64,000 bases of DNA from Vannielia litorea (GTDB taxonomy: Bacteria > Pseudomonadota > Alphaproteobacteria > Rhodobacterales > Rhodobacteraceae): contig NZ_QTNQ01000008.1 in the NCBI RefSeq assembly GCF_018424695.1, positions 1 to 64,000 of the forward strand, in the 5' to 3' direction. Below the pieces are notes generated by a model that saw only the letters and a program-made list of their open reading frames with translations, was not told the origin of the DNA and did no database searches. Every line of letters starts with the position of its first letter. Within the stretch, counting starts at the first letter, position 1. Below are positions 1-64,000 of the stretch, piece by piece. Position numbers and translations under genes: made by a program.

Positions 1-1741
1 GGCGGCACTGGTGGCGCGCGTCCGGTCGGCGGGGGCGCGGCTGCTCGGCCCCAACGCCATGGGGCTCTTCAACACAAACGACCGGATATTCGCCACCTTC
101 TCCTCGGCGCTCGACAGGGGCATTCCCGAGATTGGCCGCGTGGGCGTTGTCAGCCAGAGCGGAGCCGTGGGCAGTTACATCCAGAACCTGATCCTGACCC
201 GAGGCGTGAACATCTCAAAGTTCGTCGCCACAGGCAACGAGGCCGATGTGGAGGCCTCGGAGTGCCTGGAGTGGATGGCGGGCGACCCGGATACCGATGT
301 GCTGGTGGTCTACCTTGAGACCTGCCGCAACGGGCCCGGGCTGATCCGGGCGCTGGAGGTGGCACGGGCCAATGGTAAGCCGGTGATCGTGCTGAAGGCC
401 GGGCGCACCGAGGCGGGCCAGCACGTGGCGGCCAGCCACACCGGGGCAATGGCCGGTTCGGTGGCGGTCTTCGAAGCGGCGCTGGAGGCGGCGGGAGCGC
501 ATCTGTGCCGCTCGCTCGCAGAGCTGGTGGAACTGACCTACACCTGCGCGGGCGGCGTATTGCCGAAGGACCGCAACCTCGCCATCATCACCGTCTCGGG
601 CGGTATTGGCGTGATGTCGACCGACGCGGCGGTTGAGCAGGGCCTGGCGCTGCCGCCGATGGGCGCGGCGGCCTTCGAGACGATCCGGCAGCACTTGCCG
701 CTCGCCGTGGGGCTGAACCCGCTCGACACGACGGCGGCCACCATAGGCGACCGGACGATCTTCATGGGGGCGGTGGAGGCGATGCTGGCAAGCCAGTCCT
801 ATGGCTCGGTGATGCTCTTCGTCGGCAACGCCGGGCTCAATGCTCGCGACCCGAAGATCATGGCCGAGGGGCTGACGAAGCTGGTGGCCTCCTATCCCGA
901 GACGCTCTTTGCGATCTGCACCCAGTCCACCCCCGAGAACGCGGCGGCCTTCGAGGCGACAGGCTTTCTCGTCTATGAGAACCCCGAGGCCTGCGTGCAG
1001 GCCTTTGCCGGGGCGGCGCGGCTGGGCGAGGTGCTGCGGAGCCCGTCGCTTTCACGCCCGGCGCTGCCCGCGCCTGTGGCCCTGCCAGCGCGGCTCGACG
1101 AGGTGTCCTCCGCCGCGCTTCTGGCGGAGGCGGGGCTTCGCTTTGCGCGCTCCGAGACGGCCACCAGCGCCGAGGAGGCGGTCCGGCTCGCGGGCGAGAT
1201 CGGCTACCCGGTGGTGCTGAAGGTCCGCTCGCCCGACATCGCCCACAAGTCCGAGGTGGGCGGGGTGAAGGTGGGCCTGGCCGATGCAGAGGCCGTTCGC
1301 GAGGGCTACGAAGGGATCCTGGCCTCGGCCCGCACCGCCGCGCCGGAGGCGGAGATCCTGGGTGTCAGTATCAACGAGATGGTGGACGGCGGGGTGCAAT
1401 GCATCCTTGGCACCCACCGGGATGCCACCTTCGGGGCAATGGTGATGGTGGGCCTGGGCGGCATCTACACCGAGGTGCTGAAGGACACGGTTATGCGCCC
1501 CGCCCCGGTGGGCCGCGAAGAGGCCCTGGATATGATCCGGGGGCTGAAGGGCTTTGCCCTGCTCGACGGCGCGCGCGGGGCCGAGAAGGCCGACATCGGC
1601 GCGCTGGCCGATAGTATCGTGGCGCTCTCGCGCTTTGCCGCCGCGCAGGGGGCGGGGCTGGAGGGAGCGGAGATCAACCCGATGATGGTGGGTTCCGAGG
1701 GGTGCATCGGGGTGGATGCGCTGGTGATCCCGTCGCGCTGA
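1..1741 (+). CDS. Acetate--CoA ligase family protein (ADP-forming acyl-CoA synthetase), 5' truncated by window
   Basis: The protein resembles NDP-forming acyl-CoA synthetases, which make an acyl-CoA from an acid, CoA and ATP through a phosphohistidine. The frame is open to the first base, so the true start lies left of the window and the N-terminal CoA-binding Rossmann part is incomplete. The succinyl-CoA-synthetase-like middle is visible (RVGVVSQSGAVGSY, then ASHTGAMAGS and TVSGGIGVMSTDAA). The last ~220 residues form an ATP-grasp domain (GYPVVLKVRSPDIAHKSEVG, later MVMVGLGGIYTEVLKD). It ends convergently with the tannase-family gene, with a strong hairpin between them. It probably activates a carboxylic acid for the catabolic cluster to its right. 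The family assignment is firm; the substrate is unknown. Confidence 0.85.
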   Translation, partial: AALVARVRSAGARLLGPNAMGLFNTNDRIFATFSSALDRGIPEIGRVGVVSQSGAVGSYIQNLILTRGVNISKFVATGNEADVEASECLEWMAGDPDTDVLVVYLETCRNGPGLIRALEVARANGKPVIVLKAGRTEAGQHVAASHTGAMAGSVAVFEAALEAAGAHLCRSLAELVELTYTCAGGVLPKDRNLAIITVSGGIGVMSTDAAVEQGLALPPMGAAAFETIRQHLPLAVGLNPLDTTAATIGDRTIFMGAVEAMLASQSYGSVMLFVGNAGLNARDPKIMAEGLTKLVASYPETLFAICTQSTPENAAAFEATGFLVYENPEACVQAFAGAARLGEVLRSPSLSRPALPAPVALPARLDEVSSAALLAEAGLRFARSETATSAEEAVRLAGEIGYPVVLKVRSPDIAHKSEVGGVKVGLADAEAVREGYEGILASARTAAPEAEILGVSINEMVDGGVQCILGTHRDATFGAMVMVGLGGIYTEVLKDTVMRPAPVGREEALDMIRGLKGFALLDGARGAEKADIGALADSIVALSRFAAAQGAGLEGAEINPMMVGSEGCIGVDALVIPSR

Positions 1742-1754
1742 CGCCTTGGTGATG

Positions 1755-1776
1755 GCCGGGCCTCCGGAGGCCCGGC
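1755..1776. terminator. Perfect 22-bp palindrome between convergent genes
   Basis: A perfectly self-complementary GC-rich sequence lies in the 42-bp gap between two converging genes. It would form an 11-bp stem in either transcript. There is no T-tract on either strand, so it may work as a transcript-end barrier rather than a classic intrinsic terminator. Confidence 0.5.
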
Positions 1777-1783
1777 GCATGGC

Positions 1784-3337
1784 TCATTCGGCGCAGGACC
1801 AGCTCTCGCCCGAGGCATTCCAGGTGACATAGGTGGGGTAGGCGCAGAGCGGGCGCTCACGCGCCGGTTCGCCGCCCGAGACCATCTGCCCATCGGGGGC
1901 CTGTCCCTCCTCAACCCAGGCCATCAGCATGTCGAGACCGGCAAACACATGCGGCCCCGGCCCGGTGCGGCCGTGCTGCACGCCGGTGAGCAGGTAGAGC
2001 CGGGCGAAGTCGTCGGTGTCGCCATCGTAGCGGTCGCGCACCGTCTCGAACCACCGGGTCGTGTCGATCGCGGAGATGCCGGTGTCGCCCATCCCGTGAA
2101 ACACCAGCAGTTTGCCCCCTGCGCCCTTGAAGGCGTCGAGATCGGCCGATGTGGCATCGGTGAACTGCGAGGCGGCATCCATGAAGGCCGGGTCCACGTC
2201 GAAGTCAAACTCGTACTTGTCGAAATCGTGGCGTGGCGGATCGCGAAAGACGTTGTACATCGACGTGTTCCGCGCCTTGCGCCCGTTGTTCGGGAACTCG
2301 GTGGCATCGCCGATGTGCCATCCCATGAAGTCGGAGCCGGCGTCATAGGCGAAAGGCGCGTAGAGCTCGTCCCCGGCTGAGTTGAACGGGCCTTCATGGA
2401 TCAGCGTGAAGGCGTCGATCTGATCCCGGCTGAGGCAACCCTCGCCGGCCCCCTCGGCACAGAGCAGCGCGGAGAAGTCGGGCGTGCAGAGGCGAGCGGT
2501 ATCCACCACGCCGTCTTCCAGCCCGTCGAGCCCGTCGCATTGCGTGGTGATCTCCCCGGCGAGCAGGGCAAAGTCCTCTGCGTCGAAGAAACGGGTGAAG
2601 ATCGGCTTGCCGTTGTCGTCCTTCGGGGCGCGATCGGCGAGGACCTTCACGCTCCACGCGCCCGCCACATGGCCGCGTGTCTGCTGCTTGATCGGGTTCA
2701 TCGAAAGGATGCCGTCGAACTGGTTGGGGTGCTTCATGGCGAAGACGAGACCCTGCCGCCCGCCGTTGGAGTTGCCGAGAAAGTAGGAATAGCGCGGCCA
2801 GAGGCCATAGGCCTCGTGCAGCAGCGCCTTGGCGACGGTCGCGGTGATATCGATGGAATTGTAGCCCCAGTCCGTGCGGGCCTTGGGTTCGGAACCGAAG
2901 CTGGTATCGCCCCGGCTGCCCAGGTTGTGGCCGCCATCGGTGGACACCACGGCAAAGCCCTGCGTCAGCGCGAGCGGGTGGCCGATGGTGTTGGTGCCCA
3001 GCGCAGGCCGAATCGAGCCATCCACGCCTCCGCCGCCCTGGAAGAACAGCCGCTCGTTCCAGTCGGCGGGCATCCGCAGCTCGAAGCCTGTGGCGTATTG
3101 CTTGCCATCCGTACCGGTCCGCTCTTCGAGGTAACCCTCGAGGCGGCAGTGATCGGGCAGGGCGGTGTCACCTTCAGTGACGCCGGTGAGGAACTCGGCG
3201 GTCTCAACGCGCAGGTCAGGATAGGCGAAGTCGGCCAGCGCGGCACATGTCTCGCCCGACATCTGGGCCTGGATGGGGGTTGCGAGAAGCAGGGCCGTGG
3301 CTGACAGGGTCAGCCCGGCTGAGCAAATTGATTTCAT
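1784..3337 (-). CDS. Secreted tannase/feruloyl esterase family alpha/beta hydrolase
   Basis: A 517-residue exported hydrolase. Residues 1-24 form a signal peptide (MKSICSAGLTLSATALLLAT, cleavage near IQA|Q). The body matches the tannase/feruloyl-esterase family: RMPADWNERLFFQGGGGVDG near residue 90, then GNSNGGRQ with the presumed nucleophile Ser190, a Cys-rich lid (QCDGLDGLEDGVVDT) and a C-terminal HGMGD...GVQHG segment carrying the likely acid and histidine. Characterised members cleave esters of aromatic acids (gallate, ferulate, MHET). A role in periplasmic release of an aromatic or alicyclic acid for the downstream CoA pathway is inference. It points away from the tct operon, and a candidate operator lies just upstream of its start. 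Confidence 0.85.
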   Translation of the reverse strand: MKSICSAGLTLSATALLLATPIQAQMSGETCAALADFAYPDLRVETAEFLTGVTEGDTALPDHCRLEGYLEERTGTDGKQYATGFELRMPADWNERLFFQGGGGVDGSIRPALGTNTIGHPLALTQGFAVVSTDGGHNLGSRGDTSFGSEPKARTDWGYNSIDITATVAKALLHEAYGLWPRYSYFLGNSNGGRQGLVFAMKHPNQFDGILSMNPIKQQTRGHVAGAWSVKVLADRAPKDDNGKPIFTRFFDAEDFALLAGEITTQCDGLDGLEDGVVDTARLCTPDFSALLCAEGAGEGCLSRDQIDAFTLIHEGPFNSAGDELYAPFAYDAGSDFMGWHIGDATEFPNNGRKARNTSMYNVFRDPPRHDFDKYEFDFDVDPAFMDAASQFTDATSADLDAFKGAGGKLLVFHGMGDTGISAIDTTRWFETVRDRYDGDTDDFARLYLLTGVQHGRTGPGPHVFAGLDMLMAWVEEGQAPDGQMVSGGEPARERPLCAYPTYVTWNASGESWSCAE

Positions 3338-3390
3338 GGGTTTTTCCTCCGTTGTCCGCTCGTGCGGATGCAGGGAGAATATATAAAATC

Positions 3391-3405
3391 ATAGAATTAA
3401 TCTAT
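3391..3405. promoter_or_regulatory. AT-rich inverted repeat upstream of tannase-family gene
   Basis: ATAGA and TCTAT arms flank ATTAA inside an AT-rich patch (3379-3415) in otherwise GC-rich DNA. Flanking AATC and TGATT almost extend the symmetry. It lies about 55-70 bp upstream of the tannase-family start and just past the end of the enoyl-CoA hydratase-like gene. It is a candidate operator or promoter element. Confidence 0.35.
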
Positions 3406-3428
3406 TGATTCTTGATCCCATGAGCGAG

Positions 3429-4205
3429 TTACCGCCCGGTGAACTTCGCCTCGCGCTTCTCGCGGAAGGCAGTGACGCCCTCGTTGAAGTCGTGGGTCTG
3501 GTGAACACCGGGTTGGGTGAGTGCTTCGAGCTCGAGAAACTGGTCAAGGCTCGGGCTCTGCGCCATCTGGAACATCTTCTTGGCCATTGCGATCGCATAG
3601 GTGGGTGCCTCGGCGTATTCCCCGGCGAAGGCGCGAGTGGCGTCGGCTAGCTCTGCAGGGGAAACCACGCGGTTGACCATCCCCAGCGCTTTCGCTTCCG
3701 GTGCTCCGACGAAACGCGTGGAGTACACCATCTCACGGGCGCGGGCCTGGCCCAGCAGACGGGTAAGGAAGAACACCGCCCCGGTATCGGGCGCCAGGCC
3801 GCGCCGAGTGAAAATTGCAGAAAACCGGGCATCCTCTGCGGCGATGATGAAATCGGCGGCCATGGCCATGGAGAGGCCGAGGCCCACGCAAGCGCCCTGC
3901 ACCGAGGCGATCACCGGCTTCTCGGTCGTGTAGATCGCCCGGATCAGCCGATGGCCGTTCCATTGCAGATTGTTGCGTGAGCCCTTCGGGTCGCGCTTCT
4001 GGATCTTGTCCACATCGGCTCCGGCGCAGAAGGTCTCGCCAGCCGCATCGAGCACCACCACGCGCACCTCGTCGTCCTCGTTGGCCCGGTCGAAAGCGTG
4101 GCGCAGCTCCACCCGCATCTCGCCCGCCAAGGCGTTCTTGCGTTCGGGGCGATTGAGGGTGATGCGGGCGATGGTGCCTTCGCGGCTGTAGTCGATCTCG
4201 GCCAT
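3429..4205 (-). CDS. Enoyl-CoA hydratase/isomerase family protein (PaaG-like)
   Basis: A 258-residue crotonase-fold protein. It has the oxyanion-hole segment AGETFCAGADVDKI and the second glycine-rich loop VQGACVGLGLSMAMAADF. The two glutamates used by true enoyl-CoA hydratases are missing: the first position is Ser in GLGLSMAM and the second is in FSAIFT. The segment GLAPDTGAVFFL has an Asp-Thr-Gly like the PaaG and enoyl-CoA isomerase branch, where an Asp is catalytic. Isomerase activity on an unsaturated acyl-CoA is therefore more likely than hydration. It is transcribed after the nitronate monooxygenase-like gene, 24 bp away. Confidence 0.8.
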   Translation of the reverse strand: MAEIDYSREGTIARITLNRPERKNALAGEMRVELRHAFDRANEDDEVRVVVLDAAGETFCAGADVDKIQKRDPKGSRNNLQWNGHRLIRAIYTTEKPVIASVQGACVGLGLSMAMAADFIIAAEDARFSAIFTRRGLAPDTGAVFFLTRLLGQARAREMVYSTRFVGAPEAKALGMVNRVVSPAELADATRAFAGEYAEAPTYAIAMAKKMFQMAQSPSLDQFLELEALTQPGVHQTHDFNEGVTAFREKREAKFTGR

Positions 4206-4229
4206 GACGTTCTCTCTCTCCTCCCGGCC

Positions 4230-5228
4230 TCAGCGGCCCGATTGCAGCCGCGCGGCCCAGCGGGCGCGGGCGGCTTCGTATTCTTCCACCATGCGGTCCA
4301 CCAGCGTGGCGGCGGGCGGCGCGTCGGTGATCTGTCCTACACCCTGGCCTGCGCCCCAGATGTCTTTCCAGCGCAGGTGCCGCTCGCCGGGCGAGCCGGT
4401 GATGCCATCGGCCGGGCGCCTGATCTCGTCGAGGTCGAGCCCGGCGCGGGTGATCGAGGGGCCGAGGTAATTGGCGGGCGTTCCCGAGAAATACGGCGTG
4501 TAGACAATATCGCCCGCCTCTGCCTCCACCAGCATCTGCTTGTAAGGATCAATCGCGGCGCTCTCGGCGGTGGCAATGAAGCGGGTGCCGATATAGCACA
4601 AATCGGCACCGAGCAGCTCGGCGGCGAGCACCTGTGCGCCATTGGCAAGGGCGCCGGCCAGGATGATGGGGCCATCCCAGAAGCTGCGGACCTCGGAGAG
4701 GAAGGCGAAGGGGTTGAGCAAGCCGCCGTGACCACCCGCACCGGAGCAGACAAGGATCAGCCCGTCGACTCCGGCCCTGATCGCACGCTTTGCATGGCGC
4801 ACGGTTGTGACATCGTGAAACACTAGCCCACCGTAGGCGTGGATGCGTGGCGTGACTTCGTCCGGCGCGCTCATCGAGGTGATGAGAAGCGGCACCTCAT
4901 GGTCGATGCAGGTCTGGATATCAGCCTCCATCCTTGCGTTGGTCTTGCGCAGTATGACGTTGACGGCATACGGCGCAAACGGGCGGCCCTCGGCCCGGGC
5001 AGTGTCCCGGGCGGCCTCGACCTGCGCCAGCCAGGCGGCGAGTTCCTCCTGCGGGCGTGCGTTGAGCGCAGGGAAAGAGCCGATCACACCACTGCCACAG
5101 AGGGCGGTGACCAGCGCGGGGTTGGAGACGAGGAACATCGGCGCTGCAACGACCGGAAGGCGCAGCCCGGCGCGCAGGGCCTCGACGGCGGCGCGGGCGT
5201 CTTGCTTGTGTGGCGTGCCGTCATTCAT
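4230..5228 (-). CDS. Nitronate monooxygenase / 2-nitropropane dioxygenase-like flavoprotein
   Basis: A 332-residue FMN-dependent TIM-barrel protein. The start is set at MNDGTPHK because a GGAGGAGAGG ribosome site precedes that ATG; an upstream in-frame ATG lacks one. Family marks are LPVVAAPMFLVSNPALV at the N-terminus, the phosphate-binding stretch CSGAGGHGG, and GALANGAQVLAAELLGADLCYIGTRF near residue 215. Members oxidise nitronates, but in catabolic clusters they are often found beside CoA-pathway genes and may act as reductases or on other unsaturated compounds, so the reaction here is open. It shares a transcript with the PaaG-like gene and diverges from the tct operon. Confidence 0.8.
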   Translation of the reverse strand: MNDGTPHKQDARAAVEALRAGLRLPVVAAPMFLVSNPALVTALCGSGVIGSFPALNARPQEELAAWLAQVEAARDTARAEGRPFAPYAVNVILRKTNARMEADIQTCIDHEVPLLITSMSAPDEVTPRIHAYGGLVFHDVTTVRHAKRAIRAGVDGLILVCSGAGGHGGLLNPFAFLSEVRSFWDGPIILAGALANGAQVLAAELLGADLCYIGTRFIATAESAAIDPYKQMLVEAEAGDIVYTPYFSGTPANYLGPSITRAGLDLDEIRRPADGITGSPGERHLRWKDIWGAGQGVGQITDAPPAATLVDRMVEEYEAARARWAARLQSGR

Positions 5229-5734
5229 CGGCCTCTCCTCCCCTGTGGTGTGGTTCCGCCCCCGATGTGCCAGCCCGGAACGGGCTGGCAAAGTGCGGAA
5301 ATGCTGCCAAGCTTTAACCAGAGGTTAGGCTTGGGTGAGAAAGCCCGCATCCTCCGCATCGATGTGTTTGGGCTAGAAACAGCGTCACCGGAGGCGCGCG
5401 GGAGGCGGTCCGGACTTTGGCCCCCGAATCGGCTCGGGCGTGGCGGGTCGATCATGAACATCGGGGTCGTTTCGGTCGGTTCCCCCCGCGAAGAAGGCTG
5501 CAAGACAGGGGAAGCGGAGACATGAAGCACTGGGCGAAACCCCTTTTTGGCATGGTTCTCTGGTCAGAAGAACTTTCATTTGACAAAAAGCTACATTATA
5601 GATTTTTGTAAGGGAAGGCCGAAGTCGGTCGCCTTGATGCCCGGGATCTCCGGGTCATGGCGGATCAGGCGGGCCAAGCGCGGTCGGGGACAGGCTGAAA
5701 GCCTGGGGAGCCGCTGGATACGGGAGGAAGCTGT
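5229..5734. other. Divergent intergenic region upstream of tct operon
   Basis: About 500 bases without a convincing gene. It separates the minus-strand flavoprotein gene from tctB. The central part (5570-5610) is the only AT-rich portion and carries TTGACA at 5580-5585 and the half-palindrome described separately. The -10 spacing to TTGACA is poor, so the exact promoter cannot be fixed. GGAGGAAGC just before the tctB ATG is its ribosome binding site. Confidence 0.5.
5588..5604. promoter_or_regulatory. Candidate operator upstream of tctBAC
   Basis: AAGCTA and TAGATT arms are separated by CATTA. The left arm equals that of the perfect palindrome at 11426-11443, upstream of the FadJ-like gene, which suggests one regulator (perhaps a GntR protein encoded nearby) may bind both. 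The symmetry here is imperfect and the spacer is one base shorter. Confidence 0.3.
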
Positions 5735-6184
5735 ATGTATCGGATCGACTACGTGGATATCGTGGGAGGGGCCCTGCTCATCCTCTTCGGTGCCGCAGTC
5801 ACCTACACATCGGTGACGTATTACCCGATGGGAACGCCGAGCCGGATGGGCCCCGGCATGTTCCCGGCAGGCCTCGGCGTGGTGCTGGCCGTCCTCGGGA
5901 TTCTGCTGGCAGCTCAGGCGCTGCGGCGCCCCGGACCCAGGCCGGATGTTCGCATTTTCTCGCCGCTCTTCATTCTCGGCGGAATCGCCGCCTTCGCCGC
6001 GATCATCGTGCCCTTTGGGCTGATCCCGGCCATTGTCGCGATACTCGTGATCTCCTCCTTGGCCGACCTGAAGATCCGCCCCGTGAGCCTGGTCATAAGC
6101 TGCATCGGCCTGAGTCTCTTCGCGCCCTTCATCTTCGTCTTCCTGCTCGGATTGCAGATACCCCTGCTGCGGTGGCCCTTCTGA
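5735..6184 (+). CDS. tctB: Tripartite tricarboxylate transporter small permease (TctB family)
   Basis: A 149-residue membrane protein. A charged N-terminus (MYRIDYVDIVGGALLILFGA) leads into about four hydrophobic segments, as in TctB subunits. TctB pairs with the large TctA permease for proton- or sodium-coupled uptake of carboxylates delivered by a periplasmic binding protein. Its stop overlaps the tctA start (TGATG), indicating translational coupling. The ATG is preceded by GGAGGAAGC. Confidence 0.85.
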   Translation: MYRIDYVDIVGGALLILFGAAVTYTSVTYYPMGTPSRMGPGMFPAGLGVVLAVLGILLAAQALRRPGPRPDVRIFSPLFILGGIAAFAAIIVPFGLIPAIVAILVISSLADLKIRPVSLVISCIGLSLFAPFIFVFLLGLQIPLLRWPF

Positions 6185-7755
6185 TGGAATTCCTCGGCAA
6201 CCTCGCTCTCGGTCTCGGCGTCGCCTTCACGCTGCAAAACCTGTTTTACTGCTTCCTCGGCGCGTTGCTCGGCACGCTGGTGGGGGTGATCCCCGGGCTT
6301 GGCGTGCTTGCGGCGATCTCGATGCTGTTTCCGCTCACGTTCCACCTTGAGCCCACGACGGCGCTCATCATGCTTGCGGGCATCTGGTATGGCACGACCT
6401 ATGGCGGCTCCACCGCCTCGATCCTGCTGAACCTGCCCGGCACACCTGCCAATGCCGTGACCTGCCTCGACGGCTTCCCGATGGCCAAGCAGGGCCGTGG
6501 TGGCGTTGCACTCTTCATGACAACCGTGGCCAGCTTCTTCGGGGCCTCCTTCGGGATCGTCCTGCTCACGCTCTTCACCCCGATAATTGCCGACTATGCA
6601 TTGAGGTTCGGCTCGGCGGAGTACTTTGCGCTGATGCTGATGGGCCTCGTTGCCTCGTCGACCATATCGGAAGGTTCGGCGATCAAGGGGCTGGCCTCTG
6701 TCACCATCGGGATCGTCATCGGCCTCGTCGGCATGGATACCCAGACCGCCACCGTGCGCTTTGCTTTCGGCAACCTTGGGCTGCTGGAGGGCGTCAGCCT
6801 GATTGCGCTCGCCATGGGTGTCTTCGGGGTGGCCGAAATCATCATGTCGGTGCGGCGGGTCAATGCTGCCGACATCGACCCCGATAGCGTGAAACTGAAG
6901 GCCATCGTGCCAACGCGTGACGATGTGCGCCGCTCGTGGTTTCCCATGTTGCGTGGCGCCTCGATGGGCTCGTTCTTCGGCACCCTGCCCGGCACCGGAC
7001 CGTCGATTGCGGCCTTCCTTTCATACGCGGTGGAAAAGCGGGTATCGAAGACGCCGGAGCGCTTCGGAAACGGGGCCATCGAGGGCATCATGGGGCCGGA
7101 AAGCGCAAACAACGCGGCCGACCAGACCGCCTTCATCCCCACGCTGTCGCTGGGTGTGCCTGGGAGCGCCACCATGGCACTGATGCTGGGCGTGCTGATG
7201 ATCCACGGGGTCGCGCCAGGGCCGAACCTCATCAGCACCGAGCCCGAGCTGTTCTGGGGCCTCATCATGAGTTTCTGGGTCGGCAACATCATCCTGCTGC
7301 TGCTCAACATCCCGCTGATCGGGCTCTGGGTGCGGATGCTGACCATCCCCTACCACCTGCTTTACCCGGCGGTGCTGATGTTCATCTGCATCGGAGCATA
7401 CACCTCGGGCTTCTCGCCGTTGAACATCTGGATGGTCGCGGGTTTCGGGGCGCTGGGCTACGCGATGCGGATTTTCCGCTTTCCCGGCGCGCCGCTGCTG
7501 CTGGGTTTCGTACTTGGGCCGTTGATGGAGGAGCATTTCCGCCGGGCCATGGTGTTGGCGCGCGGCGACTTTGCGGTGTTCTTCGAGCGTCCGATCAGCG
7601 CCGTCATCATGGGGATCACCGGGCTGGTGCTGATCTGGGGTGTCTGGAGCTCGGAAAACATGCGCGGCAAGCGCCGCGCTCGTGCGCTGGCCCGCGAGGC
7701 GGATCGCCGCGCGCCCGGACACTCCGAAGAGGAGGTTCAAGAGGGCACGAATTGA
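6184..7755 (+). CDS. tctA: Tripartite tricarboxylate transporter large permease (TctA family)
   Basis: A 523-residue polytopic permease, the usual size for TctA. The conserved repeats are plain: GTLVGVIPGLGVLAAISML near residue 35, YGGSTASILLNLPGTPANA near 80, and the second-half copy GTLPGTGPSIAAFLSYAVEK near 265 followed by NNAADQTAFIPTLSLGVPGS. The start is taken at the ATG overlapping the tctB stop rather than at a GTG four codons upstream. The last ~30 residues are charged and cytoplasmic. It forms the transport channel with TctB. Confidence 0.92.
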   Translation: MEFLGNLALGLGVAFTLQNLFYCFLGALLGTLVGVIPGLGVLAAISMLFPLTFHLEPTTALIMLAGIWYGTTYGGSTASILLNLPGTPANAVTCLDGFPMAKQGRGGVALFMTTVASFFGASFGIVLLTLFTPIIADYALRFGSAEYFALMLMGLVASSTISEGSAIKGLASVTIGIVIGLVGMDTQTATVRFAFGNLGLLEGVSLIALAMGVFGVAEIIMSVRRVNAADIDPDSVKLKAIVPTRDDVRRSWFPMLRGASMGSFFGTLPGTGPSIAAFLSYAVEKRVSKTPERFGNGAIEGIMGPESANNAADQTAFIPTLSLGVPGSATMALMLGVLMIHGVAPGPNLISTEPELFWGLIMSFWVGNIILLLLNIPLIGLWVRMLTIPYHLLYPAVLMFICIGAYTSGFSPLNIWMVAGFGALGYAMRIFRFPGAPLLLGFVLGPLMEEHFRRAMVLARGDFAVFFERPISAVIMGITGLVLIWGVWSSENMRGKRRARALAREADRRAPGHSEEEVQEGTN

Positions 7756-7860
7756 ACCGGCCAGCGCTCATCTGCTGAAGCAGCTGGGCCAGGCCAGAAC
7801 CCAAAGACCGGTGAGACCCGCCCGCGAGGGGCTGGCCGCCACAACAGAGGAGGAGACCTC

Positions 7861-8811
7861 ATGAAGAAGATGATCACTGCCCTGGCACTCGCTGCGGGCC
7901 TCGCAACACCGCTCGCGGCTCAGGATTGGCCGAGCGGGACCGTATCCATCGTGGTGCCCTATTCGCCCTCGGGCAACACCGACATCCTTGCGCGCCACAT
8001 GGCGCCCTACCTCGAAGAGAAGTGGGGCCAGCCCGTGGTGGTCGACAACAAGCCCGGCGGCGGCTCGATGGTGGGCACCGCACAGGTGAGCCAGGCCAAC
8101 CCCGATGGGCTGACCCTGCTGATGACCACATCGGCCTACGTCACCGCCCCGGCCATCCAGCCCGACCTGCCATTTGATCCGCGCACCGATCTCGTACCGA
8201 TCGCCAACGTGGGCTACGTCTCTTACATCCTGCTGACGCAGGGCGATTCCGAGATCGACACGCTCCCCGAGTTCGTCGAGGACAGCAAGGAAAACCCCAA
8301 GTTCGCCGCAACTGCCGGCCTCGGGACCACTACCCATTTCGCCATCGAGCAGTTCATCGCCCAGTCGGGCGCCAACTTCGACGTGGTGCACTTCAAGGGC
8401 GGCGGCCCTGCCGTGGTGGCGATCCTGAGCGGCGAGGCCGATATCTACGGCTCCTCCGTCAGCTCGGCCGGAGACAACATCGCCAGCGGCAAAGTGAAGG
8501 TGCTCGCGGTGCTCGGCAACGATCGGATCGATGCGCTGCCCGACGTGCCCTCGACTGCCGAGCTGGGCTACCCGGAGACGGAGATTCACCAGTGGGTCGG
8601 CGTCTTTGCGCCCGGCGGGACCGATCCCGAGATCGTGGCCAAGATCAACGCCGACATCAACGAAGTGCTCCAGAACGAGGCGTTCATCGCAACGGTCACG
8701 CCGCTCGACTGGACCCTTGAGCAGAGCACGCCCGAGGGCTTTGCAGCCGAAGTCGACAAGGAGTTGAGCGGCTGGAAGAAGCTTGCTGAAGAGCAGGGCA
8801 TCTCGAAGTAA
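7861..8811 (+). CDS. tctC: Tripartite tricarboxylate transporter substrate-binding protein (TctC/Bug family)
   Basis: A 316-residue periplasmic binding protein. A 20-residue signal peptide ends PLAA|QDW. Bug-family motifs follow: VPYSPSGNTDILARHMAPYL (ligand loop), VVDNKPGGGSMVGTA near residue 62, and later LPDVPSTAELGYPE and WVGVFAPGGTDPEIV. These proteins bind carboxylates such as citrate, aromatic acids or nicotinate in two lobes. AGGAGGAGACCTC before the ATG is a strong ribosome site. A terminator follows directly, so the mRNA of the binding protein may be favoured. The ligand is probably the acid degraded by the surrounding CoA pathway. Confidence 0.92.
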   Translation: MKKMITALALAAGLATPLAAQDWPSGTVSIVVPYSPSGNTDILARHMAPYLEEKWGQPVVVDNKPGGGSMVGTAQVSQANPDGLTLLMTTSAYVTAPAIQPDLPFDPRTDLVPIANVGYVSYILLTQGDSEIDTLPEFVEDSKENPKFAATAGLGTTTHFAIEQFIAQSGANFDVVHFKGGGPAVVAILSGEADIYGSSVSSAGDNIASGKVKVLAVLGNDRIDALPDVPSTAELGYPETEIHQWVGVFAPGGTDPEIVAKINADINEVLQNEAFIATVTPLDWTLEQSTPEGFAAEVDKELSGWKKLAEEQGISK

Positions 8812-8824
8812 GGGGCCTCCCCGA

Positions 8825-8860
8825 GCCGGTCGCCTGTCACCGGGCGACCGGCAGTTTTTT
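8825..8860 (+). terminator. Rho-independent terminator after tctC
   Basis: GCCGGTCGCC (8825-8834) pairs perfectly with GGCGACCGGC (8843-8852) around an 8-base loop, followed by AG and six Ts (8855-8860). It ends the tctBAC message or attenuates read-through into the 2-hydroxyacid dehydrogenase gene, which starts only 19 bases later and has no clear promoter of its own. Confidence 0.85.
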
Positions 8861-8878
8861 GAACAACGGCGGTGCCAC

Positions 8879-9841
8879 ATGCCCCAGCTACCGGTCTGCG
8901 CAATTCTCGATGACTACCAGGAGGCGGCCCTTGCGGTGGCCGATTGGTCGGCCCTCGATGGCCGGGTGGAGCTGCGCCGTTTCGGCGAGCATCTGGGCGG
9001 CGAGACGGAGGTCGCCGAGGCTCTCGCGGGGGTGGAGATCGTGATTGCCATGCGCGAGCGCACGCCCTTTCCGCGCAGCCAGTTCGAGTGCCTCCCCGAT
9101 CTGAAACACCTCGTTACGACAGGCGCCCGCAATCGCAGCATCGACCTTGAGGCCGCCCGCGACCATGGCGTGACGGTCACTGGAACCCGCAATGCAGGCA
9201 ACCCGGCGGCCGAACTGGCCTGGGCGGGGATGCTCGCCGCGCTGCGCAACATTCCTGTCGAGGTGCAAAACTTCCGCGAGGCCGGACCCTGGCAGCAAGG
9301 CTTGGGCCGGTCGGCCGAGGGCAAGCGGCTGGGCATTCTGGGCCTTGGAAAGCTGGGAGCCAAATGCGCAAGCTTCGGGCAGGCTTTCGGCATGGAGGTG
9401 GCCGGATGGACCCGCACAGACCTGCCCGCGCGGGCCGAGGCGCTGGGCATCCTGCCGCTCGCGCTCGAAGACCTCTTTGCGACCTCTGATGTCGTGATGA
9501 TCCAGATGTCGCTAGTTCCGGAGACGCGCGGTTTTGTTTCGTCCGGGCTGCTGGCTCGGATGAAGCCTGATGCGCTTCTGGTCAACAGTTCACGCGGCCC
9601 GATTATTGACGAGGCGGCACTGATCGCCGCGCTGGAGGGAGGACGCATCGGCGGGGCGGTGCTTGACGTGTTCGACACCGAGCCGCTGCCAAGGGACCAT
9701 CCATTCCGCCGTCTGCCGAACGTTCTGGCGACGCCGCACATCGGCTATGTGACCGAGGAGAACTATCGGGTCTACTATGCCGATGCGGTAGAGAACGTGG
9801 TGGCATGGCTCGATGACGCGCCGGTTCGGGTGATGGGATGA
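8879..9841 (+). CDS. D-2-hydroxyacid dehydrogenase family protein
   Basis: A 320-residue NAD(P)-dependent oxidoreductase of the D-isomer-specific 2-hydroxyacid dehydrogenase family. It carries the nucleotide loop GILGLGKLGAKCASFGQAFG near residue 145, the catalytic Arg region LLVNSSRGPIIDEAAL near 225, the Glu segment VLDVFDTEPLP and the His segment VLATPHIGYVTEENY. These enzymes interconvert 2-oxo and D-2-hydroxy acids. The start MPQLPVCAILDDY was chosen because alignment to the family begins there; the preceding in-frame bases overlap the terminator. Its stop overlaps the start of the GntR gene (ATGA). Confidence 0.88.
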   Translation: MPQLPVCAILDDYQEAALAVADWSALDGRVELRRFGEHLGGETEVAEALAGVEIVIAMRERTPFPRSQFECLPDLKHLVTTGARNRSIDLEAARDHGVTVTGTRNAGNPAAELAWAGMLAALRNIPVEVQNFREAGPWQQGLGRSAEGKRLGILGLGKLGAKCASFGQAFGMEVAGWTRTDLPARAEALGILPLALEDLFATSDVVMIQMSLVPETRGFVSSGLLARMKPDALLVNSSRGPIIDEAALIAALEGGRIGGAVLDVFDTEPLPRDHPFRRLPNVLATPHIGYVTEENYRVYYADAVENVVAWLDDAPVRVMG

Positions 9842-10587
9842 GCGGAGTGTCCGCGACCGCGACCGCGCTGAAGAAGAGTGCCGTCTCCCGCTATCTGCAA
9901 CTCGCAGGCCATTTTCGGCGACGGATCGAAACCGGCGAATGGCCGGTGGGGCACCGGATTTCCACGGTGGTCGAACTCGCCGAAGAATGCGGCGTCGCCG
10001 GGATGACCGTGCGTCGCGCGCTCGACATTCTTGAGGGCGAGGGCCTGATCGAGCGGTTCAGGGCGAAGGGCACATTCGTGCGGGAGATGCCCAAAAAGGA
10101 TTTGTGGTGCGACATCCGAACCGACTGGGACGCGCTGCTCAATGCCCGCTATTCGAGCCATATCGACGTGCTCTCGAACGAGCTTGGCCCGGCCCCGCGC
10201 TTCCTCGCGTCCGAGAACTGGCCGGGCCGGCCTGCGCGGCAATACCGTCGGCTGCGGCGGCGCTACTGGCGGGAGGGCGCGCCCTTCATGCTGGCGGATG
10301 TCTATATTGACGAGACCGCCTTTCAGGCTCTGCCCGAGGGCAGCGCCGAGCGGCTGACGGCGCTGCGCATGGTTTCCGACCTGCCTGGGCGACCGATCGC
10401 CAATGCCCAGCAGGAGTTGACCATCCTCTCCGCCGATCTGACCCTGGCGAGCGAGCTTTCGGTGCCGCAGGGGGCGCCGATGGCCCGGATGGTGCGGTTG
10501 GCGGTGGATCAAGATGATATCCGCGTGCTGGTGGCCGACGGCATCTATCGCGGCGACAGCACCAAGCTGCGCCTCAAGCTGAAGTGA
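9838..10587 (+). CDS. GntR family transcriptional regulator with UTRA-type effector domain
   Basis: A 249-residue regulator. Residues ~14-80 form the GntR winged helix (YLQLAGHFRRRIETGEWPVG, then EECGVAGMTVRRALDILEGE and LIERFRAKGTFV). The remainder resembles a UTRA ligand-binding domain (GAPFMLADVYID, later VADGIYRGDSTKLRLKLK). It is a clear paralogue of the regulator at 15555-16310. Co-transcription with the dehydrogenase and the following hydrolase suggests local feedback control by a pathway intermediate. The palindromes near 5588 and 11426 are plausible targets, but this is inference. Confidence 0.9.
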   Translation: MSGVSATATALKKSAVSRYLQLAGHFRRRIETGEWPVGHRISTVVELAEECGVAGMTVRRALDILEGEGLIERFRAKGTFVREMPKKDLWCDIRTDWDALLNARYSSHIDVLSNELGPAPRFLASENWPGRPARQYRRLRRRYWREGAPFMLADVYIDETAFQALPEGSAERLTALRMVSDLPGRPIANAQQELTILSADLTLASELSVPQGAPMARMVRLAVDQDDIRVLVADGIYRGDSTKLRLKLK

Positions 10588-10605
10588 CCTGAGAGGAGAG
10601 AGCCG

Positions 10606-11415
10606 ATGAGCCCCGTTCCGGGAGAGAGAAAGACCGTTCGCAACGGCGAAACGGTGGTCGCCTATACAGTGCTGGGGCCCTCGGACGATGCCGCGCCAAC
10701 GCTGTGCCTGATCGCCTCCACCGGGCGCGGGCCGGCTGATTTCGCCCACCTGGCGGACAAACTCGCAGATGGCGGGCTGCGCGTGGTGCTGCCCTGGCCG
10801 CGTGGGGCGGGAGAGAGCGAGGGGCCGCTGGAGGGGATCACCTTCCACGATCTCGCCGCCGATGCCGCGGCCGCGCTGGAGGCGGAAGCGGGCCCGGGCG
10901 GGGCGGTGATTGTGGGCCATGCCTATGGTTGCTGGATCGCACGGACAGTTGCTCAGGACAGGCCCGACCTGGTGGACGGGATCATCCTGCTCGCGGCAGG
11001 CGGCGGTAAGTGGCCCGATGACCTGTCGAAGGCCATCGAGGTGGCGATGACGCCCGAGGCCCCAGAGGCCGACCGGATTGCAGCCCTGCAACGCGGTTTC
11101 TTCGCCGAGGGCCACGATCCGCGCCCCTGGCTTGAGGGCTGGCATGCCGAGCTGGTCGTGGCCCAGCGCGCCGCACGCGCTGCGACCGACCGTGACAGCT
11201 GGTGGCCAAGCGGCACCGCGCCGATTCTCGATATCGTGGGGCTGCAAGACCCGTTCCGCGCCCCCGAGGCGCGCGACTTTTACGAGAAGGAATTTGCCCC
11301 ACGGGTTGAGCTTGTCACCGTTGATGGAGCAAGCCATGCGCTGCCGGACGAGAAGCCAGACGAAGTGTCGGCGCGCATGTTGGGCTGGGTGAAAGCGCTA
11401 CTTCCCAGCAATTAG
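10606..11415 (+). CDS. Alpha/beta-hydrolase fold protein lacking the nucleophilic serine
   Basis: A 269-residue alpha/beta-hydrolase fold protein, 18 bp after the GntR gene with GAGAGGAGAGAG as ribosome site. The nucleophile elbow reads VGHAYGCW, so the expected serine is Ala106, while a plausible acid (GLQDPF, Asp215) and histidine (ASHALPDE, His244) remain. Without a nucleophile, ordinary ester hydrolysis is unlikely. The family has non-hydrolytic members that act by acid-base catalysis (lyases, cofactor-free oxygenases) and some non-enzymatic receptors. The reaction here is unknown; a retro-Claisen, lyase or binding role in the pathway is possible. Confidence 0.8.
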   Translation: MSPVPGERKTVRNGETVVAYTVLGPSDDAAPTLCLIASTGRGPADFAHLADKLADGGLRVVLPWPRGAGESEGPLEGITFHDLAADAAAALEAEAGPGGAVIVGHAYGCWIARTVAQDRPDLVDGIILLAAGGGKWPDDLSKAIEVAMTPEAPEADRIAALQRGFFAEGHDPRPWLEGWHAELVVAQRAARAATDRDSWWPSGTAPILDIVGLQDPFRAPEARDFYEKEFAPRVELVTVDGASHALPDEKPDEVSARMLGWVKALLPSN

Positions 11416-11425
11416 TTCTGCAAAA

Positions 11426-11443
11426 AAGCTATACATATAGCTT
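11426..11443. promoter_or_regulatory. Perfect 18-bp palindromic candidate operator
   Basis: AAGCTATACATATAGCTT has two exact 8-bp arms around a CA centre. It lies 73 bp upstream of the FadJ-like start and just after the hydrolase stop, in an AT-rich pocket. Size and symmetry fit a GntR- or TetR-type dimer site. The nearby GntR genes are the obvious candidate binders. Confidence 0.55.
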
Positions 11444-11516
11444 AAAATGTTTTATGTCGCTGTCGGGCCAATGCACGCAGCGCATCCGCCCGTGATCGCA
11501 CCGGAGGACCAGACCT

Positions 11517-13598
11517 GTGAACACCCGAACAGCCACCCCTTCGACCGGCAAAGTCGCCTTTCGGATGGAGGGAAGCATCGCCGTACTGGAGATTGACAAT
11601 CCTCCGGTCAACGCCGGTTCCCACGCAGTGCGGGAAGGCGTCGTCACCGGGATCGCGAAGGCAGGAGAGGCCGGGGCGGAGGGTGCGGTGCTGCTGGGCG
11701 CGGGCCGGAGCTTTATCGCCGGTTCCGATCTGCGCGAGTTCAACAAGGCGCTGGCTTGGCCCGAGTTGCCCGACGTGATCGCGACGATCGAAGCCGCGCC
11801 CTTCCCGGTTGTGGCAGCCCTGCATGGCGTGGCGCTCGGCGGCGGGCTTGAGCTGGCGCTGGGTTGTGACTATCGCATTGCAGCGCCCGGCACCATGGTC
11901 GGGCTGCCCGAGGTATCGCTAGGCATGATCCCCGGCGCCGGCGGCACCCAGCGCCTTCCGCGCCTGATCGGGCGCAGCAAGGCAATGGACCTGATCTGCC
12001 GCGCCGCCCGGATCCCGGCCAGCGAGGCGCTGCCGCTCGGGCTGGTGGATGCGCTCTGTGAAGGAGACCTGCTGGAAGGCGCCATCGCCTTCCTCGCGGC
12101 CGCGCCGCGCCCCAAGCGGCTGAGCCGTGCTCTGATGCCGCCGGAAGAGACGGACGAGGCGCTGGAGGCGGCAGCCGCAGCGGCGCTGAAGCGCGGCAAG
12201 GGGCGGCCCAATGTGGTCGAGGCGATACGGCTGGTCAGGGCCTCCACACAGGAGGCCGGGCCGGTGTTGGCCGACGAGCGCGAAACTTTCCAGAAACTCC
12301 GCAAAAGCCCCGAGGCTCACGCCCTCCGGTCGCTGTTTTTCGCCGAGCGCCGGGCCGGTTCGGTGGCCGGGATCGACCCGAAGTCGGCCCGCGCGGTCAG
12401 GCGTGTCGGCGTGGTCGGCGGTGGAACGATGGGGCAGGGGATTGCCCGGGCCTTCCTCGCCGCCGGTCTGCCGGTGGTGCTGATGGAACGCGACGGCGCG
12501 GCTCTCGAAACAGCGCTTGCGGGACTGCGCGCTGCGATCGAGGGGCAGGCCGGGAAAGGCCGGATCACAGAGGCTGAAGCCACCGCCCGTTCCGAGGCGC
12601 TGTCGGGCACGGTGGAAGCGGACGGGCTGGCCGGATGTGATTTGGTGATCGAGGCGGTGTTCGAGGACATGGCGGTGAAGAAGCAGGTTCTGGCACGGCT
12701 CGAAGCGGTTCTGCCGCCCGAAGCGATCATTGCCACCAATACCTCCTATCTCGACATCGACGAGATGGCTTCAGGCCTCGCCAACCCCGAGCGGGTACTG
12801 GGGCTGCATTTCTTCTCGCCCGCCGACATCATGAAGCTGCTCGAGGTGGTCCGCGCCGCGAAGACCGCGCCCGAGGTGCTCGCCACCGGGCTCAAGCTGG
12901 CCCGCAATCTGGGCAAGCAGCCGGTGGTGGCACGCGTTGCAGAGGGGTTCATCGGAAACCGGATCTATGCCGCCTACCGCCGCCGGGCCGAGTTGCTGGT
13001 GCTGGATGGCGCCCGCCCCGAGCAGGTTGATGCCGCAGTTACAGATTTCGGCTTTGCCATGGGCCCTTTCGCCGTGGCCGACATGTCGGGGCTCGATATC
13101 GCCTGGGCGATGCGCAAGCGGCAGGCTGCCACGCGTGACCCCGCGGCACGCTACGTGACCATTCCCGACCGGCTCTGCGAGGCCGGACGGCTAGGCCGTA
13201 AGACCGGGGCAGGGTGGTATGATTACGCCAGCGGCGCGGCGCAGCCCGACCCGGCGGTGGCGGCAATCATCGCCGAGGCGCGTGAGCGCGCCGGGATCAC
13301 CCCGCGCGACTTCACCGCAGAGGAGATCCAGCACCAGCTCATGGCGGCCATCGTCAACGAAGCGGCGCTGCTTCTGGAGGAGGGCGTGGCCGTGAGGGCG
13401 TCGGACGTTGATGTGGTGCTGGCCAACGGTTACGGATTTCCGCGCTGGCGCGGCGGGCCGCTGCACTGGGCCGCGCAGCAGGAGGCGGCGGCACTGGAGG
13501 CCGACCTGAACGAACTGGCCCGCGATGTGGGCCATGGTCACAGGGCCGGGCCGGTGGCCCGTGTGTTGGCCGAACTTGACACCGGAAACGAGAGCTGA
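11517..13598 (+). CDS. Bifunctional enoyl-CoA hydratase / 3-hydroxyacyl-CoA dehydrogenase (FadJ-like)
   Basis: A 693-residue fusion for two consecutive beta-oxidation steps. Residues ~20-200 are a crotonase domain with both catalytic glutamates in place ([11 protein letters not shown] and [16 protein letters not shown]). Residues ~295-580 form the NAD-dependent dehydrogenase ([20 protein letters not shown], then [16 protein letters not shown] carrying the catalytic His and Glu), followed by two C-terminal dehydrogenase repeats ([41 protein letters not shown]). The start is GTG after GGAGGACC. It heads a transcript with the thiolase and GST, behind the palindrome at 11426-11443. Confidence 0.93.
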
Positions 13599-13601
13599 GT
13601 C

Positions 13602-14804
13602 ATGGAAAACGTCTTTATCTGCGATTATGTCCGCACCCCCATCGGCCGCTATGGCGGATCGCTTTCCTCGGTGCGGGCGGATGACCTCGGCGGCCTGCCG
13701 CTGAAAGCGCTCATCGCCCGGCATGAGAGGCTCGACTGGGAGGCGGTCGTCGATGTGATCTACGGTTGCGCCAACCAGGCAGGCGAAGACAACCGCTCGG
13801 TCGCCCGCATGTCGTTGCTGTTGGCCGGGCTGCCCGAGACGGTCTCAGGCACCACGATGAACCGGCTCTGCGGCTCGGGGATGGACGCGGTGCTGGCTGC
13901 CTGGCGCCGCCTTGCGGTTGGCGAGGGCGACCTTGCGATTGCCGGCGGAGTCGAAAGCATGAGCCGGGCGCCCTTTGTCATGCCCAAGGCCACTACAGCC
14001 TTCTCGCGCGAGAGCAGCGTGGAGGACACCACCATCGGCTGGCGCTTCATCAACAAGAAAATGCAGGCGATGTATGGCACAGACTCGATGCCGGAGACGG
14101 CAGAGAACGTGGCCGAGGATTTCGGGATCAGCCGCGAGCACCAGGACGCCTTTGCCCTGCGCTCGCAGGAGCGGGCTGCGGCGGCCATCGCCTCTGGCGT
14201 GCTGGCCGAGGAGATCATTCCGGTCGAGATCCCACAGCGCAAGGGCGACCCGCTGCTGTTCGACACCGACGAGCACCCGCGTGCCACTTCGCTAGAGAAG
14301 CTGGCATCCCTGAAGGCGCCGTTCCGGGCGGGTGGCTCAGTGACGGCGGGCAATGCCTCGGGCGTGAACGATGGCGCGGCGGCGTTGATCCTCGCCACCG
14401 AGGCTGGAGTCGCTCGCCACGGGCTGACACCGCTCGCGCGCATCACCGGCGGCGCGACGGCGGGCGTGGCACCGCGGGTGATGGGCATTGGCCCGGCCCC
14501 GGCGACCGAGAAGCTTTGCGCCCAGCAAGGGCTGGCCCCTAGCGATTTCGACGTGATCGAGCTGAACGAGGCCTTCGCCAGTCAGGCGCTGGCGGTGCTG
14601 CGCCGTCTTGGCCTCTCCGACGACGCGGCCCATGTGAACCCTAACGGCGGGGCCATCGCGCTCGGCCACCCGCTCGGCATGTCGGGCGCGCGGATCACCG
14701 GCACAGCGGCACGGGCGCTGGCCCGTGGTGCAGGCAAGCGGGCCCTGGCCACCATGTGCATCGGCGTGGGGCAGGGCATCGCAATTTCGCTTGAGGCCGT
14801 ATGA
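13602..14804 (+). CDS. Acetyl-CoA acetyltransferase family thiolase, PcaF/PaaJ-like
   Basis: A 400-residue degradative thiolase, 3 bp after the FadJ-like gene. The acyl-accepting Cys90 lies in MNRLCGSGMDAV, the His in NPNGGAIALGHPLGMSGAR, and the second Cys in TMCIGVGQGIA. The stretch YGCANQAGEDNRSVARM near residue 54 is typical of 3-oxoadipyl-CoA thiolases (PcaF, PaaJ) rather than biosynthetic PhaA enzymes. That hints that a dicarboxylic 3-oxoacyl-CoA is cleaved to acetyl-CoA plus a shorter, perhaps dicarboxylic, CoA ester. The substrate inference is moderate; the enzyme class is secure. Confidence 0.92.
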   Translation: MENVFICDYVRTPIGRYGGSLSSVRADDLGGLPLKALIARHERLDWEAVVDVIYGCANQAGEDNRSVARMSLLLAGLPETVSGTTMNRLCGSGMDAVLAAWRRLAVGEGDLAIAGGVESMSRAPFVMPKATTAFSRESSVEDTTIGWRFINKKMQAMYGTDSMPETAENVAEDFGISREHQDAFALRSQERAAAAIASGVLAEEIIPVEIPQRKGDPLLFDTDEHPRATSLEKLASLKAPFRAGGSVTAGNASGVNDGAAALILATEAGVARHGLTPLARITGGATAGVAPRVMGIGPAPATEKLCAQQGLAPSDFDVIELNEAFASQALAVLRRLGLSDDAAHVNPNGGAIALGHPLGMSGARITGTAARALARGAGKRALATMCIGVGQGIAISLEAV

Positions 14805-14815
14805 TGGAGAAGACC

Positions 14816-15472
14816 ATGAAATTGCACTGGTCTCCGCGCTCTCCCTTCGTTCGCAAGGTGATGATCGTGCTGCATGAAACCGGTCTCTTGGATCAGGTCG
14901 AGTTGAGCCGCAACGTGGTTGCCGTGCAGATGCCCACGCCCGCCGAGGTGCTGGCCGACAACCCTCTCGGCAAGATCCCGGCGCTGGTCACCGAAGATGG
15001 CCGCCGGCTGATCGACAGCCGGGTGATCTGCGAGTACCTCGACCTGCATGCGGGCACCGGGTTGTTCCCGGCAGAGCAACGCCTGCGGGTCGCGCATCTG
15101 AACTGGCAGGCCCTGGCCGACGGGATGTGTGACGTGCTTCTGATCTGGCGCACCGAACTCAGCCGCGAGACCGGCCCCTGGCAGGCTGTGGTCGATGGAT
15201 GGCGGGTGAAGGTGGGGGCGGCCATGGCGCGGCTGGAGGCGGAAGCGCCTGAGATCGGTAAGGCGCCTTTTGGCATCGGGCATGTCGCCCTCGCGGCCGC
15301 GCTGGGCCAGATGGACTTCCGCTGGCCGGATTGCAGCTGGCGCGATCACTTCCCGCAGCTCACCGCCCTGGAAGCCCGGCTGGCGGCGCGCGCTTCGATC
15401 GCCGAGACGGCGGTGGAAGATGACCAGGGCAGCGACTCTGGCGCCCTGACCAAAGGGCATCTGGCATTCTGA
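14816..15472 (+). CDS. Glutathione S-transferase family protein
   Basis: A 218-residue GST-like protein. The N-terminal thioredoxin-fold half begins MKLHWSPRSPFVRKVMIVLHE, with the Ser-Pro-x-x-Arg-Lys pattern of the glutathione site and IDSRVICEYLD near residue 65 for the gamma-glutamyl contact. A helical C-terminal half follows. The ATG at 14816 is preferred because GGAG lies 7 bases upstream; ATG codons at 14801 and 14804 overlap the thiolase stop. It may detoxify a reactive intermediate or act as an isomerase in the pathway, but no specific role can be read. Confidence 0.82.
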   Translation: MKLHWSPRSPFVRKVMIVLHETGLLDQVELSRNVVAVQMPTPAEVLADNPLGKIPALVTEDGRRLIDSRVICEYLDLHAGTGLFPAEQRLRVAHLNWQALADGMCDVLLIWRTELSRETGPWQAVVDGWRVKVGAAMARLEAEAPEIGKAPFGIGHVALAAALGQMDFRWPDCSWRDHFPQLTALEARLAARASIAETAVEDDQGSDSGALTKGHLAF

Positions 15473-15554
15473 GTATGATGCAAAAGACTAGGTTTTCTGA
15501 TTGATTGCGCTACCATGCGCCGCTACCCTGAGCCTGCAATGGCAGGCAGGGTGT

Positions 15555-16310
15555 ATGATGCAAGGTACGAAATCAGAGAACGCAACGGTCAAGGCGCTGC
15601 AAAAGAGCAACGTGGCGCGCTACATCCAGCTCGCCAGCCTGTTCCGGCAGAGGATCGAGAACGGCGAGTGGGAAGTGGGCGCCAAGATTCCCACGGTGAA
15701 GGAACTGGCCGACCAGTGCGGCGTGGCGACCATGACGATCCGCCAGTCGCTCGACATTCTCGAGAAGGAAGGGTTGATCGAGCGCTATCGCGCCAAAGGC
15801 ACCTTCGTACTGGAACGCCCGCGCCGCGACCTCTGGTGCGAGGTCAAGACCGACTGGTCCGGCCTGCTGATCGCCCGGGACAACGCGGTGATCGAGATCC
15901 GCGGCGACGAGCGGGGCGTTCCGCTGCCTCGCGGCGAGGACTACATCGGCACACCGGCACCGGCCTACCGCCACCTCAAGCGTCGGCACAGTCGCGACGG
16001 CTCCGCCTTTCTTCTGGCGGATGTCTACGTAGACGAGCGGATCTGCCCTCTGATTCCGGAAGAGGCCTATACTGCCGTGACGGCGATGCGACTGGTGAGC
16101 GACCTGCCGGGACAGGTGGTCACCGATGCCAACCAGGTGGTGACCATTGGCTCAGCCGACCTTGAAACCTCTGCCGAGTTGAACATCTCGATCGGCGATC
16201 CCGTGGCCAAGGTCCGCCGCATGGCGGTGAACCAGCATGGCGACGTGATACTTCTTGCCAACGGCATATACCGCGGCGACATGATGAAGATCGAGGTGAA
16301 GCTGCGGTAG
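15555..16310 (+). CDS. GntR family transcriptional regulator, second paralogue
   Basis: A 251-residue GntR/UTRA regulator, visibly homologous over its full length to the one at 9838 (shared ARYIQLA/SRYLQLA, CGVATMTIRQSLDILEKEG, LIERYRAKGTFV, DLWCEVKTDW, FLLADVYVDE, ANGIYRGDM). Its effector domain diverges more than its winged helix, suggesting different inducers but related DNA sites. The start is placed at one of two adjacent ATGs (15555/15558) just before the conserved KSENATVKALQKSNVARY. It stands alone between the GST gene and the convergent minus-strand operon. Confidence 0.88.
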   Translation: MMQGTKSENATVKALQKSNVARYIQLASLFRQRIENGEWEVGAKIPTVKELADQCGVATMTIRQSLDILEKEGLIERYRAKGTFVLERPRRDLWCEVKTDWSGLLIARDNAVIEIRGDERGVPLPRGEDYIGTPAPAYRHLKRRHSRDGSAFLLADVYVDERICPLIPEEAYTAVTAMRLVSDLPGQVVTDANQVVTIGSADLETSAELNISIGDPVAKVRRMAVNQHGDVILLANGIYRGDMMKIEVKLR

Positions 16311-16334
16311 GGCGGCGCCTCATCCGCCCTGAAC

Positions 16335-17102
16335 TCAACCCTTGAACACCGGCGCGCGTTTCTCGCGGAAGGCGGCCATGGCCTCGGCGGTGTCTTCCGA
16401 GGTGGAGAGTGCCTTGGTTTGACCCTGTTCGAAGCGGTAGCCCTCGTAGATCGATACTCCCTCAGTCATCTGGAAGCTCTTCTTCGCCGCTCGCACGGCG
16501 GAGGGGCTGGCCTTGGCGATGTCGGCGGCCAGGGCCTGGGCCGTGGACAGCAGTTCTTCGGGGGCCACGCAGGCCGAGGCCACGTTCATCCGCAGCAGCT
16601 CGGGGCCGTAGACACGACGGGCGGTGTAGATCATCATCCGCGCGTCGCTCTCGCCGAAGTGGCGGCGGACATGGGCCACCCCGCCCGCGAGGCCGACCAT
16701 CACCTCGGTCATCTGCAAGAAGCCCTTCTCCGAGGTTACGATGATGTCGCAGCACAGAGCAGTGACGCAGCCCGCGCCGATAGCGGCGCCGTTGACGGCG
16801 GCGATGATCGGCTTGGGGCATTCCAGCAGGCAGTCGAAGCTGGCCCGCACCCGGCGGTTGTGGGCGGTATAATGGCCCGGATCCTGGGTCGGGCGCTCCG
16901 ATAGGTCTGCCCCTGCAGAAAACGCCTTGCCCTCGCCGGTGAGCACGATGGCCCGCACGTCCGTGCGGTCTCCCAGCGCATCGATCACTTCGGCGATCTC
17001 CTCGCGGAAGCGGTTGTTCTGGGCGTTAACCGGCGGGCGGTTGATGGTGACGGTGGCCACGAAGTCGGCCACCTCCAGCGTGAGGGTCTCGTAATCGCTC
17101 AT
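16335..17102 (-). CDS. Enoyl-CoA hydratase family protein
   Basis: A 255-residue crotonase-fold protein, last gene of the minus-strand operon that starts at the TAXI receptor. The oxyanion segments are GKAFSAGADLSE and NGAAIGAGCVTALCCD. The first hydratase glutamate is replaced by Val (GAGCVTAL), while the second appears retained in LQMTEVMVGLAGG. Single-glutamate crotonases include dehydratases, isomerases and hydrolases as well as weak hydratases, so the exact reaction is open. It follows the flavin-reductase-like gene by 19 bp. Confidence 0.85.
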   Translation of the reverse strand: MSDYETLTLEVADFVATVTINRPPVNAQNNRFREEIAEVIDALGDRTDVRAIVLTGEGKAFSAGADLSERPTQDPGHYTAHNRRVRASFDCLLECPKPIIAAVNGAAIGAGCVTALCCDIIVTSEKGFLQMTEVMVGLAGGVAHVRRHFGESDARMMIYTARRVYGPELLRMNVASACVAPEELLSTAQALAADIAKASPSAVRAAKKSFQMTEGVSIYEGYRFEQGQTKALSTSEDTAEAMAAFREKRAPVFKG

Positions 17103-17121
17103 CTATGTGTCTCTCCGGTCG

Positions 17122-17727
17122 TCAGTCCGCCAACGGACGCAGCATCTCGAAGCTGCGCGGCGGAACGGTGTATTCACGATAGCCCATGCGGCCCAGCGGC
17201 TTCAGCTCTTCCACGTCCACCAGCCCGTCCTTCAGCACGCGCTCGTCGATATGGATGCCCACCACCTCGCCGATGGCGATGCGGTTGGTGTTGGGCAGCC
17301 CGCTGGAGGGGGTGAGGGTGATCACCTGGGCGAGCTTGCATTCCACCGCCACAGGGCTCTCGGCCACCCGCATCACCGGGATATTCTTGCAAGGCACAGA
17401 GGTGAGGCCGGAAGCGGCGAACTCGTCGACCTCGGGCGGGTAGCTGGCGGATGACTGGTTCATCTGCTCGCGCAGCTCGAAGGTGGCGAGGTTGCAGCAA
17501 AAGTAGCCGGTCGCCTCGGCATTGGTCACGCTGTCCTTGGCGCTGTCGGATGAGAACATCACATGTGGCGGGGTCGATGCGACCGAGTTGAAGCAGCTGT
17601 AGGGGGCGAGGTTGGGGGTGCCATCGGCCGAGACGGTGGAGATCCAGCCGATCGGACGCGGCACGATAAGGGCGAGCCAGGGGTTGTGCGGCAACCCGTG
17701 GCCTTCGGTGCGCGGGTCGTAGAACAT
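17122..17727 (-). CDS. Flavin reductase-like (FMN-binding split barrel) protein
   Basis: A 201-residue protein of the flavin reductase-like family. Diagnostic stretches are PRPIGWISTVSADGTPNLAPYS and FNSVASTPPHVMFSSDSAKD for FMN contacts, then TGYFCCNLATFELREQMNQS. Relatives either supply reduced FMN to two-component monooxygenases or bind FMN or heme in other roles. No partner monooxygenase lies in this operon; the nitronate monooxygenase-like protein at 4230 is the only nearby flavoenzyme. Its start abuts the end of the preceding gene, indicating co-transcription. Confidence 0.82.
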   Translation of the reverse strand: MFYDPRTEGHGLPHNPWLALIVPRPIGWISTVSADGTPNLAPYSCFNSVASTPPHVMFSSDSAKDSVTNAEATGYFCCNLATFELREQMNQSSASYPPEVDEFAASGLTSVPCKNIPVMRVAESPVAVECKLAQVITLTPSSGLPNTNRIAIGEVVGIHIDERVLKDGLVDVEELKPLGRMGYREYTVPPRSFEMLRPLAD

Positions 17728-18356
17728 CAGCGCTTTGCTCCCGAGCCGGGCATCTCGGCCAGCTTTCCCTCTTCGCGGGGCAGGTCGGCGCTGACACCTT
17801 CGGGAAGCGGAACGCGGTGCACGTTCAGCGTCATCGCGACCATCGAGTAGTAGCCGATCACGGCGGTCAGCTCGACCGCGCCCACTTCGCCCCAGCGCGC
17901 TATGATGGCCGCGTAAGTCGGCTCGCTCACGTCGCCGCGCTGCACCAGCTCGCAGGCGTAGTCGTAGATCTCGCGGGCCACGACGTCATCGCCGAACGCC
18001 GGCACCGAACAAGTGCGTATGGCCTCGGCGATGGCCGGGTCGAGCCCGGCGCGGTCGGCATCACCCGCGTGGATCGCCCACTCCAGCTCACTGTTCCAAC
18101 GCCGCGCGGTCACCAGGATGGCCAGCTCGTTGAGATGAGTCGGCAGCGAGGTTTCGAACCGGAGGACTTGCCCCAACCTCTGCCAGCGGTCGGCCAGCAC
18201 CGGGTTGTGCAACGCCGCGCGCAGCGGGCCAACGAGGGTGCGGCGCGGGCCCGAGACGATCTGCTCGTACACCTCGCGCTGCGCCTCGTTCATCGTTTCG
18301 GGTACCGGAAAGCTGATGCGGCCCCCATTGGCGGCGCTCTCGCTCTGCTGGCTCAT
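17727..18356 (-). CDS. Carboxymuconolactone decarboxylase family protein
   Basis: A 209-residue, all-helical protein of the CMD/AhpD-like superfamily. The core is LNELAILVTARRWNSELEWAIHAGDADRAGLD. It lacks the CxxC pair of AhpD peroxidases, so it belongs with the PcaC-like, non-redox branch that keeps the conserved Glu and His. PcaC decarboxylates 4-carboxymuconolactone in the protocatechuate route. With the PcaD-like hydrolase and PcaF-like thiolase in the same cluster, a related lactone or enol decarboxylation is suggested but not shown. It overlaps the CoA-transferase stop by 4 bp. Confidence 0.82.
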   Translation of the reverse strand: MSQQSESAANGGRISFPVPETMNEAQREVYEQIVSGPRRTLVGPLRAALHNPVLADRWQRLGQVLRFETSLPTHLNELAILVTARRWNSELEWAIHAGDADRAGLDPAIAEAIRTCSVPAFGDDVVAREIYDYACELVQRGDVSEPTYAAIIARWGEVGAVELTAVIGYYSMVAMTLNVHRVPLPEGVSADLPREEGKLAEMPGSGAKR

Positions 18357-19549
18357 GGCTGCGTCTCCTTTAGTCCGAGTGCCTTCAGCACTTCTTCTGT
18401 GTGTTCTCCGAGTAGAGGCGGGGCGCGGTCGAACGCGAGCGGGGCGTTGGCAAAATTGAGCGGGCTGATGACCTGCTTCACGCTGCCCGAAAGCGGGTGG
18501 GGGATGTCGCGCAGCATTTCGCGGTGCTGCACCTGCGGCTCGTCGAAGACGCGCCCCACGGTGTTGATCGGGCCGGAAGGCACCCCGGCGGCGGCGAAGC
18601 TAGACACCCAGTGGTCGATGGTGCCAGCAGCCAGCGCCTCGATCAGCAGGCCCTCCAGCTCCGCAAGGTTCTCGACCCGAGCCGCGTTGGTGGCAAACTT
18701 AGGGTCGTCTGCCAGCGCGGTCTGGCCGATCACCTCGGCGAACTTGCGAAACTGCCCGTCGTTGCCCACGGCCAGCACGATGTAGCCGTCCTTCACCGGG
18801 TAGACGTTTTGCGGCTGGATATTGGGGTGGCGGTTGCCGCGCCGCACCGGCTCCTGGCCCGAGACAAGGAAGTTCATCGCCTGATTGGCCAGCATCGCCA
18901 CCGAAACGTCCAGCATGGCGAGGTCGATGTGGTCGCCCTTGCCTGTCTGGTCGCGGTTGGAGAGCGCTGCCAGCACGCCGATCGCGGCATACATGCCGGT
19001 CATGATATCGACAATCGGCACGCCTACCTTCTGCGGTCCGCCGCCGGGGCTGCCATCTGGGCCGCCGGTGACGCTCATCAAACCACCCATGCCCTGGATC
19101 ATGAAATCATAGGCCGCATCGCCCGCCATCGGGCCAGTAAGGCCGAAGCCGGTGATAGAGCAATAGATGAGCTTCGGGTTTACCGCCTTGAGGGCTTCGT
19201 ATCCAAGGCCCATGCGCTCCAACGTGCCGGTCTTGAAGTTCTCCAGCAGGATGTCGCTCTCGGCGGCCAGCGCCTTGACCACGGCGCGGCCTTCCTCGCT
19301 CTTGAGGTCCAACTCGACCGAGCGCTTGCCCCGGTTCACGGAGAGGTAGTAGCCGGCCTCCTTGGTCGGCTTTCCGTCCTTGTCCTTCAGGAAGGGGGGG
19401 CCCCAGCGGCGGGTGTCATCCCCCTCGCCGAGGCGCTCGACCTTGATGACGTCGGCGCCAAGGTCGGCAAGGATCTGGCCGCACCAGGGTCCGGCCATGA
19501 TGCGGCTGAGGTCGAGCACGCGGAGGTGAGAGAGGGGGCCGGGCATCAA
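18353..19549 (-). CDS. Class III CoA-transferase (CaiB/BaiF family)
   Basis: A 398-residue family III CoA-transferase, which moves CoA from a donor such as succinyl-CoA to a free acid and so activates substrates without ATP. Conserved features are LDLSRIMAGPWCGQILADLGADVIKVE at the N-terminus, NRGKRSVELDLK near residue 72, LLENFKTGTLERMGLGYE near 101, and AYDFMIQGMGG with Asp148 as candidate catalytic aspartate. It resembles the transferase at 25930 and may activate a different acid or intermediate. It overlaps both neighbours by 4 bp (ATGA), indicating tight translational coupling. Confidence 0.92.
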   Translation of the reverse strand: MMPGPLSHLRVLDLSRIMAGPWCGQILADLGADVIKVERLGEGDDTRRWGPPFLKDKDGKPTKEAGYYLSVNRGKRSVELDLKSEEGRAVVKALAAESDILLENFKTGTLERMGLGYEALKAVNPKLIYCSITGFGLTGPMAGDAAYDFMIQGMGGLMSVTGGPDGSPGGGPQKVGVPIVDIMTGMYAAIGVLAALSNRDQTGKGDHIDLAMLDVSVAMLANQAMNFLVSGQEPVRRGNRHPNIQPQNVYPVKDGYIVLAVGNDGQFRKFAEVIGQTALADDPKFATNAARVENLAELEGLLIEALAAGTIDHWVSSFAAAGVPSGPINTVGRVFDEPQVQHREMLRDIPHPLSGSVKQVISPLNFANAPLAFDRAPPLLGEHTEEVLKALGLKETQP

Positions 19550-20367
19550 CGGGTCTCCTTGGTGTTGTCTTGCGCGGTGGCCTCCAGGAAGGCGGTGAGC
19601 GCGGTATTGAAGGCGTCGGGTGCCTGGAAGTTGGGCAGGTGGCCGGCGCCGGGAATGTTGGTGAAGGTTGCGCCCGGCACGGAGCCGAACTGCGCCGCGA
19701 CGGCTTCGGGCATCGCACCGTCCTTCTCGCCGGTGATCCCGAGGAAGGGCACGGCGAGCGTGGGCACCACTTGGGAATGGTCGTAGCTGGCGAGCGCGTG
19801 GGTGGCGGCGGCAAAGCCTTCGACGGGCGTTGCGGCGATCATCCGTGTCAGCCGGGCCAGCGCGGGCGCATCCTCGGCCATGCCGGGCATCCAGCGCGGG
19901 GCAGTCGAGGTGGCGATCTCTTCCATGCCCTTCTTGCGTGCAGTGTCGCGCCGTTCGCCCCAGAAGGCCTCGCGCCCCGGGGCCGAGCGGCTCACCCCGT
20001 CCACCGCGACGAAGCGTTCAAAGCGGTCCGGCGCGGCGGCGAAGGCGGCGAGGCCGGTGGGCACGCCCATGGACAAGCCGATAAAGGTGCAGCGGGCGAT
20101 GCCGAGCGCGTCGAGCAGCGCCACCACATCGGCACCGTAGCGGGTGAAGTCCATCGCCCCCCCGGTCACGTCGGAGGCCCCGTGGCCCCGCTGGTCGTAG
20201 CGAACCACCCGGTAACGGTCCGAGAGCGCCGAAGCCTGGCCATCCCAGACCGAGAGATCGGTGAGCACCGAGTTGGAGAACACCAGCCAGGGCGCGCCTT
20301 CTGGCCCCTCAGTGCGGATGTTCAGGGCGGTGCCGTCGGGCAGGGTGAGGCGGCGGGCGTCGCTCAT
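19546..20367 (-). CDS. Alpha/beta hydrolase, 3-oxoadipate enol-lactonase (PcaD)-like
   Basis: A 273-residue hydrolase. The start MSDARRLTLPDG was chosen because it overlaps the stop of the TRAP permease (ATGA) and has GGAGGGG upstream. The elbow GLSMG supplies Ser, GEKDG the acid and GAGHLPN the His, so the triad is intact. The layout with VFSNSVLTDLSVWD...RVVRYDQRGHGASD follows PcaD, which opens 3-oxoadipate enol-lactone. PcaD-like and CMD-like genes next to each other echo the beta-ketoadipate pathway, yet no ring-cleaving dioxygenase is present, so a related lactone or enol ester is the safer guess. Confidence 0.85.
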   Translation of the reverse strand: MSDARRLTLPDGTALNIRTEGPEGAPWLVFSNSVLTDLSVWDGQASALSDRYRVVRYDQRGHGASDVTGGAMDFTRYGADVVALLDALGIARCTFIGLSMGVPTGLAAFAAAPDRFERFVAVDGVSRSAPGREAFWGERRDTARKKGMEEIATSTAPRWMPGMAEDAPALARLTRMIAATPVEGFAAATHALASYDHSQVVPTLAVPFLGITGEKDGAMPEAVAAQFGSVPGATFTNIPGAGHLPNFQAPDAFNTALTAFLEATAQDNTKETR

Positions 20368-22328
20368 TCGGCCCCTCCTGTCACGTTGGGCGCTGTAACG
20401 CGCGGGCGGGTCGCGTAGCCGATGCCATAGACCAGCCCCAGGGCGGCGAGGCCTACTACATCGGTGATGCGTTCGGGTACGAGCAGGCAGACACCGCCGA
20501 CCAACATCACCAGCGCCTCCCACCCCTTCGCACGACGGTTGAGGAAGTAGAGCCAGCGCTCGGAGGCTGCGGCCAGCATCAGGATCGACAGGATCGCCGT
20601 GGAAACCGAGCGGATGATGTCGGGCCAGTCGCCCTGCAGGATCAGGCTCGGGTTCAGCACGAAGAGGAATGGCAGCACAAATAGGATCGCACCGAGGCGC
20701 ATGGCCGTGACGCCTGTGCGCATTGCCGGGGCCTTCGCGATCGAAGACGCCGCAACGGCCGCCATCGCAACGGGCGGTGTGATGTAAGACAGCATAGCCC
20801 AGTAGAGGATGAAGAGGTGGCTCGCCATGAGGCTGAACCCTCCCTGCACGAGCGCCGGTGCCAGCACCACGGCCAAGAAGATGTAGCAGGCCGAAACCGT
20901 CATCCCCATCCCGAGTATGAACGAGGTGAGCGCACCGAACACCAGCAACAGGTAGGGGTTGCCCCCCGCGTATTGCAGCAGTTCCCGCGAGAAGGCATTG
21001 CCGACCCCGGTGATGGCCAGCGCGCCGACGACCATGCCGACGCCCGCCAACACCCCCACCAGCATGCCGATGGTCACGCCGGTTTCCATCACCAGCCGCA
21101 GCACCGGCTCCATCATGTTCTCCTTGCGGGCGCGGATCAGGGCGGTGACCAGCAGCAGGATGGTGATGTAGAAAGGCGCCTTGGCCTCGGCGTTCGTCGC
21201 CAGCAGCAGCACCACTAGCGCGACGAGGCTGATGAGGAACACCCAGCCGGAGCGGAGCACCAGCAGAAGCTTCGGCAGCTGGTCGCGCGGCAGGCCCTTG
21301 AGGCCCTTCTTGGCGGCGTAGCAGTCGGTCTGGATCAGCAGAACGAGGTAGAACAGCAGTGCAGGGACGGCCGCGGCCACCATGATGTCGGCGTAGGGCA
21401 CGCCCATGAAGGAGGCCATCACGAAGGCGACCGAGCCCATCACCGGCGGCATCAGCGCGCCGCCGGTAGAGGCGCAGCTCTCGACCGCGCCGGCATAGGC
21501 AGGCGGGTAGCCGCATTTCTTCATCGTCGGTATGGTCATGGCGCCGGTCGAGATGACGTTGGAGATTACACTGCCCGAGAGCGAGCCGAAGAACCCTGAT
21601 GACAGGATCGCCACCTTCGCCGGGCCGCCGCGGGCATGCCCCATCAGGGCAGAGGCGAGGTCCATGAAGAACACGCCGCCTCCCGAGACGGTAAGCGCCA
21701 CGCCGAAGACGATGAAGCCGATCAGAAGGTCGGCGATCACCCGGATCGGGATGCCGATGATGCTTTCCACGCCCAGCGAATGGCTCAGCACTGTTTCGGG
21801 CAGGCTCAGTTGCACGCCCCAGAGAAAGCCCGGCAGGTAGCCGGTGTAGAGCGGGAAGGCCGCGAAAATCGCGCAGATGATGAAGAGCGGCAGACCGGCG
21901 CAGCGGCGCACCGCCTCGAGCGACAGCAGCACCAGCCCGCCGGCCATGAATGTGACGGGGGTTGGGGCGATGTATTCCCAGCCACGGTTCAGGATCTCGT
22001 CGGTATGGGCCGCGAAATAGAGGCAGATGCCGAAGGCCAGCGCTGAAAGCGCCCAATCATACCAGGGCACCCGCGCCGCATCGGCCTCCCGGGCCGGGTT
22101 CGCCAAAAAGGCCACCGGCATGAACAGGCCAACGATGATGTAATAATAGGAGGTGCTGATCGGCCGGAAGCCCAGCGTCTGCAGGTTGAAGATCTGGTTG
22201 ACGATGATCGCCAGACCTATCGCCGACAGAACGAAGGTCACAAACCACGCCGCGCCCGACAGGCGCTGCTCCGGCTGCGACCAGAGCTTTGGGGCGGGGG
22301 AGGTGATGGGTGTATCTGCTGTTTGCAT
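20364..22328 (-). CDS. TRAP transporter fused permease, TAXI type (4TM/12TM fusion)
   Basis: A 654-residue membrane protein in which the small (DctQ-like) and large (DctM-like) TRAP permeases are fused, as usual for TAXI systems. Family marks include GFFGSLSGSVISNVISTGAM near residue 245, GYPPAYAGAVESCASTGGALMPPVMG near 276 and, in the second half, LGMGMTVSACYIFLAVVLAPAL. It would import an organic acid using an ion gradient together with the receptor encoded 127 bp upstream. It overlaps the following hydrolase gene by 4 bp. Confidence 0.92.
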   Translation of the reverse strand: MQTADTPITSPAPKLWSQPEQRLSGAAWFVTFVLSAIGLAIIVNQIFNLQTLGFRPISTSYYYIIVGLFMPVAFLANPAREADAARVPWYDWALSALAFGICLYFAAHTDEILNRGWEYIAPTPVTFMAGGLVLLSLEAVRRCAGLPLFIICAIFAAFPLYTGYLPGFLWGVQLSLPETVLSHSLGVESIIGIPIRVIADLLIGFIVFGVALTVSGGGVFFMDLASALMGHARGGPAKVAILSSGFFGSLSGSVISNVISTGAMTIPTMKKCGYPPAYAGAVESCASTGGALMPPVMGSVAFVMASFMGVPYADIMVAAAVPALLFYLVLLIQTDCYAAKKGLKGLPRDQLPKLLLVLRSGWVFLISLVALVVLLLATNAEAKAPFYITILLLVTALIRARKENMMEPVLRLVMETGVTIGMLVGVLAGVGMVVGALAITGVGNAFSRELLQYAGGNPYLLLVFGALTSFILGMGMTVSACYIFLAVVLAPALVQGGFSLMASHLFILYWAMLSYITPPVAMAAVAASSIAKAPAMRTGVTAMRLGAILFVLPFLFVLNPSLILQGDWPDIIRSVSTAILSILMLAAASERWLYFLNRRAKGWEALVMLVGGVCLLVPERITDVVGLAALGLVYGIGYATRPRVTAPNVTGGAE

Positions 22329-22418
22329 GGCTGGGTCCGGAAATCAGGAGGGCGGAAGCGCCGCCCCGAGGGAGGGTGGGCGGTGCGAAAGACCGGCCTT
22401 CGCGCCGCCGCCGTCATC

Positions 22419-22448
22419 GGGCACCCCGGTCTGGGGGCAGGGGTGCCC
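22419..22448 (-). terminator. Intercistronic hairpin between TAXI receptor and permease genes
   Basis: GGGCACCCC (22419-22427) and GGGGTGCCC (22440-22448) form a 9-bp stem with a 12-base loop, 8 bp after the receptor gene. There is no T-tract, so partial termination or 3'-end protection of the receptor mRNA is more likely than full termination. Confidence 0.5.
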
Positions 22449-22455
22449 GAGTGGC

Positions 22456-23586
22456 TCAGTTGAGCATGTCAGCCTTGTAGGCCTCCCAATAGGCGGGCCA
22501 GTCCTCGTCGGAGACGCCTTCGGCATCGGCCTTTGCCAGCGCTTCGGGCCATGCAGCCTTGATCTGCTCCAGCTCAGCCAGCCGCGCCTCGTTCCACGCG
22601 TCATCTTCCGCGTCCCACACACCCTTTTCGCGCAGATACTTGATTGCACCGGGGTGGAAGGGCGCACCGGCAGGGGAGGTGCCAGCATCTTCGAGGTTCC
22701 ACCGGTTCATCACCTGGTTGCCGTCCTTGAACAGGTCATAGCTCTCGTCGAGCGCCTTGATCAGGGCGTAAACCTCGTCATCGCTGACATCGGCATAGGT
22801 GGCGAGCTGTGGGTAGCGGTAGCCCAGCAGGTCCGCCGGATCATCCTCGGAAATGCTCACGCCAACGGTCATCTGGGTGGGCGAGAACACGGGCGCGCTT
22901 TCACGGACCCGCGCCCAGCCTTCCTCGTCCGAGCCCGGCATGTCCAGCCAGCGCACACCGCGCCCGCCTTCGGCCTCGCGCAGCGCGGCCACGGTGGGGG
23001 TCACGGTCACAACGTCGATCTCCCCCGCGATAAAGCCCTGCACCATGGCGCCGTAGCCCGGGTAGGTCACAGCTTCGATGTCATCCTTGGTGAGCCCGCC
23101 AAATGCCAGCTCAGCCGCGATGTTCATGTCGATGGACGGGTTCGCCTGCACGTAGCCAACCTTCTTGCCGCGCACATCGGCGACCGTCTGGATCTCGGTG
23201 TCGAGCCCGGTGATGAGGCCCACGGCAGCGGGGCGACCAAGCAGCACACGGGTGTCCTGCGGGCCCCAGTCCTTGGCGGCAAACTCGTAGCTGGCCTCGG
23301 CGGCAAAGAGGATCTCGTTGCCCATGAAGCCGAAATTGGCGCGCTTGGTCTTCAGCGGCAGAAGCCGCCCGATGCCGGTGCCCGAGGGAGTGATCCGGAC
23401 GGTGGTGCCGAATTGCTTGTCGAGCGCGTCGGCCATGGCCGAGGCTTCGACGTAGCCGGTGGACCCGAGGTCGTAGGATGTCCAGACCATGGACTTGGGC
23501 AGCGCCGAGTCCTGGGCCCAGAGGGCCTGGCCGGCAAACATCGCAACGGACATGGCCGTTGCCTTCATGAAGGTAGAGCGCAGCAA
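22456..23586 (-). CDS. TAXI family TRAP transporter solute-binding protein
   Basis: A 376-residue exported receptor. The start is probably TTG at 23586, since GGGAGG sits 7 bases upstream; an ATG six codons later is the alternative. The signal peptide ends near ALWA|QDS. TAXI marks are GSTGYVEASAMADAL, TPSGTGIGRLLPLKTKRANFG with the ligand site, and DVRGKKVGYVQANPSIDMN near residue 150. TAXI receptors bind small organic acids, often dicarboxylates or amino acids. The gene heads the transport and degradation operon running to 16335 and follows an AT-rich palindrome. Confidence 0.9.
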   Translation of the reverse strand: MLRSTFMKATAMSVAMFAGQALWAQDSALPKSMVWTSYDLGSTGYVEASAMADALDKQFGTTVRITPSGTGIGRLLPLKTKRANFGFMGNEILFAAEASYEFAAKDWGPQDTRVLLGRPAAVGLITGLDTEIQTVADVRGKKVGYVQANPSIDMNIAAELAFGGLTKDDIEAVTYPGYGAMVQGFIAGEIDVVTVTPTVAALREAEGGRGVRWLDMPGSDEEGWARVRESAPVFSPTQMTVGVSISEDDPADLLGYRYPQLATYADVSDDEVYALIKALDESYDLFKDGNQVMNRWNLEDAGTSPAGAPFHPGAIKYLREKGVWDAEDDAWNEARLAELEQIKAAWPEALAKADAEGVSDEDWPAYWEAYKADMLN

Positions 23587-23674
23587 ATCGTATCCTCCCT
23601 TTGCTCCGATTGATTTGTCGGACGGTGTGTGCCGTGGCAGACGCCGCTCGGGGCATCTTAAGCGGACCTCACAC

Positions 23675-23697
23675 TAAAAGTCAATTTTATACTTTTA
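23675..23697. promoter_or_regulatory. AT-rich inverted repeat in TAXI operon promoter region
   Basis: TAAAAGT (23675-23681) and ACTTTTA (23691-23697) form exact 7-bp arms around a 9-bp AT-rich spacer. It sits about 90 bp upstream of the TAXI receptor start, in the 147-bp gap after the acyl-CoA dehydrogenase gene. It is a likely operator or AT-rich promoter for the TAXI operon. Confidence 0.45.
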
Positions 23698-23733
23698 TTG
23701 GTTTTGAAGCCTTATCAGAGGCTTGCGAGATGC

Positions 23734-24888
23734 TCAGCTGGGTAGGTCGAGAATCGCCTTGGCCAGCATGTTACGCATGATCTCAGTCGAGCCGCCAAAG
23801 ATCGTGGTCGGGCGTGCCGAAAGCCAGGTGGCGGCGGCGTGAAGCTGGCGGTCAGCCTCGGGGGGCTGGGCCAACCCTGCATCTTCGCCGGCCACTTCCA
23901 TCATCAGTTCAGAGATGCGCTGGTACAGCTCGCTCTGGAAAATCTTCAGCATCGCAACGTCGGCGCCTATGGGGCGGCCGTCGCGCAGCATGTCGACATA
24001 GGTTTCAAAAAGATCGCCGAGGTCGGCCACATCGGATTGCAGCGCCACGTAGCGATCGCGGAACACCGGATCGTGCCAGGCCCCGGCCCTGAGCGCGATG
24101 CGCTTCAGCCGGGTCATGGCGGCGGAGGAGAGACGCGGGGCGCCGATGAAGACGCGCTCGTGCCCGAGCAGCGCCTTGGCCGCCGTCCAGCCCTCGTTGA
24201 CACCGCCGACGATGTAATCGGCGGGCACGCGCACGTCGTCAAAGAAAACCTCGCAAAACTCGGCCTCACGCTCGAGATTCTCGATGTTGCGGGTGGTCAC
24301 GCCCGGCGCGTCCATCGGAACCAGAAGGAAGGATATGCCCGCTTGCTTCTTCACCGTCTTGTCGGTTCGGGCGAGGATGAAGATCCAGTTGGCATCCATC
24401 CCCAGCGTGCACCAGGTCTTCTGGCCGTTGATCACCCATTCATCGCCGTCCAGCACCGCCTCGCAGCGCACGGCGGCGAGATCCGACCCCGCGCCGGGTT
24501 CGGAATAGCCCTGCGCCCAGACGTGTTCGCCCGAGAGGATCTTTGGTAAAAACTCCGCCTTCTGCGCCTCGGTGCCGTATTTCAACAGGAGCGGGCCCAG
24601 CATGACCGGGCCAATGTCGTTGACCCGGGCGGCGCCGAAGCGTTCGAACTCCTCGATCAGGATCAGGTGCTTGCCCGCCGTGAGCCCCATGCCGCCATGC
24701 TGGCGCGGCCATGTGGGGCAAATCCAGCCGTGTTCGGAGAGCACGAGATACCAGGGCTTCACGTCTTCCCAATGCAGCCGGCTGAGGCTGTAGCGCGGGA
24801 TGTCGGGATAGTTGGTTTCTACGAAGTCGCGAGCCAGTGTGCGGAAGTCGGCGTCGCTCATCGCGTTGAAATCGGGCAGATCCTTCAT
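23734..24888 (-). CDS. Acyl-CoA dehydrogenase family protein, subunit 1
   Basis: A 384-residue flavoprotein. Family features: PTWPRQHGGMGLTAGKHLILIEEF near residue 60, WAQGYSEPGAGSDLAAVRCEA near 120, INGQKTWCTLG near 145, and the C-terminal FGGSTEIMRNMLAKAIL. The start MKDLPDFNAM overlaps the stop of the partner gene (ATGA). With the truncated-looking partner encoded just upstream it resembles the two-subunit dehydrogenases of steroid side-chain degradation (ChsE1/ChsE2 type), in which FAD sites are shared between unlike subunits. It would place a 2,3-double bond in the CoA ester made by the transferase. Confidence 0.9.
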   Translation of the reverse strand: MKDLPDFNAMSDADFRTLARDFVETNYPDIPRYSLSRLHWEDVKPWYLVLSEHGWICPTWPRQHGGMGLTAGKHLILIEEFERFGAARVNDIGPVMLGPLLLKYGTEAQKAEFLPKILSGEHVWAQGYSEPGAGSDLAAVRCEAVLDGDEWVINGQKTWCTLGMDANWIFILARTDKTVKKQAGISFLLVPMDAPGVTTRNIENLEREAEFCEVFFDDVRVPADYIVGGVNEGWTAAKALLGHERVFIGAPRLSSAAMTRLKRIALRAGAWHDPVFRDRYVALQSDVADLGDLFETYVDMLRDGRPIGADVAMLKIFQSELYQRISELMMEVAGEDAGLAQPPEADRQLHAAATWLSARPTTIFGGSTEIMRNMLAKAILDLPS

Positions 24889-25919
24889 GCGGCCTCTCCT
24901 TCGTCGAGCAACTCGGCCAGCCGGGCGCGAAGCACGCGGGGCGCGCCAAAGAGGTTGGCCTCGGCCATCGCCTTGCGGACGAAAAGCCCGATGTCGGCCT
25001 CGTCGGTGATGCCCATGGCACCGTGCATCTGGATTGCCTCGCGGCTGACGTGCATCGCCAGTTCGGCGGCCCGCAGCTTGACTCGCGCCGCGCCTCGCGC
25101 CCGGGTGAGCGCATCGGCGCCGGTGTCGAACCGGCGGGCGGTGGCGAAGATCGCGGCGCGCGACAGTTCCAGGCTCACCTTGATCTCGGTGGCCCGGTGC
25201 TGGAGCGACTGAAAGCTGCCGATGGGACGGTCGAACTGCTTGCGGACGCGCAGGTAGTCGAGGGTAATCTCCAGCGCCCGCTCGGAGAGACCGAGAAGGT
25301 AGGCCGAATGGGCGAGCGTTGCATCTTCCAGCACCGACTGCGCCGCTGGGCACGGGTGCTGCGCGTCCGGTGCGGCATAGCTGATGCTGCAAAGCTGGCC
25401 ACCGTCGAGCGTTTCGGCGGCATTGAGCGTAACCGCGTCGCGCGGCAGCAGGGCGAGTCCGTCACCGCTCACGACTGCAAAGAGATCGGCCCCCGTCGCC
25501 CCCTGAACAGCAAGCTTGCGCCCTGCACCCTGCCATGTCAGCGCGCCGGGCGCATCCTGCCATGCCCAGGTAATAACCTGATCGCCCTTCATCGCCGCTT
25601 CGGGCATGTGCTCCTGCAGAAGCGCACCCGCCATGATCGCCGGCAGCACCGGCTCCGGCAGCAACCCGCGCCCCAGGACCCGTGCCAGCTCACAGGTCTC
25701 GCGCATGCCAAGCCCAAGGCCACCAGCCTCCTCGCCTACGCGCATCAGGAAGAGCCCGAGTTCACCCGCCTCGGCCATCACCGCGCGGTCGTAGCCTGGC
25801 CCATCGAACCGCGCCTTGCGCACCCGGTCAAGCGCGCCATCGGCCGGAACAATTGCCCGCGCGCTCTCCACGATCATCCGGGCGTTTTCGACCCACTCCT
25901 CGACCAATCCATCCGCCAT
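24885..25919 (-). CDS. Acyl-CoA dehydrogenase family protein, subunit 2
   Basis: A 344-residue acyl-CoA dehydrogenase-like protein, shorter than the ~380 typical for homotetrameric enzymes. The N-terminal helical part (LGLFLMRVGEEAGGLGLGMRETCELARVLGRGLLPEPV) and C-terminal FAD-adenine segment (RKQFDRPIGSFQSLQHR...QMHGAMGITDEADIGLF) are clear, while the middle beta-domain is reduced and lacks the GSEPGAGSD-like motif. That pattern is expected of the non-FAD-complete partner in heterotetrameric dehydrogenases. It lies between a CoA-transferase and subunit 1, with 10-bp and overlapping junctions. Confidence 0.87.
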   Translation of the reverse strand: MADGLVEEWVENARMIVESARAIVPADGALDRVRKARFDGPGYDRAVMAEAGELGLFLMRVGEEAGGLGLGMRETCELARVLGRGLLPEPVLPAIMAGALLQEHMPEAAMKGDQVITWAWQDAPGALTWQGAGRKLAVQGATGADLFAVVSGDGLALLPRDAVTLNAAETLDGGQLCSISYAAPDAQHPCPAAQSVLEDATLAHSAYLLGLSERALEITLDYLRVRKQFDRPIGSFQSLQHRATEIKVSLELSRAAIFATARRFDTGADALTRARGAARVKLRAAELAMHVSREAIQMHGAMGITDEADIGLFVRKAMAEANLFGAPRVLRARLAELLDEGEAA

Positions 25920-25929
25920 CTCGGGCCTC

Positions 25930-27153
25930 CTATTTCACCGCGCCCGCAGCGCGGACCGCGGCCAGGTCATCCAGGCCGAGGCCCAGCTCGCGCAGAACCT
26001 CGTCGGTATGCTCGCCATGGAGCGGCGGGTGGCGGCCGTCGTCTGCCGTGGTCTTTGAGAAGCGCACCGGGTTGCCGACGTAGCGCACGCGACCCGCATT
26101 CGGGTGATCGAGCGCTTTCAGGAGCTCGCGCTCCTTCACCTGCTCCAAGGCAAAGACATCCTCGAAACTGTTCAGCGGTCCGGCCGGGATGCCGATGGCC
26201 TCCAGCTCGGCATAGCAGCTGTCGGCCTGCTTTTCGGAAAGCTTGGCGGCAATCATTGGCACCAGAGTATCGGCGTGGGTGACACGCGCGAGGTTGGTGG
26301 CGAAGCGCGGGTCAGTCGCTACGCCATCGAGGCCAAGGTATTCGCAGAAGCGGGAGAACTGGGGATCGTTGCCGATGGCGATCATGATCGGTCGGTCGGC
26401 GCAGTCGAAGGCCTGCCAAGGGCAGGTGATCTGCGAGGCCGTGCCGTTGCGGCGCGGCAGCCTGCCCGAAGAGAGGTAGTTCATTGCCATGTGCGAGGCG
26501 GCGTGGATCTGCGTGTCGAGCAGGGCGATGTCGATGAACTGGCCCTCGCCCGAAACCGCGTCGCGGTGGTTGAGCGCGGCGAGAATGGCAGAGACGGCAT
26601 ATTGTCCTGCGGTGATGTCGGAGATCGAATAGCCCACCAGCGCCGGCCCGGCACCCGGTTGGCCATCGTCGGTGCCGGTCATGCTGAGCAGGCCGGACAT
26701 GGCCTGGAAGATCGGGTCGTAGCCCGGCAGATGCGCCATCGGCCCGGTTTGGCCGAAGCCCGTGATCGAACAGTAGATGAGGCGGGGGTTGATCTCGGCC
26801 ACCGCGGCATAGTCGAGGCCGAAGCGGGCGAGGGTTCCGGTCTTGAAGTTTTCGATCAACACGTCTGCCTCGGCGATGAGCCGCTTCGCCAGCGCCTGCC
26901 CCTCGGGGTGCTTGAGGTCGAGCGCGACCGAGCGCTTGCCCCGGTTCATCGCCAGAAAGGAGGAGGTCTCGCCCGTGGGTTCGCCGTCTGCTCCCAGATG
27001 CGGCACGCCCATGCGGCGCACATCGTCGCCGCCTTTCACATGCTCCACCTTGATCACTTCGGCACCAAAATCCGCCAGCATCTGCGCGGCCCAGGGCCCG
27101 GCGAAGACGCGGCTGAAATCGAGTACCTTGATATGACCCAGAGTCCCGGCCAT
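25930..27153 (-). CDS. Class III CoA-transferase (CaiB/BaiF family), second
   Basis: A 407-residue CoA-transferase. The start MAGTLGHIKVLDFSR has GGAAAGGAGG upstream; an earlier in-frame ATG at 27213 would add 20 atypical residues. Conserved FAGPWAAQMLADFGAEVIKVE, NRGKRSVALDLKHPEGQ, LIENFKTGTLARFGLDYA and GYDPIFQAMSG (Asp146 as candidate catalytic residue) are present. It heads the operon with the two acyl-CoA dehydrogenase subunits, so it most likely makes the CoA ester that they oxidise. It diverges from the MaoC gene across a palindromic promoter region. Confidence 0.92.
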   Translation of the reverse strand: MAGTLGHIKVLDFSRVFAGPWAAQMLADFGAEVIKVEHVKGGDDVRRMGVPHLGADGEPTGETSSFLAMNRGKRSVALDLKHPEGQALAKRLIAEADVLIENFKTGTLARFGLDYAAVAEINPRLIYCSITGFGQTGPMAHLPGYDPIFQAMSGLLSMTGTDDGQPGAGPALVGYSISDITAGQYAVSAILAALNHRDAVSGEGQFIDIALLDTQIHAASHMAMNYLSSGRLPRRNGTASQITCPWQAFDCADRPIMIAIGNDPQFSRFCEYLGLDGVATDPRFATNLARVTHADTLVPMIAAKLSEKQADSCYAELEAIGIPAGPLNSFEDVFALEQVKERELLKALDHPNAGRVRYVGNPVRFSKTTADDGRHPPLHGEHTDEVLRELGLGLDDLAAVRAAGAVK

Positions 27154-27218
27154 CAGCAGCCTCCTTTCCGCTTTCGTCCCCTTTACCTGCGCCGAGTCGG
27201 GGCGGTTGCGCAAGCTTA

Positions 27219-27236
27219 AAATTGTAATTATAATTT
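27219..27236. promoter_or_regulatory. Near-perfect palindrome between divergent CoA-transferase and MaoC genes
   Basis: AAATTGTAATTATAATTT is symmetric over 18 bp except for one G/T pair. It lies in the 132-bp divergent promoter region in a sudden AT-rich block. One site could control both directions; a GntR or TetR regulator is a candidate. Confidence 0.5.
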
Positions 27237-27285
27237 ATTCACTCATTACCCGCTGACCGGCGGCGCACAGGGGAGGAAACCGGGC

Positions 27286-27756
27286 ATGGTCACAGTCGAA
27301 ACCGCGATGGATCTGGAGCCGCACACGGGCAAGCCGCTCGGCGCGACGGAGTGGATGGAGATCACCCAGGCGCAGATTGATGCCTTCGCCGAGCTCACCG
27401 GCGATGACCACTGGATCCACATCGACGTGGACCGCGCCGCCCGCGAGCAGCCGGGCGGCAAGACGATAGCTCATGGCCTCTTCCTGCTCTCTCTTATCCC
27501 ACGCCTGCAACGCCAGTTATTCAGGATCGAGCGGCGGGGCGCCGGATTGAACTACGGCTATGACCGTGTGCGCTTCACCGCGCCGGTGCCGGCGGACAGC
27601 CACGTCCGCTTGGTCCAGACGGTCGCCGCCGCGACCCGGCGCGGGCAGGGAACGCAGTTGGCGCTAACCTCGACCATCGAAATCAAGGGCAGCGAACGCC
27701 CGGCCCTGGTCGCGGAGGGCTTGCTCCTGATCGAGGATGAGCAGCTTTCGGAGTGA
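27286..27756 (+). CDS. MaoC-like dehydratase / (R)-specific enoyl-CoA hydratase
   Basis: A 156-residue single hot-dog-fold protein. The hydratase-2 motif is visible as GDDHWIHIDVDRA, with Asp40 and His45 in the D-x4-H spacing, followed by GKTIAHGLFLLSLIP. These enzymes hydrate 2-enoyl-CoA to the 3R-hydroxy ester. GGGAGGAAAC precedes the ATG. Because the FadJ-like enzyme needs 3S esters, this hydratase may act at another step or on a branched substrate. It diverges from the CoA-transferase operon and marks the right edge of the CoA-pathway cluster. Confidence 0.88.
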   Translation: MVTVETAMDLEPHTGKPLGATEWMEITQAQIDAFAELTGDDHWIHIDVDRAAREQPGGKTIAHGLFLLSLIPRLQRQLFRIERRGAGLNYGYDRVRFTAPVPADSHVRLVQTVAAATRRGQGTQLALTSTIEIKGSERPALVAEGLLLIEDEQLSE

Positions 27757-28013
27757 GCCTTCGCCGCGGGTCCAGATGATGACGTGTTTAGCTTGCGAAC
27801 CGACAGCTCGTGGAATCTCGCTATTATGTCGAGGCGTCTAGTCTGCCGGCCATTGATCGGCGTCTGAACATACCCGATACGTTCGGGTCCAAGTTACACT
27901 TGAAATACACCGTGTCGTTTTCGACGGACCTGGTTTGTTCTGCAACGCAGACGCTTCTGCGCCACCTGGCTTGTGAAGTTTGAGCAATCGGAAGTGTGCA
28001 CGGCGACAGGGTC

Positions 28014-29042
28014 TTAAACGTTTTCCGGAGTATAGATTTCAAAACTCAAGGCGACGCGTTGTGCTCCGCCATCGGCACCGGACTGTTTTGCCTTAATCAT
28101 GGTCGAAATGGTCTCGGTCGCGAGTGTCTGCATCGGATGGGAGATGACCATGCTGAGCGTGCCGTCGATAAGCGCTGAGCGGGTGGCATCGAACAGTTCA
28201 TATCCGACCGCGACGAAGTCCCTGCGATGGGGCATGTCACGCAATGCCGCGATGGCGCCGGTGATCCCGCCGCCAGATATGAACAGCCCGCACAGGTCTG
28301 GATGCTCTTTGAGCAGGCCTTCGACCAGCTCGCGCGCGGCGGCAGCGGATTCGTAGGTGGCGACGGGTTCGAGCAAAGTGAAGGTGCGGTCGTGTTCGCG
28401 GAAATACGAGCGGAACCCGCTCTCGTTCATTTCCTGGTTCCGGTAGCGGTGGTTGCCATGAAGGATGCCGATCTCGCCCGGTTGCTTGACGATGTTGACA
28501 AAAGCCCATGCGGCGGTGCGCCCGACCTTCCAGTTATCCAACCCGACAAAGCTGACATTGCCCGAGGCGGACAGCGGCGCGATGATGGCGGTGACGGGCA
28601 CGCCGCGCGCCATGACAGTATCGATGGCATCGGCGACCAGGGGATGTTGGGCGGCGACCAATGCGATCGAGTCCACCTTTTCGGACAAGGCCGCCAGTTG
28701 GGCGGCGACCTTGTCGGGGGACAGGTCGTCCATGTAGCTCAGTGTCAGCTCGACCGAGCACCCGGCCTGCGCCGAGGCCGCCTGCCGCAGGGCCGAGCCG
28801 AGGTTGTTGTAGAAGGTGCGTCCCTCCTGCTGCAGAAGGATCCCCAGACGGTGGGTCTGCTGCCCGGCGCGCACGGAATGCTGGATCGTGCCCAGCCCGT
28901 AAAAGCCGATTTCCTCGGCGGCAGACATCACCCGTTCGCGTGTCGGCTGCCGGACTGAGTCGGGTTGGTTCAAGACACGGTTTACTGTTGACACGGAGAC
29001 ACCCGCCGCTTCGGCCAGATCCGGGATCGTTGGTCGCTTCAT
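28014..29042 (-). CDS. LacI family transcriptional regulator
   Basis: A 342-residue LacI-type repressor, divergent to the inositol island. The N-terminal helix-turn-helix with hinge is plain (TIPDLAEAAGVSVSTVNRVL, then TRERVMSAAEEIGFY). The rest is a periplasmic-binding-protein-like sensor (RLGILLQQEGRTFYNNLGSAL near residue 65; later FISGGGITGAIAAL). The start MKRPTIPD follows GAGGT; an ATG six codons earlier is possible. The sensor type fits sugars or inositols. Two inverted copies of TTTCGTATCA overlap and precede its own start and are the likely operator, giving autoregulation plus control of the 29217 operon. Confidence 0.9.
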   Translation of the reverse strand: MKRPTIPDLAEAAGVSVSTVNRVLNQPDSVRQPTRERVMSAAEEIGFYGLGTIQHSVRAGQQTHRLGILLQQEGRTFYNNLGSALRQAASAQAGCSVELTLSYMDDLSPDKVAAQLAALSEKVDSIALVAAQHPLVADAIDTVMARGVPVTAIIAPLSASGNVSFVGLDNWKVGRTAAWAFVNIVKQPGEIGILHGNHRYRNQEMNESGFRSYFREHDRTFTLLEPVATYESAAAARELVEGLLKEHPDLCGLFISGGGITGAIAALRDMPHRRDFVAVGYELFDATRSALIDGTLSMVISHPMQTLATETISTMIKAKQSGADGGAQRVALSFEIYTPENV

Positions 29043-29059
29043 CGGGTGACCTCGTTTCA

Positions 29060-29103
29060 TTTCGTATCAAAATGCAGCGTCGATGACTTAAAATGATACG
29101 AAA
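29060..29103. promoter_or_regulatory. Inverted TTTCGTATCA pair, likely LacI-family operator
   Basis: TTTCGTATCA at 29060-29069 and its exact reverse complement TGATACGAAA at 29094-29103 are separated by 24 bp (34 bp centre to centre, about three helical turns). The left copy lies 17 bp upstream of the repressor start. The pair could be two sites bound cooperatively in the divergent promoter. Confidence 0.6.
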
Positions 29104-29131
29104 GATGCTGCTGAATTTGGGATAGCTTGAT

Positions 29132-29145
29132 TTGATCTGGATCAA
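29132..29145. promoter_or_regulatory. FNR/FnrL-type box
   Basis: TTGATCTGGATCAA matches the FNR-family consensus TTGAT-N4-ATCAA exactly. It is centred about 78 bp before the ATG of the first island gene. In Rhodobacteraceae FnrL uses this consensus under low oxygen. Binding is inferred; control by oxygen would make sense for an operon rich in oxygen-dependent enzymes. Confidence 0.6.
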
Positions 29146-29216
29146 TCTGTCAAGGAAATCTGCGTCGCGGTGACACCAATTCAGGTCCGGTCGCCGCCTC
29201 TGGGAGGGATGCAGAT

Positions 29217-30257
29217 ATGGACGACCTGCAATACGGCACACGCGACAAGCGCGGCAACTGGGCGCCCAACAAGTCGCTTCAGATCGCACCGTTCTGGCAA
29301 GGGCGCTGGGGCAAGATGGGCCATTTCTTGGTTGAATATCTGTGGCCATGGAACGCCTTTCACATGGCGGTCACGCTGATCTACTGGTTCCTGATCATCC
29401 AGCCTAACATCGCCGACTTCGCGACGTGGTCGTGGAAGTGGGTCGCGATCCTTTATGCGATCAACGCGGGCGGCATCTTCGTGATGTATGGCTCGGTCGA
29501 GGTGTTCTACTACGTCAAGCGCATCCAGGGCACGCGGTTCAAGTACAACGCTAAGTTCCCATCCGAGAACCCGTCTGACGTGTTCTGGTTCAAATCCCAG
29601 AACCTCGACAACTTCCTGCGCAGCTTCTTCATGTCGATCCCGCTGTGGACGCTGATCCAGGTGTTCTTCTTCTGGTGCTACGCCAATGGCTACCATGCCT
29701 TTGCGTGGCTGGGCTGGGACCAACACTGGCTGTGGCTGGTCGTGCTGACGCTGCTGGTGCCCGCGATCCACGAGGTCCACTTCTTCTGCATTCACTGGCT
29801 TATCCACCAGCAGCCGCTTTACAAATGGATCCACTCAATTCACCACAACTCCATCAACCCGAGCCCGTGGTCGTCCATGTCCATGCACCCGGTCGAAGGC
29901 TTCTTCTTCTTCTCGGAGATGCTGTGGCACCTGTTGATCCCGTCCAACCCAATCGTGGCGCTGTTCCAGCTGAATTCGACCGCCTATGGCGCGATCAACG
30001 GGCATATCGGCTTCGAGAAGCTCGAATTCGACGGCGAAGCGGGCAGCAAGGCGATGAACAGCCACGCCTACGCCCACTACCTGCATCACAAGTATTTCGA
30101 GGTGAACTACGGCGGTGAGGGGCTTGTCCCGCTCGATAAATGGTTCGGCACCTGGCACGACGGCTCCAAGGATGCCGACGAGCAGATGAAGGCCCGTTTC
30201 CGCGCCAAGAAGGATCGTCTGAAGGCCAAACAGGCCAAGGCGACACCGGCGGAATAA
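29217..30257 (+). CDS. Sterol desaturase / fatty acid hydroxylase superfamily membrane protein, copy 1
   Basis: A 346-residue integral membrane protein of the fatty-acid-hydroxylase superfamily. The di-iron histidine clusters are HEVHFFCIH (from residue 185), HSIHH (206-210) and HAYAHYLHH (283-291), set among several hydrophobic segments. The N-terminus MDDLQYGTRDKRGNW is soluble and shared with the copy at 52782. Members use O2 to hydroxylate or desaturate lipids, sterols or carotenoids. Being first in the inositol operon, just after the repressor sites, argues for a catabolic role, perhaps hydroxylating an inositol O-methyl group with electrons from the MocE/MocF-like pair. That role is inference. 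The ribosome site is GGGAGGG. Confidence 0.85.
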   Translation: MDDLQYGTRDKRGNWAPNKSLQIAPFWQGRWGKMGHFLVEYLWPWNAFHMAVTLIYWFLIIQPNIADFATWSWKWVAILYAINAGGIFVMYGSVEVFYYVKRIQGTRFKYNAKFPSENPSDVFWFKSQNLDNFLRSFFMSIPLWTLIQVFFFWCYANGYHAFAWLGWDQHWLWLVVLTLLVPAIHEVHFFCIHWLIHQQPLYKWIHSIHHNSINPSPWSSMSMHPVEGFFFFSEMLWHLLIPSNPIVALFQLNSTAYGAINGHIGFEKLEFDGEAGSKAMNSHAYAHYLHHKYFEVNYGGEGLVPLDKWFGTWHDGSKDADEQMKARFRAKKDRLKAKQAKATPAE

Positions 30258-30342
30258 GCGGATCGGTCCGCGAGGAGGCGGGCCGAATGACCCCAAGCGT
30301 TATCATTAGCCGCAACGCGCGGCACATCGGGAGGAGACCCAC

Positions 30343-31311
30343 ATGAAACTGACCAAAATCCTTGCCACTGCAGCCGTCATGGCACTGGGCGCAGGCATGG
30401 CAGATGCCGAAGGCGCAAACATTTTTGTCATCGGCGGCAAGCCCGACGATCCCTTCTGGTCGATCGTCAAGCGCGGTGCCGAGGATGCCGGCATCGTCGT
30501 CGAAGCACAGGGCGGCAAGGTCACCTGGCTTGGCCCGCAGAACTACGACAACCTCGGTGTCGACGCGGCAGAGCTGATCCGTCAGGCCATCGACCAGGGC
30601 GCAACCGGTGTTGTCGGCCCGAACTGGGTGCCGGAGGCGATGGATCCGGCCTTCCAGTCGGTTGTCGATGCGGGCATCCCGCTGGTCATCTACAACGCTG
30701 GTGGCATCGAGGCTGCAGACCGCCTGGGCGCGCTGAACTATGTCGGCGCGGTTGACTATCTGGCCGGTGTCGCGGGCGGCGAATGGCTGGGCAATAACGG
30801 AGCAACCAATGGTCTTTGTGTGAACTCGCTGCCGGGCGCCGCGAACATCGAAGACTACTGCAACGGTTTTGCCGAGGGCATGGAAAACGCGGGCCAGAGC
30901 GCCTCGACCATGCCGCTCCCGGCGACCGCGCAGGGTAATGTGACCGCCGTGGCGCAGGCGGTGCGCGCGCATTTGCTGCAGAACCCCGACATCGACGCTG
31001 TGTTTGCCACCGCGAACCTCGACGCTGTCGGCATCGTGCAGGGCATCCAGCAGGCGGGCAAAGCCGGTCAAGTGCAGGTCTGCGGTATCAACTTCGACGA
31101 AGCAATCCTGAACCAGATTTCGCAGGGCCAGCAAAGCTGTGCCATCGACCAGCAGGGTTATCAGCAGGGCTTCTATGCCGTGTCGATCCTGAACGGCCAC
31201 ATCAACTATGGCCTGTCGATCCCGACGCGCGAAATCCTGACCGGTCCGGGCGTTGTCGATGCCTCGAACATCGAGGCGACGATGGCCGGTGCTTCGCAGG
31301 GCACACGCTGA
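30343..31311 (+). CDS. Sugar/inositol ABC transporter substrate-binding protein 1
   Basis: A 322-residue periplasmic binding protein of the ribose/rhizopine type (Peripla_BP_4). The signal peptide MKLTKILATAAVMALGAGMA ends near ADA|EGA. FVIGGKPDDPFWSIVKRGAED opens the first lobe, AIDQGATGVVGPNWVPEAMD gives the ligand loop, and VFATANLDAVGIVQGIQQAG with CAIDQQGYQQGFYAV covers the hinge and second lobe. It is related to but distinct from the receptor at 33501. MocB, the rhizopine-binding protein, belongs to the same family. GGGAGGAGACC precedes the ATG. A stable hairpin follows the stop. Confidence 0.9.
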   Translation: MKLTKILATAAVMALGAGMADAEGANIFVIGGKPDDPFWSIVKRGAEDAGIVVEAQGGKVTWLGPQNYDNLGVDAAELIRQAIDQGATGVVGPNWVPEAMDPAFQSVVDAGIPLVIYNAGGIEAADRLGALNYVGAVDYLAGVAGGEWLGNNGATNGLCVNSLPGAANIEDYCNGFAEGMENAGQSASTMPLPATAQGNVTAVAQAVRAHLLQNPDIDAVFATANLDAVGIVQGIQQAGKAGQVQVCGINFDEAILNQISQGQQSCAIDQQGYQQGFYAVSILNGHINYGLSIPTREILTGPGVVDASNIEATMAGASQGTR

Positions 31312-31325
31312 CCGATCCAGAGACC

Positions 31326-31351
31326 GGGCCGCGCGCACACCTGCGCGGCCC
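31326..31351 (+). terminator. Intercistronic hairpin after binding protein 1
   Basis: GGGCCGCGC (31326-31334) pairs exactly with GCGCGGCCC (31343-31351) across an 8-base loop. There is no T-run. It lies 15 bp after the binding-protein stop and before the permease gene, so it likely stabilises the upstream mRNA segment or attenuates transcription. Confidence 0.5.
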
Positions 31352-31392
31352 GATGCATGCGGGACCCAGCTTGACGCGAGGACCTTGGGGCC

Positions 31393-32421
31393 ATGGCTTC
31401 TGAAACGACCAATACCAGCGATCTGGCCGACACCCTCGGCAAGCTGATCCGACGCCCCGAATTCGGCACGCTGATCGGCACGGTCGTGGTCTACATTTTC
31501 TTCGCCTCGCTTGGCGGCGCGGTCTTCCTGGGCGCACCGGGCTGGTCCGCCTTCCTGACGATGGCGGCCGAGGTTGGCATCATCGCCCTGCCTGTCGGCC
31601 TGCTGATGATCGCCGGTGAACTGGACATTTCGGTGGGCGCAGTCGTTCCGGCAGCGGCGCTGACCACGGCGTTGGTCTCTGGCCACTACGACATGCCCAC
31701 ATGGTACGGCGTTTTCGCCGGGCTGGCGGTGGGGGTTTGCGTCGGCTTCGTCAACGGCCAGCTGGTCACCCGCACCTCGATCCCGTCGCTGATCATCACC
31801 ATCGGCACGATGTTTGGCACCATGGGCCTGACGCTGGGCTTCACGGTCATGATTGCCGGATCGACCGGGGTCTTCATGACGCCGGACCCCTCGGCCAAGG
31901 CGCTGCTGGGCTCCTCCATCAACTTCATGTTCCGCGCCACGATCTTTTGGTGGCTGGGCTTTGCCGGGCTGATTTATTTCTTCCTGCACGTTTCACCCTG
32001 GGGGAACTGGATCTTCGCCCTTGGCGGTGACCGCGAAAGCGCGCGCAACGCGGGTATCCCCGTCGCCCGCACCACCATCGGCCTCTATATGCTGAGCGGG
32101 TTTGCTGCGGCCTTCGTCGGTGTCAGCCAGGTTCTGACCTTTGGCAGTGCGCAGGTCGCAGCGGGGCAGGCGTTCATCTTCAACTCGATCATGTGCGTGG
32201 TTATCGGCGGGGTGCTGCTGACCGGAGGGGCAGGGTCGGTGATCGGCATCGTGCTGGGCACGTTGACCTTTGCAATCGTGAACCAAGGCATCTTCTTTTC
32301 CGGGATCGATCCGAACTACGGCTCGATCATAATCGGCGCGCTGCTGCTGATCGCTGTGATGTCGAATGACAGCTTCCGCAATCTGGCGCTGTCCTATGCA
32401 ACCAAGAAAAAGGCGGGCTGA
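31393..32421 (+). CDS. ABC transporter permease (ribose/inositol type) 1
   Basis: A 342-residue membrane protein of the RbsC-like permease family (about 8-10 hydrophobic segments). Diagnostic stretches are PVGLLMIAGELDISVGAVVPA near residue 75, GQLVTRTSIPSLIITIGTM near 122, and GGDRESARNAGIPVARTTIG near 214 for the ATPase coupling loop. It is followed after 3 bp by a closely similar permease, and both resemble a third at 34557. It probably forms the channel with its neighbour for the substrate carried by binding protein 1. Confidence 0.9.
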   Translation: MASETTNTSDLADTLGKLIRRPEFGTLIGTVVVYIFFASLGGAVFLGAPGWSAFLTMAAEVGIIALPVGLLMIAGELDISVGAVVPAAALTTALVSGHYDMPTWYGVFAGLAVGVCVGFVNGQLVTRTSIPSLIITIGTMFGTMGLTLGFTVMIAGSTGVFMTPDPSAKALLGSSINFMFRATIFWWLGFAGLIYFFLHVSPWGNWIFALGGDRESARNAGIPVARTTIGLYMLSGFAAAFVGVSQVLTFGSAQVAAGQAFIFNSIMCVVIGGVLLTGGAGSVIGIVLGTLTFAIVNQGIFFSGIDPNYGSIIIGALLLIAVMSNDSFRNLALSYATKKKAG

Positions 32422-32424
32422 GCC

Positions 32425-33453
32425 ATGCGGGATGCATTCGGAAACTTCCTCCGCCAGCCCGGTGCGGGAGCTGTTCTCAGCCTTGTCGGCATCCTGCTGT
32501 TTTTCGTGGTCTTCGGCGGGGTCGATCTTGTGGCCCTGATGGGCGCGGCCAGCTGGGTGAACTTCGCCGCCAATATGGGCATTGTGGCCATACCGGTGGG
32601 CCTCTTGATGATCGCTGGCGAGTTGGACATTTCCATCGGCGCGATGATCCCGGCGGGGTCGATGACCGTCGCCATCGTGTCGGGCCATTACGAGCTGCCG
32701 ATCATGTTTGGCATGATCGCAGCGCTGGGGCTTGGCGTGATTGTCGGCACCATCAACGGCATGCTGACAATCCGTACCACGGTGCCCTCGCTGATCATCA
32801 CGCTGGGCACGCTAGTGGCGATGCAGGGCATTGTCCTGACCGCCTCCAAGCTGCTGACCGGCGCGGCGAGCGTTGCCGTGACAGCGCCCAGCTGGGCCAA
32901 GTTCGCCTTCGGCAGCCTGCTGGGCGCGAGCCATCAGGTCATCATCATCTGGTGGATCATCACGGCGGTCGTGTTCTGGTTTGTCGTGCACAAGCAACGC
33001 TTTGGCAACTGGCTGTTCGCCATGGGCGGCGACCGTGACAGCGCGCGCAATGCCGGTATCCCGGTGGACCGTATGACCATCACGCTTTTCATCCTCTCCG
33101 CCACCGCCGCGACGTTCGTCGGCATGTGCCAGGCGATCCTCTTCAACTCCGCGCAGGTGTCAGGCGGCATGGGGATCATCTTCAACGTGATCGTTAGCGT
33201 CGTCGTCGGCGGCACGCTTCTGACCGGCGGCTTCGGGTCGGTGATCGGCATCTTTGTCGGCACGCTGACCTTCGCAGTGGTCAACCAGGGCATCTATTTC
33301 ACCGAGATCGACCGCAACTGGTCGAACCTGATCATTGGCGCAACGTTGCTGATTGCTGTCGCCATGAATGAAAGCTTCCGTTCGTTGGCACTCTCGATGG
33401 TCACACGAAAGAAGACCCCGGCCCCTGCGGTGCAAGCCGCTGCCCGGCCTTAA
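32425..33453 (+). CDS. ABC transporter permease (ribose/inositol type) 2
   Basis: A 342-residue permease of the same family and length as its upstream neighbour. PVGLLMIAGELDISIGAMIPAGS, MLTIRTTVPSLIITLGTLVAMQG and GGDRDSARNAGIPVDRMTI are the shared signatures. Two consecutive but non-identical permeases suggest a heterodimeric channel, since RbsC-type importers otherwise need two copies of one protein. It ends 47 bp before the second binding protein. Confidence 0.9.
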   Translation: MRDAFGNFLRQPGAGAVLSLVGILLFFVVFGGVDLVALMGAASWVNFAANMGIVAIPVGLLMIAGELDISIGAMIPAGSMTVAIVSGHYELPIMFGMIAALGLGVIVGTINGMLTIRTTVPSLIITLGTLVAMQGIVLTASKLLTGAASVAVTAPSWAKFAFGSLLGASHQVIIIWWIITAVVFWFVVHKQRFGNWLFAMGGDRDSARNAGIPVDRMTITLFILSATAATFVGMCQAILFNSAQVSGGMGIIFNVIVSVVVGGTLLTGGFGSVIGIFVGTLTFAVVNQGIYFTEIDRNWSNLIIGATLLIAVAMNESFRSLALSMVTRKKTPAPAVQAAARP

Positions 33454-33500
33454 CCAATGTCGAACCGTCGAGGAGACGGATTAATGAGGAGGAGACCGAC

Positions 33501-34454
33501 ATGAATTTGACCAAGACGCTGACAACCGCGGCCATCGCGGCACTGATGGCCACCGGCGCGGTGGCGCAGGATATCGCCGTGATCGCCGGTTCGGTCGAAG
33601 ATGCCTTCATGGACAAGATCAAGAAGGGCGTTGATGACGCGACCCACATGGTCGAGGCCAACGGCGGCACCGTGCAGTACCTACGCACCCAGAACTACGA
33701 GAACTTCGGCCCCGATCTTGTGACCCTGATCAATCAGGCTGTCGCACAGGGCGTCGACGGCATCGCCATCCCGGTCTGGGTGCCCGATGCGCAGATCCCC
33801 GCGCTTCAGGCCGCTGCCGAGCAGGGCATCAAGATCATGCAGTACAACTCCGGTCTGCCGGTGAAGGACGACATCAGCGCCATCAACTACTTCGGCTCCG
33901 ACGAGTACGAGGCGGGCTTTGGCGGCGGCAAGTATCTCGCCGAGCAGGGTGCCAAGCACATCCTCTGCCACATTCAGGTGCCCGGCGCGATCAACCTCGA
34001 AGAGCGCTGCAAGGGCGTGACCGATGGTGCCACCGAAGCCGGGGCCAAGGTGACCGTGCTCAGCACCCCCGCCAACCTCGATGGCGACGTGACCGGCACT
34101 GCCGAGGCGCTGAAGGCCGAGTTCATCGGTGACGACACCATCGATGCGATGGTCTCCTGCGCCGACTTCGGTGCCGCCGCAGGGGCGAACGCGGTGGAGC
34201 AGACCGGCCTCGACATCATGGTCTCGGCCTTCGACTTCTCGCCCGCCTCGCTGGAGCGCATCTCCGCCGGCACCCAGAAGATGGCCATCGACCAACAGCC
34301 CTACCTTCAGGGCTTCCTGGCCACCTCGATGCTCTTCGCCAACCTGAAGTTTGGCACCGAGATCTCTACCGATCCGGTCCTGACCGGTCCGGCGATCATC
34401 GACGCCTCCAACGTCGACGCGGTGAAGGCTGGCGCAGAACTGGGCGCCCGCTGA
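33501..34454 (+). CDS. Sugar/inositol ABC transporter substrate-binding protein 2
   Basis: A 317-residue periplasmic binding protein with signal peptide MNLTKTLTTAAIAALMATGA (cleavage near AVA|QDI). It is the same family as binding protein 1, with VEDAFMDKIKKGVDDATHMV, QAVAQGVDGIAIPVWVPDAQ and MAIDQQPYLQGFLATSML in equivalent places, but the ligand loops differ, so it likely binds another inositol derivative. The ribosome site is GAGGAGGAGACC. The gene has its own downstream hairpin and precedes permease 3 and the ATPase. Confidence 0.9.
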   Translation: MNLTKTLTTAAIAALMATGAVAQDIAVIAGSVEDAFMDKIKKGVDDATHMVEANGGTVQYLRTQNYENFGPDLVTLINQAVAQGVDGIAIPVWVPDAQIPALQAAAEQGIKIMQYNSGLPVKDDISAINYFGSDEYEAGFGGGKYLAEQGAKHILCHIQVPGAINLEERCKGVTDGATEAGAKVTVLSTPANLDGDVTGTAEALKAEFIGDDTIDAMVSCADFGAAAGANAVEQTGLDIMVSAFDFSPASLERISAGTQKMAIDQQPYLQGFLATSMLFANLKFGTEISTDPVLTGPAIIDASNVDAVKAGAELGAR

Positions 34455-34470
34455 TCTGACCCAACCCGCT

Positions 34471-34493
34471 CCCGGCCGATCGATCCGGCCGGG
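34471..34493 (+). terminator. Intercistronic hairpin after binding protein 2
   Basis: CCCGGCC (34471-34477) and GGCCGGG (34487-34493) form a GC-only stem 17 bp after the stop, without a T-tract. It sits in the same position relative to its gene as the hairpin after binding protein 1, which argues for a shared function in mRNA stability or expression ratio. Confidence 0.45.
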
Positions 34494-34556
34494 GGCAACA
34501 CTCACCCGCGCGGCAGCACCCGCGCCAGAGCAAGCCACCCTGGGGGAGCCATCAAA

Positions 34557-35660
34557 ATGGCGGACGCAACCAACACCGAAAGCAAGAGCACCGGGCCCGA
34601 CACAGCGTCGACGTCCGGCGGCGGCTTATCGCTTCTCAGCCTGTTCCGGCGCCCCGACGCGGGCGCGGCAGCGGGCTTCATCCTGATCTTCCTGTTCTTC
34701 GCCTGGTTCGGCTGGGACAAGAACTTCCTCACCCCGCTCGGCTCCTCGACCTGGCTCAACTTCGCCTCCAAGGTCGGCATCATCGCCATCCCGATCGGCT
34801 TCCTTATGATCGCAGGCGAGCTCGATATCTCCATCGGCGCGCTCATTCCCGCAGGCGGCATCGTGCTCGCCATGTCCACCGAGACCTTCGGGCTCAACAT
34901 CTGGCTCGGGGTGCTCATCAGCTTCGCCGTCGCCGGGGCCATCGGCTGGATGAACGGCATGCTGGTGACCCGCACCAACGTGCCCTCGCTCATCGTCACC
35001 CTGGCCACGCTCTTCGTGATCGCGGGTCTCAACGCCTACATCTCCAAACAGATCGCCGGCACCACCCAGCACAGCCTGCCCGATGCGGGCGTGGTCTCCG
35101 AGTTCCTGATGGGCGACTATCATACGCTGAAGATCGGCTCCGAAGACAGCGCCTTCACCATCTTCCAGAGCCTGCAAAGCTCCTTCTTCATCTGGATCGC
35201 GGTTGCTGTGGGCTGTTTCTTCGTGCTGCATGTCAGCCCGTGGGGGAACTGGATCTTTGCCATGGGTGGTGACCAGGAAGCCGCGCGCAATGCGGGTATC
35301 CCGACCAACCGCCTGAAGATCGCGCTGTTCATGCTGTCGGCCATGGCGGCTGCGCTTGTCGGCATGACCGAGGCTGTTCTGGCCAACACCGCCAGTACAA
35401 CGACGCAATTCGGCATGATCTTCAACACCATTATCTGTGTCGTCGTCGGCGGGGTTCTGTTGACCGGGGGCTTTGGCACGGTGACTGGCGTGGTCTTTGG
35501 CACGCTGACCTTTGGCATCGTGTTCCAGGGGATAAACTTCACTGCCTTCGACAAGGACCTGAATATGCTCTTCATCGGGGCGCTGCTGTTGGTGGCAGTT
35601 CTGATGAACGACACCTTCCGTAACCTGGCGACCAGCGCGTCGACCACCAAGAAAAAGTGA
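34557..35660 (+). CDS. ABC transporter permease (ribose/inositol type) 3
   Basis: A 367-residue RbsC-like permease, longer than the other two because of a polar N-terminal extension (residues 1-25, Ser/Thr/Asp-rich). IPIGFLMIAGELDISIGALIPAGG, MLVTRTNVPSLIVTLATLFVIAG and GGDQEAARNAGIPTNRLKI match the family. It lies between binding protein 2 and the single ATPase gene, 11 bp before the latter, so this trio looks like a complete importer by itself. Confidence 0.9.
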   Translation: MADATNTESKSTGPDTASTSGGGLSLLSLFRRPDAGAAAGFILIFLFFAWFGWDKNFLTPLGSSTWLNFASKVGIIAIPIGFLMIAGELDISIGALIPAGGIVLAMSTETFGLNIWLGVLISFAVAGAIGWMNGMLVTRTNVPSLIVTLATLFVIAGLNAYISKQIAGTTQHSLPDAGVVSEFLMGDYHTLKIGSEDSAFTIFQSLQSSFFIWIAVAVGCFFVLHVSPWGNWIFAMGGDQEAARNAGIPTNRLKIALFMLSAMAAALVGMTEAVLANTASTTTQFGMIFNTIICVVVGGVLLTGGFGTVTGVVFGTLTFGIVFQGINFTAFDKDLNMLFIGALLLVAVLMNDTFRNLATSASTTKKK

Positions 35661-35671
35661 GGGCTTGAACG

Positions 35672-36496
35672 ATGTCCGACAAAACCCCAGTTCTCGAAAT
35701 GCGCAAGGTCGACAAGAGCTTTGGCCCGATCGATGTGCTTCACGAAATCAGCCTGAAGGTCAACGAAGGCGAAGTGCTCTGCCTGCTCGGCGACAACGGT
35801 GCCGGCAAATCGACGCTGATCAAGACGATGTCCGGCGTGCACCAGCCCACCCGGGGCGAGATGCTGATGGATGGCAAGCCAGTCAGTTTCAATCGCCCAC
35901 GTGAAGCGCAGGATATGGGCATCGCGACGGTGCACCAGTTCGGCGGGACCTATCCGCTGATGTCCGTGGGGCGCAACTTCTTTGCCGGGAACGAGCCCAC
36001 CAAAGGTGTTGGCCCTTTCAAGGTCTTCGACCGCCAAAAGGCCAACCGCATCGCCGTGGATGAGGTCCAGAAGATGGGTATCACCCGCATCACCGATGGC
36101 GACCGTCTGGTCGGCGGCCTGTCGGGGGGCGAGCGTCAATCGCTGGCCATTGCCCGTGCTGTGTATTTCGGCGCACGCGTGCTGATCCTTGACGAACCGA
36201 CCGCTGCTTTGGGTGTGAAACAGGCCGCCCACGTTCTGCGCATCGTGAACGAGGCCAAGAGGCGCGGGTTGGCGGTGATCTTCATCACCCACCAGGTCAT
36301 GCACGCGATGGCCGTGGGCGACCACTTTGCGGTTCTGATACGTGGCGCCATCGCCGCCGACTTCCGCAAGGGCGAAAAGACCCGCGAAGAGATTGCCGAC
36401 CTGATGGCGGGCGGTGAATCCATGGCCGATCTCGAAGCGAATATCGAAGGCTACATGGAAACCCATGACGGCCACGTGCCGGAACCGGCGCATTGA
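35672..36496 (+). CDS. Sugar/inositol ABC transporter ATP-binding protein
   Basis: A 274-residue single-domain ATPase. Walker [10 protein letters not shown] spans residues 40-48, the signature [19 protein letters not shown] and Walker [13 protein letters not shown] are intact, with HQF for the Q-loop region and FITHQ for the switch His. Ribose-type ATPases are often two tandem domains (~500 residues); this one has a single domain, as in several Frc/Moc-type systems. It is the only ATPase for the two binding proteins and three permeases, so it may serve both importers. The last codons and stop are partly duplicated just downstream. Confidence 0.92.
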
Positions 36497-36529
36497 GCAC
36501 GCAGCCGGAACCGGCCCACTGAAACACCC

Positions 36530-36593
36530 GTCCCGGGCTTGACCCGGGAGCTCTACCGCAATCCTCCCAGAGGCTCCGGATCAAGCCCGGGGC
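36530..36593. repeat. Dispersed inverted-repeat element, copy 1
   Basis: CCCGGGCTTGACCCGGGAGC on the left and an imperfect reverse complement ending GGATCAAGCCCGGGG on the right enclose a ~25-bp centre, giving a stem of about 20 bp. A second copy with the same CCCGGG/TCAAGCCCGGG core is at 40019-40078. It looks like a REP-like mobile palindrome placed in intergenic DNA. Confidence 0.55.
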
Positions 36594-36651
36594 GCGATGA
36601 GAGGAAGTTGACCACCGCGCACATCTGCGCTTTCGGGAAAGACCTTGTAGA

Positions 36652-37653
36652 ATGACCCTTCGAATTGCCGTCATCGGCGCAGGCCTCATGGGCGCCGATC
36701 ATGCCCGTATCGTCGCCGAGGACCTGCCCGGCGCACACCTTCAGGTGGTTTGCGACATGGACGGCGCCCGCGCCAAATCCATCGCCGACCAATATGGCGC
36801 GGACTCTGCCACTGATCCCGAAGCGACCATCGCACGCAATGACGTTGACGCCGTGATTGTTGCATCTCCTGATTTCACACACGCGCCCCTGAGCCTTGCC
36901 TGTATCAAAGCAGGCAAGAAAGTGATGTGCGAAAAGCCCTTGTCGCAGTCCTCGCCCGAATGCCTAGAGGTGATGAAGGCCGAAGAGGCCGCAGGCGAGA
37001 AATTCATCATGCTGGGTTTCATGCGCCGCTATGACCCGGCCTACCTGCAGATGCGCGCCGCACTCAAGTCGGGAAAGATCGGCCGCGCGCTGATGCTGCA
37101 CAACTGGCACCGCAACGTCGCAACACCTGCCGCCGATTTCACTGGCGCCATGGCGATCACCAACTCTGCCCCGCATGAATTTGACGTCATGCGCTACCTG
37201 CTGGACACCGAGGTGACGTCCATTGCTGCATCGCAGCCGAAACGCTCTGACACGCTGGTGGCCCCCGTCGTCATGGTCTTGACGACTGCCGATGATCAGA
37301 TCGTCACCGTCGAGGTCAACAACAACGCCGCCTATGGCTATGACGTCAAGGCAGAGCTGGTGGGGGAGACCGGCACGATCTCGACCAACCATGTCAGCTA
37401 TACCCGCATGGATCAGGACGCCGCAAAGTCGCTGGGCCACGACCCCGACTGGCGCGACCGTTATGCCGAGGCTTATCGCCAACAGAACCGCGCCTTTGTG
37501 AACTGGGCGCAGGGCGGCGACTACCCCGAAATCGCTTCGTCGGCATGGGACGGCTACGCTGCTGCCGTGATCGCCGAGGCCGGTGCGCGGGCACTGGCCG
37601 ACGGCTCGCGCGAAGACATCACCCTCATCTCCAAGCCGGAGTTCTACCAATGA
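36652..37653 (+). CDS. Gfo/Idh/MocA family oxidoreductase 1 (MocA/IolG-like)
   Basis: A 333-residue NAD(P)-dependent dehydrogenase. The Rossmann start is IAVIGAGLMGADHARIV, the conserved lysine motif is CEKPLSQS near residue 94, and the FMRRYDPAY and NSAPHEFDVMRYLLDTE segments carry the substrate-site residues. In MocA and IolG this fold oxidises one ring hydroxyl of an inosamine or inositol. It overlaps the next gene (ATGA), a MocC-like isomerase, matching the mocA-mocC pairing known from rhizopine loci. It could oxidise the methylated or amino inositol before or after demethylation. Confidence 0.9.
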   Translation: MTLRIAVIGAGLMGADHARIVAEDLPGAHLQVVCDMDGARAKSIADQYGADSATDPEATIARNDVDAVIVASPDFTHAPLSLACIKAGKKVMCEKPLSQSSPECLEVMKAEEAAGEKFIMLGFMRRYDPAYLQMRAALKSGKIGRALMLHNWHRNVATPAADFTGAMAITNSAPHEFDVMRYLLDTEVTSIAASQPKRSDTLVAPVVMVLTTADDQIVTVEVNNNAAYGYDVKAELVGETGTISTNHVSYTRMDQDAAKSLGHDPDWRDRYAEAYRQQNRAFVNWAQGGDYPEIASSAWDGYAAAVIAEAGARALADGSREDITLISKPEFYQ

Positions 37654-38609
37654 AGCTGGGTTTCGTATCCGATAGCCTCGGTGGCATGTCCTTTGCCGAA
37701 ATGATGGACAACGCGCAGCGCATGGGCGTCAGCGGTATCGAGGTCAACACCTGTGGCTGGTCGACTGCCCCGCATTGCCGCATGGACGATCTGCTCGGCA
37801 ATGGGTCCGCTCAGAAGGCGTTCATGGACGAATTCGACCGACGAGGGCTGGAGATTATCTCCTTCAACGCCAACGGCAACCCGCTGCACCCGACCGATCC
37901 CAAGCAGGGCGAGGATCTGAAAAAGACCATTCGCCTGGCCGGTGAAATGGGCGTCAAGAAAGTCTGCACCATGTCGGGCCTGCCCGCAGGCTCGGCAAAT
38001 GACGTGATGCCGAACTGGGTTGTCAGCAGCTGGCCGCCGGAAACGCAGATCATGCTCAAATACCAGTGGGAAGAAAAGCTGATCCCGTTCTGGACCGAGA
38101 TCGTTGCGCTCTGCAAAGAGCACGGCGTCGAGCAGATCGCGCTTGAACTGCACGGCAACCAGTGCGTCTACAACGTGCCCTCACTGTTCAAACTACGCGA
38201 GGCTGTTGGCCCGGTGATTGGCGCGAACCTCGACCCAAGTCACCTGTTCTGGATGGGCGCCGATCCCCTGATCGCTGCCGAGGTACTGGGCGAAGCCGTG
38301 TATCACGTCCATGCCAAGGACACCTTCCTGAACGCACCCAAGCAGGCGACTACGTCTCTTCTGGAAAATGGCTCGCTCATGGATATCCCGGCGCGCTCGT
38401 GGTCCTACATCACGCTGGGCTTTGGCCATGGCGAGGAATGGTGGCGGCAGTTCTGCTATCGGCTCAAGATGGGCGGTTACGACGGCTGGCTGTCGATCGA
38501 ACACGAGGATGTGCTGCTGAACTCGCTCGAAGGCCTGGAGAAATCCGTGGACCTGCTGAAGGGCGTGATGCCGTCTGCCCCTGCCGATTTCAAACCGCAG
38601 GAGATCTGA
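37650..38609 (+). CDS. mocC: Sugar phosphate isomerase/epimerase family TIM-barrel protein (MocC-like)
   Basis: A 319-residue AP-endonuclease-2-fold TIM barrel (IolE/IolH/MocC superfamily). The start MKLGFVSDSLGG overlaps the preceding stop. Metal-site residues fall in IALELHGNQCVYN, GANLDPSHLFWMG, YHVHAKDT and LSIEHED. Similar proteins isomerise, epimerise or dehydrate keto-inositols. Position directly before the MocD-like oxygenase supports a MocC-type role, though the exact reaction of MocC itself is not established. The gene name is used by similarity in both sequence type and context. Confidence 0.8.
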   Translation: MKLGFVSDSLGGMSFAEMMDNAQRMGVSGIEVNTCGWSTAPHCRMDDLLGNGSAQKAFMDEFDRRGLEIISFNANGNPLHPTDPKQGEDLKKTIRLAGEMGVKKVCTMSGLPAGSANDVMPNWVVSSWPPETQIMLKYQWEEKLIPFWTEIVALCKEHGVEQIALELHGNQCVYNVPSLFKLREAVGPVIGANLDPSHLFWMGADPLIAAEVLGEAVYHVHAKDTFLNAPKQATTSLLENGSLMDIPARSWSYITLGFGHGEEWWRQFCYRLKMGGYDGWLSIEHEDVLLNSLEGLEKSVDLLKGVMPSAPADFKPQEI

Positions 38610-38613
38610 TCCC

Positions 38614-39675
38614 GTGCCCCGTGACTATGATCTTCTGGGACCGGATGCGCAAAGCGCCGTGGCCAAAGGTTTGGTCACGGAGGACTGGTATCGCACACCC
38701 ATCGACCGAAAGGTCATGAAAGCGCTGATGAAGCGGGCCGACCAGCCCGCGATCCGCGACACGGGTGTCCTTTTCGGGCTGATGGCGGTGTTCGCCGCCA
38801 CAGCCATTGCGCTGATGCCCAGCTGGTGGTCCGCGCCGTTCTGGCTGGCCTATGGCGTGCTCTATGGCTCGGCAATGGACAGCAGGTGGCATGAGTGCGG
38901 TCATGGGTCTGCCTTCAAGACCCGCTGGATGAACATGGTCGTCTACCAGGTCGCGTGCTTCTGCATGGTCCGCGATCCGTCCTGCTGGAAGTTCGGCCAT
39001 GCTCGGCACCATTCCGACACGGTCATCGTCGGCCGTGACCCCGAAGTGGCGATCATGCGGCCCGTCGACATGCTCAAGATGGCGGCGAATCTGGTGGGCA
39101 TTCTGGATGTGATCGACGGTGTGAAACGGATGATCCGGCACGCCGCAGGTCATATCCTGCCGGATGAGGCAGATTACGTGGCCGAGTCGTTCCACGCCAA
39201 GACCATCCGCACCGCGCGCATCTGGCTGGCGATTTACGCTGCAACCATCGCCGCCGCGCTGGTCTTTCAAAGCTGGATTCCCGTGCTGCTGATCGGTCTG
39301 CCGCGTCTGTATGGTTGCTGGCACATGGTGCTGTGCGGCTGGCTGCAGCATGGCGGGCTGGCCGACAACGTGTTGGATCACCGCATGAACAGCCGGACGG
39401 TCTATATGAACCCGGTCAGCCGCTTCATCTACTGGAACATGAACTACCACGTCGAACACCACATGTTCCCGCTCGTACCCTACTACAAGCTGCCCGAACT
39501 GCACGAGATCTGCCGCCACGACTTCCCGGCACCGAACACCTCTTTCCTGGATGGCTACGCTCAGATGCTGCCCGCGCTCTGGCGGCAGCGCAAAGACCCC
39601 GATTTCTACCTCCGGCGCCCGCTGCCGGAGACCGCAAACCCCTATCACGAAGGGCCGGCCGCAAAGGCCGCCTGA
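38614..39675 (+). CDS. mocD: Fatty acid desaturase-fold oxygenase (MocD-like)
   Basis: A 353-residue membrane di-iron enzyme starting with GTG. The three histidine boxes are HECGHG (93-98), HARHH (129-133) and HVEHH (279-283), with two pairs of membrane spans between (residues ~50-85 and 205-245). MocD of rhizobial rhizopine loci is this type and is needed, with MocE and MocF, only for the O-methylated rhizopine, so it is thought to remove the methyl group oxidatively. Here it is followed after 21 bp by the Rieske protein. Demethylation of a methyl-inositol or inosamine is the best reading. Confidence 0.85.
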   Translation: MPRDYDLLGPDAQSAVAKGLVTEDWYRTPIDRKVMKALMKRADQPAIRDTGVLFGLMAVFAATAIALMPSWWSAPFWLAYGVLYGSAMDSRWHECGHGSAFKTRWMNMVVYQVACFCMVRDPSCWKFGHARHHSDTVIVGRDPEVAIMRPVDMLKMAANLVGILDVIDGVKRMIRHAAGHILPDEADYVAESFHAKTIRTARIWLAIYAATIAAALVFQSWIPVLLIGLPRLYGCWHMVLCGWLQHGGLADNVLDHRMNSRTVYMNPVSRFIYWNMNYHVEHHMFPLVPYYKLPELHEICRHDFPAPNTSFLDGYAQMLPALWRQRKDPDFYLRRPLPETANPYHEGPAAKAA

Positions 39676-39696
39676 GACCACACGAGGAGACTTATC

Positions 39697-40008
39697 ATGG
39701 CAGAATGGGTAGACGCCTGCGCAACGGGTGATGTGGACGCCGAGGACGTGATCCGCTTCGATCACGGGGCGCGGACCTTCGTCATCATCCGCGATCACGA
39801 GGATAATTACTACTGCACCGATGGGTTGTGCACCCACGAGGATGTGCACCTCGAGGATGGTCTGGTGGTCGAGGCGACCATCGAATGCCCCAAGCATTCC
39901 TCGATCTTCGACTGCACATCCGGTGAGGTCGAAACGCCCCCGGCCTGCGAAAACCTGTGTACCTATCCTGTCAAAGTCGATGGCGGTCGGGTCTTCGTCG
40001 AAATCTGA
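39697..40008 (+). CDS. mocE: Rieske [2Fe-2S] ferredoxin (MocE-like)
   Basis: A 103-residue Rieske ferredoxin. The cluster ligands are CTH (Cys45, His47) and CPKH (Cys64, His67) in the spacing of oxygenase ferredoxins. No signal peptide or membrane anchor is present, so it is a soluble cytosolic carrier. It would pass electrons from the FAD reductase at 40877 to the di-iron oxygenase at 38614 and perhaps to the two fatty-acid-hydroxylase-like proteins. GAGGAGACTT precedes the ATG. Confidence 0.92.
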   Translation: MAEWVDACATGDVDAEDVIRFDHGARTFVIIRDHEDNYYCTDGLCTHEDVHLEDGLVVEATIECPKHSSIFDCTSGEVETPPACENLCTYPVKVDGGRVFVEI

Positions 40009-40018
40009 GCGATTGGCG

Positions 40019-40078
40019 CCCCGGGCCTGACCCTCGGCCTCCACGTCTGGCCAAGAGGTCGCGGGTCAAGCCCGGGAC
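40019..40078. repeat. Dispersed inverted-repeat element, copy 2
   Basis: CCCCGGGCCTGACCC on the left and GGGTCAAGCCCGGGAC on the right are imperfect reverse complements about 30 bp apart. The core matches copy 1 at 36530. It lies in the gap between the Rieske ferredoxin and the isomerase gene. Confidence 0.55.
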
Positions 40079-40100
40079 AGGTGTTACCAAGGATACCTCA

Positions 40101-40880
40101 ATGAGCTTTCAACTTGCCGCCTGCGCCGAAATGCTGTGGCGCGACAAACCCATCGAATGGCGGGCCTCACGCCTGAAAGAGATGGGGTTTGGCGTGGGTC
40201 TCTGGAACTGGCCGGATCACGATCTAGCCAAGCTGGAAGCCACGGGCGCCAATTTCACCATCATGAACGGCTACCTCGTCGGGCGTTTGTCCGATGCCGA
40301 GGGCGCGGAGGCGCTGTTGGCCAGCGCGCGAGAGACAGCACAGGTCGGCAAGCGGCTGGGTGTCGACCGGCTGAACCTGCATGGCACTGGATTGGGCGAT
40401 ATGGGTGTGCCGATCCCGCTGATCGGGTCCTTTGCACCCGGTTACGAACAGCGCGCCCGTGACACACTGCACCGCATCTGCGACATGGCCGAGACCGTGG
40501 GGGTGACTTTCACGTTGGAAAACCTCAACCCCATCGACCATCCCGGTTGCCCGTTTGGCTCGACCGCGGATGTGCTGGCCTTGGTCAGCGCGGTGGGCCG
40601 CCCGCAGCTGCGCATCAACCTCGACCTCTATCACACGCAGATCGGCGAAGGTGACCTGATCCGCTGGTGTCAGGCGTGCTTGCCGTGGATTGGCGAGGTG
40701 CAAGTCGCCGACAACCCCGGCCGGTGTGAGCCGGGCACGGGCGAAATCAACTATGCGGGCATCGCCAGTGCGCTGAGCGAAATGGGCTATAGCGGCCCCG
40801 TCGGTATGGAGGCCTTTGCGGCAGGCGATCCCGAGGCCGCGCTGGAGTCCTTCCGCACTGCATTCACGGTGTCGTCATGA
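40101..40880 (+). CDS. Hydroxypyruvate isomerase-like TIM-barrel protein
   Basis: A 259-residue protein of the AP-endonuclease-2-fold family, closest in layout to hydroxypyruvate isomerase: CAEMLWRDKPIEWRASRLKEMGF at the start, VTFTLENLNPIDHPG near residue 140, RINLDLYHTQIGEGDL near 173 and GEINYAGIASAL near 213. Metal ligands Glu, Asp and His are placed as in the family. The start ATG was chosen where homology begins. It may isomerise a ketose-like ring or a ring-opened intermediate. It overlaps the FAD reductase gene by 4 bp, splitting the mocE and mocF genes. Confidence 0.85.
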   Translation: MSFQLAACAEMLWRDKPIEWRASRLKEMGFGVGLWNWPDHDLAKLEATGANFTIMNGYLVGRLSDAEGAEALLASARETAQVGKRLGVDRLNLHGTGLGDMGVPIPLIGSFAPGYEQRARDTLHRICDMAETVGVTFTLENLNPIDHPGCPFGSTADVLALVSAVGRPQLRINLDLYHTQIGEGDLIRWCQACLPWIGEVQVADNPGRCEPGTGEINYAGIASALSEMGYSGPVGMEAFAAGDPEAALESFRTAFTVSS

Positions 40881-42058
40881 GCGGCATGGTCATAATCGGG
40901 GCAGGGGAGTGCGGCGTCCGGGCCGCGTTTGCCCTGCGAATGCAAGGCTATGCGGGCGAGATCACGCTGATTGGGGCGGAGGCGGCGTTGCCTTATGAAC
41001 GTCCGCCGCTGTCCAAATTCGGCGAGACCAAACCGATCTGCGCGGTTGAAGCCTATCAGGACAAGGCGATCACCTTGCGTCTTGGCGAACCTGTCCGCGG
41101 TATTGATCGGGCCACTCGGAGCGTTTCCCTGGCAGGGGGTGAGACGCTGGACTATGACTGCCTCCTTTTGGCCACCGGCGCGCGGGCACGGCTGTTTCCT
41201 GGGATGGACGGTTGCCTGACCCTGCGCACTGACAAGGACGCGCAGTCCATTCTGTCTCAACTGCACCGAGATGCCCGGATTGGCATCGTTGGTGGCGGTT
41301 TTATCGGGCTGGAGCTTGCCGCTCTGGCACGGTCAGCCGGAGCCGAGGTGACGGTTTTCGAAGCAGCCCCCCGACTCTTGGGTCGTGCTGTACCGCCCCA
41401 GATCGCACAGGTCCTGCAAGATCGGCACTTGGCTGAAGGCGTGTCCATGATGCTGGGCACGGGTGTGTCGTCTGCCAATGCAACCCGCATCGTCCTGGCT
41501 GACGGCAAGGTATTGGACTTCGACGCCGTGATTGCCGGTGTTGGGGCGCTGCCGAATACCGATCTCGCTGAAACCGCAGGATTGGATGTGCAGAACGGTA
41601 TCGTCGTTGACGGCGATTTCCGGACGTCGGACCCGCATGTCTTTGCCGCCGGGGATTGCTGCAATTTCGACTGGCGCGGCCAACGCGTCCGGCTGGAAAG
41701 CTGGAAGGCTGCGAAGGACCAGGGCGAACACGCTGCCAGTGCCATGTTGGGGCAGTCGGATGCCTATTCGAAAGGACCGTGGTTCTGGTCGGATCAATAC
41801 GATCTGGGGCTGCAGGTGACTGGGATCTTCGATCTGGCGGCGCCGATCCGCCATCGCAACACTGGCGGTGGCACAACGGTCGTTTTCCAAATTGATAGCG
41901 TGGGAACGCTCCGCGCCGCGGCAGGGATAGGGCCAATGAACACCACGTCGAAGGACATTCGCATCTTCGAAAAACTCATTGAACGGGGCACTGCCGTCGA
42001 TGCCGATGCGCTGGCCGATCCCGAACAGAACTTGAAGCGGCTGCTGAAAGCTGCCTGA
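40877..42058 (+). CDS. mocF: FAD-dependent ferredoxin reductase (MocF-like)
   Basis: A 393-residue oxidoreductase of the BphA4/putidaredoxin-reductase type. FAD binding at the N-terminus (VIIGAGECGVRAAFALR, then ALPYERPPLSK), the NADH motif IGIVGGGFIGLELAALARSAGA near residue 135, and the second FAD contact HVFAAGDCCNFDW near 254 followed by ESWKAAKDQGEHAA are intact. It would reduce the Rieske protein at 39697 with NADH. With mocD and mocE this completes a three-component oxygenase chain as in rhizopine loci. Confidence 0.9.
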   Translation: MSGMVIIGAGECGVRAAFALRMQGYAGEITLIGAEAALPYERPPLSKFGETKPICAVEAYQDKAITLRLGEPVRGIDRATRSVSLAGGETLDYDCLLLATGARARLFPGMDGCLTLRTDKDAQSILSQLHRDARIGIVGGGFIGLELAALARSAGAEVTVFEAAPRLLGRAVPPQIAQVLQDRHLAEGVSMMLGTGVSSANATRIVLADGKVLDFDAVIAGVGALPNTDLAETAGLDVQNGIVVDGDFRTSDPHVFAAGDCCNFDWRGQRVRLESWKAAKDQGEHAASAMLGQSDAYSKGPWFWSDQYDLGLQVTGIFDLAAPIRHRNTGGGTTVVFQIDSVGTLRAAAGIGPMNTTSKDIRIFEKLIERGTAVDADALADPEQNLKRLLKAA

Positions 42059-42077
42059 GCCACCAAAGGACAGACCC

Positions 42078-42896
42078 ATGTACCACAATCGTCCCCATGT
42101 CGAAGACATCCGCGCCATGAAGAAGCGCGGCGAGAAAATCTCGATGCTGTTTGTCACCACCCCCGAAGAAGCCGCCGCAGCCAACGCTGCTGGCATCCAC
42201 ATGCTGTCCATCGAGGGCAAGTTCTTTGACGCCGAAATGCGCGAAGCGGCGGGTGACTGCTTTGTGCAGGTCGGTCTGCCCTATGGCGGCTGGGGCCGGT
42301 TCGAGGGCCGCCCGATCGCCACCGGCGAGGACTACCTGCGCGCGGCGTTCCACTATGCGGGCATCGGCGGCGACGCCTATTACTGCTCGGCCAGCTATGA
42401 CATCCAGAAGCTGCTCTGCGACAACCATTTGCCCGTCGTCGGCCATATCGGCCTGATCCCGTCCTACATCACCTGGACCGGCTGGCGCGCCGTGGGCAAG
42501 ACCGCAGATGAGGCCGAGGCGCTGTGGAAACACACGCAGATGCTCGAAAAGATCGGTGTCTTCGGTGCCGAGCTCGAGGTCGTGCCGGATCGCGTCGCCA
42601 AGTTCCTGACCGAGAATTCCTCGCTCATCATGCTGGGTATGGGCGCGGGCAAATACGCCGACGCGCAGTATCTGTTTACCGAGGATGTCTGCGGCTACGG
42701 CAAGAACCACAAGCCGCGTCACGGCAAGGCCTATCGCAACTTCGCCCCCGAACTGGAGCGTCTGCAAAACGAACGCATCGCGGCCTTCAAGGAATTCAAG
42801 ACCGACGTGGACAATGGCGGTTATCCCGAAGCCGGGCATTCCGTCGCCATCAAGGATGACGAGTTCGACGCCTTCATCAGCAAGGTGCAAGGCTGA
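42078..42896 (+). CDS. Divergent 3-methyl-2-oxobutanoate hydroxymethyltransferase (PanB)-like protein
   Basis: A 272-residue protein alignable to PanB over its full length: HLPVVGHIGLIPSY near residue 117, FGAELEVVP with the conserved Glu near 156, and LGMGAGKYADAQYLFTEDVCG near 178 echo PanB VPVxGHIGLTP, LECVP and IGIGAG. The substrate and metal motifs differ: KLEGG is absent and VGDS is replaced by SIEG. True PanB transfers the C1 unit of methylene-THF to a keto acid for pantothenate. This copy sits in an inositol operon, so it may use or release a C1 unit, or act as an aldolase on a keto-inositol. The function is unproven. Confidence 0.75.
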   Translation: MYHNRPHVEDIRAMKKRGEKISMLFVTTPEEAAAANAAGIHMLSIEGKFFDAEMREAAGDCFVQVGLPYGGWGRFEGRPIATGEDYLRAAFHYAGIGGDAYYCSASYDIQKLLCDNHLPVVGHIGLIPSYITWTGWRAVGKTADEAEALWKHTQMLEKIGVFGAELEVVPDRVAKFLTENSSLIMLGMGAGKYADAQYLFTEDVCGYGKNHKPRHGKAYRNFAPELERLQNERIAAFKEFKTDVDNGGYPEAGHSVAIKDDEFDAFISKVQG

Positions 42897-43924
42897 TGCT
42901 CAGGATCGGGGTTGTCGGATACGGAACCGGGGGGCAGCACTTCCACACGCCGTTCATCGAGGCGGCGGAGGGCTGTGCGCTGGCGGGCATCGTCGCACGG
43001 GCCGAGGCCACCGTGGCCAAGGCACGTGCCGACTGGCCCGATACGCCGGTCTTTCCCAGCCTGACCGCGATGATCGAAGCGGGTGTCTGTGACGCGGTCA
43101 CCGTCACCACGCCTCCCCAGACCCGACGCGCTTTGGTGTTGGAGGCGATCGAGGCCGGCTTGCACGTGATCGCCGACAAACCCTTTGCCCCCGATTACGA
43201 GGGCGCGATGGAACTGGATGCGGCGGCCAAGGCCAAGGGCGTCACGCTGAGCGTGTTCCAGAACCGGCGTCTCGACGCGGATATCCAGACCTTGAAGAAG
43301 GTCATGGAGGAAGGTCGTCTGGGCCGGATCTGGCGCATTCACAATCGGATGGATTTCGACGATCCGGCGACGTTGGAACACGGCCCGGACGGTGGGCTGC
43401 TGCGCGATCTCGGCAGTCACCTTGTCGACCAGATGATCTATCTAAATGGCCCGGTTGCGCGGGTTTCGGGGCATCTGGATTTCATCAACCTGCCCGAGGG
43501 CCGCACGGACGCGTGCTTTTTCATCGTGATGTATCACGAAAATGGCCGTTTATCCGAGGTGTCGGCATCGAAACTCAACCGATACGACCTGCGCGAATTG
43601 CGGGCCTATGGAGACAAAGGTGCTTTTGTCAGCCATTCGACTGACATTCAGGCCCAGTCGATCTTCGCGGGTAAGCGTCCGATTGATGATCCCGAAGGAT
43701 GGGGTTTTGAGCCGCAATCCAACTGGGGCACGCTTTACACCGAGGAGGGCGCCGTACCGGTGCCGTCCGAACAAGGGCGCTATCACGATTATTACACCAC
43801 CTTCGCTTCTGCGGTGCGGGCCGGCACTTCGCCGCCCGTTACCGCCGAACAAGGTGCAAAGACGCTGGCTGTCCTCGACGCCGCGCGCAAGAGCGCGGCA
43901 GACGGTATCACGATAACACTCTGA
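42896..43924 (+). CDS. Gfo/Idh/MocA family oxidoreductase 2
   Basis: A 342-residue dehydrogenase starting on the last base of the PanB-like stop codon. The coenzyme loop is IGVVGYGTGGQHFHTPFIEAA, the lysine motif ADKPFAPDYEGAMEL, and QNRRLDAD and GGLLRDLGSHLVDQMIYLNG form the substrate side. The GTGGQHFHTPF start resembles the YdgJ/YvaA-like branch rather than IolG. It probably oxidises or reduces a different position or stereoisomer of the ring from the other two family members in the operon. Confidence 0.88.
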   Translation: MLRIGVVGYGTGGQHFHTPFIEAAEGCALAGIVARAEATVAKARADWPDTPVFPSLTAMIEAGVCDAVTVTTPPQTRRALVLEAIEAGLHVIADKPFAPDYEGAMELDAAAKAKGVTLSVFQNRRLDADIQTLKKVMEEGRLGRIWRIHNRMDFDDPATLEHGPDGGLLRDLGSHLVDQMIYLNGPVARVSGHLDFINLPEGRTDACFFIVMYHENGRLSEVSASKLNRYDLRELRAYGDKGAFVSHSTDIQAQSIFAGKRPIDDPEGWGFEPQSNWGTLYTEEGAVPVPSEQGRYHDYYTTFASAVRAGTSPPVTAEQGAKTLAVLDAARKSAADGITITL

Positions 43925-43960
43925 ACTACGGGTCGACGACCCTACAAAAGGCAAAAGACA

Positions 43961-44956
43961 ATGCTCAAAGTCGGACTACTCGGCGCAGGCCGCATCGCCG
44001 GTGTTCACGCCACGGCGATTTCCTCTAACCCCGGCAGCACGCTGGTGGCGGTGTCGGATTATATCCCCGAAAACGCGGAAAAGCTCGCCGCGCAGTATGG
44101 CTGCGAGGCGCGCACAACGGATGAGATCATCGCTGACCCGTCGATTGACGCGGTGCTGATCGCCACGTCGACCGACACCCATTCCGACCTGATCGAGGCG
44201 GCCACCGCAGCGGGCAAGGCGGTGCTGTGCGAAAAGCCGGTCGACCTGTCGCTGGAGCGCGCGCGCGCCTGCCAGAAAGTCGCGGCCAAGAACGGCAAGC
44301 CAGTGATGATCGGCTTCAACCGGCGGTTCGACCCGAATTTCGGTGCGCTCAAGACCGCGTTGCAAGCCGGTGAAATCGGCAAGGCCGAGCTGTTGTCTAT
44401 CACTTCTTTCGACCCGGCCCCCCCGCCGGTCGCGTACATCAAAGTCTCTGGCGGCTTGTTCCGCGACATGATGATTCACGACTTCGACATGGCGAACTTC
44501 ATCATGGGTGAAGCACCCGTGACCGTAACCGCCGTTGGCACCTCGATTGTCGATCCGGAGATCGGCGCCGCGGGCGACGTGGATACCGCCGTGGTAACGC
44601 TGACCTATGCTGATGGCCGCATCGCAGTGATCAAGAACTCGCGCCGCGCGGTCTATGGCTATGACCAGCGCGTGGAACTGCTCGGATCCGAAGGGCTCTT
44701 GCAGGCACAGAATATGCTGGAAAACACCCTGGTCAAATCTACTAGCGCAGGCGTAACCGGGGCCAAACCAACCTACTTCTTCCTCGAACGCTACATGCCC
44801 GCCTACGCGGCGGAATGGGCGGCGTTTGTGGAGGCGATAAACAGCGGCAGCGCCTTCCCGGTGACGCTGGCCGATGGCGTCTCGGCACTTGCAATGGCCG
44901 AGGCCGCGACCTTGTCGGTGAAAACTGGGGCGCCGGTGGCGCTCTCTTCGATCTAA
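43961..44956 (+). CDS. iolG: Inositol 2-dehydrogenase (IolG)
   Basis: A 331-residue NAD-dependent dehydrogenase with the IolG pattern throughout: VGLLGAGRIAGVHATAI, CEKPVDLSLERA with the catalytic Lys near residue 91, GFNRRFDPNFGALK near 121, and GGLFRDMMIHDFDMANFIMG near 162 with the Asp/His pair. It makes scyllo-inosose (2-keto-myo-inositol), the first step of inositol breakdown and the substrate of IolE, encoded downstream. Of the three Gfo/Idh/MocA genes in the operon it is the best candidate for the canonical inositol step. Confidence 0.88.
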   Translation: MLKVGLLGAGRIAGVHATAISSNPGSTLVAVSDYIPENAEKLAAQYGCEARTTDEIIADPSIDAVLIATSTDTHSDLIEAATAAGKAVLCEKPVDLSLERARACQKVAAKNGKPVMIGFNRRFDPNFGALKTALQAGEIGKAELLSITSFDPAPPPVAYIKVSGGLFRDMMIHDFDMANFIMGEAPVTVTAVGTSIVDPEIGAAGDVDTAVVTLTYADGRIAVIKNSRRAVYGYDQRVELLGSEGLLQAQNMLENTLVKSTSAGVTGAKPTYFFLERYMPAYAAEWAAFVEAINSGSAFPVTLADGVSALAMAEAATLSVKTGAPVALSSI

Positions 44957-45007
44957 TCCATCAAAAGGACCTGTCAGCCCAAACCGGGCTGGCCGGAACA
45001 TCAAACC

Positions 45008-45892
45008 ATGACCAAATTCGCCCTTCGCGTTCAATGCCAAAGCCGTCGCGGGATCGTGGCGGCCGTCTCTGCCTATTTGGCAGAGCAGGGCTGCAATATC
45101 ACGGACAGTGCCCAATTCGACGATACGGAAACCGGCAACTTCTTCATGCGGGTCAGCTTCCAGTCCGAAGAGGGCAGGGGCTTGGACGACCTGTATGCTG
45201 GCTTCGCTGACATTCGGGCGCAATTCGGCATGGACGCCGAATTCTTCGACGAGGCAGTCAAACACAAGGTCGTGATCATGGTTTCGCGCTTTGGCCATTG
45301 TCTCAACGATCTGCTGTATCGCTGGCGGATCGGCGCTCTGCCGATCGACATCGTGGCGGTGATATCAAACCACATGGAGTATCAGAAAGTCGTGGTGAAC
45401 CACGACATTCCGTTCCACTGCATCAAGGTCACGAGGGAGAACAAGCCCGAGGCAGAAGCCCGGATCATGCAGGTCGTCGAAGACACGGGCGCAGAGCTGA
45501 TCGTTCTCGCCCGCTACATGCAGATCCTGTCTGACGAGATGTGTCGCAAGATGTCGGGGCGGATCATCAACATCCACCACTCCTTCCTGCCCAGCTTCAA
45601 GGGGGCCAACCCCTACAAGCAAGCCTTTGAACGAGGCGTCAAACTGATCGGGGCTACGTCGCACTACGTGACCGCTGATCTAGATGAAGGCCCGATTATC
45701 GAGCAGGACATCATTCGCGTGACGCATGCGCAGTCCCCCGATGATTATGTATCGCTGGGTCGCGACGTCGAGGCGCAGGTCTTTGCCCGCGCCATTCATG
45801 CCCAAATTCATGGCCGCGTCTTCCTAAACGGGAACAAGACCGTGGTCTTCCCGCCCAGCCCCGGCTCTTACGCGTCGGAGCGCATGGGCTGA
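45008..45892 (+). CDS. purU: Formyltetrahydrofolate deformylase
   Basis: A 294-residue PurU. Residues 1-85 are an ACT domain (FALRVQCQSRRGIVAAVSAYLAEQGCNI). The rest is a formyltransferase-fold hydrolase with INIHHSFLPSFKGANPYKQAFERG and GATSHYVTADLDEGPIIEQD carrying the catalytic Asn/His/Asp set. It hydrolyses 10-formyl-THF to formate and THF. Elsewhere PurU genes sit with THF-dependent demethylation pathways to regenerate free THF. Its presence inside an inositol operon fits a C1 unit being released from the substrate. Its stop overlaps an ATG upstream of iolC. Confidence 0.92.
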   Translation: MTKFALRVQCQSRRGIVAAVSAYLAEQGCNITDSAQFDDTETGNFFMRVSFQSEEGRGLDDLYAGFADIRAQFGMDAEFFDEAVKHKVVIMVSRFGHCLNDLLYRWRIGALPIDIVAVISNHMEYQKVVVNHDIPFHCIKVTRENKPEAEARIMQVVEDTGAELIVLARYMQILSDEMCRKMSGRIINIHHSFLPSFKGANPYKQAFERGVKLIGATSHYVTADLDEGPIIEQDIIRVTHAQSPDDYVSLGRDVEAQVFARAIHAQIHGRVFLNGNKTVVFPPSPGSYASERMG

Positions 45893-45909
45893 TGACAGAG
45901 GATAGCAAA

Positions 45910-47835
45910 ATGACCAAACCCTTGGACGTAATCACGATTGGCCGTGCGGGCGTAGACTTGTATGGCGCGCAGATTGGCGGGCGGCTCGAGGATATGGCGT
46001 CCTTCGACAAGTATATCGGTGGGTCTCCGACGAATATCGCCTGCGGCACCGCCCGCCTTGGCCTGAAGTCGGCGCTGATCTCGCGCGTGGGCAACGAGCA
46101 CATGGGGCGGTTCATCGTCGAGCAACTGGCGCGTGAGGGGGTTGAGACGAAAGGTGTTGTGACCGATCCGGAGCGGCTGACGGCCCTGGTGATCCTCGGC
46201 ATCCGCGATCAGGAACAATTCCCGCTGATCTTCTATCGCGAGAATTGCGCTGATATGGCGCTGTGCGAAGATGACATCGATCCCGAGTTCATCAAATCCG
46301 CGCGTTCCGTCGTGCCCACCGGCACCCACCTGAGCCACGAACGCACCCGCGCTGCGGTGCTCAAGGCGCTGACCATTGCGCGCGAGAACGGCGTCAAGAC
46401 CGCGCTCGACATCGACTATCGCCCGAACCTCTGGGGCATTCTGGGGCATGGCGACGGCGAGAGCCGCTTTGCCGAAAGCGCCGAGGTGACCGCGCAGTTG
46501 ATGAGCACGCTGCACCTGTTTGACCTGATCGTTGGCACCGAGGAAGAGTTCCACATCGCCGGGGGCTCGACGGATACCATCGCGGCGCTGCGCGCGGTGC
46601 GGGCCGTGTCAAACGCCACGCTGGTCTGCAAGCGCGGACCGATGGGGGCCGTGGCCTTCGAAGGCGATATCCCCGACAGCCTCGACGATGGCCAGACCGG
46701 ACCGGGCTTTCCGATCGAGGTGTTCAACGTCTTGGGCGCGGGCGATGGCTTCATGTCGGGCCTGCTCAAGGGCTGGCTGGATGGCGAGCCTTGGCCCACC
46801 GCGCTGAAATACGCCAACGCCTGCGGGGCCTTCGCGGTCAGTCGTCACGGCTGCACCCCGGCCTATCCGTCGTGGGAAGAGCTTCAGTTCTTCTTCGAGC
46901 GCGGCATCATCCAACCCGACCTGCGCAATGATGCAGAGTTGGAACAGGTCCATTGGGCGACGAACCGCCACACGCGCCCCGGCGCGCAGGCGGATGTTCT
47001 GCGGACCTTTGCCTTTGACCATCGCATGCAGCTGGAGGAAATGGACGGCTACTCCCTGGAAAAGGGTGGGGCCTTCAAAGAGTTGTGCCTTGAGGCCGCG
47101 CTGAAGGTTCAGAACGGTGAGACCGGGTATGGCATCCTGTGCGACAATCGCATCGGCCGCTCCGCGCTGCACCGCGCGTCCGGCTCTGGCCTGTGGATCG
47201 GTCGCCCGACCGAGGACCCCGGCTCGCGCCCAATCCAGTTCGAAAAGGACCTTGGCATCGACTTTGGCCGGTTCAAGGAATGGGCGGTTGAGGACGTGGT
47301 GAAACTGCTCGTTTTCTGTCACCCCGACGACGACGCCACGACCCGCGCCCTGCAAGAAGAACGCGTCTTGCGCCTGTTCACCGCCGCCCGTCGGGCCGGG
47401 CTGGAGGTCCTGCTCGAGGTGATCCCGTCCAAGGTCGGCCCGGTCGATGACACAACCACCGCGACGCTGATCCAGCAATTCTACGATGCGGGCGTCTATC
47501 CAGACTGGTGGAAGCTGGAGCCGTTCAAGACCGACGCGGCCTGGCAAAACGCCGTCAATGCCATCGAGCGCAACGATCCGCGCACCCGTGGCATCGTGGT
47601 GTTGGGGCTGGATGCGCCCGAGGCCGAACTGGCGGAAAGCTTTGCCATGGCCGCCAAGCAGCCACTGGTCAAAGGGTTTGCCGTGGGCCGGACAATCTTT
47701 GGCGACGCCGCCCGCGCATGGATGAAAGGCGACATGACCGACGCAGAGGCAGTTGCCCAGATGGCAGAGCGTTTCACTCGGCTGTGCAACGTCTGGGACA
47801 CGGCGCGCGCGGACGCACGCCTGAACGCCGCATGA
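45910..47835 (+). CDS. iolC: Bifunctional 5-dehydro-2-deoxygluconokinase / DUF2090 aldolase-like protein (IolC fusion)
   Basis: A 641-residue fusion. The first ~325 residues are a PfkB-family kinase (DVITIGRAGVDLYGAQIGG at the N-terminus, VLGAGDGFMSGLLKG with the catalytic Asp). The remainder is a DUF2090 TIM barrel (FAFDHRMQLEEM near 370; FAVGRTIFGDAARAWMKGDM near the end), thought to be the 2-deoxy-5-keto-gluconate-6-phosphate aldolase. One protein thus phosphorylates the ring-opened acid and probably splits it into dihydroxyacetone phosphate and malonate semialdehyde. The start MTKPLD has GAGGA upstream; an ATG at 45892 overlaps the purU stop. Confidence 0.9.
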   Translation: MTKPLDVITIGRAGVDLYGAQIGGRLEDMASFDKYIGGSPTNIACGTARLGLKSALISRVGNEHMGRFIVEQLAREGVETKGVVTDPERLTALVILGIRDQEQFPLIFYRENCADMALCEDDIDPEFIKSARSVVPTGTHLSHERTRAAVLKALTIARENGVKTALDIDYRPNLWGILGHGDGESRFAESAEVTAQLMSTLHLFDLIVGTEEEFHIAGGSTDTIAALRAVRAVSNATLVCKRGPMGAVAFEGDIPDSLDDGQTGPGFPIEVFNVLGAGDGFMSGLLKGWLDGEPWPTALKYANACGAFAVSRHGCTPAYPSWEELQFFFERGIIQPDLRNDAELEQVHWATNRHTRPGAQADVLRTFAFDHRMQLEEMDGYSLEKGGAFKELCLEAALKVQNGETGYGILCDNRIGRSALHRASGSGLWIGRPTEDPGSRPIQFEKDLGIDFGRFKEWAVEDVVKLLVFCHPDDDATTRALQEERVLRLFTAARRAGLEVLLEVIPSKVGPVDDTTTATLIQQFYDAGVYPDWWKLEPFKTDAAWQNAVNAIERNDPRTRGIVVLGLDAPEAELAESFAMAAKQPLVKGFAVGRTIFGDAARAWMKGDMTDAEAVAQMAERFTRLCNVWDTARADARLNAA

Positions 47836-47846
47836 AGGATACGATC

Positions 47847-49691
47847 ATGACCAAGACCATTCGATTGACTGCGGCTCAGGCCATGGTGCGATACATCGCG
47901 GCACAAAAGACCGAAAGCGGCGAACCCTTCATCGCGGGGTGCTGGGCGATCTTCGGACATGGTAACGTGGCCGGGCTGGGCGAGGCGCTGTATTCCGCGC
48001 AGGATGCCCTGCCGACCTGGCGCGGCCAGAACGAACAGACCATGGCGCATACGGCGATTGCCTTTGCCAAGGCGTCCAAGCGGCGCCGCGCGATGGCGGT
48101 GACCTCGTCGATTGGGCCGGGCGCGACGAACATGGTGACCGCCGCTGCGCTGGCGCATGTGAACCGCATTCCGTTGCTGCTGCTCCCCGGCGACGTGTTC
48201 GCCAACCGCCGCCCCGATCCGGTGCTGCAGCAGGTCGAGGATTTTGACGACGGGACGGTCTCGGCGAACGACTGTCTCCGGCCCGTCAGCCGGTATTTCG
48301 ACCGGATCACCCGGCCCGAACACCTGCTCACCTGCCTGCCGCGCGCCATGTCGGTGATGACCGATCCGGCCAATTGCGGCCCGGTCACGCTGTCCTTCTG
48401 TCAGGACGTGCAGGCTGAAGCCTATGACTACCCACAAGCGTTCTTTGAGCCAAAGGTCTGGCGAATCCGCCGCCCCGAGCCGGATGCGGGGGAGTTGGCC
48501 GATGTAGTCGACCTGATCAAGGCCGCGAAGAACCCTGTAATCGTCTGTGGCGGAGGCGTGATCTACTCACAGGCCGAGGACGTGCTGGGCGATTTCGCGA
48601 CCAAGCACAACATCCCTGTCGTGGAAACACAGGCGGGCAAATCGGCCTTGGCGCAGGCCCACTCGATGAACTTCGGCGCAAGCGGTGTCGATGGGTCCGC
48701 GGCGGCGAACGCCGTGTCGGAAAACGCCGATCTGGTGATCGGGGTCGGCACGCGCTTTCAGGACTTCACCACCGGATCGTGGGCCTTGTTCAAAAACCCT
48801 GTGCGGCGGTTGGTCTCAATCAACGTCGCCGCCTATGACGCCGTGAAACACGGCGCTGTGCCGATGGTCTCGGACGCGAAAGTGGCGTTGGAAAAGATCG
48901 GCGCGGCCCTTGGCGATCATGCGGCCAGCGCCCCGGATGCCACGCTGCGAAGCGACTGGCTGGAGGCCGTCACCGCCCATGTCGCCCCGCGCGAGGGTGG
49001 CGAAGGCTACCGCCCGCTCGACGCCGAAGTGATCGGCGCGGTGCAACGCGCCACCGGCCCGGATGCGGTTGCGATGTGCGCCGCAGGCACCATGCCCGGC
49101 GCCTTGAAACTGCTGTGGCAACCGTCGCAGGGCGGGTATCACATGGAATACGGCTTTAGCTGCATGGGCTATGAAATCGCCGGAGCCATGGGCCTGAAGT
49201 TGGCCAGTCCCGAGCGCGAGGTGATCTGTTTTGTGGGCGACGGCAGCTATATGATGGCGAACTCGGAACTCGCCACGGCGGTGATGCGCCGCGTGCCCTT
49301 CACCGTCGTGTTGACCGACAACCGGGGCTATGGCTGCATCAATCGCCTGCAGACTTTGGGCTGTGGCGGCGCGCCGTTCAACAATCTCTATGAGCACTCG
49401 AATGTCGAGTTTCAGCCCGAGATCGACTACGTGGCGCACGCCGCGTCGATGGGGGCGCATGCGGTCAAGGCGGCCGACATCGCGGCGCTTGAGGCCGAGA
49501 TCGCCAATGCACGCGGTCGCAACATCCCGACGGTGATCGTGATCGAAACCAACCCGGCCGAGGGACCGGGCTTTGGCGACGCGGGCCATTGGTGGGATGT
49601 GGCCGTGCCTGCGGTCAGCGACCGCGAAGGTGTGAACGCGGCCTATGCCAGCTATCTTGAGAACATGGCCCAACAACGGCTGGTCAACTGA
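47847..49691 (+). CDS. iolD: 3D-(3,5/4)-trihydroxycyclohexane-1,2-dione acylhydrolase (decyclizing)
   Basis: A 614-residue ThDP-dependent enzyme that opens the inositol ring. ThDP signatures are GCWAIFGHGNVAGLGEAL with the Glu-side loop following, SSIGPGATNMVTAAALAHVNRIP near residue 90, and in the C-terminal domain GDGSYMMANSELATAVMRRVP (GDGS...N, the Mg-ThDP motif). The start MTKTIRLT follows AAGGA; an ATG five codons earlier overlaps the iolC stop. It takes the product of IolE and yields 5-deoxy-glucuronate for IolB. Confidence 0.93.
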   Translation: MTKTIRLTAAQAMVRYIAAQKTESGEPFIAGCWAIFGHGNVAGLGEALYSAQDALPTWRGQNEQTMAHTAIAFAKASKRRRAMAVTSSIGPGATNMVTAAALAHVNRIPLLLLPGDVFANRRPDPVLQQVEDFDDGTVSANDCLRPVSRYFDRITRPEHLLTCLPRAMSVMTDPANCGPVTLSFCQDVQAEAYDYPQAFFEPKVWRIRRPEPDAGELADVVDLIKAAKNPVIVCGGGVIYSQAEDVLGDFATKHNIPVVETQAGKSALAQAHSMNFGASGVDGSAAANAVSENADLVIGVGTRFQDFTTGSWALFKNPVRRLVSINVAAYDAVKHGAVPMVSDAKVALEKIGAALGDHAASAPDATLRSDWLEAVTAHVAPREGGEGYRPLDAEVIGAVQRATGPDAVAMCAAGTMPGALKLLWQPSQGGYHMEYGFSCMGYEIAGAMGLKLASPEREVICFVGDGSYMMANSELATAVMRRVPFTVVLTDNRGYGCINRLQTLGCGGAPFNNLYEHSNVEFQPEIDYVAHAASMGAHAVKAADIAALEAEIANARGRNIPTVIVIETNPAEGPGFGDAGHWWDVAVPAVSDREGVNAAYASYLENMAQQRLVN

Positions 49692-49716
49692 CCGCCTCTT
49701 AGGAAAGTCGCCAAAA

Positions 49717-50622
49717 ATGAGTGTGAGAATCGGCATCTCGCTGATTGCCTGGCAGAATGACGACCTGCCCGAATTGACCGCCGCCTTTACCACCGAAGGC
49801 GCGATGGAGGATGCGGGCAAGATCGGCTACATGGGCGTAGAACGCGGACGTCGCATGCCCGCCGACACCGAGGGTTTGCGAGCCTATCTGGATCGCTACT
49901 CCGTGTCGCTTTGTGGTGGCTGGTGCTCGGGCAACCTGATGGTCAATGACCTCGCGACCGAACAAGAAGCTATCCGCCAGCAGGTCGACCAGTTCGCGGC
50001 GCTGAACGCACCTTGCATCGTCTATGCGGAGTGTTCCAACACGATTCAGGGCGACATCGGCACGCCTGTGTCGCGCCGTCCCAAAATGAGCCGCGACGAG
50101 GTCATGGCCTATGCCGCAAAACTGTCGGAACTGGCGAAATGGTCGGCGGATCGGGGTACACCGCTGGCCTATCACCACCACATGGGCGCGATGGTGCAGG
50201 ACGCCGAGGATATCGATTGGCTGATGGAGGGCTCGACCCGCGACCTGCATCTGCTTTACGACACTGGCCATCTGCATTTTGCCGGGGCTGATCCGCTGGC
50301 CATCTTGGACAAATGGGGTCACCGCGTGTGCCACGTTCACTTCAAGGACGTGCGCCAGAAGGTGCTGGACTGGGTCCGCGCGGAGGACAAAAGCTTTCTC
50401 GATGGCGTGGCAGCAGCCGTCTATTCCGTGCCGGGCGATCCAGAGGGATGCATCGACTTTCAGGCGATCACCGACCAGCTCAAGGCAATGGACTACAAAG
50501 GCTGGATCGTCGTCGAGGCCGAGCAGGACCCGGCCAAGGCCCCGCCCTTCGAGTATTCCAAGCTCGGCTTTGATCACATCACCCGGATCTGCGCCAAATC
50601 CGGCCTGACCGTCGCGCGCTGA
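49717..50622 (+). CDS. iolE: Myo-inosose-2 dehydratase
   Basis: A 301-residue IolE. VRIGISLIAWQNDDLPELTA begins the protein with the family Trp, GYMGVERGRRMPADTEGL follows, and metal-site residues lie in AYHHHMGAMVQDAEDID, LLYDTGHLHFAGADP and VCHVHFKDVRQKVLDW. It dehydrates 2-keto-myo-inositol, the IolG product. The start MSVRIG is preceded by TAGGAAAG, 25 bp after iolD. Confidence 0.93.
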   Translation: MSVRIGISLIAWQNDDLPELTAAFTTEGAMEDAGKIGYMGVERGRRMPADTEGLRAYLDRYSVSLCGGWCSGNLMVNDLATEQEAIRQQVDQFAALNAPCIVYAECSNTIQGDIGTPVSRRPKMSRDEVMAYAAKLSELAKWSADRGTPLAYHHHMGAMVQDAEDIDWLMEGSTRDLHLLYDTGHLHFAGADPLAILDKWGHRVCHVHFKDVRQKVLDWVRAEDKSFLDGVAAAVYSVPGDPEGCIDFQAITDQLKAMDYKGWIVVEAEQDPAKAPPFEYSKLGFDHITRICAKSGLTVAR

Positions 50623-50640
50623 CACAGACAAGAGGCCCGG

Positions 50641-51801
50641 ATGAGCGATACCGTCTATTTCACGCCCGAGGATTGCGATCTGGAAACGTTCCGCGCGCTG
50701 ATCGGGCAATCGCTCGACGCGGCCTCCGTGCCCCTCGCGGCGGACATCGCGCAGAACGTGCCGGTCTATGACATGACAGTGCTGTGTGACCACCTGACCG
50801 ACCCGGCGGCGCGCCGCGCCCTGATGGCGGAATGGGCACAAGGTTTGGGGCAGGGGGCCGGCCTGCTGGTTCTGCGCGGTGCCTATGCCGATACCGCGCC
50901 GATCGATGCCGCCACCGCTGTTTACGAAGACATCATTGCGCAGGAAAAGGGCAAAGGCGGGGCGGATCATTTTGCCGCCTCGGGCGCGAATGATCGGATC
51001 TGGAATTCGCTGCAAAAGCTTTGCCTCGCCGCACCTGAAACCTTTGCGTTGTATTTCGGAAACCTCGCCATCGACGCAGTCTGCGATGCGTGGCTGGGGC
51101 CGGGGTATCAGATGACAGCGCAGGTCAATTTGGTCCGTCCGGGGGGCAAGGCGCAGCAGGCGCATCGCGACTATCATCTGGGGTTCCAGACCGAGGAGAT
51201 GGCTATGCGCTTTCCCGCGCATGTTCATGACCTGTCCGCGGTGATGACCCTGCAAGGTGCGGTTGCCCATTGCGACATGCCGGTCGAGAGCGGCCCGACC
51301 AAGCTCTTGCCCTTCTCGCAGCTGTTCCGCCCCGGGTACCTCGCCTATCGTCATGCGGATTTTGCTGCACTGTTCGAGGAGCGCTGCATCCAGCTGCCAC
51401 TGGCCAAGGGTGATGCGCTGTTCTTCAACCCGGCGCTGTTCCATGCGGCAGGCGAGAACCGCAGCGCGGATATCCAGCGCATGGCGAACCTGTTGCAGGT
51501 TTCTTCTCCCTTTGGCCGCGCGATGGAGGCGGTGGATCGCGATGCCATGAGCCGGGCGCTGTACCCGGCCTTGTTGGCCTTGCGTGAAACGGGCCGACTG
51601 AACGCCGCGCAGACCCGCGCCGCGATTGCCGCCTGTGCCGAGGGCTATAGCTTCCCGACTAATCTCGACTCCGATCCGCCTGGTGGCGGACTGGCCCCCG
51701 AAACCCAGGCTGCTCTTGTCTGTCGCGCCATTGAGGCGGGAACGGATGCTGTCAGCCTTGCCGCAGAACTCGACGCGCTGGCCGCGCGCCGCATAGCCTG
51801 A
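50641..51801 (+). CDS. Phytanoyl-CoA dioxygenase (PhyH) family protein
   Basis: A 386-residue Fe(II)/2-oxoglutarate-type dioxygenase. The iron facial triad is likely His175-x-Asp177 in AHRDYHLGF and His268 in NPALFHAAGENRS, with an Arg after it for 2-oxoglutarate. The double-stranded beta-helix core spans residues ~110-280. Members hydroxylate alkyl groups and some remove O- or N-methyl groups. Lying between iolE and iolB, it probably modifies an inositol-derived substrate and gives the island a second, non-membrane oxygenase. The substrate is unknown. Confidence 0.82.
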   Translation: MSDTVYFTPEDCDLETFRALIGQSLDAASVPLAADIAQNVPVYDMTVLCDHLTDPAARRALMAEWAQGLGQGAGLLVLRGAYADTAPIDAATAVYEDIIAQEKGKGGADHFAASGANDRIWNSLQKLCLAAPETFALYFGNLAIDAVCDAWLGPGYQMTAQVNLVRPGGKAQQAHRDYHLGFQTEEMAMRFPAHVHDLSAVMTLQGAVAHCDMPVESGPTKLLPFSQLFRPGYLAYRHADFAALFEERCIQLPLAKGDALFFNPALFHAAGENRSADIQRMANLLQVSSPFGRAMEAVDRDAMSRALYPALLALRETGRLNAAQTRAAIAACAEGYSFPTNLDSDPPGGGLAPETQAALVCRAIEAGTDAVSLAAELDALAARRIA

Positions 51802-51813
51802 AAGGACAACCCG

Positions 51814-52620
51814 ATGCCCGATCTACTTCGAAAGCCGTTTGGCACTCATGGCAAGGTGCATGAGATCACGCCGCAAATCGCCGGGTGGCGCTATGTTGGC
51901 TTTTCCGTCTATCGGCTGCATCCCGGCGACACCGTTACAGAGGCGACAGGCGACCGCGAGGTGATCCTTGTCATGGTCGAGGGAAAGGCGCGGTTCACCG
52001 GCGCGGGCCAAGACTGGGGCGAACTCGGCGACCGCATGAACCTCTTCGAAAAGACCCCACCGCATTGCCTGTATCTGCCGAATGGCAGCGACTGGACGGC
52101 CGAGGCCACGACCGAGTGCGTCATCGCCGTTTGCAGCGCCCCGGGCATGGGCGGGCATGAGGCGCGCCGCATCGGCCCCGACGGCATCACCCTGACGACA
52201 CGCGGCAAGGGCACCAATACCCGCCACATCAACAACATCGCCATGGAGAACGAGGACTATTGTGATAGCCTGCTGGTGACCGAGGTCTTTACCCCGGCTG
52301 GGCACTGGTCGTCCTATCCCAGCCATCGACACGACGAAGATGATTTTCCGCGCATCACCTACCTTGAGGAAACCTACTACCACCGGCTGAACCCCGCCGA
52401 TGGCTTCGGAATCCAACGCGTCTATACCGACGATCTGCAACTGAACGAGACGATGGCCGTGCATGACGGCGATGTGGTGCTGGTCCCGCGCGGGCACCAC
52501 CCTTGCGGTGCTCCCTATGGCTTTGAGATGTACTACCTTAACGTGATGGCTGGCCCCCTGCGCAAATGGCGCTTCGTTCCCGCCCCAGAAGTCGAATGGA
52601 TCATGCAGCGGGACGCATAG
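51814..52620 (+). CDS. iolB: 5-deoxy-glucuronate isomerase
   Basis: A 268-residue bicupin of the KduI/IolB family. GEREVILVMVEGKARF-like cupin strands occur near residue 45 (DREVILVMVEGKARF), and metal-site residues sit in YPSHRHDEDDFPRITYLEETYYHR near residue 170, followed by VHDGDVVLVPRGHHPCGAPYGF. It converts 5-deoxy-glucuronate to 2-deoxy-5-keto-gluconate for the IolC kinase. It starts 12 bp after the PhyH gene with GAAAGGAC as ribosome site. Confidence 0.93.
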   Translation: MPDLLRKPFGTHGKVHEITPQIAGWRYVGFSVYRLHPGDTVTEATGDREVILVMVEGKARFTGAGQDWGELGDRMNLFEKTPPHCLYLPNGSDWTAEATTECVIAVCSAPGMGGHEARRIGPDGITLTTRGKGTNTRHINNIAMENEDYCDSLLVTEVFTPAGHWSSYPSHRHDEDDFPRITYLEETYYHRLNPADGFGIQRVYTDDLQLNETMAVHDGDVVLVPRGHHPCGAPYGFEMYYLNVMAGPLRKWRFVPAPEVEWIMQRDA

Positions 52621-52781
52621 GCAAATCGGTTTAAAGCCGCGTGGACAGCCCCAAACTTACAGGAGGCATCGCGCGTTCCGTTCCTCCGGCGCCTCATTTC
52701 TCTTCCATACGCATTTACTGGATCGCTGTCGACTGAGGCACTTTGGGAGATTAACCAGCAGCAATCAGATCGAGGTCGAAC

Positions 52782-53819
52782 TTGGACGATCAGAAATTCG
52801 GAACCCGCGACAAGCGCGGCAACTGGAAGCCGGATGCACCGTTGCAAGTTGGCCCCTTGCTCGACTTTCCTTGGAGCGCTTCGCGCGTGCTAAAATGGCT
52901 GCCCAGTTACTTCCTGCCGTGGAATATGCTGTTCATGGCTATTGCAGCCGTTTTTTGGGTCTTCCTGACGCCATCGCGCGAAACGCTGCAGACGCTGTCC
53001 TCTGGCTGGGTGGCGTGGGTTTTCCTGCGTAACTCGGCGCTGATCCTGATCCTCTACGGTTCGTTGGAAATGCGCCTATATCTCCGCCGCAGACAGGGGT
53101 CGCGGTTCAAGTACAATGGCAAGTTTCCGGCCGAGCATCCCTCGGACGTCTTCATGTTCCGTAGCCAGGCCGTCGACAGCCTGATCCGGACTTTCGGCAC
53201 AGGCCTGCCGATTTGGACTGCCTATGAGGTCGGCCTGCTTTGGGCCTGGGCCAATGGCCATGGCCCGTGGACAATCTTCGGCGACAACCCGTGGGCATTG
53301 CTGGCGCTAGGACTAGTTCTGCCGCTGTTCCATGAATTGCACTTCTACTGCATCCACCGGCTGATCCATGTGCCGGTGCTTTATAAATGGGTGCACTCCG
53401 TGCACCACAACTCGATCAACCCCAGCCCGTGGTCCTCGCTGTCGATGCATCCGGTCGAGCATCTGCTCTATTGGTCCGGTACGCTGATCCACCTGTTGCT
53501 GCCATCGCATCCGCTTTTGGTACTCTACCATCTGCAAATCAGCGGCGCGGGGGCGGTTATCGGCCATATCGGTTTCGACAAGGTCGAGACGGGTAAGGGC
53601 ATCGGAGTAGATACCCATGCCTATGCGCACTACCTGCATCACAAATATTTCGAGGTGAACTATGCCGACGGGATGCTGCCGATCGATAAATGGATGGGCA
53701 CCTGGCACGACGGAACCAAAGCGGCCGACAAGCAGATGAAGGATCGTTTCAGTCGAAAGAAGGCGCGAGTGAATGGTCGCGTCGAGTCAAGGAAACTAAG
53801 TGACCCGGTGAGGAAGTGA
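52782..53819 (+). CDS. Sterol desaturase / fatty acid hydroxylase superfamily membrane protein, copy 2
   Basis: A 345-residue paralogue of the first island gene. The histidine clusters HELHFYCIH, HSVHHNSINPSPWSSLSMHP and HAYAHYLHHKYFEVNYADG are near-identical to copy 1, as is the N-terminal GTRDKRGNW. That shared N-terminus fixes the start at TTG (52782), preceded by CGAGG, because no ATG is available. The membrane spans differ more, suggesting a different substrate or position. It is the last gene of the run, after a 161-bp gap that could hold its own promoter, and directly borders the recombinase and transposase remnants. Confidence 0.85.
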   Translation: MDDQKFGTRDKRGNWKPDAPLQVGPLLDFPWSASRVLKWLPSYFLPWNMLFMAIAAVFWVFLTPSRETLQTLSSGWVAWVFLRNSALILILYGSLEMRLYLRRRQGSRFKYNGKFPAEHPSDVFMFRSQAVDSLIRTFGTGLPIWTAYEVGLLWAWANGHGPWTIFGDNPWALLALGLVLPLFHELHFYCIHRLIHVPVLYKWVHSVHHNSINPSPWSSLSMHPVEHLLYWSGTLIHLLLPSHPLLVLYHLQISGAGAVIGHIGFDKVETGKGIGVDTHAYAHYLHHKYFEVNYADGMLPIDKWMGTWHDGTKAADKQMKDRFSRKKARVNGRVESRKLSDPVRK

Positions 53820-53880
53820 ACTCACGGGCCTGTTGTAGGTGGCGGTGCCGCGCCTGCTTGTCTTGAAAGACACGTCCTTG

Positions 53881-54114
53881 TTAAGCTTTCGACTGGTCAA
53901 ACTTGTCCAACAATTGTTCAAGTTTGGCCTCCAAATTCTTGCTCTTCCCAGCGTTTCGGATGGGCTCGCGTTGCCTAACCAGAGGTATCTGTCCATAGCT
54001 TGACAGGGTCGTGACGACGCTCTCGTGGCCGAGGTTTTGGCTGAAGACTTTGAACTCCTCAGGTGTCCGGCAAGTGAGGTACGCGTACTCGACGACGGTG
54101 TTGCGTACGTCTAG
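53881..54114 (-). pseudogene. Tyrosine recombinase (integrase), C-terminal fragment
   Basis: Reading the minus strand from 54114 gives 77 residues ending at TAA (53881). RTPEEFKVFSQNLGHESV and TTLSSYGQIPLVRQREPI match the C-terminal catalytic part of phage- or island-type tyrosine recombinases: the GHE histidine and the SYG nucleophile tyrosine are present, and an Arg in VRNT may be the second conserved arginine. The N-terminal and core parts are missing: upstream sequence is replaced at ~54110 by the transposase remnant. No start codon remains, so this is a broken gene. Confidence 0.75.
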
Positions 54115-54385
54115 CCCCCTACCTCAGAGCCACTGATTTGGGCTTTCTCTAATAGGGTTTCCGGGACGGGTGGAGGCATGTTCAGAGCTTGTTGCGGACG
54201 GGTGTGGTTGTACTGCCTGAGCCAGTGAGTGATGACGATCTGGGCCTGCCTGGCTGTCGTGAACCACTCCGCATTGAGCACCTCCCGCCGCAATGTCCCG
54301 TTGAGCCGCTCATTGTAGCCGTTCTCCCAAGGCGATCCCGGATAGATGCGGATGGGCGGGTCAGCCGCACCCTCGAAGACAAAAT
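54111..54385 (-). pseudogene. IS3-family-like transposase, C-terminal remnant
   Basis: The minus-strand frame reads IYPGSPWENGYNERLNGTL, then RREVLNAEWFTTARQAQIVI and HWLRQYNHTRPQQALNMPPP, ending SGSEVGG and a stop at 54111. This is the last ~90 residues of the DDE integrase core of IS3-type elements; the catalytic Glu lies in PWENGYNE. The N-terminal half and the other IS end are absent; homology fades near 54385. It interrupts the recombinase fragment, so an insertion sequence probably landed in the integrase and was then mostly deleted. Confidence 0.8.
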
Positions 54386-54482
54386 CCGCAGGCTGAAGCC
54401 TAAAAGTTCGACCTGATTACATACGAATTACACGTGCACTTGAGTGCCCCGAAGGAATGGGTGCCTAAGTCGTTGATTTTAA

Positions 54483-54557
54483 TGGTGCCCGGGGGCGGAA
54501 TCGAACCACCGACACGAGGATTTTCAATCCACTGCTCTACCCCTGAGCTACCCGGGC
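54483..54557 (-). tRNA. tRNA-Phe (anticodon GAA)
   Basis: A 75-nt cloverleaf with encoded CCA. The acceptor stem GCCCGGG/CCCGGGC pairs fully, the D-arm is GCTC-AGGGGTA-GAGC, the anticodon loop TTGAAAA gives GAA, and the T-arm is GGTGG-TTCGATT-CCGCC. The anticodon stem GTGGA/TCCTC has one U-U apposition at the second pair. Its 3' end faces the recombinase fragment, the usual arrangement for an integration site. Confidence 0.93.
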
Positions 54558-54799
54558 ACGGGTGAAGCGGGCTGGCCGCTTCTCGAGGTCGCGCGTTTCT
54601 ACGGCCCCTCCCGGGTGAAGGCAAGAGGGTCCGGTGAGAAATTTTGTGGTTCTGTCGCGCCGGGTCATGGGCCACCTGAACGGAGCAGATTGCATAGGTT
54701 TGATCATGTCCGCATCGACTCTGACGGCCATCGGGAAGCCGCACTGTTTGCGGGCCTACCCTCAGGCCAATCCGTGGTTAGGGCAGGGGCAACCGGGTG
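54558..54799. other. Intergenic region between tRNA-Phe and LLM oxidoreductase gene
   Basis: About 240 bases upstream of tRNA-Phe (its promoter must lie here) and downstream of the oxidoreductase gene. No gene or clear hairpin was recognised. Confidence 0.4.
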
Positions 54800-55783
54800 T
54801 CAGGCAGAGAGCACCTCGGCGGCGATCCCGAAGCTGCGCAGGCGCGCATCGTGGTCGTGGATCTGGCCGGTGAGGATCAGCTCATCTGGGGCATAGCGGG
54901 CGATCAGGGCTTCGAACTGCGCGGCCACGCGATCCTTGCTGCCCACCGCGCTCACCTTCAGCGCCTGGTCCACCATCTCCAGTTCCGCAGGGCTGGCGTG
55001 GTCGGCGATGTCGTCCACGGGCGGCGGCAGGTATCCAGGCGTGCCGCGCCGCAGCTTCAGGAAGGCCTGCTGCATCGAGCTGCGCAGCCGCGTTCCCTCC
55101 GCATCCGTTTCGGCGGCGAAGACATTGACCGCCAACATGAAATGAGGCTCGGGGTTGGCCTGCGACGGGCGATAGCTGCGGCGATAGGTGGCGAGCGCAT
55201 CATCGAGCGCAGCCGGGGCGAAATGCGAGGCAAAGGCATAGGGCAGGCCGAGGTGGGCCGCCAGTTGCGCGCCGAACAGCGAGGAGCCCAGCATCCAGAG
55301 CGGCACATGGGTGCCCGCGCCGGGCACCGCGCGCACCGGCTGGCCCTCTTCTGCGTCGGCCAGGAAACCCATCAGATCGACCACATCCTGCGGAAAGCTG
55401 TCGCCCCCCGAGAGGCCCCGGCGCAGGGCGCGGGCGGTGGCCATGTCGGTGCCCGGCGCGCGGCCGAGGCCCAGGTCGATCCGGTCGGGGTAGAGCGTGG
55501 CCAGCGTGCCGAAGGCCTCGGCCACCATCAGCGGCGAATGGTTGGGCAGCATGATGCCGCCCGCGCCGACGCGAATGCGCTCGGTCGCCCCGGCCACATG
55601 GCCGATCAGCACTGCCGTCGCGGCGCTGGCGATGCCGACCATGTTGTGATGCTCGGCCAGCCAGTAGCGCCGGTAGCCCAGCGCCTCGGCCCGGCGGGCG
55701 AGCGACACGGTGTTGGCAAGGGCCTCCGCCGTCGAGGCACCTTGCGGCACCGGGGCGAGGTCGAGCACGGAATAGGGGATCAT
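54800..55783 (-). CDS. LLM class flavin-dependent oxidoreductase
   Basis: A 327-residue luciferase-like monooxygenase of the single-component alkanal-monooxygenase-alpha-like subgroup. [22 protein letters not shown] starts the protein, [17 protein letters not shown] near residue 41 and [22 protein letters not shown]-like sequence ([20 protein letters not shown]) follow, then [12 protein letters not shown] near 108. The in-frame ATG ten codons upstream is less conserved. Members of this subgroup are common in core genomes with unknown substrates. It begins the non-island DNA on this side. Confidence 0.88.
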
Positions 55784-55862
55784 GGCGGGTCTTTCTGTGG
55801 CAACGGCCGGCATCTAGCGCCTCGGCTGTCGCGGGCAACCACCGAATGTGGTCACCCGAACG

Positions 55863-55888
55863 AAAAGCGCCCGGGCAAAGCCGGGCGC
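55863..55888 (-). terminator. Rho-independent terminator after DUF882 gene
   Basis: On the minus strand GCGCCCGG (from 55888) pairs with CCGGGCGC (to 55867), followed by TTTT (55866-55863). It lies 31 bp after the DUF882 gene stop and separates it from the LLM gene. Confidence 0.75.
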
Positions 55889-55918
55889 CATTTCAGCAAA
55901 GCTGCGAGGGGATGTGAC

Positions 55919-56488
55919 TCAGCCCCAGGTGCGCACCGCGCCGCAATCCATGTGAACGAAGTTGGAGCCGTGGTACTTGCCAACGCCGCCCGCGCGGCAG
56001 GCAGCGGCGGCCCGGGCGATCTGGTTCACCGAGCGGGAATTGAGCCGAAGGTCGGCGGCCTGGCCCTTCAGGTGCAGCGAGTTCTTGGCCACACCCGAGG
56101 AGCGCGAGCGCAGCATCCGGTTCGTGGCCGGGCTGCGGTAGCCTGAAAGGAGCATGTAGGGCTCGTTCACGTCGAGCAGGTTGTGAGCGGCGGCGATGAT
56201 GTCGAGGGTGCGAATATCGATCGCCTTCACCTCGTCGCGGCGCCAGTCCCGCATGAAGTAGTTCACTTCCTTGATCGAGTCGCGAATATAGTCGCCCTCG
56301 ATCCAGTAGATCGCATCCATGCTTTCGCCGGTCCGGCCGTTGTACATCTTCAGGCGGCGAATATCTCCGGCTCCCCGAAGGAACCCGGCGGCCTTGGTAT
56401 ACGTTGGTGCAGCAACAAGGGCTGTGGCGGCAAACGCCCCAAGCAGCCCGCGCCGCGAGATTTTGGAAGATCCTGTCTCGATAGTCAT
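55919..56488 (-). CDS. DUF882 family (YcbK-like) Tat-exported peptidase
   Basis: A 189-residue M15-like protein. A Tat signal is visible (SRRGLLGAFAATALVAAP near residue 11). The metallopeptidase core has SGYRSPATNRML with the conserved Arg, HLKGQAADLRL with the His...Asp metal ligands, and FVHMDCG with the final His. Relatives (YcbK/MepK) cut peptidoglycan cross-links. It is divergent from an L,D-transpeptidase gene, so a paired role in cross-link formation and cleavage is likely. Confidence 0.88.
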   Translation of the reverse strand: MTIETGSSKISRRGLLGAFAATALVAAPTYTKAAGFLRGAGDIRRLKMYNGRTGESMDAIYWIEGDYIRDSIKEVNYFMRDWRRDEVKAIDIRTLDIIAAAHNLLDVNEPYMLLSGYRSPATNRMLRSRSSGVAKNSLHLKGQAADLRLNSRSVNQIARAAAACRAGGVGKYHGSNFVHMDCGAVRTWG

Positions 56489-56900
56489 GCCTGTCCCCGT
56501 GCCCGTTTATCGCGCATGGCCGCCGTTTTGGCGTGCCGCGGTGTCATCTCATCCCCAGATGCACGTTTTCTATGCCACAAAGCGATTCTCCGGCCAAGGC
56601 GCAATTCTGTCGCGGCGCATATTCAGGGGGCAGTAGGCAGGAAACTGCTTAAAATGTCGTTGCTTAAGCCGAAAAAATGTCCGGGCGGCGGCGCGACTTT
56701 GGCGCAACAGGCTGTTGCGGCAAGGTCCCGCCGCAATTGCTTGAACCGATTGGATTAATCCTGCTTGGTGGGTCAGACCACGCGGTCAGCGCACATCGAG
56801 TCGACTCAAATGTGAATCGACAATCATGGAAGGCTTGGCAATCTGTGAGTAACAATGCACGTAACAATATTGCCGAAACACGCTTAGTCCCGAGGACGAT
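56489..56900. other. Divergent promoter region between DUF882 and L,D-transpeptidase genes
   Basis: About 410 bases without a supported gene. It must hold promoters for both flanking genes. The stretch 56780-56880 is the most AT-rich and includes GAGTCGACTC, a 10-bp palindrome at 56798-56807, and repeated GTAACAAT (56848-56855 and 56860-56867). AGGACG precedes the transpeptidase ATG. Confidence 0.4.
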
Positions 56901-58532
56901 ATGACCCTTTGCAAGACGTTGCGCCCCGCGCACGCCGGCCTTACCGCCCTTCTCCTGTCCTGCGCTGCGCTGACCACCGTCCTGCCGCGGCCCGCGCTGG
57001 CCACCGAGGCCGCCACCTTCGAGGTGACTGCCTTCAAGCAGGCCGTGGCCGAGGCTGCGGCCCGTAACGAGGGCGTTGCCGCCTTCTACCGTGATCGCAA
57101 CTATGCGCCGCTCTTCACCGGCGAGGCCGATGGCGCCCGCCGCGCGGCCCTTCTGCGCGCGCTGGAAATGGCAGATGACCACGGGTTGCCCTCCGCCCGC
57201 TACAATCCCGCCGAGCTGCGTGCGGCCTTCGGCGCCGCCCGCACCACCCGTGACAGGGGCCGGGTCGAGGTGATGGCCGCACAGATGCTGGTGCAGTTCT
57301 CCCGCGATCTGCAATCGGGCGCCACCGAGCCCCGAAAGATCGACAGCGGCATCGTCCGTGACATCCCGCGCCGCGCGCCCAAGGCGCTGCTCACCGCCTT
57401 TTCCAAGGCCGACCCGGTGCAGTATTTCCGCACGCTCATGCCGCGCACCCCGGAATACGTGCGCCTCATGCGCGGCAAGCTCCAGCTGGAGCACACCATC
57501 GCGCACGGCGGCTGGGGCGCCGAGGTGCAGGCCAAGGCGCTGGAGCCCGGGCAGGAGGGGCCCGCCGTGGTGCAGCTGCGCAACCGGCTGATCGCAATGG
57601 GCTACATGACCCGCTCCGCCTCGATGAGCTACGACGACGCCATCACCCGCGCCGTCCAGACCTTCCAGATCGACCATGGGCTCAACCCCGACGGCGTGGC
57701 CGGCCCGGGCACGATCTCGGCGCTCAACGTTTCGCCCGTCAAACGCCTTCAATCGGTGATCGTGGCCATGGAGCGCGAGCGCTGGCTCAACCGCCCGCGC
57801 GGCGAGCGCCATGTGCTGGTGAACATCCCCGATTTCAAGGCCCGGATCATCGACAACGGCAAGGTCACCTTCGAAACCCGCTCGGTGGTGGGCAAGAACA
57901 CCGGCGACCGGCGCACCCCCGAGTTCTCCGACACCATGGAGCACATGGTCATCAACCCCACCTGGCATGTGCCGCGCTCGATCACCACCAAGGAGTATCT
58001 CCCCCAGCTCCAGCGCAATCCCAACGCTCAAAGCCAGCTCGACATCTACGACCGTCGCGGCCGCAAGGTGCCGCGCGGCGCGATCAACTTCCGCGCCTAC
58101 AACGCCTCCAACTTTCCCTTCACGATGAAGCAGCCGCCCTCCAACCGCAACGCGCTGGGGCTGGTCAAGTTCATGTTCCCAAACAAGTGGAACATCTACC
58201 TGCACGACACGCCCGCCAAGAGCCTGTTCAACCGCGATGTCCGGGACTTCTCGCACGGCTGCATCCGCCTGGCGGACCCGTTCGACTTTGCCTATGCGCT
58301 GCTCGCAAAGCAGACCGACGATCCAAAGGGCACGTTCCACTCGCGCCTGCGCACCGGCTCCGAAACGACGGTCAAACTTGAAACCCAGGTGCCCGTGCAC
58401 CTGATCTACCGCACGGCCTTCACCCAGGCGAAGGGCCAGATGAACTATCGCAACGATATCTATGGCCGCGACGCCCGGATCTGGAACGCGCTCGCCGACA
58501 TGGGGGTGAAGCTGCGCGGGGTCGAAAGCTGA
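56901..58532 (+). CDS. L,D-transpeptidase family protein (YcbB/LdtD-like)
   Basis: A 543-residue exported enzyme that forms 3-3 cross-links in peptidoglycan. A signal peptide occupies residues ~1-33 (HAGLTALLLSCAALTTVLP). A peptidoglycan-binding repeat (VVQLRNRLIAMGYM...AVQTFQIDHGLNPDGVAGPGT) lies near residues 220-275. The catalytic YkuD domain follows, with DFSHGCIRLADP placing the nucleophile at Cys454 and His452. Length and order fit the LdtD branch rather than short Ldts. lpxD follows after 4 bp. Confidence 0.92.
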   Translation: MTLCKTLRPAHAGLTALLLSCAALTTVLPRPALATEAATFEVTAFKQAVAEAAARNEGVAAFYRDRNYAPLFTGEADGARRAALLRALEMADDHGLPSARYNPAELRAAFGAARTTRDRGRVEVMAAQMLVQFSRDLQSGATEPRKIDSGIVRDIPRRAPKALLTAFSKADPVQYFRTLMPRTPEYVRLMRGKLQLEHTIAHGGWGAEVQAKALEPGQEGPAVVQLRNRLIAMGYMTRSASMSYDDAITRAVQTFQIDHGLNPDGVAGPGTISALNVSPVKRLQSVIVAMERERWLNRPRGERHVLVNIPDFKARIIDNGKVTFETRSVVGKNTGDRRTPEFSDTMEHMVINPTWHVPRSITTKEYLPQLQRNPNAQSQLDIYDRRGRKVPRGAINFRAYNASNFPFTMKQPPSNRNALGLVKFMFPNKWNIYLHDTPAKSLFNRDVRDFSHGCIRLADPFDFAYALLAKQTDDPKGTFHSRLRTGSETTVKLETQVPVHLIYRTAFTQAKGQMNYRNDIYGRDARIWNALADMGVKLRGVES

Positions 58533-58536
58533 CACC

Positions 58537-59631
58537 GTGACATCCCTGAAGATAGAAGACATCGCCATCGCCCTCGGAGCCCGCTTCGAGGGCGATGGTG
58601 CATTTGAAGTCACCCGTGCCGCAGAACCGGCCCGCGCCGGGGCGGATGCTCTGGCGCTGGCGATGGACCCGAAGTTTGCCTCAGGTCTCTCCGAAGGCGC
58701 CGCGAAGGCGGCGATGGTCTGGGAGGGGGCCGACTGGCAGGCGATGAACCTGACCGCGGTCATATTCGCGCCACGCCCGCGTTACGCCATGGCCGGGCTG
58801 ACCGCCATGCTCGACGCAGGCCCCCGAATTGCCCCGGGCATTCACCCCTCGGCGGTGATCGACGCCACCGCCATCCTCGGCGAAGGCGCGGCCATCGGCC
58901 CGCTCGCGGTGATCGGGGCAGGGGCCGTCATCGGCCCGGGCGCCCGCATTGCCGCACATGCCTCCATCGCCGAAGGCGCGCAGATCGGTGCCGATTGCCT
59001 GCTGCGCGAGGGCGTGCGCATCGGCCATTCCGTCACCATCGGAGACCGTTTCATCGCCCAGCCCGGCGCTGTGGTTGGCGGTGACGGCTTCTCCTTCGTC
59101 ACGCCCGAAGCGGGTGCGGTGGAGGCCGTGCGCAGCACGCTGGGGGAGCGTGGCGACGCGCGCCAACAGGCCTATGCCCGCATCCACTCCCTCGGCGGCG
59201 TCACCATTGGCGACGACGTGGAACTCGGCGCCAATGCCTGCATCGACCAGGGCACCATCCACCCCACCGAAATCGGCTCCGGCACCAAGATCGACAACCT
59301 CGTGCAGGTCGGCCACAACGTCCGCACCGGGCGCGATTGCCTGCTCTGCGGCCAGGTTGGCATCGCCGGCTCCACCCGCCTTGGGGATCGCGTGGTGCTG
59401 GGTGGGCAGGCCGGTGTCACCGACCACCTCGACATCGGCGACGATGTGATCGCAGGGGCCGGAACACTGCTGCGCACCAACCAGCCCGCGGGCCGGGTCA
59501 TGCTGGGCAATCCGGCGATGGAGATGAAAGCCTCTATCGAAGCCTACAAGGGCCTGCGTCGCCTGCCCAAGCTTCATCGAGACGTTACAGAACTGCGAAA
59601 GAACCTTTCAAAACCCGGCCCGAAAGACTAA
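58537..59631 (+). CDS. lpxD: UDP-3-O-(3-hydroxyacyl)glucosamine N-acyltransferase
   Basis: A 364-residue left-handed beta-helix acyltransferase for the third step of lipid A synthesis, using an acyl-ACP donor. An N-terminal uridine-binding part (SLKIEDIAIALGARFEGDG) precedes many hexapeptide repeats from residue ~100 (IGPLAVIGAGAVIGPGARIA). GGDGFSFV and LVQVGHNVRTG hold the family motifs, the latter with the catalytic His. It starts with GTG. The usual lpxA/fabZ neighbours are absent; instead an ACP and a ketoacyl synthase follow. Confidence 0.93.
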   Translation: MTSLKIEDIAIALGARFEGDGAFEVTRAAEPARAGADALALAMDPKFASGLSEGAAKAAMVWEGADWQAMNLTAVIFAPRPRYAMAGLTAMLDAGPRIAPGIHPSAVIDATAILGEGAAIGPLAVIGAGAVIGPGARIAAHASIAEGAQIGADCLLREGVRIGHSVTIGDRFIAQPGAVVGGDGFSFVTPEAGAVEAVRSTLGERGDARQQAYARIHSLGGVTIGDDVELGANACIDQGTIHPTEIGSGTKIDNLVQVGHNVRTGRDCLLCGQVGIAGSTRLGDRVVLGGQAGVTDHLDIGDDVIAGAGTLLRTNQPAGRVMLGNPAMEMKASIEAYKGLRRLPKLHRDVTELRKNLSKPGPKD

Positions 59632-59665
59632 ATGGGCAGCGGAGCGTAACAGACAGGTGGGCGGT

Positions 59666-59932
59666 ATGTCGGACGCAGTGAAAGACAAGGTCATCGAGAT
59701 CATCGCAGAGCAGGCCGTGCTCGAAAAATCCGATGTGAAGATGGACAGCACCCTCGAAAGCCTCGGCATCGACAGCCTCGGGCTGGTCGAAAGCATCTTT
59801 GCAATCGAAGAGGCCTTCGACATCCAGGTGCCCTTCAATGCGAACGAGCCCTCCGAAAGCGATTTCGATATCTCCTCGGTCGCCGCCATCGTCGCGGCGG
59901 TGCAGGGGCTGGTGAAGGAGCAGGCGGCCTGA
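59666..59932 (+). CDS. Acyl carrier protein (specialised)
   Basis: An 88-residue acyl carrier protein. The phosphopantetheine Ser37 is in LGIDSLGLVESIFAIEE. It is longer than housekeeping AcpP (~77 residues) and the third helix region DFDISSVAAIVAAVQGLVKE differs, recalling AcpXL-type carriers that build very long acyl chains for lipid A. The ATG at 59666 with AGGTGG upstream is preferred over a GTG three codons earlier. It sits between lpxD and a ketoacyl synthase, 25 bp before the latter. Confidence 0.88.
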   Translation: MSDAVKDKVIEIIAEQAVLEKSDVKMDSTLESLGIDSLGLVESIFAIEEAFDIQVPFNANEPSESDFDISSVAAIVAAVQGLVKEQAA

Positions 59933-59957
59933 CCGGGCGCGTCCACGGGCCAGCGGA

Positions 59958-61169
59958 ATGAAGCGCGTCGTCATCACCGGGACGGGCACGATCAACGCCC
60001 TGGGCAAAACCGTGCCCGAAACCCTCGCGGCCATGGCCGAGGGCAAGTGCGGAATCGCCCCCATCAACATCCGCGACGTGGAGCGGCTTTCGGTGCAGAT
60101 CGGCGGGCAGGTGCGCAACTTCGACCCCGAAGCGCACTTCAACCGCCAGCAGATCGCGCTCTATGACCGTTTCACCCAGTTCACCATGCTCGCCGCCAAG
60201 GAGGCGATTGGCCAGGCGGGGCTTGAGTTTCACGGGCTCCTGGCCGACGAGGCTGGGGCGATCTTCGGCACCGCCGGCGGCGGGGTGAACACCTGGGACG
60301 AGAACTACCGCACCGTCTACGAAGACGGTAAAAACCGCGTGCACCCCTTCGTCGTCCCGAAGCTGATGAACAACGCCGCCGCCTCCCACGTCAGCATGGA
60401 ATACAACCTCAAGGGCCCGAGCTATTCCGTCTCCACCGCCTGCGCCTCCTCCAACCACGCCATGGGGCAGGCGTTCCACATGGTCCGCTCCGGCGCGTCC
60501 CGCGCGATGGTCACCGGCGGGGCCGAAGCGATGCTCTCCTTCGGCGGGGTGAAGGCCTGGGAGGGGCTGCGGGTGATGAGCAAGGACGCCTGTCGCCCGT
60601 TCTCGGCCAACCGCAATGGCATGGTGCAGGGCGAGGGTGCAGCCGTCTTCGTGTTCGAGGAGCTGGAACACGCCAAGGCCCGCGGGGCCGACATCATTGC
60701 CGAGGTGGTGGGCTTCGCCATGTCCTCTGACGCCGCCGATATCGTCATGCCCTCCAAACAGGGCGCGGCGCGGGCGGTGCGCGGGGCTCTGCGTGACGGG
60801 CGGATCAACCCCGAAGAGGTGGGCTATATCAACGCCCATGGCACCGGCACCGCGGCCAATGACAAGACAGAATGCGCTGTGGTGGCCGATGTCTTCGGCT
60901 CCCACGCCGACAAGCTGATGATCTCCTCCACCAAGTCGATGCACGGCCACCTGATCGGCGGCACCGGCGCGGTGGAGCTGCTGGCCTGCATCATGGCCCT
61001 GCGCGACGGGGTAATCGCCCCCACCATCGGCTATGAAGAGCCCGACCCCGAATGCGCCCTCGACGTGGTGCCCAACGACGCCCGCGACGCCAAGGTCAAG
61101 ACCGTGCTCTCCAACGCCTTCGCCTTCGGTGGCCTCAACGCTGTGCTCGCCCTGCGCCAGGCTCCCTGA
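59958..61169 (+). CDS. Beta-ketoacyl-ACP synthase family protein (FabF-like)
   Basis: A 403-residue condensing enzyme. The triad is Cys162 in STACASSNHA, a His in NAHGTGTAANDKTE and a His in STKSMHGHLIGGTGAVELLA. It would extend an acyl chain on the ACP encoded just upstream using malonyl-ACP. A dedicated ACP plus KAS next to lpxD points to production of a special lipid A acyl chain, separate from the main fatty acid synthase. That link is inferred from context. Confidence 0.9.
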   Translation: MKRVVITGTGTINALGKTVPETLAAMAEGKCGIAPINIRDVERLSVQIGGQVRNFDPEAHFNRQQIALYDRFTQFTMLAAKEAIGQAGLEFHGLLADEAGAIFGTAGGGVNTWDENYRTVYEDGKNRVHPFVVPKLMNNAAASHVSMEYNLKGPSYSVSTACASSNHAMGQAFHMVRSGASRAMVTGGAEAMLSFGGVKAWEGLRVMSKDACRPFSANRNGMVQGEGAAVFVFEELEHAKARGADIIAEVVGFAMSSDAADIVMPSKQGAARAVRGALRDGRINPEEVGYINAHGTGTAANDKTECAVVADVFGSHADKLMISSTKSMHGHLIGGTGAVELLACIMALRDGVIAPTIGYEEPDPECALDVVPNDARDAKVKTVLSNAFAFGGLNAVLALRQAP

Positions 61170-61361
61170 AACGCCCCAGAAGCACTGCAGAACATGGGCC
61201 TCCCGCCGAACAGGCAAGCGCCAGCGCCGCCCACTCAGAACAGCTTGATTCAAATGCGCCGCTGTGCATTTTCTTGCCGCAAATATCTCCACGGGGGTGT
61301 GGGGGTGTGAAACCCCCACTCCGACCCTTGCAAACCGCGACACGCCCGCCAGACTCGCGCA

Positions 61362-61802
61362 ATGACAGCGCCCATCCCCAAGGCCCTCGCCGCCGTGCTG
61401 CGCGGCCCCGCCATCGCGCGTGAGCTGCTGATCTTCCGCCACCCGCTCACCGGCGACCAGCTCCCGAAAGGCACCATCGAGCCCGGAGAAGGCCCGGCCA
61501 CGGCGGCCATCCGCGAGCTGCAGGAGGAATCCGGCCTCAGCCTTGCCGCCCCCACGGCAATCGGCACATGGCATCGACCCTGGGAAGAGGGCTACACCGC
61601 GCCCCAGCTCTGGCACCTCTTCACCTTCGAAGCCCCGCCCGGCCTCCCCGATACCTGGGACCACATGGCCGAAGGCAGCCCCGCCGAGGCCGGCCTCATC
61701 TTCTCCTACCGCTGGGCACCGCTGACCCCGGCCCTCGCCGATGCCATGCGCCCGCTCTTCGCGCCCGTCGTCCGCCTGATCCTGCAGGCCGATGCGGGCT
61801 GA
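61362..61802 (+). CDS. Nudix hydrolase
   Basis: A 146-residue Nudix protein with a perfect box at residues 37-59: G37, E43, then RELQEESGL (51-59), matching G-x5-E-x7-REUxEExGU. It hydrolyses a nucleoside diphosphate linked to another group; the substrate cannot be told. The context (RHPLTGDQLPKGTIEPGE) is like small stand-alone housekeeping Nudix enzymes. Confidence 0.88.
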   Translation: MTAPIPKALAAVLRGPAIARELLIFRHPLTGDQLPKGTIEPGEGPATAAIRELQEESGLSLAAPTAIGTWHRPWEEGYTAPQLWHLFTFEAPPGLPDTWDHMAEGSPAEAGLIFSYRWAPLTPALADAMRPLFAPVVRLILQADAG

Positions 61803-62183
61803 TTGTCCCACGCGGCATTCTGCAGAACCACGCGATAGCCATCCGCGTCCTCGTAGGGGCGGCCTTGCCGGTCCCAGTAGGGGGTGAAGGCCTCCACCGG
61901 CGCATGGTCTGCCGCCTCCATCCGCGCGCAACGGCGGCGCCCCGCCTCCCGGTCGGGCAGGTAGAAAACAAGCAGGTTGTCCTGCCCCCGGGGCCCGACC
62001 GGCGGAGTGGCCGGCCTTGCGGGTAAACTCCAGATCGTAGGGAAAGCCAGGGTGCCCGAGCATCACCCCGTCAGACCCGTCGTGGTCGGTGAACGCCGTC
62101 AGCACCTCAAGCCCCAGCCCGTCGCGCTAGAAGCCCAGCACGGCGGCCATGCCATCTGTCAGGCGCGCAACGCGCAGAATCGG
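61706..62183 (-). pseudogene. VOC/glyoxalase family protein, degraded
   Basis: The minus strand encodes a recognisable VOC domain in pieces: ILRVARLTDGMAAVLGF, then an in-frame TAG at 62127-62129 where Tyr is expected, then RDGLGLEVLTAFTDHDGSDG and VMLGHPGFPYDLEFTRKAGH, a frameshift near 61990-62000 in a run of Gs and Cs, and finally AFTPYWDRQGRPYEDADGYR and VVLQNAAWDN in another frame. The natural stop also seems lost, since the last frame runs on into the Nudix gene. Two or more lesions indicate a decaying gene unless the sequence has errors. Confidence 0.75.
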
Positions 62184-62291
62184 GGAAGGGCGGGTTGTGT
62201 TTGTTATCGGCGGGTCTCCGGGAGCGCCTGTTTCTCAAACCCTGCGCCCTTAAGCCCACTTCAGGGCAAGACCTTTTTCATTCCGAAACGC

Positions 62292-62314
62292 AAAACGCCG
62301 CCCCGGAGGGCGGC
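62292..62314 (-). terminator. Terminator after IalB-family gene
   Basis: On the minus strand GCCGCCC (62314-62308) and GGGCGGC (62303-62297) form a 7-bp GC stem with a 4-base loop, extended by a G-C pair, followed by TTTT (62295-62292). It lies 25 bp after the IalB-family stop. Confidence 0.75.
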
Positions 62315-62339
62315 GCATGCAAGGCCGAATGGCCAGAGG

Positions 62340-63023
62340 TCAGTTGTTCATCGCGGCCAGCGCGTTGAACCCGGCGGTGAAGCCGTTGAGCGAAACCTTC
62401 ACCTGCACCTTTTGGTCGGGCGCTCTCGCCGGCACCACAGTCAGCGTGGCCGCGTTCCCGGCCTTGAACGCATTGACATCGGCTTGGCTCATGCCAAAGC
62501 GGGCGACGCAACCGATGGCAGCGCAAAAGGTATACGGGTAACGGCGGCCCTGGCTGCCGTCCACCGCGAGAACGACCTGTTCCGTCAGGAGGGTTTCAAG
62601 CGGTGTCACCACGCTCACTCCGGCAGCGGCCTGGCCGCCGGAGGGCAATGGAATGACCGTAATCTCGGCAACCGAGTTGCCATTGCCGTCGCCGAGAAGT
62701 TGATAGAGCTGACATTGCTCTGGCTGATCTTCCGACAGCTTGGCGCAACGCAACTGCCAATCGCCATGGACCTCTCTGACATTCTCCGAACCCGGCGCAT
62801 TGCCGGAGGTCTCCTCGCCGACCGGCGTGCCCATGTTCAGATCGGAGCCGGGGGCCGGCGTCTGGGCGGTGCCCTCTTCCCCGGCAGCCTCGGCGGCGGT
62901 GTCAGCCGGCGCCTCGGTCGTGGCCTCCTCGGCGGGGGCCTCCTCGGTGGCGGTGTCCTGTGCCCAGAGGGGCGTGGCGGCGATCATCAGCGCCAGGAAA
63001 CTCGCTTTCGTCAGGTTCTGCAT
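62340..63023 (-). CDS. Invasion associated locus B (IalB) family protein
   Basis: A 227-residue exported protein. Signal peptide residues 1-21 end near PLWA|QDT. Residues ~22-75 are Ala/Glu/Thr-rich low complexity. The IalB domain follows: VHGDWQLRCAKLSEDQPEQCQLYQLL, ITVIPLPSGGQAAAGVSVVTPLETLL, and CAAIGCVARFGMSQADVNAFKAG with paired cysteines likely forming disulphides. IalB homologues are widespread periplasmic proteins in Alphaproteobacteria with no settled enzymatic role. The start MQNLTKASF has GAGGAT upstream. Confidence 0.88.
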   Translation of the reverse strand: MQNLTKASFLALMIAATPLWAQDTATEEAPAEEATTEAPADTAAEAAGEEGTAQTPAPGSDLNMGTPVGEETSGNAPGSENVREVHGDWQLRCAKLSEDQPEQCQLYQLLGDGNGNSVAEITVIPLPSGGQAAAGVSVVTPLETLLTEQVVLAVDGSQGRRYPYTFCAAIGCVARFGMSQADVNAFKAGNAATLTVVPARAPDQKVQVKVSLNGFTAGFNALAAMNN

Positions 63024-63167
63024 ATCCTCAACAACCTTTTTCGGCTTCTCGAATTCGTGGGGCCGTCTAGCACAGGGCGCAGGGGATGTCAGGGAGAAAA
63101 GCCGGGGCGCTGACGGGGCTGTGAACGCATCCGCCCCGCGCCGTACTCCCCCGAAATCCGGACCTGA

Positions 63168-63191
63168 AAAAGGGCCCCGAAAGGCCCTTTT
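63168..63191. terminator. Bidirectional intrinsic terminator
   Basis: AAAAGGGCC (63168-63176) and GGCCCTTTT (63183-63191) are exact complements around CCGAAA, giving a T-tract on either strand. It lies 145 bp upstream of the IalB gene on its strand, so it shields that gene from upstream transcription. Confidence 0.75.
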
Positions 63192-63345
63192 GCGCGGGTC
63201 CGATTTTCGGCCCGGGCGGCTGTTGTCAGCCGCTATTTTAGGTTCTCCCTGCCGGACTGGCCGACTTGATGCCCGGACGCTATGGCAACTTGCCGCAGCC
63301 GTCAACAGGTAAAAGAACACCCCTCAAGAATTTGAACACGCTAAG

Positions 63346-63375
63346 AAAAAAGCCGCGTCACCAAGGTGACGCGGC
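63346..63375 (-). terminator. Strong minus-strand Rho-independent terminator
   Basis: On the minus strand an 11-bp perfect stem (63375-63365 with 63362-63352) has a 2-base centre and is followed by six Ts (63351-63346). Only ~115 bases separate it from the divergent ATPase start, so whatever transcript it ends is short and non-coding or starts inside the ATPase gene. Confidence 0.75.
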
Positions 63376-63470
63376 CAGTCTGACAGGGAGGAAGTCAATC
63401 CGGGCCAAGAGGACGGAGGCCCGAACAAGATGGAGACTGGCAGATAAAGGTTAATACTTTATGTTGGGTC
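63352..63470 (-). ncRNA. Candidate small RNA ending in the 63346-63375 terminator
   Basis: A minus-strand transcript starting around 63450-63470 would be ~100 nt and end in the strong hairpin. It contains the pyrimidine-rich stretch GACTTCCTCCCTGTCAG, which is complementary to Shine-Dalgarno sequences and is typical of the exposed CU-rich loops of alphaproteobacterial trans-acting sRNAs. No family could be assigned and no clear promoter was found. This is a tentative call. Confidence 0.3.
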
Positions 63471-63492
63471 CGAAACATTGGTGGAGGGCCAT

Positions 63493-64000
63493 ATGAGCGG
63501 TTCGATTTTCGTAGGCGGCGGCGGCGAGGGATATGGCACGCCGCAGGAGCTCTTGCTGAACTATGCCAACCGCCACGGCCTCATCGCCGGGGCCACCGGC
63601 ACGGGCAAGACCGTCACCCTCCAGATTCTTGCCGAGAGCTTTTCGGCCAATGGCGTGCCGGTCTTCCTGTCGGATGTGAAGGGCGACCTCTCGGGCCTTG
63701 CCAAATCGGGCAGCGCAGAGGCCAAGCTGCATGGCCCCTTCATGGAACGCGCCGCGAAAATCGGCTTCACCGATTATGCCTACTCCGGTTTCCCGGTCAC
63801 CTTCTGGGACATGTACGGCCAGCAAGGCCACCCCGTGCGCACCACCGTTGCCGAAATGGGGCCGCTCCTGCTCGCCCGCCTGCTTGAACTCTCCGAAGCG
63901 CAGGAAGGCATCCTCAACATCGCCTTCCGGGTGGCCGATGAGCAGGGCCTGCCGCTGCTCGACCTGAAAGACCTGCAATCGCTGCTCGTCTGGGTCGGCG
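63493..64000 (+). CDS. HerA-like helicase/ATPase (DUF853, YjgR family), 3' truncated by window
   Basis: The first 169 residues of a larger protein that runs off the window. MSGSIFVGGGGEGYG leads to Walker A GATGTGKT at residues 33-40, then VFLSDVKGDLSGLAKSGSAE near 57, which is the DUF853 signature, and FWDMYGQQGHPVRTTVAEMG. Family members are ~500-residue HerA-type ATPases; YjgR of E. coli is the best known and its function is not settled. GGAGGGCC precedes the ATG. Confidence 0.88.
   Translation, partial: MSGSIFVGGGGEGYGTPQELLLNYANRHGLIAGATGTGKTVTLQILAESFSANGVPVFLSDVKGDLSGLAKSGSAEAKLHGPFMERAAKIGFTDYAYSGFPVTFWDMYGQQGHPVRTTVAEMGPLLLARLLELSEAQEGILNIAFRVADEQGLPLLDLKDLQSLLVWVG

Follow-up and report, generated by a model that had tools for sequence, protein, structure and literature searches.

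Introduction

The described systems closest to the locus reported here are the rhizopine mocDEF genes of Sinorhizobium meliloti L5-30 and Rhizobium leguminosarum, which encode the same three component families, i.e. a di-iron oxygenase (MocD), a Rieske ferredoxin (MocE) and a ferredoxin reductase (MocF). A 1998 paper on rhizopine reportedly names a ferredoxin oxygenase complex in its title. The available parts of two papers describe mocDEF as part of rhizopine catabolism (PMC10107442, PMC5789663), and according to the accessible text of the latter the inositol pathway is needed downstream, as in our locus (PMC5789663). On the other hand, our locus differs from rhizopine mocDEF by a TIM-barrel gene between MocE and MocF, by a PanB-like protein and PurU in the same run and by a second oxygenase, FAH1. 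Furthermore, it has a LacI-family regulator, while rhizopine loci have MocR, and its match to the rhizopine binding protein is weak.

Two further rhizobial loci, on S. meliloti pSymB (L043) and R. etli p42e (L044), have the order LacI-MocD-MocE-MocF-PanB-like, with oxygenase, ferredoxin, reductase and PanB-like families common to our locus, yet they lack a TIM-barrel gene between MocE and MocF, and the inositol core is absent within about 9 kb. Sinorhizobium RAC02 (L047) and Gemmobacter (L048) show the order FAH1-ABC-MocE-TIM-PanB-like-IolG, while in Neotabrizicola (L046) the sequence begins only with the binding protein. The latter three share the transporter, MocE, the TIM-barrel protein TIMb, the PanB-like protein and IolG with our locus, and L046 and L047 have PurU and FolD in addition; unlike our locus, MocD is absent from the stretch examined.

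We propose, with a probability of roughly 55%, that the Vannielia litorea locus combines an inositol operon with an inbuilt module for the demethylation of methyl-cyclitols, with an exchangeable oxygenase and disposal of the one-carbon unit via the PanB-like protein, FolD and PurU.

Results

Gene content of the locus

The window, i.e. the whole stretch analysed, comprises 64,000 nucleotides (positions 1 to 64,000 of V. litorea contig NZ_QTNQ01000008.1). MocD, MocE, the TIM-barrel gene and MocF occupy 38614-42058 within a longer inositol-catabolic run at 29217-53819, in which the inositol core genes scored above curated cut-offs, in support of the proposed module. The PanB-like gene and PurU lie 3' of the four-gene set and are probably part of the same module. 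The features are:

28014..29060, minus strand: LacI-family regulator, divergent from the inositol run (PF00356, PF13407)
29217..30257, plus strand: FAH1, FA_hydroxylase protein of the sterol desaturase type (PF04116, 62.4 bits)
30343..36496, plus strand: ABC importer (PF13407, PF02653, PF00005) with rhizopine-type binding proteins at 30343 and 33501, permeases at 31393, 32425 and 34557 and an ATPase at 35672
36652..37653, plus strand: IolGa, IolG-like dehydrogenase (NF052679, 268 bits, below the cut-off of 540)
37653..38609, plus strand: TIMa, IolE-like TIM barrel (PF01261)
38614..39675, plus strand: MocD, di-iron oxygenase (PF00487; 353 aa, GTG start)
39697..40008, plus strand: MocE, Rieske ferredoxin (TIGR02377, above cut-off; 103 aa)
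40101..40880, plus strand: TIMb, TIM-barrel isomerase/epimerase (PF01261; 259 aa from the ATG at 40101)
40877..42058, plus strand: MocF, FAD/NADH ferredoxin reductase (PF07992, PF14759; 393 aa)
42078..42896, plus strand: PanB-like protein (PF02548, 113 bits)
42896..43924, plus strand: Gfo/Idh/MocA dehydrogenase (PF01408)
43961..44956, plus strand: IolG, inositol 2-dehydrogenase (TIGR04380, 426 bits, cut-off 355)
45008..45892, plus strand: PurU, 10-formyltetrahydrofolate deformylase, which releases formate and tetrahydrofolate (TIGR00655)
45892..52620, plus strand: inositol core (NF047869, TIGR04377, TIGR04379 and TIGR04378 above cut-offs; PF05721) with IolC-DUF2090 at 45892, IolD at 47838, IolE at 49717, a PhyH-family protein at 50641-51801 (PF05721) and IolB at 51814
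52782..53819, plus strand: FAH2, second FA_hydroxylase protein (PF04116, 67.1 bits)

The oxygenase chain

A preliminary description of this DNA had recognized a three-component chain of the MocD-MocE-MocF type, and the open reading frames in that order, their family matches and their context bear it out. MocD matched PF00487 with 118 bits (cut-off 29.7) and possesses the three intact His boxes ascribed to it, HECGH, HARHH and HVEHH; all nine histidines (H93, H97, H129, H132, H133, H246, H279, H282, H283) were invariant in 13 aligned MocD rows. A PDB sequence search with MocD at an E-value of 0.001 yielded no match. MocE scored 146.6 bits with TIGR02377 (cut-off 136.15), and the CxH and CxxH motifs expected of a Rieske ferredoxin are present in its sequence as C-T-H and C-P-K-H. 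The assignment of MocF as an FAD/NADH reductase was likewise upheld by its two Pfam domains and two GxGxxG motifs in the sequence. Its score of 329 bits with HcaD (NF042949) was below the cut-off of 450, and no equivalog cut-off was reached among the 25 families listed.

TIMb is a sugar isomerase/epimerase-type TIM barrel

The listed reading frame of TIMb opens upstream at 39957; we took the gene from the ATG at 40101. As described before, it sits between MocE and MocF and overlaps the latter by 4 bp. TIMb belongs to the AP_endonuc_2 TIM-barrel sugar isomerases/epimerases by its PF01261 match (104 bits, cut-off 31.1), its fold and its metal ligands. The structures nearest to the predicted model among the matches listed were 3ngf (Z 25.9) and 1k77 (Z 25.7), with Z ranging from 22.5 to 25.9 across the 50 matches listed. 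E140, D175, Q201 and E237, which we take to be the metal-ligand quartet, were invariant in 24/24 rows; TIMb is probably metal-dependent. The earlier label "hydroxypyruvate isomerase-like" holds as a resemblance, not as an enzyme identity: with 118.3 bits TIMb is far under the equivalog cut-off of TIGR03234 (353.45), and we rejected hydroxypyruvate isomerase as its identity.

MocD as the probable newcomer

Related loci were the best 80 of at least 436 from a pattern scan; this choice favours close relatives, and the loci are not independent. Upstream sequence was shorter than 3 kb in 8 and shorter than 9 kb in 17 of the 80 loci, which were excluded from the respective counts. The identity thresholds, 60% for TIMb and 50% for MocD, were set by us, and oxygenases were counted on the same strand only. 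MocD matches in L067, L095, L107, L116, L127 and L134 were not counted because they were on the opposite strand, below 50% or had short upstream sequence.

The preliminary description held that the TIM-barrel gene had been inserted into a mocDEF operon, and took this to suggest that the isomerase acts together with MocD oxygenation. The 4 bp overlap with MocF fits such a view, as does the position of TIMb directly 3' of MocE in 50 of these best 80 loci; moreover, both the window and L075 hold TIM and MocD, and L058 has MocD with a TIM relic. However, the place of MocD is vacant in 16 of the 80, where TIMa abuts MocE. MocD lies between TIMa and MocE in only two of them (L058, L075) and in the window, and in a tree the MocDs of these three group together as one clade. 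The order MocE-TIM-MocF without MocD occurred in 4/80 loci plus L046, so that adjacency and order exist independently of MocD. FAH1, which was found in 46 of the 63 loci with 9 kb upstream among the same best 80, is the oxygenase that operons of this type usually have. It was accompanied by TIMb in 39 of the 46 loci, while intact TIMb was near none of the seven MocD loci without FAH1 (Fisher 2e-5 for 0/7, the loci not being independent; 0/6 without L058). In L058 the first 71 codons of TIMb remain (44%), followed by MocF-like scraps, read from the translation, in about 640 bp. Its upstream end stops at the first binding protein. Thus, L058 probably arose by decay from a locus of the FAH1/TIMb type.

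Because its place is empty in relatives, and because TIMb goes with FAH1 and not with MocD-only loci, MocD looks like the guest. Judged by these gene arrangements, MocD is probably the newcomer of the operon and TIMb the older resident. We rejected the insertion of the TIM gene into mocDEF, and consider it very improbable that the isomerase was so recruited to act with MocD. More likely, TIMb acts on the cyclitol skeleton rather than in oxygenation.

The PanB-like protein usually stays with MocE

PanB, the ketopantoate hydroxymethyltransferase, was rejected as the identity of 42078-42896. The protein scored 80.6 bits with TIGR00222, below the equivalog cut-off of 207.55, and a full-scoring PanB (349.7 bits) is encoded elsewhere in the genome (G000:C22). 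The predicted model has the PanB fold (Z 24.3 to 1m3u; Foldseek 7e-17; VIA Z 24.9 with an rmsd of 2.7 over 211 residues), and His123 and Glu167, equivalent to PanB His136 and Glu181, are retained. On the other hand, the equivalents of PanB Asp84, Lys112 and Glu114 (E. coli numbers), presumably the Mg/substrate residues, were changed in 92/92 PanB-like rows (D84 to G in 92/92), and the gene neighbours differ from those of PanB. K112/E114 aligned to G95/G97 or Y102/S104 in two alignments, unlike PanB in both; the D45 position was not reliably aligned. The residue table comprised 92 PanB-like rows and 23 labelled as true PanB, after 8 of 123 were dropped for length or stops. Four of the true-PanB rows (L145, L146, L149, L150) look wrong-strand, and the tree of both groups requires two label changes on this account. 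Due to the loss of the Mg- and substrate-binding residues the chemistry of the PanB-like protein cannot be read from its family.

Among the best 80 of at least 436 loci, MocE was on the same strand within 3 kb of the PanB-like gene in 65 of 72, while genuine panB control loci had MocE in 0/30 (about 1.5 kb either side). The pair was found with FAH1, FAH2 or MocD: the oxygenase varies, and MocE and the PanB-like protein usually stay together. FAH2-MocE-MocF sets without a PanB-like gene nearby occur in L167 and L169. In 120 genomes of the family (the MocE and PanB-like searches being treated as one genome set), the PanB-like protein was found in 25 and MocE in 30 (both E 1e-20), with 23 of the 30 over the MocE cut-off. 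Both co-occurred in 21 genomes against an expectation of 6.3 (Fisher 9e-13, without correction for kinship). The partner was lacking within 3 kb at 17/43 MocE and 17/43 PanB-like places, the latter count omitting one of two pieces of a broken copy (G020:C20).

One might view the PanB-like protein as an ICL/PEP-mutase-fold enzyme (a lyase or decarboxylase) whose substrate is a ring-opened cyclitol, with PurU nearby by chance only. Its fold is related to that of methylisocitrate lyases (Z 14.8), the metal residues are altered, and neither FolD nor PurU was seen in 67 of the best 80 of at least 436 loci. Yet PanB proper is closest by about 10 Z units, the protein is often paired with MocE and three oxygenase kinds, and the pairing persists without the inositol core seen alongside (L043, L044, L170). 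Hence, we regard the lyase as unlikely.

According to the available text of PMC3082293, R. etli RHE_PE00443 failed to complement a panB mutant. We infer that RHE_PE00443 is the PanB-like gene of L044, which is the sole PF02548 match on p42e and of like size. In the literature covered, which leaves out most subscription journals, no title or abstract beginning ties the PanB-like protein to MocE or demethylation. On the basis of gene neighbourhoods the PanB-like protein, not TIMb, appears to be the better partner of the oxygenase chain; it is probably a mislabelled vitamin-enzyme gene belonging to the same kit.

Proposed one-carbon disposal

PurU scored 331.7 bits with TIGR00655 (cut-off 285.95). 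PurU or FolD was near the PanB-like gene in 13 of the best 80 of at least 436 loci, counting both strands in flanks of up to 10 kb, many of them shorter; in 11 they were downstream on the same strand. The order in L046 is MocE-TIM-MocF-PanB-like-FolD-PurU-IolG, and in L047 PurU and FolD were above the NCBIfam cut-offs. The V. litorea genome has one FolD gene, outside the operon (G000:C33). In the available parts of the respective papers, PurU and FolD accompany a demethylating oxidase in purU-mabO-folD (PMC3891541), and PurU does so in glyA-soxBDAG-purU (PMC3691474). Our locus thus shares PurU beside a demethylating enzyme, yet the enzymes there are amine oxidases, while the window has di-iron oxygenases and the PanB-like protein. 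As far as the available text of PMC7073904 goes, deletion of E. coli panB (and ltaE) left formaldehyde-dependent growth unchanged, which points to spontaneous condensation of formaldehyde with tetrahydrofolate and counts against the proposed disposal route.

Discussion

The activity of the chain that sequence makes most likely is demethylation of O-methyl inositols. Electrons from NADH would reach a di-iron oxygenase via MocF and MocE; in the window this would be MocD and probably also FAH1. MocE may serve both, and FAH1 and MocD may differ in substrates and electron donors. Once imported, a methylated cyclitol would be hydroxylated by the oxygenase at a methyl group, and the hemiacetal would break up into the free cyclitol and a one-carbon unit at the level of formaldehyde. 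The PanB-like protein would hand this unit to tetrahydrofolate, and FolD, located in the operon in some relatives, together with PurU would yield formate. If the transfer were direct, free formaldehyde would be avoided. The cyclitol skeleton would be converted by TIMb, TIMa and IolG-type dehydrogenases for IolE-D-B-C. Tentatively, the PanB-like protein might be a separate C1 transferase that links the MocE-fed oxygenases MocD, FAH1 and FAH2 to tetrahydrofolate, with MocE-MocF-PanB-like-FolD-PurU as a plug-in chassis on which oxygenases are swapped; we see this as possible rather than probable.

The substrates would be O-methyl inositols or a rhizopine-like compound. Rhizopine proper (3-O-methyl-scyllo-inosamine), which would make the module a plant-nodule trait, is suggested by the MocD/E/F-type genes together with Gfo/Idh/MocA dehydrogenases and by the rhizopine binding protein NF052284 being the best NCBIfam match of both binding proteins. 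We find it quite improbable, because their scores of 155.8 and 126.6 bits are below the cut-off of 420, no aminotransferase or MocR-type match was found among the run genes scanned, and many relatives are Rhodobacter-type bacteria, to our knowledge mostly not nodule symbionts.

C-methyl inositols are contained in algae. With such substrates the oxygenase would form C-CH2OH, and the PanB-like protein would transfer the carbon to tetrahydrofolate by retro-aldol cleavage, i.e. the reverse of PanB. The PanB fold of the predicted model, the retained His123 and Glu167 and the desaturase/fatty-acid-hydroxylase families of the oxygenases are compatible with this chemistry. It is distinctly unlikely, since the Mg/enolate residues of PanB are absent and since, according to the accessible text of PMC5789663, O-methyl inositols such as pinitol are encountered by rhizobia, pinitol having the highest concentration of all components in one root exudate.

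Under the O-methyl-inositol reading, what was a vague "rhizopine-like" oxygenase is placed in a pathway for methylated cyclitols, e.g. pinitol, that can be tested. The PanB paralogue family, which currently carries the annotation 3-methyl-2-oxobutanoate hydroxymethyltransferase and occurred in many of the rhizobia and Rhodobacter-type bacteria covered here, is probably mislabelled, and its likely job is the handling of the carbon of removed methyl groups. Taken together, the data suggest a fixed chassis for electrons and carbon on which oxygenases replace one another.

The gene run

The preliminary description had read four genes in this region, and both their positions and their families were borne out. 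MocD (38614-39675) belongs to PF00487, the ferredoxin MocE (39697-40008) to TIGR02377 with a score above cut-off and TIMb (40101-40880) to PF01261, while family search placed MocF (40877-42058) among the pyridine-nucleotide ferredoxin reductases. The intergenic gaps are 4 bp from the IolE-like TIM-barrel gene TIMa to MocD, 21 bp from MocD to MocE, 92 bp from MocE to TIMb, -4 bp from TIMb to MocF and 19 bp from MocF to the PanB-like gene (42078-42896). These genes are enclosed in a same-strand run (29217-53819), which also codes for several inositol-type dehydrogenases, PurU, IolC-DUF2090, IolD, IolE, IolB and the following:

29217-30257 and 52782-53819, same strand as the run, FA_hydroxylase (PF04116) proteins FAH1 and FAH2, one at either end of the inositol run
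30343-36496, same strand as the run, ABC importer genes for two binding proteins, three permeases and one ATPase
50641-51801, same strand as the run, PhyH-family protein between IolE and IolB

The single ATPase of the importer looks as if it were a motor common to two importers. With MocD, PhyH and the two FA_hydroxylase proteins the run holds four possible oxygenases. The PhyH-family protein, of the Fe/2-oxoglutarate type, might add another oxygenase that acts on modified inositols; its place is kept in Salipiger sp. (L132) with 63% identity.

MocD as a probable newcomer

Window proteins were mapped onto the best 80 of at least 436 loci from named genomes, and 11 PanB-like proteins were aligned. 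Among these 80 loci MocE follows TIMa at 12-137 bp without MocD in 16, and MocD lies between the two, as in the window, in L058 and L075 only. The order MocE-TIMb-MocF was found in L055, L057, L070, L073 and Neotabrizicola (L046). Insertion of the TIM gene into mocDEF is therefore improbable. L055, whose PanB-like protein is 96% identical to that of the window, has the order TIMa-MocE-TIMb-MocF-PanB-like and lacks MocD. Its MocF homologue (8797-9979) matches as two pieces meeting at 9606/9608; the gene may be broken, or the metagenome-assembled genome may contain a sequencing error there. In the MocD tree (32 rows) the window, L058 and L075 group at 100/100, L058 being a long row. MocD may have been lost from the other operons and not gained here. 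Yet because the MocD place is empty in 16/80 loci, MocE-TIMb-MocF occurs without MocD and the three MocDs form one clade, the simplest reading is that a MocE-TIMb operon acquired MocD once.

Oxygenase partner and fold of TIMb

The oxygenase partner of TIMb was counted in the 63 loci, from the best 80 of at least 436, that have at least 9 kb of upstream sequence. FAH1 is present in 46, and TIMb lies within 4 kb in 39 of them, including L075, which also bears MocD. In none of the seven loci with MocD but without FAH1 did a match reach the TIMb identity threshold of 60% (Fisher's test, 2e-5; the genomes are related and thus not independent). TIMb accompanies FAH2 alone in 1/4 loci and occurs in 2/6 loci without FAH1, FAH2 and MocD. 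L058 is better set aside, which leaves 0/6, because its 9362-10001 stretch (about 640 bp, between MocE and the PanB-like gene) contains no more than the remains of a TIMb, 71 codons long, and scraps resembling MocF. In this operon, one of the two others with MocD, the TIMb/MocF place has probably decayed.

The nearest structure to the TIMb model (mean pLDDT 81.4) is 3ngf (Z 25.9, rmsd 2.4 over 240 residues); 1k77 (Z 25.7) comes next, followed by ketose epimerases (Z about 24) and IolI (1i60, Z 22.5). We infer that TIMb is an isomerase or epimerase of the cyclitol skeleton. In Bradyrhizobium (L170) an annotated isomerase/epimerase likewise lies between the Rieske and reductase genes, in the company of a PanB-like gene and a gene for a protein of the sterol desaturase family; in Paracoccus yeei (L167) one comes after the reductase gene.

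The PanB-like protein

The predicted structure (mean pLDDT 85.5) has the PanB fold with Z-scores of 24.9 for 3vav and 24.3 for 1m3u, the next superfamily members matching at 14.8. Relatives of the gene are annotated as 3-methyl-2-oxobutanoate hydroxymethyltransferase. PanB function is nevertheless improbable: the score is far under the PanB equivalog cut-off, Asp84 (E. coli PanB numbering, as for the residues below) is replaced by Gly in 92/92 PanB-like rows, Lys112 and Glu114 are changed in all, and the same genome encodes a second, full-scoring PanB. His136 and Glu181 are kept in 92/92 rows. An R. etli panB mutant is reported to be auxotrophic despite the p42e paralogue RHE_PE00443, which failed to complement it from a plasmid (data not shown there), conserves 5 of 12 invariable active-site residues and had no detected metal-binding domain (PMC3082293). 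For one member this contradicts the PanB product name carried by the genes of L043-L046, L048, L166, L168 and L170, some with a pantothenate GO term.

In S. meliloti pSymB (L043), R. etli p42e (L044), Aestuarium (L045), R. sophoriradicis (L166) and Pararhizobium (L168) the PanB-like gene comes after MocD-MocE(-MocF). Among the best 80 of at least 436 loci, 72 have enough upstream sequence to look for MocE, and 65 of these carry it on the same strand no more than 3 kb away; at least one of MocE, MocD, TIMb, FAH1, FAH2 and MocF lies within 1.5 kb in 71/74. The flanks (about 1.5 kb) of 30 genuine panB genes had no match to the window's other proteins or FolD. Within 120 genomes of the family the PanB-like gene occurs in 25, MocE in 30 and both in 21. 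Each gene has 43 places, of which 26 lie no more than 3 kb from the partner gene; as the remaining 17 have no such neighbour, the association is strong without being strict. L167 and L169 have FAH2, MocE and MocF with no PanB-like gene nearby. In one genome of the family (G020; L035-L037, L040, L042) there are several MocD relatives, and PanB-like genes occur at four or five places, one of them interrupted by stops, as if the genome had diversified for many methylated sugars.

One-carbon genes and proposed pathway

PurU (45008-45892) lies inside the run; FolD does not, the genome's single FolD gene being G000:C33. PurU and/or FolD occur in 13 of the best 80 of at least 436 loci, 11 times downstream on the same strand; the order is FolD-PurU in L070, L087, L088 and L111 and PurU-FolD in L077, L083, L125 and L131. 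Both are also in L046 and in L047, there above NCBIfam cut-offs. The oxidases of nicotine and sarcosine operons pass their C1 unit to THF on their own. We know of no di-iron oxygenase that does so, and a separate C1-handling protein would therefore help. The genes purU-mabO-folD of nicotine degradation (PMC3891541) and glyA-soxBDAG-purU of sarcosine degradation (PMC3691474) deal with the removed methyl carbon. Some PanB variants are stated to catalyse condensation between formaldehyde and their keto acid; formaldehyde-dependent growth of E. coli was the same without panB and ltaE, indicating spontaneous condensation (PMC7073904), which speaks for caution on a C1 role of the PanB-like protein.

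A pathway can be proposed on top of the observed gene content, families, recurrent neighbourhoods and variable oxygenase. From their families, electrons would pass from NADH via MocF and MocE to the di-iron oxygenase. Genomic context suggests that a methyl group would be taken off a cyclitol, its C1 unit going to formate via THF and the cyclitol skeleton entering the iol pathway. FAH1 and MocD may act on different isomers.
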